In this document: positions 1 to 36,133 of the stretch, in pieces | How the letters are laid out: each line of letters opens with the position of its first letter | Numbering within the stretch: the stretch's first letter is position 1 | Origin: Bacillota bacterium | GTDB lineage: Bacteria; Bacillota; Limnochordia; Darwinibacteriales; Darwinibacteriaceae | DNA length: 36,133 nucleotides | Direction: 5' to 3' | Assembly: GCA_012520315.1 (NCBI GenBank) | Contig: JAAYOM010000115.1 | Location: forward strand, 1-36,133 | Translations under genes and position numbers: made by a program | The notes under the pieces: model-generated | Told to the model about the DNA's origin: nothing | Databases searched by the model: none | What the model saw: only the letters and a program-made list of their open reading frames with translations

Positions 1-861
1 CATTTTCACTATTGCCGCCACTTCCATCGCCGCAGGACCAACCATGCTTCCTGCAACCACTACAGCCCCGGTGGAGTCAACAGTACCGCCAATCCAGGCC
101 CCGGCAACTGTTTCACTCAGACCCATCCAATTGATTAAAATGGGCATGCCCAGCATCATGATGACGGTAACAATCAGCGAGACCGAAATGGCAGCGCTGA
201 TTTCTTCTTTCTTAGCCTTGACCGCGGCTCCTGTGGCAATGGCAGCTGAAACACCGCACACCGAAGTGCAGGTGGCCACGGTGGCCACAAGGGCCTTGCT
301 CTTCATTTTCAGCACCCTTGTTCCATAGAGATACATAAATATAAGCAGAATCGGAGGAACCAGCCAGCCTACTCCCAGTCCCCGCAGACCGAGTTCCAGC
401 ACCCTGGTGAAAAGAATCTCCGCCCCCAGCAGTACCAGGCCGGTCTTAATGAAAAGCTCCGTGCGGAGGGCCGGAACAATCCAGGCCGGTTTTTTCCACA
501 GGTTGCTGATCAGCATGCCCAGTACTATGGCCCAGATAACATCGCTGAAACCATAGTGGGCCAAGGTGCTGTGATTCCCTATCAGAAATGACAGCAAAGC
601 TAGGAGGAAAACGGCAGGAAAGGCTTTTAAGTACCTCCCCACGTTCTCGCCCATGATTCCAAGTGCCAGGCCTGTCAAAGCTGCCAGTCCCACACCCCAT
701 AGCAAAATAGGTACAATCAAGTCCATTGGCAGCGCATTCTGCCACACCGTCCACTTGGGCAGCTTCGGTATGAAACGTATCAAACCGAGGGCTGCCCCGC
801 CAATGAAAAACACCCCTAACCAGTTCGCCCACCAATCCTCTTTTTTAAAAAGAGCAAGCAT
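1..861 (-). CDS. YeiH-family putative sulfate exporter (Cons_hypoth698/PSE family), C-terminus truncated by window edge
   Basis: Not in ORF track because it runs off the left edge. Manual translation from ATG at 861 (SD AGGAGG): MLALFKKEDWWANWLGVFFIGGAALGLIRFIPKLPKWT...AHYGFSDVIWAIVLGMLISN...GAEILFTRVLELG...VATVATCTSVCGVSAAIATGAAVKAKKEEISAAISVSLIVT...GGTVDSTGAVVVAGSMVGPAAMEVAAIVKM, open to position 1. Confidence 0.85.
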   Translation of the reverse strand, partial: MLALFKKEDWWANWLGVFFIGGAALGLIRFIPKLPKWTVWQNALPMDLIVPILLWGVGLAALTGLALGIMGENVGRYLKAFPAVFLLALLSFLIGNHSTLAHYGFSDVIWAIVLGMLISNLWKKPAWIVPALRTELFIKTGLVLLGAEILFTRVLELGLRGLGVGWLVPPILLIFMYLYGTRVLKMKSKALVATVATCTSVCGVSAAIATGAAVKAKKEEISAAISVSLIVTVIMMLGMPILINWMGLSETVAGAWIGGTVDSTGAVVVAGSMVGPAAMEVAAIVKM

Positions 862-910
862 AGTACAGACCTCCTAGTACTTGAATACTACAACAGTCCA
901 TACTATGCTT
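856..910 (-). promoter_or_regulatory. Inverted repeat spanning the yeiH start codon (AAGCATAGTA / TACTATGCTT) with nested TAGTA/TACTA repeat
   Basis: Perfect 10-bp arms at 856-865 and 901-910; nested 5-bp arms at 875-879 and 886-890. The ATG of the YeiH-family gene lies in the 3' arm of the transcript and the SD lies in the loop. Confidence 0.55.
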
Positions 911-940
911 TGCGATAAAAGTGGTTCCTCAGCTATGCAA

Positions 941-1813
941 TCAGCCAACATTCTTCAGGCGCGGATCCAAAGCATCCCTCAGTCCATCGCCTACGAGATT
1001 TAAGCACATCACAGTGGTAAAAATGGCAAGTCCCGGGATAGTAACAGCCCAGTGTGAGACTCGAATAAAGGGACGGGCATTGGCAATCATGCTGCCCCAT
1101 TCCGGCGTCGGCGGCTGTGCGCCCATACCCAGAAAACTTAGGCCCGCAGCAGATAAAATGGCACCTGCCATGCTTAGGGTAGTCATGACAATAATTGGGC
1201 TTAGCGAATTAGGCAGGATATGGGTCAGGAGAATACGGCGATCCTTTGCACCGAGGGACTTGGCGGCATTCACATAGTCCAGCTCCCGGGTGGAGATCAC
1301 CGCAGAGCGCATCATCCGTGCAAAGGAGGGAATATACGAGACGCCAATGGCTAAGATCACATTCTGTAAACCGGGCCCGAGGGCCGCCACAATGGACAAG
1401 GCCAGCAGAAAGCCTGGCAAAGCCATGAGGACATCAACAAAGCGCATGATCACATTATCCAAGATCCCGCCATAGTAACCTGCCAGAAGACCCAAAGTGC
1501 AGCCTATGATTAGCGCCAAACCAATGGAGAAAAAGCCTACTTGCAGCGAGAGTCGGGCCCCATAGATTACCCTGGCATAAATATCCCGCCCAAATTGATC
1601 CGTGCCGAAGATATGGTCTTTAGACGGTGCCTGGAGGCGATTGCGCATGTTCTGCCGATGGGGTTCGTGCTTCGTTACGTAGGGCGCGAAAGCAGCCATC
1701 AAGATAATGACAGTCAAGATAATAGCGCCTACTACGGCCCGGCGATTGCGCCTCCATTGCTTAAAAATTCTGGCGAAATGGCTTTGGGACTTGGCTGCTT
1801 TATCTGTCATCAA
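941..1813 (-). CDS. Oligopeptide/dipeptide/nickel-type ABC transporter permease (DppC/OppC family)
   Basis: 290 aa; N-terminal tail then FGTDQFGRDIYARVIYGARLSLQVG and EAA loop YVNAAKSLGAKDRRILLTHILPNSLSPIIV. Confidence 0.93.
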   Translation of the reverse strand: MMTDKAAKSQSHFARIFKQWRRNRRAVVGAIILTVIILMAAFAPYVTKHEPHRQNMRNRLQAPSKDHIFGTDQFGRDIYARVIYGARLSLQVGFFSIGLALIIGCTLGLLAGYYGGILDNVIMRFVDVLMALPGFLLALSIVAALGPGLQNVILAIGVSYIPSFARMMRSAVISTRELDYVNAAKSLGAKDRRILLTHILPNSLSPIIVMTTLSMAGAILSAAGLSFLGMGAQPPTPEWGSMIANARPFIRVSHWAVTIPGLAIFTTVMCLNLVGDGLRDALDPRLKNVG

Positions 1814-1825
1814 ACCGCCTCCTTT

Positions 1826-2761
1826 CTATTCATAGTTCGATTGCAAACGAGGATCTAAAAATCCATACAGTAAATCTACAGCCAGGTTAACCAAGGCATA
1901 AGTCAGGGCAAAAGTCATAATTGTTCCCTGAACAAGGGGGAAATCCTTGTTGTTGATAGCTTCCACCAGCATGCGACCAATGCCCGGCCAGGCAAAGATT
2001 GTCTCCGTCAGAACCGCACCGCTCATCAGCCCGCCAAATTGGAGCCCGATCATGGTCACAACCGGAATCAGTGCATTGCGCAAGGCATGCCTGTAGACAA
2101 CGAATAGGCGCCTCAGGCCTTTCGCCCTTGCTGTGCGCACATAGTCCTGCTGCAGAACATCAAGCATGGCGGAGCGGGTAAGCCGGGCAATACTGGCTGT
2201 AGCTCCAGTACCCAGTGTGATCGCTGGCAGAACCAGGTACTGCCATCCGCCCATCCGGCCCGATGAGGGAAGCCACTTTAGGGTAACGGAGAAGACTAAA
2301 ATCAGCATGATCCCCTGCCAAAAGGCAGGCATGCCCACACCAGTTAGCGCTCCCACCATGGCAACATTGTCGAACATAGAATTTGGCCGGCTGGCTGATA
2401 AAACGCCAACAGGCACACCGATTAACACTGCGATAACTACAGCTGCAACCGCCAGTTCAGCTGTGGCCGGCAGACGTCCCAAAATCTCAGCACTTACTGC
2501 CTTGTTGGATCGCAATGAACGACCTAAGTCCAATTTGACGGCATCTTTTAACCAATTTAGATATTGCACATACCAAGGTTTATTTAAACCCATTGACTCA
2601 CGCAGGGCCTCCAGCTGATGGGCGGGAGCGCCCTCCCCCAGCATTAGTTGGGCTGGGTCACCTGGTGTAAGGTGCATGAGTAGGAAAACAAAAAGAGAAA
2701 TCCCGATTATTACGGGAATCAGACTAAGCAAGCGCCTGATGATATAACGCCACACAAGCAA
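1826..2761 (-). CDS. Oligopeptide/dipeptide/nickel-type ABC transporter permease (DppB/GsiC family)
   Basis: 311 aa; MLVWRYIIRRLLSLIPVIIGISLFVFLLMHLTPGDPAQLMLG N-terminus and EAA loop YVRTARAKGLRRLFVVYRHALRNALIPVVTMIG. Confidence 0.94.
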   Translation of the reverse strand: MLVWRYIIRRLLSLIPVIIGISLFVFLLMHLTPGDPAQLMLGEGAPAHQLEALRESMGLNKPWYVQYLNWLKDAVKLDLGRSLRSNKAVSAEILGRLPATAELAVAAVVIAVLIGVPVGVLSASRPNSMFDNVAMVGALTGVGMPAFWQGIMLILVFSVTLKWLPSSGRMGGWQYLVLPAITLGTGATASIARLTRSAMLDVLQQDYVRTARAKGLRRLFVVYRHALRNALIPVVTMIGLQFGGLMSGAVLTETIFAWPGIGRMLVEAINNKDFPLVQGTIMTFALTYALVNLAVDLLYGFLDPRLQSNYE

Positions 2762-2838
2762 ACCACCTTTCCTTGATCCAACCCTGCTTGCGGAGTGGGG
2801 AAAGCCTTACGCCTTCCCCTATTTCTTGTTGCCTAGAG

Positions 2839-4341
2839 CTACTTCTTATACACAGTGGAGAGGTCATGGTGACCTGCAGGGTGGGCCACAAAACCTTCCA
2901 CATTATCCCGCATGCCATTAACTTCCATAGTTGCGATCAAGAAGGCCCAGGGAGCTTCTTCTACGATTAATTCCTGTGCTTCTGCATAAATAGCCGCACG
3001 CTTCTCAGGATCAGCTTCCAGGCGGCCCAGTTCAAGCAATTCATCAACTCGCTCATTAGCGTAGAAGGAACGGTTGCCCGGATCGCCAAACTGACTGCTG
3101 TGGAAGAGTGCATACAGACCATAGTCTGGATCGGCAGTTACCGTAACCCAGCCTAGAATGAACATGTCATGCTTGCCATTGCCTGTTTCCTCCAGATAGG
3201 TGGACCAGGGTACAGTCAGCACTTCCACATCAATGCCAACCTCAGCTAAGTCCGCTTGGAACATTTCCGCAATCTGCATCCGTTGAGCATTGTCGTTGGT
3301 CCAGAGGGTGGTTGAAAAACCATCAGGATAGCCTGCTTCGGCTAAGAGCTCTTTGGCCTTCTCCGGATTGTACTCGTAGCCTTCCATCTCCAGCGCCCCC
3401 CAAACCAGTGGAGGCAGTGGACCGCCGGCAGGGGAAGCCTGTCCTGTGTAGATATAATCCACCACAGCCTCAACATCAAGGGCGTGATTAATTGCTTGAC
3501 GAACCCGTACATCGTCAAAGGGTGCCTTTTCAACGTTAAAGCCAATATAACTTGTGGAGAGCGTCTCATATTTATCCAGAACCAGACCTGGAGTTCCAGA
3601 TAGACGGAGCTCGTCCATGGGATCGATATTATAAGCAATATCTACACCGCCGGTTTCAAGTTCAATGGCCCTAACGGTGTTTTCAGGAATGCCGCGGATG
3701 ACAAGTCTCCCGGCCTTGGCCGGTTCTCCCCAGTATTCTTCATTGCGGATCAGGGTTACGTGGGATCCTGCTACCCAGTCTTCAAACACGAAGGGGCCTG
3801 TCCCCACAGCCACTTGCGAACCGAAGTCATCTCCCGCTTCCTCCACCGAACGGCGATTCACAATGGCATTAGATGGATGGGCCAGGTGAGCGAGGATCGG
3901 AGCAAAGGGTTCAGACAGGACAATTTTTACTGTGTAAGCATCAACGACTACTACTTCTTCCACAGAGTCCAGCAAGAACGCCGCAGGAGACGGCAGCTCT
4001 TTAATCCGCTCAAAGGAGTACTTTACATCTGCAGCGGTGAAGGGATCTCCGTTATGGAACCTTACATTATCCTGCAGCTTAAACTCCCAGGTAACTTCAT
4101 CAAGCTGCCTCCAGCTCTTGGCCAAACCTGGCACGATTTCTAGGTCGTAACCGTGATTAACCAATGTTTCAAAAATCTGCACACGTACACGGGCTGAAGG
4201 CTGATCGTTTTCCCCATGGGGATCTAAAGAAACTGGATCAGCGCCCTGGGCCACTGTCAAGGTCTGGGCCCCAGCGGCGCCAGCTCCGGCAACAGCCACG
4301 GCCACAACCAGGAACACGACCAATAAGGACTTTCTCAACAT
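2839..4341 (-). CDS. ABC transporter substrate-binding protein, family 5 (DppA/OppA/GsiB-like)
   Basis: 500 aa; signal peptide ending AGAQ; ADPVSLDPHGENDQPSARVRVQIFETLV, DNVRFHNGDPFTAADVKYSFERI, PFDDVRVRQAINHALD. Confidence 0.93.
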   Translation of the reverse strand: MLRKSLLVVFLVVAVAVAGAGAAGAQTLTVAQGADPVSLDPHGENDQPSARVRVQIFETLVNHGYDLEIVPGLAKSWRQLDEVTWEFKLQDNVRFHNGDPFTAADVKYSFERIKELPSPAAFLLDSVEEVVVVDAYTVKIVLSEPFAPILAHLAHPSNAIVNRRSVEEAGDDFGSQVAVGTGPFVFEDWVAGSHVTLIRNEEYWGEPAKAGRLVIRGIPENTVRAIELETGGVDIAYNIDPMDELRLSGTPGLVLDKYETLSTSYIGFNVEKAPFDDVRVRQAINHALDVEAVVDYIYTGQASPAGGPLPPLVWGALEMEGYEYNPEKAKELLAEAGYPDGFSTTLWTNDNAQRMQIAEMFQADLAEVGIDVEVLTVPWSTYLEETGNGKHDMFILGWVTVTADPDYGLYALFHSSQFGDPGNRSFYANERVDELLELGRLEADPEKRAAIYAEAQELIVEEAPWAFLIATMEVNGMRDNVEGFVAHPAGHHDLSTVYKK

Positions 4342-4519
4342 CTAATTTCCTCCCTTTATCTCATCCCTTCCGAATCGATTAAAGTTAAGTCGCTTCACAA
4401 GGGGCTTTTGTACATAATACCTGCTCAGAGGGGGTATTGTCACGGGCCAACTTCCACCACAACCTCCACAAGCTTGCAGTTTCTCCTAGATCTGCCAGGC
4501 TTCCAAGAAAATCCTTGAG

Positions 4520-4548
4520 AAAAAAACACTTCCTAACTGGAGAAAGTG
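4520..4548 (-). terminator. Putative intrinsic terminator/attenuator in the leader of the oligopeptide-type operon
   Basis: Minus-strand CACTTTC-tccagtta-GGAAGTG followed by TTTTTTT; lies 180-210 nt upstream of the SBP start with no upstream minus-strand gene. Confidence 0.5.
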
Positions 4549-4600
4549 CCAAGGGTTTGGCCGGTAATAGCAAAAGTAGGTAATCTATGTCCCCGGGGCA

Positions 4601-4629
4601 TTGACAGCCCCTCTGCCATGTCATAAAGT
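4601..4629 (+). promoter_or_regulatory. Putative sigma-A-type promoter for the 4674 gene
   Basis: TTGACA (4601-4606), 17-nt spacer, TAAAGT (4624-4629). Confidence 0.5.
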
Positions 4630-4673
4630 TACAATTGTAGGGTTCTGCGAGTTCAAGGAAGGGAGAGAGATCC

Positions 4674-5657
4674 ATGGAAAAGGCAAGGCGCTCATGCCAA
4701 ACTATACTCGTTGTTTTGCTTTTTCTGTTACTTTTTCCCAAGTCCCTAGGCGATCTGGCGCTGCCCTCCGATCTTTACACCGACCATGGCGGCCGCCTTG
4801 TTGCTCTGCCGCCTGTTATTCAGAAGGTGTACGCTACAACGGAGAGGGGTACTTTTCTCCTCTACGCCCTCGAACCAGACTCGATCATCGGTTGGAACCG
4901 AGGCTTAAGCCCGGAGATGGAATTTGCCGTCCAGCCCAACTATTGGAGCCTTCCTACTGTCGGCAGCTGGGACAGGGACCACCAAACCTTGCAGACTGAG
5001 ACCGTGTTAGCACAAAAGCCTGATCTGGTCATCCACTTTGCACCAGTTGACCAGGCTAACATGGCCTTGGTCGACGAAATACAAGAGCTTTTGGGCATTC
5101 CCGCAATTCTTCTGGAAAACAGCATCAAGGTTTTGCCCGATGTCTTGCGCTTAGTAGGACAAATCCTAGGGCGAGAAGTTCGGGGACAGGCCTTGGCGAC
5201 CTTTGTAGAAAACCATCTGGCCCAATTCGCAAGTTTCCAAAGACTCCAGATTGGCTATGCCCCCATACCGGTGCACATCGTTTCCCCGGCTGAACCAGGG
5301 CATTTTGACGAACTCCTGGAGCTGGCAGGCATGGTTGAGATGCCTGTTTGGCATAACCAGCCGCCCCTGCCTGATTTTGTCTTGATTATGCCCCATTCGG
5401 TGTTTGATCCCTATGGCGAGATAGAAAAGGATGGTCATCGGCGCATTCACCAAGTCCCAAGTTTTCCGTGCAACTGGCTCGAGCCGGGATCGCTTTTTAG
5501 CCTCCTGGGGCTCGAGTGGCTGCACACCATAGCCTACCCCGCATATGACAACGACCTGGCGGGAACGTATAAAGCCTTTATGGAGGTCTTCTTTCAGCTG
5601 CATATTACACCTGAACTCCTAGACTGGACTCTGCGGCGGAGCGGAATATCGTACTAA
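4674..5657 (+). CDS. Periplasmic binding protein of the iron-siderophore/cobalamin (BtuF/FepB-like) family
   Basis: 327 aa; signal-like N-terminus; RLVALPPVIQKVYATTERGTFLLYALEPDSIIGWN, VGSWDRDHQTLQTETVLAQKPDLVIHFAP. SD ggaagggagag upstream. Confidence 0.75.
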   Translation: MEKARRSCQTILVVLLFLLLFPKSLGDLALPSDLYTDHGGRLVALPPVIQKVYATTERGTFLLYALEPDSIIGWNRGLSPEMEFAVQPNYWSLPTVGSWDRDHQTLQTETVLAQKPDLVIHFAPVDQANMALVDEIQELLGIPAILLENSIKVLPDVLRLVGQILGREVRGQALATFVENHLAQFASFQRLQIGYAPIPVHIVSPAEPGHFDELLELAGMVEMPVWHNQPPLPDFVLIMPHSVFDPYGEIEKDGHRRIHQVPSFPCNWLEPGSLFSLLGLEWLHTIAYPAYDNDLAGTYKAFMEVFFQLHITPELLDWTLRRSGISY

Positions 5658-5722
5658 GGGAGGCAGAACATACCTTTGCCTTTACCCCCGCTCAGATCCA
5701 TAATGGGGATGGAGGTGTTAGA

Positions 5723-6268
5723 ATGAAAAGATTTTCTTTTGCAATTATGTTTGTCTTACTGCTCAGTCTGGCCGTGACTGCCAGTGTCGGTGCCGCTGAA
5801 CCAAAATATCATACCATCATTACCGGCGACACCCTGCACAAGTTGGCCCGCAAGTATGAGACAACTGTTGTCGAGATTCTCGATTTTAACCCGGGAATTA
5901 CACCGGACAAGCTGGTTGTCGGGCAGAAACTGCTGGTGCCTGTAGAGCCTCTTTGGAGCTATCATGTGGTGCAGCCTGGCGATAACGCCGCTTCTCTGGC
6001 AGCTGCCTACCAGGTTCCCGTCGAGATGCTGCGGGCAGCCAATGGCCTGAACCATGACAAGCTGACCGTAGGGGAAACAATTCGGGTTCCGATCCATTAC
6101 TACCTGGGTGACTCCCAACCTGAACAGGTGATGCATACTGTCGAAATCGGCGATTCCCTCTACAAAATTGCCAAGCAGTACACAGTATCCTTGGCAGAGT
6201 TGATCGAGTGGAATGACATTGCGGATATTGACAACATCCTGGCAGGCCAAACACTTATCGTTGGCTAA
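5723..6268 (+). CDS. Secreted protein of three LysM domains
   Basis: 181 aa; signal peptide then YHTIITGDTLHKLARKYETTVVEILDFNP, YHVVQPGDNAASLAAAYQVPVEMLRAANGL, MHTVEIGDSLYKIAKQYTVSLAELIEWNDI; no catalytic domain. Confidence 0.92.
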   Translation: MKRFSFAIMFVLLLSLAVTASVGAAEPKYHTIITGDTLHKLARKYETTVVEILDFNPGITPDKLVVGQKLLVPVEPLWSYHVVQPGDNAASLAAAYQVPVEMLRAANGLNHDKLTVGETIRVPIHYYLGDSQPEQVMHTVEIGDSLYKIAKQYTVSLAELIEWNDIADIDNILAGQTLIVG

Positions 6269-6275
6269 TGAATTT

Positions 6276-6300
6276 GGGATCCTTGAAAAAGGATCCCTTT
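6276..6300 (+). terminator. Intrinsic terminator after LysM gene
   Basis: GGGATCCTT-GAAA-AAGGATCCC followed by TTTCT; 9-bp perfect stem with GAAA tetraloop. Confidence 0.75.
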
Positions 6301-6373
6301 CTACATATTCGGACAGATCCATGACTCCTAGTTCGAACTGTCTAGTGGAATGGATCAAACGGAGGTCGAAAAA

Positions 6374-7129
6374 ATGAAACGCATAGCCTTACTCCTCTCC
6401 CTTGTGTTTTTTACGCTCATGGCAGCAAGTAATGTGCAAGCAAATGAATTCAGCCGCACTTTTCTTTTGGAGGCCAATGCCCGTTATGAAGTGAGTGTAC
6501 GCATCAGGACTGACCTGCAGGATGCACCTACTCTAGCGTCAGTCTACCTCCACAACGAACATGGGCAGTACCTGCGCTCAACCCAGTTGAGCAGAAGTCT
6601 GGCCGGGCCTAATCAATGGCAGCAGATCTCAACTATAGTCACTGCCCCTCCAGGCGCCACCCGAGCAACTGTAGTCTTCACCGCATCGGAAGGTGTAGAA
6701 ATGGAGTGGGATGACTTTAACATTCGCCGGGTGGAACTAGATCTCGAAGACGAAGAGCTGATTCGGCAAGGTCTGGTCTATACCGGACTGATCGTGGATG
6801 CCCGGGGACTGAACCTGCAAAGGGGTATGAGCCCAAAGGTCTACTCTGAATCTGGTCAATTGGTTTACGCTGGTGTTGCGGTTTCCTACGGCTTCCTGCA
6901 GGAGGCAGGAGTGGCTTCTTACGGTCAGGAGCTCAGTCCCGAATTGCTCAAGCGCATCCAGCCAGAGGGCACCGTCAAAGTCTCTCCCCTTGTAGTTAAG
7001 GCCCTAAGTAGAGAAGGTACCACAGAGACCAGCGTTACCATCAGCGATGATGATGCTAAGGCCATCTTGGCTGCTTTGGATGTCTATGACTTTCTTGCCC
7101 ATTATTCTGTTGTGTTTCTCATTGACTAA
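6374..7129 (+). CDS. Secreted hypothetical protein with carbohydrate-binding-like N-terminal beta-sandwich and a C-terminal GLIVDARGL-type domain
   Basis: ORF 6350..7129; start placed at 6374 because GGAGGT sits 8-13 nt upstream. MKRIALLLSLVFFTLMAASNVQA signal; MEWDDFNIRRVEL; YTGLIVDARGLNLQRGMSPKVYSESGQLVYAG. Confidence 0.65.
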   Translation: MKRIALLLSLVFFTLMAASNVQANEFSRTFLLEANARYEVSVRIRTDLQDAPTLASVYLHNEHGQYLRSTQLSRSLAGPNQWQQISTIVTAPPGATRATVVFTASEGVEMEWDDFNIRRVELDLEDEELIRQGLVYTGLIVDARGLNLQRGMSPKVYSESGQLVYAGVAVSYGFLQEAGVASYGQELSPELLKRIQPEGTVKVSPLVVKALSREGTTETSVTISDDDAKAILAALDVYDFLAHYSVVFLID

Positions 7130-7158
7130 CGCCTGTTTTCGTAAAATTGCACACATTT

Positions 7159-7213
7159 GATCGAGGGCGCGTCCCTCGATCTATTTGATCGAGGGACAAG
7201 CCCTCGATTTTTT
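7159..7213 (+). terminator. Tandem terminator hairpins
   Basis: GATCGAGGG-cgcgt-CCCTCGATC (7159-7181) then GATCGAGGG-acaag-CCCTCGATTTTTT (7187-7213); near-identical 28-bp units, second followed by a T-run. Confidence 0.75.
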
Positions 7214-7214
7214 G

Positions 7215-7243
7215 TTGACAAGAACTGGGCCCTTGCTTATACT
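7215..7243 (+). promoter_or_regulatory. Sigma-A promoter of the metal-resistance operon
   Basis: TTGACA (7215-7220), 17-nt spacer, TATACT (7238-7243). Confidence 0.8.
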
Positions 7244-7255
7244 ATAATTAAACAC

Positions 7256-7271
7256 ATGAACAGATGTTCAT
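7256..7271 (+). promoter_or_regulatory. ArsR/SmtB-type operator
   Basis: ATGAACA-GA-TGTTCAT, perfect 7-2-7 palindrome between the -10 and the ArsR start; matches the known SmtB/ZiaR/CzrA operator style (TGAACA..TGTTCA). Confidence 0.8.
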
Positions 7272-7294
7272 ATATAGTAGAGAGGGGCGCCGGC

Positions 7295-7663
7295 ATGACT
7301 GAAAAGAGTCCTTGCTGTGATGTAACCGTAATTCATGCAGCGCTGGTAGACAAAATCAGGGGAACTATGCCTCCCGAAGAGGAACTCTTTAATCTGGCAG
7401 AGTTTTTTAAGGTTTTTGGCGATACGACCAGAATTCGCATCCTCTATGCCCTGTTTCAGTCGGAAATGTGTGTATGCGATATCGCTCACCTTTTAGGTAT
7501 GACCCAGTCGGCGATTTCCCATCAGCTGAGGGTGTTAAAAAATGCCAAACTTGTGCGTTACCGCAAGGAAGGAAGAGTTGTATACTACTCCCTAGATGAT
7601 GAACATATTAAGGCAATTTTCGACCAAGGATACCAACACATAAAGGAGCAACAGGAGAATTGA
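7295..7663 (+). CDS. ArsR/SmtB-family metal-responsive repressor (CadC/ZiaR-like)
   Basis: ORF track begins at 7157 but the ATG at 7295 follows an SD (gagagggg) and the operator. FKVFGDTTRIRILYALFQSEMCVCDIAHLLGMTQSAISHQLRVLKNAKLVRYRKEGRVVYYSL; candidate metal ligands in MCVCD and DDEHIKAIFDQGYQHIKE. Confidence 0.93.
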   Translation: MTEKSPCCDVTVIHAALVDKIRGTMPPEEELFNLAEFFKVFGDTTRIRILYALFQSEMCVCDIAHLLGMTQSAISHQLRVLKNAKLVRYRKEGRVVYYSLDDEHIKAIFDQGYQHIKEQQEN

Positions 7664-7672
7664 GGTGACACC

Positions 7673-9766
7673 ATGCGAGTAGTGTACAATTTGGAGGGCT
7701 TAGCCTGTGCCAGCTGCGCTGCTAAAATTGAAGCGGCAGCCAGTAAACTGGAGCACGTGGAAAGTGCGGTAGTTGACTTTTCCTCCAGCCGCATTTTCCT
7801 CGATACTGATCAAACAGATAGCGGCGCGCTAAAAACAGCTCTGCAAGAAACAGTAGCCAGCTTTGAACCGGATGTCATTGTAACTGACCACCTGACAAAA
7901 ATCGAAAAACCAACGCTGTTTACAAGCCGGAACGCCAGTTTTTTCTTAGGTGTTATTTTCTTTGCCCTGGCCCTTGCAGCGCCCGGGGGTGCCAAGCCAG
8001 TACTGTTTGTTCTCGCCTACGCCCTGTCAGGCTGGGAAGTGATTTCTCAAGCCCTGCGCAGAATCGGAAGAGGCGAGATCTTTGACGAAAACTTTTTGAT
8101 GACAATTGCCACCCTTGGTGCCCTGGCCATTCGTGAGTTTCCCGAAGCTGCCTCTGTAATGATTTTTTACCGTACCGGTGAATTCTTGCAGAGTCTTGCG
8201 GTAGACCGGTCTCGCCGCTCGATCTCGGCCCTCATTGCAATTAGGCCAGAGCGGGCTCGGCGCAAGACCCAGGACTCAACTGTGGAAATTCCCGTGGAAG
8301 AGGTGCAAATTGGCGATCTGCTTCTGGTCTATCCAGGTGAGCGTATTCCGGTAGATGGCAAAGTAGTGCAGGGTTCTTCGGCACTGGACACCTCTGCCCT
8401 CACTGGGGAGAGTTTGCCTCGGGAAATTTCAGAGAGTGATGAGGTATTAGCAGGTTCGATCAACCTGCAAGGTCTGCTAACTATTGAGGCCAGTAAATTG
8501 GCAGGTGATTCTGCTGTCAGCCGCATACTGGACTTGGTGGAAAACGCTACCGCCAACAAAGCTCCGACCGAGGACTTTATCACAACTTTTGCCCGGTATT
8601 ATACTCCGGCGGTGGTCGGCATCGCAGCTGTGATTGCGATTATTCCCCCCCTCCTTCTAGGCGGCGTCTTCGCCGACTGGTTCTACAGATCACTGGTGTT
8701 TTTGGTGGCCTCCTGCCCCTGCGCCCTGGTGGTTTCCATTCCCCTTGGCTTCTTCGGGGGCATTGGCAGAGCTAGCAGACAGGGGGTTTTGGTCAAAGGG
8801 AGCAACTATCTCCAGGCCCTTAATAATGCTGATACGATTGTTGTTGACAAGACGGGCACCCTAACCTCAGGTCGTTTCTCGATCCAGCAGGTGACGGCGG
8901 CAGAGGGTTTTAGCCAGGCAGAGGTTTTGGAGCTGGCTGCCCAAGCAGAAAGCGCTTCTTCACACCCTATCGCCCGCTCGATCGTCAGGGCCTATGCAGG
9001 AACAATTGATCATGGAGAAATTGCTGAACTCGAAGAGTTTTCTGGTTTCGGAGTCAAAGCCCGCTGGCAAGATGCAGAAATCCTTGTGGGCAGCAGGCAT
9101 CTGCTCCAGCGCTTCGGGGTTGGGATACCTCAGCACCGGGGCCAGGCGGGAGTATACGTGGCTAAAAACGGCATCTATGCCGGAACAATTATCCTTGCTG
9201 ACCAGCCTAAGCCCGGGGCCAAGCAGGCTGTGGGCCGCCTGCAGGCTATGGGGACCAAGCTGATTATGCTCACAGGCGACTCATCTGCAGCCGCCGGCCA
9301 AGTGGGCCAAGAATTGGGCATTGACCAGATCCACGCCGAGCTCCTCCCCCATGAAAAGGTAGCAGAACTGGAACGAATTATCGCTAACAAGCAAGGAAAA
9401 GGTAAGGTTGTCTTTGTAGGTGACGGCATTAATGACGCCCCTGCCCTGGCACGGGCCGATGTTGGGGTTGCGATGGGGGCTTTCGGTTCAGAAGCAGCGG
9501 TTGCAACCGCTGATGTGGTCTTGATGAACGACGATCCAGCCAGCATTGTTGAGGCTATAGATACCGCCAGATACACTAACTGCATTGTCTGGCAGAACAT
9601 TGCCCTGTCCTTTGCAGTGAAACTTGTGGTATTGATCCTTGGCGCTTTAGGCATGGCCAGCCTCTGGGAGGCCGTCTTTGCTGATGTAGGGGTAACAATT
9701 CTGGCAGTATTGAATTCCACCCGCATCATTGCCCCAAAAAGAAACAGGCCCGCACGAAATGTATAG
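7673..9766 (+). CDS. cadA: Heavy-metal P1B-2-type ATPase (Zn/Cd/Pb exporter, CadA/ZntA family)
   Basis: 697 aa; N-terminal GLACASCAAKIE metal-binding domain; SCPCALV; DKTGTLT; HPIA; GDGINDAPALA; C-terminal K...DVGVTILAVLNSTRI signature of the Zn/Cd/Pb subgroup. Confidence 0.95.
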   Translation: MRVVYNLEGLACASCAAKIEAAASKLEHVESAVVDFSSSRIFLDTDQTDSGALKTALQETVASFEPDVIVTDHLTKIEKPTLFTSRNASFFLGVIFFALALAAPGGAKPVLFVLAYALSGWEVISQALRRIGRGEIFDENFLMTIATLGALAIREFPEAASVMIFYRTGEFLQSLAVDRSRRSISALIAIRPERARRKTQDSTVEIPVEEVQIGDLLLVYPGERIPVDGKVVQGSSALDTSALTGESLPREISESDEVLAGSINLQGLLTIEASKLAGDSAVSRILDLVENATANKAPTEDFITTFARYYTPAVVGIAAVIAIIPPLLLGGVFADWFYRSLVFLVASCPCALVVSIPLGFFGGIGRASRQGVLVKGSNYLQALNNADTIVVDKTGTLTSGRFSIQQVTAAEGFSQAEVLELAAQAESASSHPIARSIVRAYAGTIDHGEIAELEEFSGFGVKARWQDAEILVGSRHLLQRFGVGIPQHRGQAGVYVAKNGIYAGTIILADQPKPGAKQAVGRLQAMGTKLIMLTGDSSAAAGQVGQELGIDQIHAELLPHEKVAELERIIANKQGKGKVVFVGDGINDAPALARADVGVAMGAFGSEAAVATADVVLMNDDPASIVEAIDTARYTNCIVWQNIALSFAVKLVVLILGALGMASLWEAVFADVGVTILAVLNSTRIIAPKRNRPARNV

Positions 9767-9791
9767 CAACAAAAATAAGGAAGTGACCGCT

Positions 9792-10499
9792 ATGCAACGA
9801 AAAGTTCGGCTTGTAACGGTTTTGCTGGTTGTCCTGCTTTTGGCTGCTTTTTCTGCCCAGGCTGATGACTCAGACTCATTTACCATTAAGGTCCAGGCAC
9901 AGGGAATAGTCTACGTCTCCCCAACTAAAGCCCAGATGTGGGTGGGAGCCAAGACAGACGGAGATACTGCTGAAGAGGCTTTGACCATGAGCAATGAAGT
10001 GATGGCAGAAATCATCGCGATTGTGGGGAAATATACTGAACCCGACCTGGTTAGAACCTCCGAGTTTAATATGTATCAGAAGGAACGCTGGGACGATCTT
10101 ACCGGACAGTCTGTCCCTGAAGGTTTCACCTTGCGGCATGTGTTCGAAGTACAGATTCTCGATTTAAAGAAAGTAGCGCCATTTCTAGACGAAGTTACTC
10201 AGGCGGGCGCCAATATCATCTACGGCCTGCAATACGGAGTGCAGGACAATCGCACCCCCCGGGAAGAAGCTTACAAACGGGCCCTGGAAGAGGCCTGGTG
10301 GAAGGCGAGGCTGATTGCAGAAGACAACGGCGCCAGAGATCTGATCCTGGAAGATGTGGAAGAAGGCTACTACTACGCCTCCTCCTACGAAATTGAGGGG
10401 ATCAGCATGACTGGTGGCCAATTGGACTCCTACATGCCTGGCCAACTCCAAATTTCCGCTTCGCTGCAGGCTACCTTCAAAGCGGAGTTGGATGATTAG
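9792..10499 (+). CDS. Secreted SIMPL (DUF541) domain protein
   Basis: ORF 9729..10499; start moved to ATG 9792 (SD aaggaagtg, MQRKVRLVTVLLVVLLLAAFSAQA signal). FTIKVQAQGIVYVSPTKAQMWVGAKTDGDTAEEAL, TREEAYKRALEEAWWKARLIAEDNG-like C-terminal motif. Confidence 0.82.
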   Translation: MQRKVRLVTVLLVVLLLAAFSAQADDSDSFTIKVQAQGIVYVSPTKAQMWVGAKTDGDTAEEALTMSNEVMAEIIAIVGKYTEPDLVRTSEFNMYQKERWDDLTGQSVPEGFTLRHVFEVQILDLKKVAPFLDEVTQAGANIIYGLQYGVQDNRTPREEAYKRALEEAWWKARLIAEDNGARDLILEDVEEGYYYASSYEIEGISMTGGQLDSYMPGQLQISASLQATFKAELDD

Positions 10500-10520
10500 A
10501 TCGGAAGGAAGAAATTAGAG

Positions 10521-10553
10521 AAAGCCCAAGATCCTCCTGATCTTGGGCTTTCT
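10521..10553 (+). terminator. Intrinsic terminator
   Basis: AAAGCCCAAGATC-ctcct-GATCTTGGGCTTT, 13-bp perfect stem. Confidence 0.75.
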
Positions 10554-10584
10554 TGGTGTATTCTCCCTGAAAAGGAGGGTTTTT

Positions 10585-11049
10585 ATGTCATCTACACGCA
10601 TTGGAGTGATCTCCGATACCCATGGTTTATTGCGCAGCCAGGCTAGGGAAATACTTCAGGGATGCGACCGCATTATCCACGCAGGCGATCTTGATAATCC
10701 CTCGATCCTATCAGAGCTGGAGCAACTTGGCCCCACGACCGCTGTCAGGGGAAATATGGACCGGGGCCCTTGGGCCGACCGCTTGAAGATTACGGAGCGG
10801 CTTCAAGTGGCCAAATGGTCCATTTTGGTTGTCCATAATGTCGAGGACCTGCCTAAGAACGAGGGCGATACTGACATAGTGATCTTTGGCCACTCCCACA
10901 GATTCCTGCAGAAAAAGCGAAACGGCATCTTGTTTCTGAACCCGGGAAGTGCCGGGCTTAAGCGCTTTATAATTCCAATCAGCATGGCCGTCTTAACGCT
11001 AGGCGAAGAGGCCGCCATCGAGCGCATTGTGCTGGATTCAAAAAACTGA
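10585..11049 (+). CDS. YfcE/MJ0936-family metallophosphoesterase
   Basis: Start at ATG 10585 after aaaggagggt SD. RIGVISDTHGLLR, IIHAGDLDNP, VRGNMD, VVHN, VIFGHSHRF, LNPGSAG motifs. Confidence 0.92.
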   Translation: MSSTRIGVISDTHGLLRSQAREILQGCDRIIHAGDLDNPSILSELEQLGPTTAVRGNMDRGPWADRLKITERLQVAKWSILVVHNVEDLPKNEGDTDIVIFGHSHRFLQKKRNGILFLNPGSAGLKRFIIPISMAVLTLGEEAAIERIVLDSKN

Positions 11050-11715
11050 GTGAAACTCCGTCCAAGGCTTAACTTTAGGCGGAGAGGCAGTAAAGACCAC
11101 CTCTTCCTTGGCCGTAGGATGGACAAAGGCAATACGCTCTGCCCACAGGGCAATTTGCTCCCTTGCATCAGTCTTAGATCCATAGCGTTTGTCCCCGGCT
11201 AAGGGATGGCCGGATTCAGCCATTTGCACGCGGATCTGGTGTGAACGGCCCGTTACGAGGTTAATTCGCACCAGGCTGTGGGACCGACTCATATCAACTA
11301 CGCAAAAGTCCAATCTACACTCCTGGGCACCGACAGTGCCTGGTTTTACCACCTTAACCAGGTTTTTTCTGTGATCCTTGAGGAGATAATTGTGCAGACT
11401 GCCTGAGATTGGCTCAGGATGCCCTTCTACTACAGCCAAATAACCGCGGCCGAACTTACGCTGCCGAATCTGTTCCGAGAGGCGTCCGGCCGCTTTAGAG
11501 GTCTTGGCAAAGACCATCACTCCCCCTACCGGCCGATCAAGCCGGTGTACCAAACCAAGGTAGACATTGCCCGGCTTTTCATACTTTTCCTTCAAGTACC
11601 CCTTCATCAGCGTCAAAAGGTCTGGATCGCCGGTAATGTCCCCTTGCGACAGGAGATTTGGCGGTTTCACCACTACCAAAAGATGATTATCTTCGTATAA
11701 TATCTGAATGTTCAT
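11038..11715 (-). CDS. RluA-family RNA pseudouridine synthase (short form without S4 domain)
   Basis: 225 aa; YLGLVHRLDRPVGGVMVFAKTSKAAGRLSEQ, INLVTGRSHQIRVQMAESGHPLAGDKRYG. 3' end overlaps the convergent phosphoesterase by 12 bp. Confidence 0.92.
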   Translation of the reverse strand: MNIQILYEDNHLLVVVKPPNLLSQGDITGDPDLLTLMKGYLKEKYEKPGNVYLGLVHRLDRPVGGVMVFAKTSKAAGRLSEQIRQRKFGRGYLAVVEGHPEPISGSLHNYLLKDHRKNLVKVVKPGTVGAQECRLDFCVVDMSRSHSLVRINLVTGRSHQIRVQMAESGHPLAGDKRYGSKTDAREQIALWAERIAFVHPTAKEEVVFTASPPKVKPWTEFHSVF

Positions 11716-11725
11716 ATCGGCTCCC

Positions 11726-13318
11726 TCAAAACCTTTTGCGGGCAGCTAACGGCATGCGCCGATCTTGGCCTAAAAGAGGCGTTGTCACCCGCAGGATTAA
11801 CGCCGCCTGCCTGCGCTTATAGTCATTATTATCGATGGTGCGCATCACCCAGTGCACAGTCTCTTCGGCATAGCCTTGGGCGATAATTTGCTTCGCGCCC
11901 AAACCTTCATCAAGATACAGCTTAATTATTCCATCTAGAATATCATAGGGAGGCAGGCTCTCGTCATCACGCTGATCGGGCCTAAGCTCCGCCGAAGGTG
12001 GTTTTTCAATGGTGTTCCAAGGGATAATCTCCCGTTCCCGGTTGATATAATAGGCGAGCTGATAGACCTGGGTCTTGTAACAGTCCGCAAGCGGTGCCAA
12101 ACCGCCGCTCATATCGCCATACAAGGTACAATAGCCCACCGCCAGTTCACTCTTATTGCTATTGGTCAAAACCAAGCCCCCGAACTTATTGGAAACTGCC
12201 ATCAACTGATTGCCCCGCAGGCGGGCCTGAATATTTTCCTCAGCCACATTCATTTCTGTACCGTCAAAGAGCTCCTGCAAAGAAGCCAAAGCAGCCTCAT
12301 AAAGCTCTGTTATGGGGAGCACATCAAACTTTATCCCTAAGTTTTCGGCAAGGGCCTTAGCATCCTCCACGCTGCTCGGCGAAGAAAAGGGACCTGGCTG
12401 GGTGATGCCCCAGATATTCTCCTGGCCAAGGGCTTCTGCGGCAATAACGGCAGACACTGCAGAGTCCAGCCCGCCGGAAAGTCCAATAATTGCCCTTTGC
12501 ATCCCGCTCTTGCGCACATAATCCTTAACCCCAAGCACCAGAGCCTGAAAAGTCTCTGCCGTCTCGTCACTAGGTTCCAGTTCAACTGTTTTCCCAGCTT
12601 GATTAAGTTCAACTAAGCAGCCCACGGCCTGAAACTTGGGGAGCAGTGCCTTAAGTTCACCTGATTCACTCAGCACAGCGCTAGAGCCGGCAAAAATAAA
12701 GCCATCATTCCCTCCTACCTGGGAAACACTGACAATGGGTGTTCCAACATCCCTTGCCAAAGCAGCCAGATGCTCCAACCGCCCATTATCTTCCCCAGCT
12801 CTAAAAGGAATGGCTGCAAGATTAATGATCACATCGGCGCCTGCATTCCTCAACTCAGCCGCCTGCTTGGGGTCAAGCTCAAGCCCTAAACTCATTCCCA
12901 CTTTATATTGCCCGATCTGAACGGTCGTAGACTCCGCGCCCGGGCAAAAGTAGGCTGTTTCATCAAAGGCCCTAAATCTGCTCAGTCTTTGTTTGCGATG
13001 AATGCCAAGAACCGTTCCATCTTTAATAACAAGCGCGGCGTTATACAGCCTATCCCCTTCCAGCCAGGGTGCTCCCAGCAGGATGGCTGTTTCCGGAATA
13101 GCCGTAGTGAACTCCCGAATCTCCTCGATACTCTCCTGCACTTTGTGGAAGAAGTCTTGCCTGAAAAGGAGATCCTGCGGCGGATACCCTGTCAGAAAAA
13201 GCTCAGGAAAGGCAAGGAGGTCCGCTTTAGAATTGGCCAGAGCAGCTTGGCGCAGAACTTCCAGATTGCCCTGCAGATCACCCACCATCGGATTGGCTTG
13301 CCCTAAGTAAACTCGCAT
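11726..13318 (-). CDS. nadE: Glutamine-dependent NAD+ synthetase
   Basis: 530 aa; N-terminal nitrilase-type amidohydrolase domain (FPELFLTGYPPQDLL) and synthetase domain (IIGLSGGLDSAVSAVIAAEALG, LTNSNKSELAVGYCTLYGDMSGGLAPLADCYKTQVY). Confidence 0.95.
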   Translation of the reverse strand: MRVYLGQANPMVGDLQGNLEVLRQAALANSKADLLAFPELFLTGYPPQDLLFRQDFFHKVQESIEEIREFTTAIPETAILLGAPWLEGDRLYNAALVIKDGTVLGIHRKQRLSRFRAFDETAYFCPGAESTTVQIGQYKVGMSLGLELDPKQAAELRNAGADVIINLAAIPFRAGEDNGRLEHLAALARDVGTPIVSVSQVGGNDGFIFAGSSAVLSESGELKALLPKFQAVGCLVELNQAGKTVELEPSDETAETFQALVLGVKDYVRKSGMQRAIIGLSGGLDSAVSAVIAAEALGQENIWGITQPGPFSSPSSVEDAKALAENLGIKFDVLPITELYEAALASLQELFDGTEMNVAEENIQARLRGNQLMAVSNKFGGLVLTNSNKSELAVGYCTLYGDMSGGLAPLADCYKTQVYQLAYYINREREIIPWNTIEKPPSAELRPDQRDDESLPPYDILDGIIKLYLDEGLGAKQIIAQGYAEETVHWVMRTIDNNDYKRRQAALILRVTTPLLGQDRRMPLAARKRF

Positions 13319-13325
13319 AACTCAC

Positions 13326-14720
13326 TCACCTCTCTGGCTGGGGTGTTCTGCCATCTACCATATTCACTGCATCGAATTCTGCCGCATCCAAACTGGCAAA
13401 TTCTCGCCATAAGAACCAAAGTGTAATAACTGTGGCAGCGGCATCAGCAAATGGATAGGCTAAAAAGACACCCCTCAGACCTAGAAAACGAGGCAGGATC
13501 AAAAGCAGGGGGATGATCAAAAGCACTCGCCTGCTCAGTGACAGGAAAGCTGACTGCTTAGGCTTGCCGAGGGCCTGGAAGAAGTTTGCTCCCACAATTT
13601 GCAGGCCGATTATGGGGAAGGTCACCATGACAATTCTCATGGCCTGCACTGCAAGGTTCATAAGCTCTGCATCATGTCTGCCAAACAGGGATGCCAGCTG
13701 CCACGGGATGAACCTTGTGGCCAAAAACCCAAGGGTGGACAAAATAGTAGCCCCTGCAGCCGCGTATAGAAACGCCTGCTTAACCCGTTCGTACTTGACT
13801 GCACCATAGTTAAAGCCGATGATGGGCTGGGATCCCTGATTGATGCCGAAAATAGGCATTAAGAATATCGTGTTTACGCTGAACACAATGCCCATGGCAG
13901 AAATCGCTAGATCCCCTCCATAAGTAGCCAAACTCTGATTCAAAATCAAGTTTTGCAGACTCCCGGCCAGCTGCATGGCAAAGGGTGCAAAGCCAATGGA
14001 GATGATCTGCAGAACATAGGACCACTTAATCCTGTGAATCCTCCGCAGATCCAGTTTCAGCTGGCTCTTACCCCGCAGGAAGAAGGAGAGAACCCATATA
14101 GAGGAGACAAAGTGGGACAGCACAGTGGCAAAGGCCGCCCCAGCCACTCCCCAGCCAAGGAGATAGATAAAGATCGGATCTAGAACAATATTGGTAATAG
14201 CCCCAATCAACATGGTAGCCATAGCAATTTTGGGATTGCCCTGGGCCCGAATCATGTGATTAAGGCCAAAACTAACCGCCTGAAAAATCGTTCCATAGAT
14301 AATTATGCCTAAATAGTCCCGGGCATAGGGTAAAACAGCCTCACTTGCCCCCAGCAGATGGACGAGGGGGTCCAGGAAAGCGATCCCCAAGACAGTGAAC
14401 ACCAAGGAGAACAGCACCAGCATGCCTACGGCATTGCCCATGATCTGCTCCGCCTCTGCCTGGCGATTTTCTCCGAAACGAATTGAGATTAGGGCAGTTG
14501 CACCCAGACCAATCAGCATGGAAAAGGCCATCTGCACCAGCATTACCGGGAAAGACACAGTCAGTCCAGCCAAGCCTAAGGCGCCGACCCCGTTGCCGAC
14601 AAAAATCCGGTCTACTACGTTGTACAGGGCTTGTACGAGCATACCCACAATAGCGGGCACAGAGAATCTAACCAACAAGGGCAAGACTCTTTCTTGCCCC
14701 AAACGTTCTGCACGATCCAT
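13326..14720 (-). CDS. MATE-family efflux transporter
   Basis: 464 aa; LLVRFSVPAIVGMLVQALYNVVDRIFVGNGVGALGLAGLTVSFP and duplicated 12-TM pattern; GINQGSQPIIGFNYGA. Confidence 0.94.
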   Translation of the reverse strand: MDRAERLGQERVLPLLVRFSVPAIVGMLVQALYNVVDRIFVGNGVGALGLAGLTVSFPVMLVQMAFSMLIGLGATALISIRFGENRQAEAEQIMGNAVGMLVLFSLVFTVLGIAFLDPLVHLLGASEAVLPYARDYLGIIIYGTIFQAVSFGLNHMIRAQGNPKIAMATMLIGAITNIVLDPIFIYLLGWGVAGAAFATVLSHFVSSIWVLSFFLRGKSQLKLDLRRIHRIKWSYVLQIISIGFAPFAMQLAGSLQNLILNQSLATYGGDLAISAMGIVFSVNTIFLMPIFGINQGSQPIIGFNYGAVKYERVKQAFLYAAAGATILSTLGFLATRFIPWQLASLFGRHDAELMNLAVQAMRIVMVTFPIIGLQIVGANFFQALGKPKQSAFLSLSRRVLLIIPLLLILPRFLGLRGVFLAYPFADAAATVITLWFLWREFASLDAAEFDAVNMVDGRTPQPER

Positions 14721-14759
14721 ATTGTCACCTTTTTCTATCTTGTCACTTGCATTTCAACA

Positions 14760-15629
14760 CTACTCTAGTTCGCGGTGCCTGGCCCCGGCGTTGATGCCCA
14801 GTTTCTTAAGACGCCTGACGAGTTCCAGGGTAATGGCAACTGAACGATGCTGCCCACCTGTACAGCCAATGCCAATGGTTAAACGGGCCTTGCCTTCTTT
14901 GGCATAATTGGGCAACAAATCCTGAACCAGGCGGGGGAATTTGTCTAAGAAAAGCTGGGTAATGGGGAATTGGAGCACATAATCGGCGACCACCTCTTCT
15001 TCTCCGGTCAAGGGGCGCAGATTGTCCACGTAAAAGGGATTGGGAATAAAACGTACATCAAAGACGATGTCTGCGTCGATGGGCGCACCGTATTTGTAAC
15101 CGAAGGAAAAAACGTCTACCATCAGGGAATCCTGGAGAGGTGAACCTAGATAAATCTCATTAATCCGTCCCCTCAGATCCATGGGACGCAAATCTGTAGT
15201 ATCAATTACAACATTGGCCATTTCCCGGGCTTCTGCCAAGAGTCGCCGCTCGGCTGAAATGTTCTCTGCGATGCTTTCCGACTTTGACTGGCCTTTGACC
15301 AGGGGATGCAGACGCCTGGTCTCACTGAAACGCTTGATTAAAACCGTATCGCTGCAATCCAAAAAAATCAGATGATAGGAATGGCCGCTGCTTTCCAGCC
15401 ACTCCAAAGAACGCCTTAAGTCAGTAAAGTATTCGCGCACTCGCACGTCAATTGCAATTGCATATTGGCGCTCTTTCGGCCCCTGGCCGTGCAGCTCCAG
15501 TAAAGGGCGGAGCAAGGCAGGGGGGAGATTGTCAATACAGAAGAAGTGCAGGTCTTCCAGGGCCTTCATAGCTTGCGTTTTCCCCGCCCCTGATAAACCT
15601 GTTATAATCACAAAATCAACACTCTTCAA
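14760..15629 (-). CDS. rapZ: RNase adapter / nucleotide-binding protein RapZ (YvcJ family)
   Basis: 289 aa; ITGLSGAGKTQAMKALEDLHFFCIDNLPPALL, FSFGYKYGAPIDADIVFDVRFIPNPFYV, IGIGCTGGQHRSVAI. Confidence 0.97.
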   Translation of the reverse strand: MKSVDFVIITGLSGAGKTQAMKALEDLHFFCIDNLPPALLRPLLELHGQGPKERQYAIAIDVRVREYFTDLRRSLEWLESSGHSYHLIFLDCSDTVLIKRFSETRRLHPLVKGQSKSESIAENISAERRLLAEAREMANVVIDTTDLRPMDLRGRINEIYLGSPLQDSLMVDVFSFGYKYGAPIDADIVFDVRFIPNPFYVDNLRPLTGEEEVVADYVLQFPITQLFLDKFPRLVQDLLPNYAKEGKARLTIGIGCTGGQHRSVAITLELVRRLKKLGINAGARHRELE

Positions 15630-16429
15630 CGCTTTACACCACCCGCAGCAAGAATTCTTTGCACCGCCTGTAGAATTCCGTCTTCATCATTGCTTCCAGT
15701 CACAAAGTCCGCTGCTTTTTTCAAACTCGGATGGGCATTGCCCATCGCTATGGAAAAACCGGCCGTCTGCAGCATAGCAAGGTCATTTTCCCCATCGCCA
15801 AAGGCCACAATAGAGCTAGAGTCCACAGCCAAAAGCTCGCTGACAATTTCCAAAGCATGTCCTTTACTGGCCCTTTTATCCACTATTTCTAAATAGTTGG
15901 GAATCGAGAATTGGGCTGAGACACTTGGCACATCTTGTCCAATCTTGCGCTGGGCCTTGGCGATTTCCTCCTGTTCACCCATGAGCAGGATCTTGTGGAC
16001 GCTGCGTACTGCCTGAAAATCCACTACTTCAGCCTGCCAGCCTACCATTTTCCCTTCATGAGCAGACCAAGGGTCAGCCTCTTCAACAAACCAGTCAAAA
16101 TTGGAATAGACATTGACGCTCAGGGCAGCTTCTCTCCCGATTTCCATTATTCTTTGGGCAGCTTCGGCCTCCATAGGCCTGTCGTATAAAACACGCCCTT
16201 CCCGTACAATCAAAGCCCCGTTCAGACTAACGTAAAATGGCGCCAAATCAAGCTCTGCACAGATAGGATCAATTGCCCTGGGCGAGCGGGCGCTGGCCAG
16301 CATAATAGGGGCACTGAGCTCTCCCCCGTTCAAGAGGGACATAGCCTCCTTGGTGGAAGGCAGAATCTGGTAGTCAGTATTGAGCAAAGTTCCGTCGATA
16401 TCGAAAACATAGAGTTTAGGTTTAATCAT
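15626..16429 (-). CDS. Cof-type HAD-IIB family hydrolase
   Basis: 267 aa; YVFDIDGTLLNTDYQI, SARSPRAI, VAFGDGENDLAMLQTAGFSIAMGNAHPSLKKAADFVTGSNDEDGI. Stop overlaps the rapZ start by 4 nt. Confidence 0.93.
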   Translation of the reverse strand: MIKPKLYVFDIDGTLLNTDYQILPSTKEAMSLLNGGELSAPIMLASARSPRAIDPICAELDLAPFYVSLNGALIVREGRVLYDRPMEAEAAQRIMEIGREAALSVNVYSNFDWFVEEADPWSAHEGKMVGWQAEVVDFQAVRSVHKILLMGEQEEIAKAQRKIGQDVPSVSAQFSIPNYLEIVDKRASKGHALEIVSELLAVDSSSIVAFGDGENDLAMLQTAGFSIAMGNAHPSLKKAADFVTGSNDEDGILQAVQRILAAGGVKR

Positions 16430-16489
16430 AACAAATCTCCTTAGTGTCCTTCATTCTAATTCCACAACAGTGCCATTCTCCCTGCAAGA

Positions 16490-16513
16490 AAAATAAACCC
16501 CCTTAAAAGGGGG
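16490..16513 (-). terminator. Intrinsic terminator of the glycan-locus 3' end
   Basis: Minus strand CCCCCTTTTAAGGGGG followed by TTTATTTTTC. Confidence 0.75.
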
Positions 16514-16530
16514 TCATACCAACGTTTTCC

Positions 16531-17328
16531 TTACCATCTGTCCCAGGAAGGAGTCGGCGGCTGGTAGAGATGTGAATTGTCCTGTAAAGCCAAATTCCTG
16601 CTGTATACTAAGATAGTCGGCCCAGGAACTTCATCCTGGTAATAATTCCAGCGGGCATCATCGCTGTATCTATAAACGCTGAAGGAAAAGACGGACGCGT
16701 CAGTCCGGGGCTGGGGAGCAAACATCGCAAGCAGCATATAAGGTTCAATTTTTTCAACCCTTCGCTGATCCGGAGCATACCTAAAGCCGCCTTCTACATG
16801 GCGAACCTGAATTCGTCCGGTTTCGTCGGGAGCGAGCCCCCGATAATATTCATCAACCATTAAATAGGCATTATGTGTATCTGCTGCAAAAAAACCCAAG
16901 TCCACCTTGACGCTAACCTCTGCTCCAGATCTTACTACATAGGCATTGGGACTGAAGATCCCCTGGGTCTGAACATCTACAGTCGCCGTCCGATCCCAGG
17001 TGCTGACGTGAACTGCCAGCGGTTCGCCCCTCCAGGCGGAACTTAAGGTAAAGGCTTCAATAAGTACTGTACGGGCCGGCAACACCACTGTACGGTCGAG
17101 GAAAAATGGCCTCCAGCGCTGGTCCCAGCCTTCAGAAGCGATGGTCACACTTTTGCGGGATGTGGACTCGTTGGCCAATGCCACCTTCACGATATCCCCT
17201 TCCAACCAGGCGATTACAGCCACATCACCTAAGTAACCGTCGCGCAAAGCAGCCAGGCTAGGGGCGCCCACAGTCAGGACCAGCAGCATTATTACTGCAA
17301 ATGATTGAATCAATGTTCTACGACGCAT
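16531..17328 (-). CDS. Secreted hypothetical protein
   Basis: ORF track start 17343 is TTG; ATG 17328 has SD GGAGGGA. Signal MRRRTLIQSFAVIMLLVLTVGAPSLA; beta-rich sequence; no family recognised. Confidence 0.7.
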   Translation of the reverse strand: MRRRTLIQSFAVIMLLVLTVGAPSLAALRDGYLGDVAVIAWLEGDIVKVALANESTSRKSVTIASEGWDQRWRPFFLDRTVVLPARTVLIEAFTLSSAWRGEPLAVHVSTWDRTATVDVQTQGIFSPNAYVVRSGAEVSVKVDLGFFAADTHNAYLMVDEYYRGLAPDETGRIQVRHVEGGFRYAPDQRRVEKIEPYMLLAMFAPQPRTDASVFSFSVYRYSDDARWNYYQDEVPGPTILVYSRNLALQDNSHLYQPPTPSWDRW

Positions 17329-17452
17329 GCACGTTCCCTCCAATTATCTTTCTGTTACACTTATTCGCCATTTCTCCCCTCGATTTGCCAGTAGTCAAGA
17401 AAAAACCTTACCTTAAGGACAGCGATCTGACCATAGCAAGCTGCAGCACCTG

Positions 17453-18802
17453 TTACCGGCACCGTTCCCGGTCTGAACTCAAGTAGACTTCGAACTGAGA
17501 GATGTAAGGGTTCGCGCGGGCCAGCGTAATTTCTAGTCTGATCGCTTTTGCCTGCACCGGCTCCAGGCGGCAAATTCGCTTGTAGCCTATAGTTGTACCT
17601 TCATAGCATTTCAACCACTCGCCGCTTTGCCTAAAGTAAAGGGTGAACGCTTCAACGCGCTGGCCAAGCTCAATTTCCTCACCTAACACAACCCGGTCCA
17701 GAAGGCGAACTTCCCCTAGATCAAACTCCAGGCACGTCTTAGGCAAAGAGTCTGCAGCTAGATTGTGCCGGAATGTTTCCCTCAGCACCTCGCCTAACTC
17801 CAGCAAGCAATTAAGATCATTTTCATGAATAAGTCCCCGCTGATCCGGAGGCACATTTAGCAGAAAGTTTGCATTGCCCCCCACTGAATTATAATAAATC
17901 TCCAAAAGTTCTTCTAACGGACGCACCTTATCATCTTCCGAGGCGTGGTAAAACCAGCCTGGCCGAATCGAAGTGTTCACTTCTGCCGGATACCAGACCA
18001 GCTCTTCGGCGCCAGCAATCGCTTCTCTGCTGCCCAGATCTTCGTCGGTGGACTTAATGCGGCGGGAAAACTTACCGTCATCAACCTTTTGCGATGCCTC
18101 TTGAATGCGCTCTGCCAGCTGGAGTGCTGCTGGAACCACACTCCATTCTGATTCGCGGCAGTGACCGGCCTCGTTGCCGCACCAGCGCACATCAGGACCC
18201 ACTACAGATATGACCGCCTCCGGCCGCAGCTCCCGAATCAAGGCATAGTACGCCTCCCAATCATATTCCTGCCTCTTGCCGTTTGGACCTTCTCCGCAGG
18301 CGCCATCCAGCCAAACGGAAAAGATGGGTCCGTAACCTGTCAAGAGCTCCCGCAGCTGATTCAGGAAGAACTGATTATAGCGGGAGGAGTCGCCGTAAGA
18401 AGCTTCATGGCGATCCCAGGGCGAGAGATAGATGCCAAAGGCCAGGCCTTCCTTGGCGCAAGCCTCTGCAGCTTCCTTTACCACATCCCCCCTGCCGCCT
18501 TGCCAGGGACTGTTTTTAACACTGTATTCCGTGTAGCGACTGGGCCAGAGACAAAAACCGTCATGATGCTTGCAGGTGAGAATCAGACCCCGCATGCCCG
18601 CGTTTTTAAAGGTTTGAGCCCATTGGCCTGCATCTAAAGCTGCGGGATTAAAGAGTCTGGCCGGCGCCTTGCCGTCACCCCATTCCTGATCCGTAAAGGT
18701 GTTCATGCCAAAATGGATGAAGCCGTAAAACTCCAGCTTCTGCCAGCGCAGCTGGCGCGCTGATGGTCTAACCTTGAGCGCGGCTGTGATCTTGTCTGAC
18801 AT
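17453..18802 (-). CDS. GH29 alpha-L-fucosidase, predicted cytoplasmic
   Basis: 449 aa, no signal peptide; FYGFIHFGMNTFTDQEWGDGK, MRGLILTCKHHDGFCLWPSRYTEYSVKNSPW, FSVWLDGACGEGPNG (putative nucleophile Asp). Confidence 0.92.
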   Translation of the reverse strand: MSDKITAALKVRPSARQLRWQKLEFYGFIHFGMNTFTDQEWGDGKAPARLFNPAALDAGQWAQTFKNAGMRGLILTCKHHDGFCLWPSRYTEYSVKNSPWQGGRGDVVKEAAEACAKEGLAFGIYLSPWDRHEASYGDSSRYNQFFLNQLRELLTGYGPIFSVWLDGACGEGPNGKRQEYDWEAYYALIRELRPEAVISVVGPDVRWCGNEAGHCRESEWSVVPAALQLAERIQEASQKVDDGKFSRRIKSTDEDLGSREAIAGAEELVWYPAEVNTSIRPGWFYHASEDDKVRPLEELLEIYYNSVGGNANFLLNVPPDQRGLIHENDLNCLLELGEVLRETFRHNLAADSLPKTCLEFDLGEVRLLDRVVLGEEIELGQRVEAFTLYFRQSGEWLKCYEGTTIGYKRICRLEPVQAKAIRLEITLARANPYISQFEVYLSSDRERCR

Positions 18803-18840
18803 TGGTATGCTCCTCTGTAAAATGGTATGGTGAAAAGCCT

Positions 18841-18872
18841 AAAAAAGCGACCCTACTCAAGAGTAGAGTCGC
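18841..18872 (-). terminator. Intrinsic terminator after second SBP gene
   Basis: GCGACTCTACTC-tt-GAGTAGGGTCGC followed by TTTTTT on the minus strand. Confidence 0.75.
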
Positions 18873-18893
18873 TTGTTCTGTTTGAGAGCAAGC

Positions 18894-20180
18894 TTACTTG
18901 TTATAGCCAAGCAGCTCATCTACATAGGCCTGACCAGCAGCTGCCACTGCGTTAAACGCCTCGGCACCGGTCTTCTCGCCTAGTACAACGGAGTTGTATG
19001 CATCGATGACCTCAGAAGAAACGAGGGCCCAGTTCAAGTATTCGCCTTCTTGGGCATACTTGGTCAGGATGTCTGCCAGAACACGGGCGCTCTTGGCATT
19101 GGGAGCCCACTCGGAAACCCGTCTGTCTACCCAGCCTTCGGTGGTTGCTCTAATGTCAGGATCCTTAAACAGGAAGTCCACGAGGGCAACCATTGCTTCT
19201 GCATCAGCGGTGTTGGACGGAATTACGAAAGTCTCAAACCAGCCGGTATAGAGGGTGTTCTTGCCTTGAGGTCCCTTGGGAAGGGGCAGGATGCCATAGT
19301 TCACATCGTGGTCGCCTTTGGCAAATCCATCAATTCTCCAGCCTTCTCCAAAGGCGAGGGCAGCGTTGCCCTGCTCAAAGGGGGCCATACCGCTAACCAG
19401 TACCTGGTCTACGTTACGCAATTGGGCGCCGAACTCTACACCTTGGATGATTTTCTCGGAGTTCCAGTTGAACTTGTACTTTCCGTCTTCACCGAGTACA
19501 TAAATGTTGTCTCCGTTGGTGATAGTCAGGAAAGCCCAGATGTACATGTTGGCAATTCCCCATTGGTCATTGGTTCCATCGTTGTCAAAGTCAACTGTGG
19601 TTGCCAGGGCTACTTCACGCATTAAATCCCAGGTCCAGTTGCCGGCCAGATACTCGTCTTCCAGATCAGGCAAGCCTGCGGCTTCGATAATGTCCTTGTT
19701 GAACAGCGTGAAATAAGCAGTCCCGGCGTCAGCAAAGCTTGGAAACTCTGCTACGGCATAGCGATCATCGCCAAGCGTAAAGGTTTCGATCGAGGCGCCG
19801 GCTACATCCAAAGCTTCACCATAATACTCTTCGTCACCAAATGTATCGGTGATGGAAAGCAGAGCACCTTGGGCTGCCAAAGAGAGGAACCAGGGCGGCT
19901 GAGAAGCCATACGCCACACGTCATACTCGCTGTCGCCACTGATCAAGCGGGCCATAAGCGCCTCTTGATAGTTATCTTGGTCTAGAATCACATGTTCGAT
20001 TTTCACATTGAAGAGTTCTTCTGCTTCAGCAAGCCTGCCAGAGGCCTCTGCGTCTTCAAGGTTGTTTACCCAGCCAGTAAATGTGACTGTCTTGCCGCCC
20101 AAGTCATATTGCTGGGCAAAGGCGGGCACAGCTGTAAAGCACAACGCAAGCACAAGAACCAGTATCAAACTCTTTTTCAT
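18894..20180 (-). CDS. Carbohydrate ABC transporter substrate-binding protein, family 1
   Basis: 428 aa; signal ending AFAQQ; EAEELFNVKIEHVILDQDNYQEALMARLISGDSEYDVWRMASQPPWFLSLAAQGALLSIT; PLPKGPQGKNTLYTGWFETFVIPSNTADAEAMVALVDFLF. Confidence 0.9.
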   Translation of the reverse strand: MKKSLILVLVLALCFTAVPAFAQQYDLGGKTVTFTGWVNNLEDAEASGRLAEAEELFNVKIEHVILDQDNYQEALMARLISGDSEYDVWRMASQPPWFLSLAAQGALLSITDTFGDEEYYGEALDVAGASIETFTLGDDRYAVAEFPSFADAGTAYFTLFNKDIIEAAGLPDLEDEYLAGNWTWDLMREVALATTVDFDNDGTNDQWGIANMYIWAFLTITNGDNIYVLGEDGKYKFNWNSEKIIQGVEFGAQLRNVDQVLVSGMAPFEQGNAALAFGEGWRIDGFAKGDHDVNYGILPLPKGPQGKNTLYTGWFETFVIPSNTADAEAMVALVDFLFKDPDIRATTEGWVDRRVSEWAPNAKSARVLADILTKYAQEGEYLNWALVSSEVIDAYNSVVLGEKTGAEAFNAVAAAGQAYVDELLGYNK

Positions 20181-20379
20181 ATTGATCCTCCTTTATTATT
20201 CACACCTCTACAAAACAAGTCCACCGTTCATCCACCTGCAATGAGACTGACATCACTCCCTCCGCTAGATTTGTCGGAAACGTGGTACGGAGTTATCACC
20301 ATACAATTTATCATTTCTCTAAGGACTCTAGGAAATCCTCCTTAAGTTATTCAAATTTTAACTTTTTTCACCTATGGCC

Positions 20380-21309
20380 CTAACCCACCAAACCGGTCCG
20401 TTCAATACTCTCCACAAAGTACCTTTGCAGGAACGCATACATGACTAATAGGGGTGCAATCATCAGCATGCTGCCTGCGTTAACAATCAGTGAGAAGTAT
20501 TGCACATCGGTCATCTCCAGATAGGCCGCCAGACTTCTTGACAGGTTGCTCAGGGCCACCGGAAGGAAGTTAGAGTCTAGATAGAGCGTTGTGAGGAAAG
20601 AGTCATTCCACTGCCAGACAAAGCCAAATAGGAACACGATGACCATGGCCGGCACCGCACCCGGCAGCATCACTCGGAAGAAGGTGGTTAAAGGACCTGC
20701 CCCGTCCACATAAGCTGCCTCCTCTAAGTTGCGGGGCATGCCGGCAAAGAATTGACGCATGACCAGGATATACAGGCCGTTGCGCAAGCCTGTGCCCGTT
20801 AAAGCTGTAAGCAGGAAAGGCCAATAAGATCCCATCAGGTTCAATCCGCCGCCCTTGAGGAGCCCAAAGAAGTCGAAGAATCTCCAGTTGAGATAGAGCG
20901 GGACCATCATCATCTGCGGCGGGACAATCAAGGTGAAAATGGCGGCAGCCATGATCAGTTTCTTCCCTCTAAACTCAAAGCGGGCTAAGCCGTAGCCAAC
21001 CAGAGTTGTGGATGCCAGCTGCAGAACCGCTACCAAGAAGGACAAAAAGAGGGAGTTGAAAAAGACTTTGGGAAAGTTCATCACCTCAATTGCCAACCGG
21101 TAATTATCTAAAGTGGGGTGTTTCGGAATCCAGTTTACGGTCTGGTCCCCCAGATCACGCAGGGGAGTGAAGGATGAAGAAATCTTGGTCAGCACCGGAA
21201 ACAAAATGATGTAAGAGATCCCTACAATCAACACAAACCGAAACACGCTCAGGGCAAACTGTGATGTTTTGTAAGCCAACGCCTGACGTTTCGCTTTGGA
21301 TAAACGCAT
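20380..21309 (-). CDS. Carbohydrate ABC transporter permease (MalG type), pair 2
   Basis: 309 aa; MRQFFAGMPRNLEEAAYVDGAGPLTTFFRVMLPGAVPAMVIVFLFGFVWQWND EAA loop. Confidence 0.93.
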   Translation of the reverse strand: MRLSKAKRQALAYKTSQFALSVFRFVLIVGISYIILFPVLTKISSSFTPLRDLGDQTVNWIPKHPTLDNYRLAIEVMNFPKVFFNSLFLSFLVAVLQLASTTLVGYGLARFEFRGKKLIMAAAIFTLIVPPQMMMVPLYLNWRFFDFFGLLKGGGLNLMGSYWPFLLTALTGTGLRNGLYILVMRQFFAGMPRNLEEAAYVDGAGPLTTFFRVMLPGAVPAMVIVFLFGFVWQWNDSFLTTLYLDSNFLPVALSNLSRSLAAYLEMTDVQYFSLIVNAGSMLMIAPLLVMYAFLQRYFVESIERTGLVG

Positions 21310-21330
21310 ATGCTATTCCCCCCTTCTCGC

Positions 21331-22221
21331 CTATTCCTGATAAAATACCCAGCGGGACATGACAGCAACAACAATAGCTAACACAACCGCCACCGCAAAA
21401 AAGTACATGACCCCCATGGCGGTTCCTACGCCAAAGCCTGCTCCGCCAAAGGCGGTACTGCGAATGTAGACAACCAGTTCATTGTTGGCGGCTAAAAACG
21501 AGTCAATGATCGTGTAGATGACATTAGCAAAAATGATCGGACTCATCACAGGCAGGGTAATCATCCAGAATGATTGCCAGCCCGAAGCCCCTTCCACCTC
21601 AGCTGCTTCATAGAGCGAACTGGAAATAGACTGCAGTCCCGCTAAGAAGATCAAAATTTGGATCCCGGAGGCTCGAATCACTTCGGGCACCCGTTCTACA
21701 ACGTCAATCACATAGAGCATCATCTGGGGCGGAATCTTCATTTGCATCAAAAAGTTGGTCAAGGCCGGCCCTGACATAAACCCGCTGAGGGCATTGCCCG
21801 ACTGTTCTAACATAGTGCGCATGTAGTCTGTCTGTTCCAGGCTCAGAACCACCCCGGATCCGAGAATCACCGGCAGGAAAAAGACTGATCTGGCCAAGAG
21901 CCGGCCGCGAAACTTGCTGTTCAGCAACATAGCTGCAAAAAAGGCAAAGAAGATGATGGCCGGCACATCCACAAGCATTCTGAGCAGTGTTTCAGTAAAC
22001 TTGGGCAAGAACTCGGTATCAACCTGGAGAGCGTAGCGAAAATTCTCCCATTTGATGTATTCCAGCTCGTAACCTCCGCTAACAATCACCAGCCTGTTCA
22101 TGCTGAAGATCAGACTTTGGATGAAGGGAGCCAGGAAGAAAAAGATAAACCCGATAATAAACGGTAGTGAGAACAGATAGCCTGTAAGTGCCTTCTGGCG
22201 CCTCAGCGATAGCCTTTTCAC
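21331..22221 (-). CDS. Carbohydrate ABC transporter permease (MalF type), pair 2
   Basis: 296 aa, GTG start overlapping upstream stop (GTGA). SISSSLYEAAEVEGASGWQSFWMITLPVMSPIIFANVIYTIIDSF EAA loop; contains a long loop (TDYMRTMLEQSGNALSGFMSGPALTNFLMQMKIPPQMMLYVIDVVERVPEVIRAS). Confidence 0.9.
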   Translation of the reverse strand: MKRLSLRRQKALTGYLFSLPFIIGFIFFFLAPFIQSLIFSMNRLVIVSGGYELEYIKWENFRYALQVDTEFLPKFTETLLRMLVDVPAIIFFAFFAAMLLNSKFRGRLLARSVFFLPVILGSGVVLSLEQTDYMRTMLEQSGNALSGFMSGPALTNFLMQMKIPPQMMLYVIDVVERVPEVIRASGIQILIFLAGLQSISSSLYEAAEVEGASGWQSFWMITLPVMSPIIFANVIYTIIDSFLAANNELVVYIRSTAFGGAGFGVGTAMGVMYFFAVAVVLAIVVAVMSRWVFYQE

Positions 22222-25007
22222 AGGTCACCACCCCTTTCTACAAGGTAGCCTTCACTTGGTATAACCCTACCCCACTGCCACACCGGTTTGTCCGTGTAAT
22301 TGACCAGCACCTGCAAGCCGTTTTCATACGTGGTCCGATAAACGCCCGGACGTCCCTGGTCGTGTCCGACAATGCCTTGACCCCGCACTTCCTGTAAAAT
22401 GGGTGCCACTTCATGGAAAAACGCAAGGGCGTCGTCCTTTGAATCATAGTAATTGGTTGCCAAGAGATATTCAAAGTCCGTTCCCTTAATTAGGGACGAA
22501 TCCCCAATGCTCCAGCGGAAAAAGGGCAGTTCTCCCCTCTCCAGGCTGCGCAAAAGCTCTTGCCGGGTAATGCCGCCAAAATTGAGGGGCTGACCGGCAT
22601 AGTCTACATAGCCATGGAAGACAATCTGATAAAAGGGAACATTTCTGTCGACGATCAGAAGAGGACTGGCCTCTGTCGGGGCCTCTACAATCTGCCGGGC
22701 ATACGGGGCAGCATAGTCATTTCCGCCTACTACCAGCAAAGAGCGGCCAGCATGCTTCATTTTTTCCAGCTGTTCCACCAAAATGGCCTCCGCCTCAGGG
22801 CGATGTACCATCTTGCTTGCATCATCAATAAAGTCTGAGTAGAGACTTCTCCCTAGTCGGCGCAAGGACAGATTGGCCTGGTCGTAAGGGGCCAGGGAAT
22901 TTAGGAAACGATCTACCAGATTGCCTATGGCCCTTGGTGACACTGCATAAGCCTCCCGGCTGGTGTCCCTTTGGTAGGTGGAAATATTATAATCCCATAT
23001 CTTAACCGCAGAACGGTTGAGAAAGCGTGATGTATCCCTGGACGCCCTAAATGAGTCATACCAGGTGTTCCTATAAACCCTGCTGAAGTCCACATCTAGA
23101 TAGAGCTCTACCGGGTTGTGCCTCGTATATTCGAGAAGAGCCTGGAAATCGGCTTTACTGCCTAGGTCTTTTTCTAAAGAGAACCGATCCGGCACATAGT
23201 GCTCAATGCCCCCCTTAGACCAGCCCACATAGCGCAGTCGTGCGGCCTTGACATCTGAGATCTTAAGATCTTCTAAAATGGTCAAGACATCCGCGTAGGA
23301 GGTCAAAGGCCTGATTACTTCCCGGGGAGCCCCAAAGCTCGGTTCATAATCATGGATACCGCCAATCATCTCAACCACAAGGGGTACAACTTCATCTGCC
23401 TCGATTTTCTGCAGATCATGTTTCGCCACTAAGTAGTCGCGGTAGGTCTTGGCCATGCCCACATAATCAGCCTCTTCACCAGTTAGGAACGTAATGCGCT
23501 GCACGATGTCTCCCTGGAAGGGTTTGACCGCGTAGGCATCAACCATCTTGTTGTCAAGACTTGACTCCACCCCGAACAGGACGATCGAAGCCCGGGGAGT
23601 TAAAGCATAACGTGCATACACTTTGGCAAAGGACTCAGAACGTCCTGCACTCTCCGCATTGATGTAGGCCATAGAAGCCCCTTCTTCGAGGATCGTGAAA
23701 AATGCCCTTTCCCCTTCCACTAGGCCAAAGACAGGGAGGTAAATGGCAGGCCCTTGCGCAATCCGTTCGATCTGCGGCGCGATAGCTGCATCTACACCAT
23801 AGACAGCCCCTGAATAAGCCGGCAGGTTGTTCTTCCTGGGATTGGTCAGTTCAATTAAGGCACCGGAGCGCTCCGGCACAAAGATGTAACCTTCTGAGCT
23901 TTCATGGGCTCCGCCAAAGTAGGGCAGCAGATCAATGGAATAAGGATAAAAAGTTTCCAGCAATCCCTGATCATTTTCGATCTCCCGTGGATATCCAATT
24001 TCCCCAGCCGGAACCTTAACAACCAAGTCTCGCCCATCTAGCTCCACTATGACAGGAACTTTAAAGACTTCCGGGTTAGGCCGGGGCGGATCAATATTGT
24101 GGCGCTGATGCTCTGCCCCGATATCCTGGGGCGTATAGCCCAGTTCCTGGAAGATCCTGGCGAACTCCGGACGGTTGTAAAGCTTGTAGGTCTCATCAAG
24201 GAGTGCATAAAAGGGACCTTTGAACACAAAGTCAAAGTCAGCAGGGGTCAAAAGCCCCCTTCTCTCCACATCTGACCTGTTGTTGGTAATCGTATCTGCC
24301 AAACGCTCGATGAGATGTTTCTTGCGTTCATGGGGTTCGTCATGCAGCCCCATGCGGGTATCCTTCAAATCTCCGCTGAGGATTTCAATTTCCCAGTTTC
24401 CGAAGATAGCGGGCAGATCCAAACCGAAAACAGACACCCGTTCGTAAGGATCAAAGTCCTGCTCAACAAAATTCAACAGGCTGTACGATCCCAAGAGAAT
24501 CTCTTGATCGAAGGGATCCTCAACCCTGGCCACCAGTGCTTCAAAGGTATCTTTGGCAATAAAGATTGGGTAATGGCTGCGCTCTCCCCACTGTCTGCCC
24601 AGGGTAAAATCGAAACGCACCTGTTCTGGGCCGATCGTAACAGTAAACTCTTCATGCAGCACACTGTCGCCATAGGAACTTAGGGTCTTGCCCTCGCGCC
24701 TGGGTGTGAAATAGTTGAGCACCACCAGGGAGCGCATGTTGTTCCGGGCGTTGCCCCGCTTAATCCGCTCCAAGTTAATGTTTTCTGTTGCGCTGTACCA
24801 AACCTCGCCGCTGGCGATATCCTCCACCGCAAACTCCGCGGTTTCTGCCCGTACATACAGCCGCAAAAACTCGTTTTCCAGGGCCAGGCTATAATTCTTA
24901 AGTTCAGCTGCCCATCCCTGGAAAGCTAATGCATGGACAAACAAAAGGCCCAGCACGCTGATGAGCAGTACCTTGTTGTTGAAAAATGATTGTTTCACCA
25001 TAGCCAA
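22218..25007 (-). CDS. Large secreted DUF5696-like protein, putative beta-sandwich plus TIM-barrel glycan-active protein
   Basis: 929 aa; signal LAFQGWAAE; N-terminal beta-rich region; central region with YLDVDFSRVYRN, GRSLYSDFIDDASKMVHRPEAEAILVEQLEKMK; C-terminal TYENGLQVLVNYTDKPVW like C-terminal beta domains of some glycosidases. DUF5696 assignment is from memory of similar loci. Confidence 0.6.
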   Translation of the reverse strand: MAMVKQSFFNNKVLLISVLGLLFVHALAFQGWAAELKNYSLALENEFLRLYVRAETAEFAVEDIASGEVWYSATENINLERIKRGNARNNMRSLVVLNYFTPRREGKTLSSYGDSVLHEEFTVTIGPEQVRFDFTLGRQWGERSHYPIFIAKDTFEALVARVEDPFDQEILLGSYSLLNFVEQDFDPYERVSVFGLDLPAIFGNWEIEILSGDLKDTRMGLHDEPHERKKHLIERLADTITNNRSDVERRGLLTPADFDFVFKGPFYALLDETYKLYNRPEFARIFQELGYTPQDIGAEHQRHNIDPPRPNPEVFKVPVIVELDGRDLVVKVPAGEIGYPREIENDQGLLETFYPYSIDLLPYFGGAHESSEGYIFVPERSGALIELTNPRKNNLPAYSGAVYGVDAAIAPQIERIAQGPAIYLPVFGLVEGERAFFTILEEGASMAYINAESAGRSESFAKVYARYALTPRASIVLFGVESSLDNKMVDAYAVKPFQGDIVQRITFLTGEEADYVGMAKTYRDYLVAKHDLQKIEADEVVPLVVEMIGGIHDYEPSFGAPREVIRPLTSYADVLTILEDLKISDVKAARLRYVGWSKGGIEHYVPDRFSLEKDLGSKADFQALLEYTRHNPVELYLDVDFSRVYRNTWYDSFRASRDTSRFLNRSAVKIWDYNISTYQRDTSREAYAVSPRAIGNLVDRFLNSLAPYDQANLSLRRLGRSLYSDFIDDASKMVHRPEAEAILVEQLEKMKHAGRSLLVVGGNDYAAPYARQIVEAPTEASPLLIVDRNVPFYQIVFHGYVDYAGQPLNFGGITRQELLRSLERGELPFFRWSIGDSSLIKGTDFEYLLATNYYDSKDDALAFFHEVAPILQEVRGQGIVGHDQGRPGVYRTTYENGLQVLVNYTDKPVWQWGRVIPSEGYLVERGGDL

Positions 25008-25012
25008 CCTCC

Positions 25013-27148
25013 CTAGATACGGAATGTAATCTCAGTATAAAGTGAGTCAATAAACCCAACCAGCTGCGCAATGACATTGAGGAACAGGAGGGCTAAAAAG
25101 ATTACAATACCGATACCCACACCTGTCAAAATACTTGTAAACACGTTCTTGCCCAGCTCATACTGGTGAGTGATCATGGTTCCCATAAAGACCAGCGCCG
25201 CCATCCAAAGTACAGCCAGCGTACTGAAGACATAGTAAAATGCGCCTTCTTCTAAAGTGATGACACGGCTGATTAGAATCAATGGCAGATTGATAATAAT
25301 GATCGGAACCAAAGCATAAGCCGTGGCAATATAGATGTCCTTAAACGTTCCCTTTCCTTCCATCAAACTGGTGAGACCCAAATTTACACCGCACCACAGG
25401 AAGAAGGGAAGCAGGATGGTGGACATTTCCAGGTAAATGTTAAGATCCTTTGCTTCATTGAAGTTAAACAGGAAACCAGTATGCTGCCTAACCAGAATAT
25501 AGGAAAATACTACTCCGGCCAGAATCACCGTTGCTGACAGCACGTTTCCCCGCTTTTCATGTTTCAGATCCCAAAAACCATCGGCTGGTCTGGTAGCCAC
25601 ATGCCAGGCATAAGCGAGGCTTTGGCCGAAAGCCTTCACCTTGTTCTCGCTGACCCTTGTGGCCAGCCCCCGATACTCGCCCGAATTATGCCTGCGGCGT
25701 TTGACCCAGGCAGACAGAACTTTCCCCACAACCACCAGGACTATCAGGCCGCCCATCATGTAGGAAAAGTTTTCATTGATCCACTCCCGCCGATACAGCT
25801 GCAGGGCCTGGGAATACCCCGCCCGATCCTGGCCAAGGCGGTACATCTCCATAGCTCCTGCAAAATCCCCCTGCCTCAAAAGGGAACGGCCGATGCCGCT
25901 GTAGGCTAAGTCCAGGTTGGGATTGCGATACACGACTTCTCGCCACAGATCAGCTGAGCCATGGTAGTCGCCGGACTGATAAAGCGCGATCGCACTGTGA
26001 ATCAGGCTGGCATATTCCGTCGGATCCAAGACTGAGATCAGATTCATCCTCCGATCCAAGACCAGGAGACGCTCGCCAATCGCGGTGATAGCAGAGGGGT
26101 TCCTGAATCCGCCTTTTTCAAAAGAAACACTGCCAAAAGCATAGAGCAGATTGCCATTGTCATCATAGGTGAAAACCCGGCCCCGGGTCAGATCCACAGC
26201 ACTGTATATGCCATGCTCACGAACGACAATGTCCGTAAAGGCTGTGCGTCCAGTGACAGTAGCATGGGGGTTGCCCACCGATTCGATGAAGTCCACATCG
26301 CCTAGCGGGGGAGGAAAGCCCCCCCGTGGTCTGCGCAGAACATCTTCCCCCGAAGGATTGAGGCGCCTGATCAGCTGCCGCACATTGGTCTGGCCCCTGC
26401 TGAGCGTGGTATAGATAAATCCATTTTCATCGATGTCCACATTGCTGTATTCAGTAGGTACAAAGATGATTGATCTTTCCTTTTGAGCTTCCGTCATTAC
26501 GCTGCGCCAGAAGTATTCCCAAGGACTGGGACTTACTCTCGGTGCGCCAATAAACCCGCTAAAGATGCCTTGCTCATCAAATTCCATCAGGCCTTCCAGT
26601 ACGCCTTCGGCAATAACGTACACCCGGCCTACCTTGTCTACCACCAGCTTCATGGGGCGGAAACGAAAATCTTCAGGGATCAGTTCCTGATCCGTAGGAT
26701 TTTCAATCGTACGCTGCAAATCGCCCGCTGCATCGAGGATTACTATGCGGCGATTACCGTAGTCAGCCACATAGAGATCCCCGTCGTCTGTGACAAAAAG
26801 TCCGGTGGGAGTGTTCAAAGCATCCATCTCTTCCCCATTTTGAAAACCGGTGATCACCTTGTCTACCAGCAGCTCTTCATTGAGTACCACAATGCGGTTA
26901 TTGCCGGTATCGGCGATATAAACCTGATTTGTTGAGGAAACAGTCAGATCCTGAGGTTCCCGCAAGGCACCGATGCCTAAATCATGGCCGTAGATCTCAT
27001 AAGCCGCTTCATAGACACTTGGTCCCGGTACAGCCTCGCCATTAATGCTGTAAGTGTAACTTCCCTGTGCCCACAGCTGACCCTGGACTAAAGTAAGGGC
27101 TGTAAACAGCACCATGAAGCATAGTACAACAAATCGATTCAGCTTCAT
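25013..27148 (-). CDS. NHL-repeat beta-propeller / TPR / Yip1-domain membrane protein
   Basis: 711 aa; signal peptide; NHL repeats (LREPQDLTVSSTNQVYIADTGNNRIVVLN, LNTPTGLFVTDDGDLYVADYGNRRIVILD); TPR-like SGDYHGSADLWREVVYRNPNLDLAYSGIGRSLLRQGDFAGAMEMYRLGQ; one TM then multi-TM C-terminus with Yip1-like features. Confidence 0.8.
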   Translation of the reverse strand: MKLNRFVVLCFMVLFTALTLVQGQLWAQGSYTYSINGEAVPGPSVYEAAYEIYGHDLGIGALREPQDLTVSSTNQVYIADTGNNRIVVLNEELLVDKVITGFQNGEEMDALNTPTGLFVTDDGDLYVADYGNRRIVILDAAGDLQRTIENPTDQELIPEDFRFRPMKLVVDKVGRVYVIAEGVLEGLMEFDEQGIFSGFIGAPRVSPSPWEYFWRSVMTEAQKERSIIFVPTEYSNVDIDENGFIYTTLSRGQTNVRQLIRRLNPSGEDVLRRPRGGFPPPLGDVDFIESVGNPHATVTGRTAFTDIVVREHGIYSAVDLTRGRVFTYDDNGNLLYAFGSVSFEKGGFRNPSAITAIGERLLVLDRRMNLISVLDPTEYASLIHSAIALYQSGDYHGSADLWREVVYRNPNLDLAYSGIGRSLLRQGDFAGAMEMYRLGQDRAGYSQALQLYRREWINENFSYMMGGLIVLVVVGKVLSAWVKRRRHNSGEYRGLATRVSENKVKAFGQSLAYAWHVATRPADGFWDLKHEKRGNVLSATVILAGVVFSYILVRQHTGFLFNFNEAKDLNIYLEMSTILLPFFLWCGVNLGLTSLMEGKGTFKDIYIATAYALVPIIIINLPLILISRVITLEEGAFYYVFSTLAVLWMAALVFMGTMITHQYELGKNVFTSILTGVGIGIVIFLALLFLNVIAQLVGFIDSLYTEITFRI

Positions 27149-27170
27149 CTTAACTACCTCCCATGGTCTA

Positions 27171-28031
27171 CTACTTGATCCCTGATGTGCCCATCGTATC
27201 GATTACATTGCTCTGGTTGACCACAAAGACAATGATGGGAACAATCATCATGATCACACCAACCGCGGCACCGACACCTGCCCTGGCAATCCCGCCGGCA
27301 ATGATCTGGTTAAGTGCGTAAGGCAGGGTTTTCAGCTGTTCACTGTAAATGAACTGGCCTCCTGTTTCGGCCCAAAGACCTTGGAAGGATAAGATAATCA
27401 GTGTCAGCCAGCCAGGTTTACAGTTGGGCATCACAATCCGCCAGAAGATCTTCCACTCACTGGCCCCTTCAATTCTAGCCGCCTCCAGAAGGGCATCGGG
27501 AATCATCGCCTCAATAAACTGTTTCATTAAGAAGAGACCCAAACTCATGGCCCAGGCCGGCAGGATGATGGCCCAGTAGGTATCCACCAAGCCAAACCGG
27601 GAAACGATGAGGTAGTTGGGAATGTTCGTAACCTCCCGGGCAAACATCAGCGATAGAACCACGATGCCGAAGAAAAAGTTTGAACCGGGAAACTTATGCT
27701 TAGCTAAGGCATAGGCAGCCAGGGAAGCAACGATCACATGGCCTGCAGTGCCGCCAATGGAAATCACAAGTGTGTTCATTACATAGCGTGAAAATGGCAC
27801 CCAGGAATTGGACATCAGGACAAAGAGGTCGAAAAAGTTGTCCAAAGTTGGGTTCCGTGCAAAGAAAACCGGCGGAAACAAGAACAGTTCGTTCAGCGGC
27901 TTAAAGGCATTGGAAACAGCATAAATCAAGGGCAGCACCGAAAAGAGTGCTCCTGCGAACAGAAAGATAAAGATTGCCAGATCACCGCCAAAAGATCGGG
28001 CCGGTTTTTTGTTCCAAAGTCCGACTCTCAT
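27171..28031 (-). CDS. Carbohydrate ABC transporter permease (MalG type), pair 1
   Basis: 286 aa; MKQFIEAMIPDALLEAARIEGASEWKIFWRIVMPNCKPGWLTLIILSFQGLW EAA loop. Confidence 0.92.
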   Translation of the reverse strand: MRVGLWNKKPARSFGGDLAIFIFLFAGALFSVLPLIYAVSNAFKPLNELFLFPPVFFARNPTLDNFFDLFVLMSNSWVPFSRYVMNTLVISIGGTAGHVIVASLAAYALAKHKFPGSNFFFGIVVLSLMFAREVTNIPNYLIVSRFGLVDTYWAIILPAWAMSLGLFLMKQFIEAMIPDALLEAARIEGASEWKIFWRIVMPNCKPGWLTLIILSFQGLWAETGGQFIYSEQLKTLPYALNQIIAGGIARAGVGAAVGVIMMIVPIIVFVVNQSNVIDTMGTSGIK

Positions 28032-28043
28032 CCTTCTCCCCCC

Positions 28044-28997
28044 TTAAGTACCTAATTTATTGAGAAAACGTTGTACCCAGCGCTGCACTCCGACCATTGT
28101 CAAGAAAAGAATAACTGCAATTGCCGAAGCAGTGCCCATTTCAAAACGCACATTGCCGTAGTCAATCAGATGGGCCACAATGGTATGGCCTGCATAGTCT
28201 GTACTGGGGAAACCCACCAGGGGAATGATCTGCGCCGCCGCAGTAAAGGAGCCTGTGATTGACATGATTGCCCCAAACATGAGGTAGCCCCGCATCTGAG
28301 GCAAGGTGATGTAAAACAGTTCCTGCCAGCGATTACGAATGCCATCTACTGCCCCGGCTTCATACAGACTGGAGTCAATGCCCTGAAGACCTGCAATAAA
28401 GGCTAGGAAACTTGTCCCCAGACTCATCCAGAGCACTACGATAATAACAACACCCATCATATACTTAGGATCCGTCAGCCACTGGACAGGTTCTTTGATG
28501 ATTCCCCAGTACAAGAGGAACCCGTTCACATAGCCATAGGCATCCCCGCTGAACATCACAGTCCAAATCATAAACAGAGCTCCAGATATGGAGGGTGCAT
28601 ACAGCATCAGCGTAAAGACGGCCCTGATTTTCGGTCTCAGCTCGTTAATGAACCAGGCATAGAGGAAACTGGCAAAATAACTCAAGGGCCCTGTAATAAT
28701 GGCGAACACAAAGGTATTCTTCACCGCAATCAAAAAGACATCATCTGACAGAAAGAGCCTGAGATAGTTGGCCCAGCCAACAAATTTCGGCGGCTGAATC
28801 ATATTGTAATTCGTAAAGCTAAGGGCGATGGCAACAAAGACAGGTATCACGGTAAAGAGCGTAAAGAGCAGGCCATAAGGGGCGATAAACAGATAGGAGA
28901 TCTTATTGGCCTTAATTTCGCCCCAAAGGCGCCCTAAACGTCCCTCCGGACGGCTTTGCGGTGCACTTGACAAAGGTTTTTCGGCAGCAGTTCGCAT
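28044..28997 (-). CDS. Carbohydrate ABC transporter permease (MalF type), pair 1
   Basis: 317 aa; SYLFIAPYGLLFTLFTVIPVFVAIALSFTNYNMIQPPKFVGWANYLRLF; IDSSLYEAGAVDGIRNRWQELFYITLPQMRGYLMFGAIMSITGSF. Confidence 0.94.
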   Translation of the reverse strand: MRTAAEKPLSSAPQSRPEGRLGRLWGEIKANKISYLFIAPYGLLFTLFTVIPVFVAIALSFTNYNMIQPPKFVGWANYLRLFLSDDVFLIAVKNTFVFAIITGPLSYFASFLYAWFINELRPKIRAVFTLMLYAPSISGALFMIWTVMFSGDAYGYVNGFLLYWGIIKEPVQWLTDPKYMMGVVIIVVLWMSLGTSFLAFIAGLQGIDSSLYEAGAVDGIRNRWQELFYITLPQMRGYLMFGAIMSITGSFTAAAQIIPLVGFPSTDYAGHTIVAHLIDYGNVRFEMGTASAIAVILFLTMVGVQRWVQRFLNKLGT

Positions 28998-29012
28998 CTC
29001 TACTCCCCCTTC

Positions 29013-31988
29013 CTACTCATCGTCTAACCAGTAAAGTCTGCGGTCCTGAGGATCCAATTCTTCATAAGTTGCAGGCAGCTCAAACTCTAAGCGCTTTCTA
29101 GTAATCTCCTCGTTAATCAGGCGATTGTAATCGGACAGAACGTCCCGGGCAGGTTTATGGTTATAAACAACCTGCCTAAAAGCGTTATCCAAGTAGCGCC
29201 CAATCATATAACCCCCGGGTACCTCAGGAATGCCCCTGGTCCAGCGCCACTGGCTGATCAGTTTATCATATTCTTCCACAGACCAGGGCAGTCCGGCTAA
29301 AGCCTCCACATTAGCTGTGGCATAACGGCCCGCCGGTCCAAGGACGCTTTCAATCTGGCGGCCAAACTCAGTTTGCACCTCTGTGCTGGTCCACCACTTC
29401 AAAAACTCCCAAGCCTGGTCAACCATCTCTGAGTTAGCCATGATGACCGAACCGGTTTGGGCCGTACCTGCAGGAGCAGAGCGATCGATGGTGCCATCGG
29501 GCTGAACTGTCCCAGGTACAAGCGTAAAGTTCCATTTTCCCCTCAACTCCGGTGCGAAGACCTGGAGTTCATTGTACAAACTGTAGTTCGCAATCACAAA
29601 GGGCATCTCTCCCATGCGGAAGCGGTTGAGAGCGTTATAATCCAGGGGCAGTTTATAAAGCTCATAGAGCTCGGTCCACCGGCTAAAGGCTTCCACCGCC
29701 GCCTCGTGGTCTAAGTTGGTGGCCAGACCATCTTCAATAAAGAGTTCTTCTCCGCTTTGGTAGAGAAAGCTGAGCAGGGTCAACACGCCGCCGCTCGAAG
29801 CTAGGCTGCCGACTGTGCCACTGACATCACCAATGGCGCCGCTGGCCGCCTTAAGCGGCACCGAATAGGGCAGGCCAAATTCCATGTTTCGCTTTTGCAG
29901 CACGGGAATCACTGCAAATACATCATCCCAGGTGTCAGGAATATCTATACCCAGTTGGGAAAGGACATCACTGCGGTAAAACAGCATCAAAAACGACTGC
30001 TGGTCAGGGAGGGCATAGACATTATCCCTGAAGGTAAAGGGCACCATGGCACTGGACATAAAGCGCTCTTTGACCTCGGGGAAATCTGGAAGCTCAGCCA
30101 GGTTCACAACCCCATCCCTAAAGGCAAAGTTGATAGGCTGGGCTGATGGTACACCCATGGCCACATCCGGGCCCTTCCCTGCCACCGACGCCGGCAGCAG
30201 AACACCCATGCTCACTAGTTCCAGGTTGACCATAATTCCAGTTTGGGGAGTAAATTGGTTTTCAATCATCCGCTTAAGAATCTGGGCTTGGTCACGGCCC
30301 CAGCCGATCCAGACCTTTAACGGCTCCGTCTCTCCAGCATAGACATCCCCCACCATCTGGTAGTTGTGGGTATAAGACGCAGCAAAAGCCCTCGCTTCAT
30401 GGGTAACACGTTCGCTTGCGGAAGCTGCTGCCTTGGGCAGCTCCATCTCTGGTGAGGCCACAATCAGGTAGTCTACAGCCAGCGGCTGATCTCGCACCGT
30501 AAGGAGCCAGGTTCCCAGGGAGCCTAAATTATCCCTAAATTGGGCTAGACGGGTCGGAATGGTATCCGGCCGCTCCGCCAAGGTTTCCAGCTGCCTGGCC
30601 AGATCCCGGAGCAAAACGGTGGCACCGCCCTTCTGCCCGGTATACTCCTCCAAGGCGTCAGCCAGGCCGTTGACGATTTCTGCCTGCTCAACCATGGTTT
30701 CAATCAGTCCCGGGATCCTCTTGGGCAGCTCATAGGTGCGCATCGGATCGGGCGTAGGTGAGGTAATCATAATGATCTGCCGATACAATGAGTTCAGTTC
30801 ATAGACACTTGACTCCACAGTTCGAATGACATCCACTAGATCACCTAAGACAACTTCCATGGTAATGGAATGGGAACCCTCGGTTAAATAGAAGAGATAA
30901 GGCTCCGCGCTGTCTTCAGGGCCCAGCACATTCATCAGATAAGTGGAACTGTAGGGAAAGCGGACTGCGTTCATTTCCTCAAAAGGAACTTCACCGTCGA
31001 TGTAAATGCGGCGGTTGCTGAACCAGCTGCGAATCTGATTCTGCTTGCCCTTAATGGCTATTTTGTACAATCCGTCCTCTGGAACTTCAAAGTCCCAGCG
31101 CACCCATTGTCCGACCTTACTCCAGCTGTCTCCGCCGATCATATTCAGACGGATCAAGGCGGGATGATAGGGTTCCATAGTAGGATCGCCCTGGTCAAAG
31201 AGGGGTGAAATAGTAGATTCAGACCGATAGGAAGAATCCCGCTCCTGAAGTTTAACAAATACGTTTGCCGCCTCCCGGAAGCCCTGCTCCTGGTAAGAGG
31301 CACTAAGCTCCGCGTAAGCAGGAGGTTCTTCGGCTCTGAAAAAACGTAAAGCATAGACCTGCATCGCTTCTCGCCTAGATACCAACGTAACTGTATTTAC
31401 TCCCTCTTCAAGGTAAAAGCGGTAAGGTTCTTTATAATTGCCCATGGAATCAGAGACCAATTTCGCCTGCCACATAAAGACTTCCCTCTGCAGCGGACGA
31501 AGTTCATTGCCCTGGTTATCCATCTGGATTGGCTCCGCATCTTGCCAGACCCGGGGAAAAACCAGATACTGCGAACCCTCAAAGGGTATCTCAGCATTGA
31601 TTTCCACAGAACGCTCTATGGAAATCCCCCTTCCCGGCACAGGCATATACTCAATCTCCAGATTGTAAAAACCCGCCTCTGGTGCCCGAATCAGCCAAAC
31701 CATACTGCCCACTTCCTCAGTGAGCACCGCATAGTCATCCTTTTCAGGGGCGTAGATGAGCTCCCCAGCCATATCGGTGAGTACGAAATCTTTACCGTAA
31801 ACTACCACCTCAGCCCCGCTGGACACATTCTGAGCACCTCTTGCTTGATACTGGGCAACATAACTCTGGTAGTCAATTATCTCCACAAACTCCCCCTGGG
31901 CATAAGCTGTTTCCACAAACCAGCCGGCCAACATGGCAACAGCCAAGACCAGCAGCATTATATTTTTGGTCGTGACAAATCTACGCAC
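29013..31988 (-). CDS. Extracellular solute-binding protein with ~550-aa N-terminal extension containing two CBM-like beta-sandwich modules
   Basis: 991 aa; signal VETAYAQ; modules PEAGFYNLEIEYMPVPGRGISIERSVEINAEIPFEGS and RWDFEVPEDGLYKIAIKGKQNQIRSWFSNRRIYIDGEVPFEEMN; family-1 SBP from about PLKVWIGWGRDQAQILKRMIENQFTPQTGIMVNLELV to the C-terminus. Confidence 0.88.
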   Translation of the reverse strand: MRRFVTTKNIMLLVLAVAMLAGWFVETAYAQGEFVEIIDYQSYVAQYQARGAQNVSSGAEVVVYGKDFVLTDMAGELIYAPEKDDYAVLTEEVGSMVWLIRAPEAGFYNLEIEYMPVPGRGISIERSVEINAEIPFEGSQYLVFPRVWQDAEPIQMDNQGNELRPLQREVFMWQAKLVSDSMGNYKEPYRFYLEEGVNTVTLVSRREAMQVYALRFFRAEEPPAYAELSASYQEQGFREAANVFVKLQERDSSYRSESTISPLFDQGDPTMEPYHPALIRLNMIGGDSWSKVGQWVRWDFEVPEDGLYKIAIKGKQNQIRSWFSNRRIYIDGEVPFEEMNAVRFPYSSTYLMNVLGPEDSAEPYLFYLTEGSHSITMEVVLGDLVDVIRTVESSVYELNSLYRQIIMITSPTPDPMRTYELPKRIPGLIETMVEQAEIVNGLADALEEYTGQKGGATVLLRDLARQLETLAERPDTIPTRLAQFRDNLGSLGTWLLTVRDQPLAVDYLIVASPEMELPKAAASASERVTHEARAFAASYTHNYQMVGDVYAGETEPLKVWIGWGRDQAQILKRMIENQFTPQTGIMVNLELVSMGVLLPASVAGKGPDVAMGVPSAQPINFAFRDGVVNLAELPDFPEVKERFMSSAMVPFTFRDNVYALPDQQSFLMLFYRSDVLSQLGIDIPDTWDDVFAVIPVLQKRNMEFGLPYSVPLKAASGAIGDVSGTVGSLASSGGVLTLLSFLYQSGEELFIEDGLATNLDHEAAVEAFSRWTELYELYKLPLDYNALNRFRMGEMPFVIANYSLYNELQVFAPELRGKWNFTLVPGTVQPDGTIDRSAPAGTAQTGSVIMANSEMVDQAWEFLKWWTSTEVQTEFGRQIESVLGPAGRYATANVEALAGLPWSVEEYDKLISQWRWTRGIPEVPGGYMIGRYLDNAFRQVVYNHKPARDVLSDYNRLINEEITRKRLEFELPATYEELDPQDRRLYWLDDE

Positions 31989-32003
31989 ACCTTCACCTCC
32001 TCG

Positions 32004-33092
32004 TTATGCTAACTTCTGACACGAATTACCCGCCATAAGTGCGGTGGGCAGATAGAGCTGAGTTAAGGGCAGCAGCTGATCATCCCCGTTTTCAATCAGG
32101 TACAGCAGCAGTTCCACAGCCTTCTCGCCCATAAGTTCAGAATGTTGATTGACGGTGGTAAGTGAGACATCAAGCATCCTCACCATTTTCAAATCGTCAA
32201 AACTGACGATGGAAAGGTCTTTTGGAATAGACAGCTTCAGATCACGGCAGGCGGTGATCAAACTGGCGGCTACAGTGGCGTTGCCAGCTACTACAGCCGT
32301 ATACTCCTGCATCTGCAAAAATGCCTTGAGTTCTTCGACCCCTTTCTGATGGTCAAAGGCGTAGGAGTCCCCGCCTGAAACGTCATGTTCCCGAAACGCT
32401 TCTTTAAAACCCCTTAAGCGCTGGCGGATACTGCTGGAAGTGTCTATCTGATGATATAAGAAGCAAATCTTTCTATGACCGAGGTCCAAAAGATGTCGGG
32501 CCGCCTGATTGCCGCCTTGCTGGTTGTCGGAAACTACACAATTTGCCTGAAAAGCCTCAATGGTCCGATCAACCATCACAAAGGGAAAGCCATCACGCTT
32601 TAAGGGGAGGGCTGACATGCCTGCCCCCTTGTCATGGGAGGGCATTAGAATCAAACCGGCCACCCCCTCTGACGTGAGCAGGGAGACTGCCTCCGCTTCT
32701 TTGGCGCTGTCATTATGGGAAGTATAAAGCATCATGGTATACGGCGTGCGACGCAAAGCTCTCTGCATGCCGCAGAGAATCATCATCTCAATCTCCGCTT
32801 CCACAAAGGGCATCACAATCCCAATAGCATCCAGCCTCTTGTGATTATTGTTCCTCTCCCTAATATAGGTGCCGCTTCCCTGCACTCGATAGAGAACTCC
32901 CTCGTCTACCAGCTCCTGCAGCGCTCGCCGGGCGGTATAACGGCTGACATTCAATTTTTCGGCCAACTCCCGTTCCGGGGGGATCTTTTCCCCCGGAACA
33001 AGGACACCCTCTTCGATCTGGTTCAAGATGTAATCTCGCACCTGCAGATATAACATGCGGCGTTCATGAAATTCAGTTGGGTTGCCTGCCAT
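32004..33092 (-). CDS. GntR-type winged-helix / LacI-type ligand-binding transcriptional regulator (AraR-like architecture)
   Basis: ORF track start 33101 is GTG; ATG at 33092 has better SD spacing. QVRDYILNQIEEGVLVPGEKIPPERELAEKLNVSRYTARRALQELVDEGVLYRVQGSGTYI then LacI/PBP domain (AIGIVMPFVEAEIEMMILCGMQRAL..., SIVSFDDLKMVRMLDVSLTTVNQ). Confidence 0.93.
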   Translation of the reverse strand: MAGNPTEFHERRMLYLQVRDYILNQIEEGVLVPGEKIPPERELAEKLNVSRYTARRALQELVDEGVLYRVQGSGTYIRERNNNHKRLDAIGIVMPFVEAEIEMMILCGMQRALRRTPYTMMLYTSHNDSAKEAEAVSLLTSEGVAGLILMPSHDKGAGMSALPLKRDGFPFVMVDRTIEAFQANCVVSDNQQGGNQAARHLLDLGHRKICFLYHQIDTSSSIRQRLRGFKEAFREHDVSGGDSYAFDHQKGVEELKAFLQMQEYTAVVAGNATVAASLITACRDLKLSIPKDLSIVSFDDLKMVRMLDVSLTTVNQHSELMGEKAVELLLYLIENGDDQLLPLTQLYLPTALMAGNSCQKLA

Positions 33093-33112
33093 CTCTTGCA
33101 CCTCTTCCAGAA

Positions 33113-36100
33113 CTACATTATCTTGAAAGTCCTAATCTCATAAGGGTTAAGGGTAAATGTGAAACGGTCAGACTCAAATTCTACATCTGTATCTTCCTGC
33201 TCCATTAAGTTGCATTCCCTGACAGCCTGAAGTCCATGGGGGAATGTAACTGTTACAGTATCTCTGCGATTGCCGAACTCATAGAAACGCAACACGAGTT
33301 CGCTGCCGTCTTCGGCCTTTTTCACAGTATCTAAAATGGTGCTCTCCCCTTCCACCTGCAGCAGCTGGCCCTTGGGCTCCAAGCCGCCATGGGAAACGGA
33401 ACTGATAATACCCCGCAGCGGATAGTTAAGCTCATGGGCTGCCTGGGTTGTTCCGCCCTCATACCAGTCGCCCTGGTGAGGAAGGAGGCTGTAGGTAAAC
33501 TCATGATGTCCCTGATCCGCTACTGGATCCGGATCAATACCAGACTTCAGCAAGGTGAGGCGAATTACATTGTCCTTAATGTCGTGGCCGTACTTGCAGT
33601 CATTGAGCAGACTTACACCATAGTCACGTTCAGACAGATCTACCCACTTCTGGGCCACTGTTTCGAACTTAGCCCAGTCCCAGCTGGTGTTATAGTGGGT
33701 AGGGCGTTCAACGTTGCCGAATTGAATCTCATAGGTTGCCTTGGTGTTACGCACTGCCACGGGGAAAGCAGCCTTGAGCAAGATAGAATGCTCGTTCCAA
33801 TCTGCCTCTGTGGCAAAGTCAATCGCCCTGCTGTAGGCGGAAACTGAGACCCTTTGCCTAATGGTGGAGTCAAGGAACTTCCATTCCAGGCCGAGCACAA
33901 CACGATCCGGACCGTCTTCTAAAACCTCCCACTTGGTCAGCTCATCTACCGGATATTGCTTCTCCTGGTAATAGAGGTCAATATCCCAGCAGTCGAAGTT
34001 CATGGGCCGATCCTCAAAGGCTTGCAGTTCGTTGGCCAGGCTGCCTGCGGGCACAACTTCCCGCTCGGCACCTTTATCATAGAGGGATGTAATCTGTCCC
34101 TTTTCATTAAAGGTAATTTTGTAATACGGCGAGTCAATCACTCGTCCTGAGATTGTGACTTCACCTAGCGGTGCTTGAGTTTCACCGGCATCTGCTTCCC
34201 GTACCACAAAGGTCTGATAGCCTAGGGCAGGGATCTCAGGCACTCTGATCTCTAATTGCTTCTTGCCAAAGCAGTCCACGATTTTGCTAGGCAGTCTCTC
34301 GCCTGCGGCGGTCCAAAAGCCCATACCCTCCAGTTCCTTGCTCCAGGGAAGTGTGACTACGCCGCCCCGATCCCAGGAGAGGGAGTTGAAGACCACAAGT
34401 TTCTGTCCGTCCAGATCTACAGCATCAGCCAGCAGCTGCAGGGCATCCTGTTCATGTTTTTCAGCGGAAGCGAAGAGCTGGGCAAACTCCTCTGCAGCAT
34501 CTTCGTAGACTTCTGTGATGGACGAACCTGGCAGAATATCATGGAACTGATTGCGCAGCAGGATTTTCCAGTTTTCATTAATTTCGTCCTGGGGATAGCT
34601 GTGTTCCTGGAGTTTAGCCTGTGCCAGGCTGTGCAGGAACTCTACATCATGGAGAATCACTTCGCCCTTGCGATTGTCCCTTTTAATCTTGCCTTGGGAG
34701 GTATAGGTTCCCCGGTGGTATTCTAGATAAAGCTCTCCGTCCACTACAGGCAGGCGCCTTTCCCCCTTGACCCTGGCGCCCAGGCGCTCAAAGTAAGGTT
34801 CTACCTTGCCAAACTCGATCTTGGGAATCCCAGGCAGCTCCTGCATGCGCCGGCCCATTTCGATCATTTCCTTGGTCGGCCCGCCGCCGCCGTCTCCCCA
34901 GCCGTAGGCAATGAGGAGCTCATCGTTGATCTCTTTTTGCTGATAATGCTCCCAGCTGCGCTGGGCAGTGGCTGGATTTAAGATCCCGTTGTACGTGTAA
35001 TATCTGGGTTTTTCTGATTCAGTGGCAGTGATAAAGTGGGTCAGTATCTCGGTTCCATCAAGTCCCCGCCACATAAATGTATCGTAGGTAGGACGGTTGT
35101 ACTGGCTCCAGCTGATCTTGGTAGTCATAAAGTACTTCATGCCGCTCTTGTCTAGAATCTGGGGTAATGCCCAGGAATAGCCGAATACGTCGGGCAGCCA
35201 AAGAACACTGCACTCTACATCAAACTCTTCTTTCATAAAGCGGGTGCCAAAGAGAAACTGGCGCACTAAGGACTCGCCGGAAGGCACGTTGCAGTCAGAC
35301 TCCACCCACATGCCGCCGGTCACTTCCCACTTGCCGGCTTTGATATTTTCCTTGATTTCCTCATAAATGGCCGGATAATCTTCTTTAATGTAGTCATAGA
35401 GCTGAGGCTGGCTTTGGATAAACTGATACTCAGGATACTGCTTCATCAGGTGATTTACAGTCGAGAAGGTTCGCGAGCTCTTCTCCCTGGTGTGTTTCAG
35501 CTGCCAGAGCCAGGCAACGTCGATGTGAGAATGGCCAACTGCGGTAATCGCCGGTCTATGGCCGCTCTTGGACTGATAGTCAGACAGCCGCTGCCGCAAA
35601 GAGTTATTGGCCTCTTCGATAGACTGATAAAAAGCTGGTGTCCCAGGCTTGCGGAAATCAACGGCGTTCAATGCGTCATTTAGGAATGTAACCAGGTTCT
35701 CCCGATCAAAGTCTCCTTCAGGCAGAACCTTAATGGTTTCTTGCATTGCCAATGTCCTGAAATAGAAGTCTTCGGCCGCCACATTGATCTTCACCAAAGA
35801 AGCTGCTGCGAAGCGGCGCTGTACATCCTGGAGGCCGCTAAAGGCCTTGAGGGCGACCTGAATCTTACCCCGATCTTTCCACTCTGGAAGTACGTGAATT
35901 TCATGGTGATTAACGTCCAAACCCTGAGCAGCTGCACCATCGATATAGGCAAGGGTCTCAGAACCAGACAAACCGCCATACTGGCCAGAGCTGGGCGTGA
36001 AGAAAAGTGCTACTTTGTCATCTTTCCACTCCGCCGGGATTTCCACCTCACAGCGGAACCAATGGGTCTGGTCTTTGCCTCCCCACAAACTGCCTACGGT

Positions 36101-36133
36101 AAAGTCCTCCCAGCCGCTGTCGTCAAAATCCGC
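33113..36133 (-). CDS. GH38 alpha-mannosidase, predicted cytoplasmic, N-terminus beyond window
   Basis: ITAVGHSHIDVAWLWQLKHTREKSSRTFSTVNHLMKQYPEYQFIQSQPQLYDYIK; LWLPDVFGYSWALPQILDKSGM. Frame stays open upstream of the track's TTG (36088): ...ADFDDSGWEDFTVGSLWGGKDQTHWF, so it is 5'-truncated. Confidence 0.95.
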   Translation of the reverse strand, partial: ADFDDSGWEDFTVGSLWGGKDQTHWFRCEVEIPAEWKDDKVALFFTPSSGQYGGLSGSETLAYIDGAAAQGLDVNHHEIHVLPEWKDRGKIQVALKAFSGLQDVQRRFAAASLVKINVAAEDFYFRTLAMQETIKVLPEGDFDRENLVTFLNDALNAVDFRKPGTPAFYQSIEEANNSLRQRLSDYQSKSGHRPAITAVGHSHIDVAWLWQLKHTREKSSRTFSTVNHLMKQYPEYQFIQSQPQLYDYIKEDYPAIYEEIKENIKAGKWEVTGGMWVESDCNVPSGESLVRQFLFGTRFMKEEFDVECSVLWLPDVFGYSWALPQILDKSGMKYFMTTKISWSQYNRPTYDTFMWRGLDGTEILTHFITATESEKPRYYTYNGILNPATAQRSWEHYQQKEINDELLIAYGWGDGGGGPTKEMIEMGRRMQELPGIPKIEFGKVEPYFERLGARVKGERRLPVVDGELYLEYHRGTYTSQGKIKRDNRKGEVILHDVEFLHSLAQAKLQEHSYPQDEINENWKILLRNQFHDILPGSSITEVYEDAAEEFAQLFASAEKHEQDALQLLADAVDLDGQKLVVFNSLSWDRGGVVTLPWSKELEGMGFWTAAGERLPSKIVDCFGKKQLEIRVPEIPALGYQTFVVREADAGETQAPLGEVTISGRVIDSPYYKITFNEKGQITSLYDKGAEREVVPAGSLANELQAFEDRPMNFDCWDIDLYYQEKQYPVDELTKWEVLEDGPDRVVLGLEWKFLDSTIRQRVSVSAYSRAIDFATEADWNEHSILLKAAFPVAVRNTKATYEIQFGNVERPTHYNTSWDWAKFETVAQKWVDLSERDYGVSLLNDCKYGHDIKDNVIRLTLLKSGIDPDPVADQGHHEFTYSLLPHQGDWYEGGTTQAAHELNYPLRGIISSVSHGGLEPKGQLLQVEGESTILDTVKKAEDGSELVLRFYEFGNRRDTVTVTFPHGLQAVRECNLMEQEDTDVEFESDRFTFTLNPYEIRTFKIM

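Follow-up and report, generated by a model that had tools for sequence, protein, structure and literature searches.

Tethering of an NHL beta-propeller on the outside of the cell is known from PknD of Mycobacterium tuberculosis, in which an extracytoplasmic propeller is joined through a transmembrane (TM) helix to a Ser/Thr kinase. Capture of glycans by modules present in many genomic copies is likewise familiar from SusC/SusD of Bacteroidota, which rely on a TonB-dependent outer-membrane pore. Among Yip1-family membrane proteins, YknW has been found to modulate the assembly of the Bacillus ABC transporter YknXYZ (PMC4887032, PMC4338810), which contradicts the view, taken in an earlier note on the DNA considered here, that bacterial Yip1 domains are without a clear role. 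A TPR protein, the trimeric lipoprotein TatT, binds the solute-binding protein (SBP) of its TRAP transporter (TPAT; PMC5812351). Open-access full texts, examined for DUF5696 and for Yip1 or NHL domains associated with ABC transporters, were found to contain no description of DUF5696 or of the gene module presented below, a widespread sugar-import gene set in Bacillota that has apparently gone undescribed.

The window, meaning the whole analysed stretch of 36,133 nucleotides, carries on its minus strand a gene at 25013..27148 encoding a 711-aa NHL-TPR-TM-Yip1 protein (P0001), as indicated by its open reading frame, Pfam matches, an AlphaFold model and a ribosome-binding site, GGGAGGT, ahead of the start ATG at 27148. 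The plus strand reading of the same interval is interrupted by stops, and promoter and terminator scans gave results at or under chance level. These limits had been given exactly in the earlier note, and the signal peptide, NHL repeats, TM helix, basic segment and multi-TM C-terminus that it had read from the translation are borne out by Pfam, hydropathy and the AlphaFold model (pLDDT 87.7, pTM 0.78). A hydrophobic N-terminus, modelled as a helix at residues 2-19, marks a predicted signal peptide (residues 1-28; 27065..27148, minus strand, as for all features below). It is followed by the NHL beta-propeller, which is present in the predicted structure at residues 30-376 (26021..27061), as had been anticipated, and which scores 57.4 bits against a cut-off of 20 with Pfam NHL (PF01436). 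Foldseek aligned this propeller with those of TRIM71 and Thin (E 1e-17, target-normalised TM-score ~0.77), and a family profile of 67 relatives matched both PDB NHL propellers and consensus TPR proteins. Within the propeller, a helical insertion (YFWR..MTEAQKER...; residues 206-231, window 26456-26533) contains the near-invariant W214 and Q222 and is a candidate docking surface.

The TPR-like stretch suggested earlier (residues 378-438; 25835..26017) stands in part: the model contains helical pairs directly after the propeller and consensus TPR proteins are matched by family profile A1 at residues 384-437, but the Pfam TPR models at 386-441 remain under their cut-offs (TPR_16 21.7 against 32.7 bits, TPR_2 21.3 against 27). 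A single unbroken helix at residues 442-488 (25685..25825) then leads in the model from the TPR part through a stalk into the first TM segment, which hydropathy places at 460-484. Beyond it the model has a cytoplasmic stretch at about 489-535, of which residues 490-496 are of low confidence, and five more membrane helices that make up the Yip1 part. The Yip1 domain (residues 515-686; 25091..25606; Pfam 47-51 bits) matches PF04893 over these residues with 47.3 bits against a cut-off of 28.6, in agreement with the assignment first made for the C-terminal TM region.

The operon runs along the minus strand and comprises, in the direction of transcription, a GH38 alpha-mannosidase (33113..36088), a GntR-HTH/LacI-type sensor regulator (32004..33101), a large SBP of 991 aa (29013..31988), permeases B1 (28044..28997) and B2 (MalG/UgpE type; 27171..28031) and the NHL-Yip1 gene. 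It continues with a secreted DUF5696 protein (22218..25007), permeases A1 (21331..22221) and A2 (MalG type; 20380..21309), an ordinary sugar SBP (18894..20180) and an alpha-L-fucosidase family protein (17453..18802). Pfam identified the mannosidase, the regulator, the fucosidase family protein (Alpha_L_fucos), permease A2, permeases B1 and B2 (BPD_transp_1) and both SBPs (SBP_bac_8, at residues 579-879 in the large one); permease A1 scored 25 bits with BPD_transp_1, slightly under the cut-off. The canonical EAA motif is present in permeases A1, A2 and B2, and B1 is unmatched by the pattern. No ABC ATPase gene occurs in the window cluster or in a second cluster of the same genome, and none of ~80 modules contains an ORF with Walker A and signature motifs; TOBE_2-type and other ABC ATPases are encoded elsewhere in the same genome. 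In the large SBP, the C-terminal sugar-SBP domain matches 5ysb and the N-terminal ~540 residues matched no Pfam family; the family profile of this protein, at its positions 291-388, also finds a segment of a cycloisomaltooligosaccharide glucanotransferase (5x7g). Other genes of the window include a 270-aa secreted-looking protein without Pfam match 3' of the fucosidase (16531-17343), a metal-resistance pair of ordinary type, made up of a heavy-metal P-type ATPase preceded by an ArsR-like regulator (7157-9766), and a weakly Peripla_BP_2-like secreted protein followed by a LysM-repeat-looking one (4674-6268).

A scan of GTDB genomes gave 365 related stretches, of which 80, titled Bacillota or Clostridia-type, were kept (best-segment identity 33-73%, the genome's own record excepted). 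A chance or artefactual origin of the P0001 reading frame is ruled out by these stretches, the profile scores and the ribosome-binding site. Gene order was read in 79 relatives with profiles built for the module genes, and nearly all loci have the arrangement large SBP, two permeases, NHL/Yip1, DUF5696, two permeases and SBP, without an ATPase. DUF5696 is the gene directly after NHL-Yip1 in 77/77 testable loci, mostly at a distance of 40 bases or less; permease A1 lies downstream in 64 of 65. Permease B2 is immediately upstream in 62/74, so the proposed placement between ABC permeases is common but not invariant, the invariant neighbour being DUF5696. In five loci (L007, L012, L019, L032 and L036) NHL-Yip1 lies ahead of both permease pairs, so that a place between permeases cannot be what defines its context, and in seven loci, each with more than 1 kb of upstream sequence, NHL-Yip1 and DUF5696 are present but the sequence retrieved contains no large SBP. 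Taken together, these exceptions identify NHL-Yip1 and DUF5696 as the strict pair.

The same association has been detected across genomes. A set of 250 Bacillota genomes gave NHL-Yip1 in 21, DUF5696 in 20 and both in 20 (Fisher 1e-28, a value that ignores kinship, though the 20 genomes come from several families); the match in the twenty-first covers 200 residues on a contig of 8.5 kb. The 20 genomes with both also encode the N-terminal half of the large SBP, which was further found in two genomes on short contigs and, weakly, in one other family. The two short-contig genomes, considered as cases of a large SBP without NHL-Yip1, were dropped as uninformative because their contigs are too short (G104 and G155, 3.8 and 4.3 kb). 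The link to an ABC transporter made in the earlier note is thus upheld well beyond the window by synteny and co-occurrence, and also by the gene fission and fusion described below. A second complete module with the same core order occurs in the same genome (L091:1071-16970, contig C124), comprising a LacI-type regulator, the large SBP, four permeases, NHL-Yip1, DUF5696 and the ordinary SBP, and in addition a secreted protein of 655 aa that has no Pfam match. Copy number reaches ~10 in one genome (G062) and ~8 in another (G040), as counted in ORFs of ~700 aa; both genomes are of ~2.2-2.4 Mb, and so many copies of a single transporter module are unusual. Glycoside hydrolases near the modules belong to GH38, GH76, GH125, GH3, GH10, GH67 and GH9, and since these include alpha-mannan-type enzymes (GH38, GH76, GH125) but also GH10, GH67 and GH9, the substrate probably differs from module to module.

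For the constant neighbour DUF5696, a family of unknown function recognised here by Pfam (561 bits), modelling and synteny, a glycosidase fold of GH129/GH101 type is predicted. Its AlphaFold model (pLDDT 90.9) was matched by Foldseek to DagB (5opq, E 1e-30), NagBb (5wzn, E 7e-25) and GH101 enzymes, and sequence profiles gave a weak match to GH129. DagB and NagBb have one catalytic Asp in common, Asp486 and Asp435 respectively (PMC5698469). The candidate counterpart, D725, whose equivalence to Asp435 is judged from its position in the barrel, is Asp in 52/61 members and Asn in the other 9; catalysis by DUF5696 is therefore possible, and may have been lost in some members.

A lipobox was detected in 0/30, 2/23 and 0/6 large SBPs of the three groups examined, and in 2/39, 2/20 and 1/6 DUF5696 proteins; neither a C-terminal TM segment nor an LPXTG motif occurs in the sequences of either protein that were checked. 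In Paenibacillus, a lipobox in 5/5 cases marks the ordinary SBP as a lipoprotein. Permeases and lipoprotein SBP aside, NHL-Yip1 alone among the module proteins combines an outside domain with a membrane anchor. Relatives include monoderms such as Paenibacillus, and because monoderms must retain the large SBP and DUF5696 at the cell, NHL-Yip1 is proposed as their holder. The host itself is probably a diderm member of Bacillota, since its genome encodes an Omp85 homologue (G000:C100:27278-28171, E 8e-57), and the retention argument is therefore weaker there, as soluble proteins would stay in the periplasm in any case. The description of the propeller as periplasmic is accordingly acceptable for this host, but not for its monoderm relatives.

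What computation shows is the domains and fold of the protein, its operon, the synteny across the family, the co-occurrence, the repeated fission and fusion and the lack of an ATPase gene. The reading favoured here, with a probability somewhat better than even, is that NHL-Yip1 is a membrane-anchored scaffold that serves a glycan ABC importer as a dedicated accessory subunit. The Yip1 bundle would lie in the membrane beside the importer permeases and aid their assembly or stabilisation, while the propeller and TPR part, raised on a stalk helix continuing into the membrane, would form a docking platform on the outside. This platform would retain at the transporter two proteins otherwise without an anchor, the large SBP and DUF5696 with its predicted glycosidase fold, so that glycans would be captured, perhaps trimmed, and then handed to the permeases, with ATP supplied in trans, presumably by a shared sugar-type ATPase. 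The DGFWDLKHEKRG motif may engage a partner on the cytoplasmic side. NHL-Yip1 may do more than dock the large SBP, because seven loci have NHL-Yip1 and DUF5696 with no large SBP seen. Gene adjacency is also compatible with an independent function in the same regulon, uncleaved signal peptides might themselves serve as anchors, and the known assistance by a Yip1 protein is given to an exporter, not an importer.

Evidence that the two halves of NHL-Yip1 belong to one machine comes from 12 loci in which neighbouring genes encode them separately, one for NHL-TPR-TM (~500 aa) and one for Yip1 (~210 aa); these genes share 4-26 bases, abut, or are separated by 3-4 bases. An assembly error behind these split genes is unlikely, given 12 loci in several lineages with the same domain border and short overlaps or gaps. 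Six changes between split and fused states were counted on a FastTree tree, at least four of them forced by well-supported branches, and such repeated fission and fusion is a classic sign that the NHL-TPR-TM and Yip1 parts work in one complex. The Yip1 form of the module is also set apart by sequence from other Bacillota Yip1 proteins: the family profile scores 122-300 bits with module Yip1 parts and at most 25.5 with the others, a comparison that leaves out YknW itself. That the Yip1 part is a plain YknW-like assembly factor for the permeases, with an unrelated or minor role for the propeller, is an unlikely alternative, which draws on the YknW precedent (PMC4887032, PMC4338810), on the demanding assembly of four permeases per module and on the existence of Yip1 as a stand-alone gene in some lineages. 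A dispensable propeller, however, should have been lost in some lineages, whereas the NHL-TPR-TM part adjoins Yip1 in the loci seen, even where the genes are split, and the propeller blade motifs are kept across the 67 relatives.

The most strongly conserved stretch of the protein is predicted to face the cytoplasm. The DGFWDLKHEKRG motif (residues 523-534; 25547..25582) comprises the best-conserved 12 residues of the protein, with a mean top-residue frequency of 0.99 in the 67 relatives, and its FWDLK-E pattern is present in 104/119 sequences of the family, a set that counts duplicates, fragments and distant members, and in 0/9 weakly matching generic Yip1 proteins. The positive-inside rule and the helix count suggest that the basic linker, the DGFWDLKHEKRG block and the MEGKGTFKD loop all face the cytoplasm. 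These features give some substance to a sensor, in which the propeller would bind extracellular glycan or loaded SBP and the continuous helix would signal to the cytoplasmic motif, gating the transporter or a cytoplasmic partner; an outside NHL propeller on a membrane tether has its parallel in mycobacterial PknD, whose propeller (1rwi) is among the sequence-profile matches of the family. This is nevertheless quite improbable, as an output domain is absent, the cytoplasmic part being limited to ~45 residues and short loops, an intracellular sugar-type regulator is already encoded in the operon, the first TM segment and basic linker are poorly conserved in the 67 relatives, which is odd for a signal relay, and the NHL and Yip1 halves are separable as two genes. 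Of the two roles offered in the earlier note, scaffold or sensor, the scaffold is favoured. An enzymatic role of the propeller on the imported glycan is very improbable, for although propeller lyases have the same fold and virginiamycin B lyase (2z2o) is among the Foldseek matches, the top matches are binding-type NHL propellers, and Gly, Pro, Tyr, Asp and Arg of the blade motifs account for most of the invariant propeller residues, among which His and Glu do not occur.

The scaffold reading can be widened to the whole module, which is tentatively seen, with rather less than an even chance, as an undescribed class of glycan-uptake machine of Bacillota, in which a propeller-TPR-Yip1 hub brings together two permease pairs, a ~1000-aa SBP and a glycosidase-fold partner, and which has been duplicated for different glycans. 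If this is true, the bacterial Yip1 domain would gain a defined role as an importer hub; it is in any case placed in a constant and testable genetic context, within a widespread group that has cultured members including Paenibacillus. The textbook scheme of SBP, permeases and ATPase has no hub subunits, and the module suggests that sugar ABC importers may have dedicated ones. DUF5696 gains a predicted glycosidase-like fold, and the genomes with many copies suggest that the module is a main glycan-uptake route in some anaerobes.

When compared to known systems, NHL-Yip1 shares with PknD a TM-tethered NHL propeller on the outside, but lacks the kinase. The resemblance to SusC/SusD concerns multi-copy glycan-capture modules and is one of analogy, homology not being expected, as the module uses ABC permeases in the cytoplasmic membrane. 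CUT1 importers of the MalFG/UgpAE type also have an SBP and permease pairs with EAA motifs, and the ATPase probably acts in trans; unlike them, the module has two permease pairs, an SBP of ~1000 aa without lipobox and a constant DUF5696 and NHL-Yip1. With TatT it would have in common a TPR-like part that docks an SBP of the transporter, but TPAT belongs to another transporter class and neither a propeller nor a Yip1 domain is described for TatT in that paper (PMC5812351). As with YknW, a Yip1-family membrane protein is encoded together with an ABC transporter; YknW, however, serves a MacAB-like exporter, whereas the partners of NHL-Yip1 form a sugar importer, and NHL-Yip1 carries in addition a propeller/TPR ectodomain and the family-specific DGFWDLKHEKRG motif.
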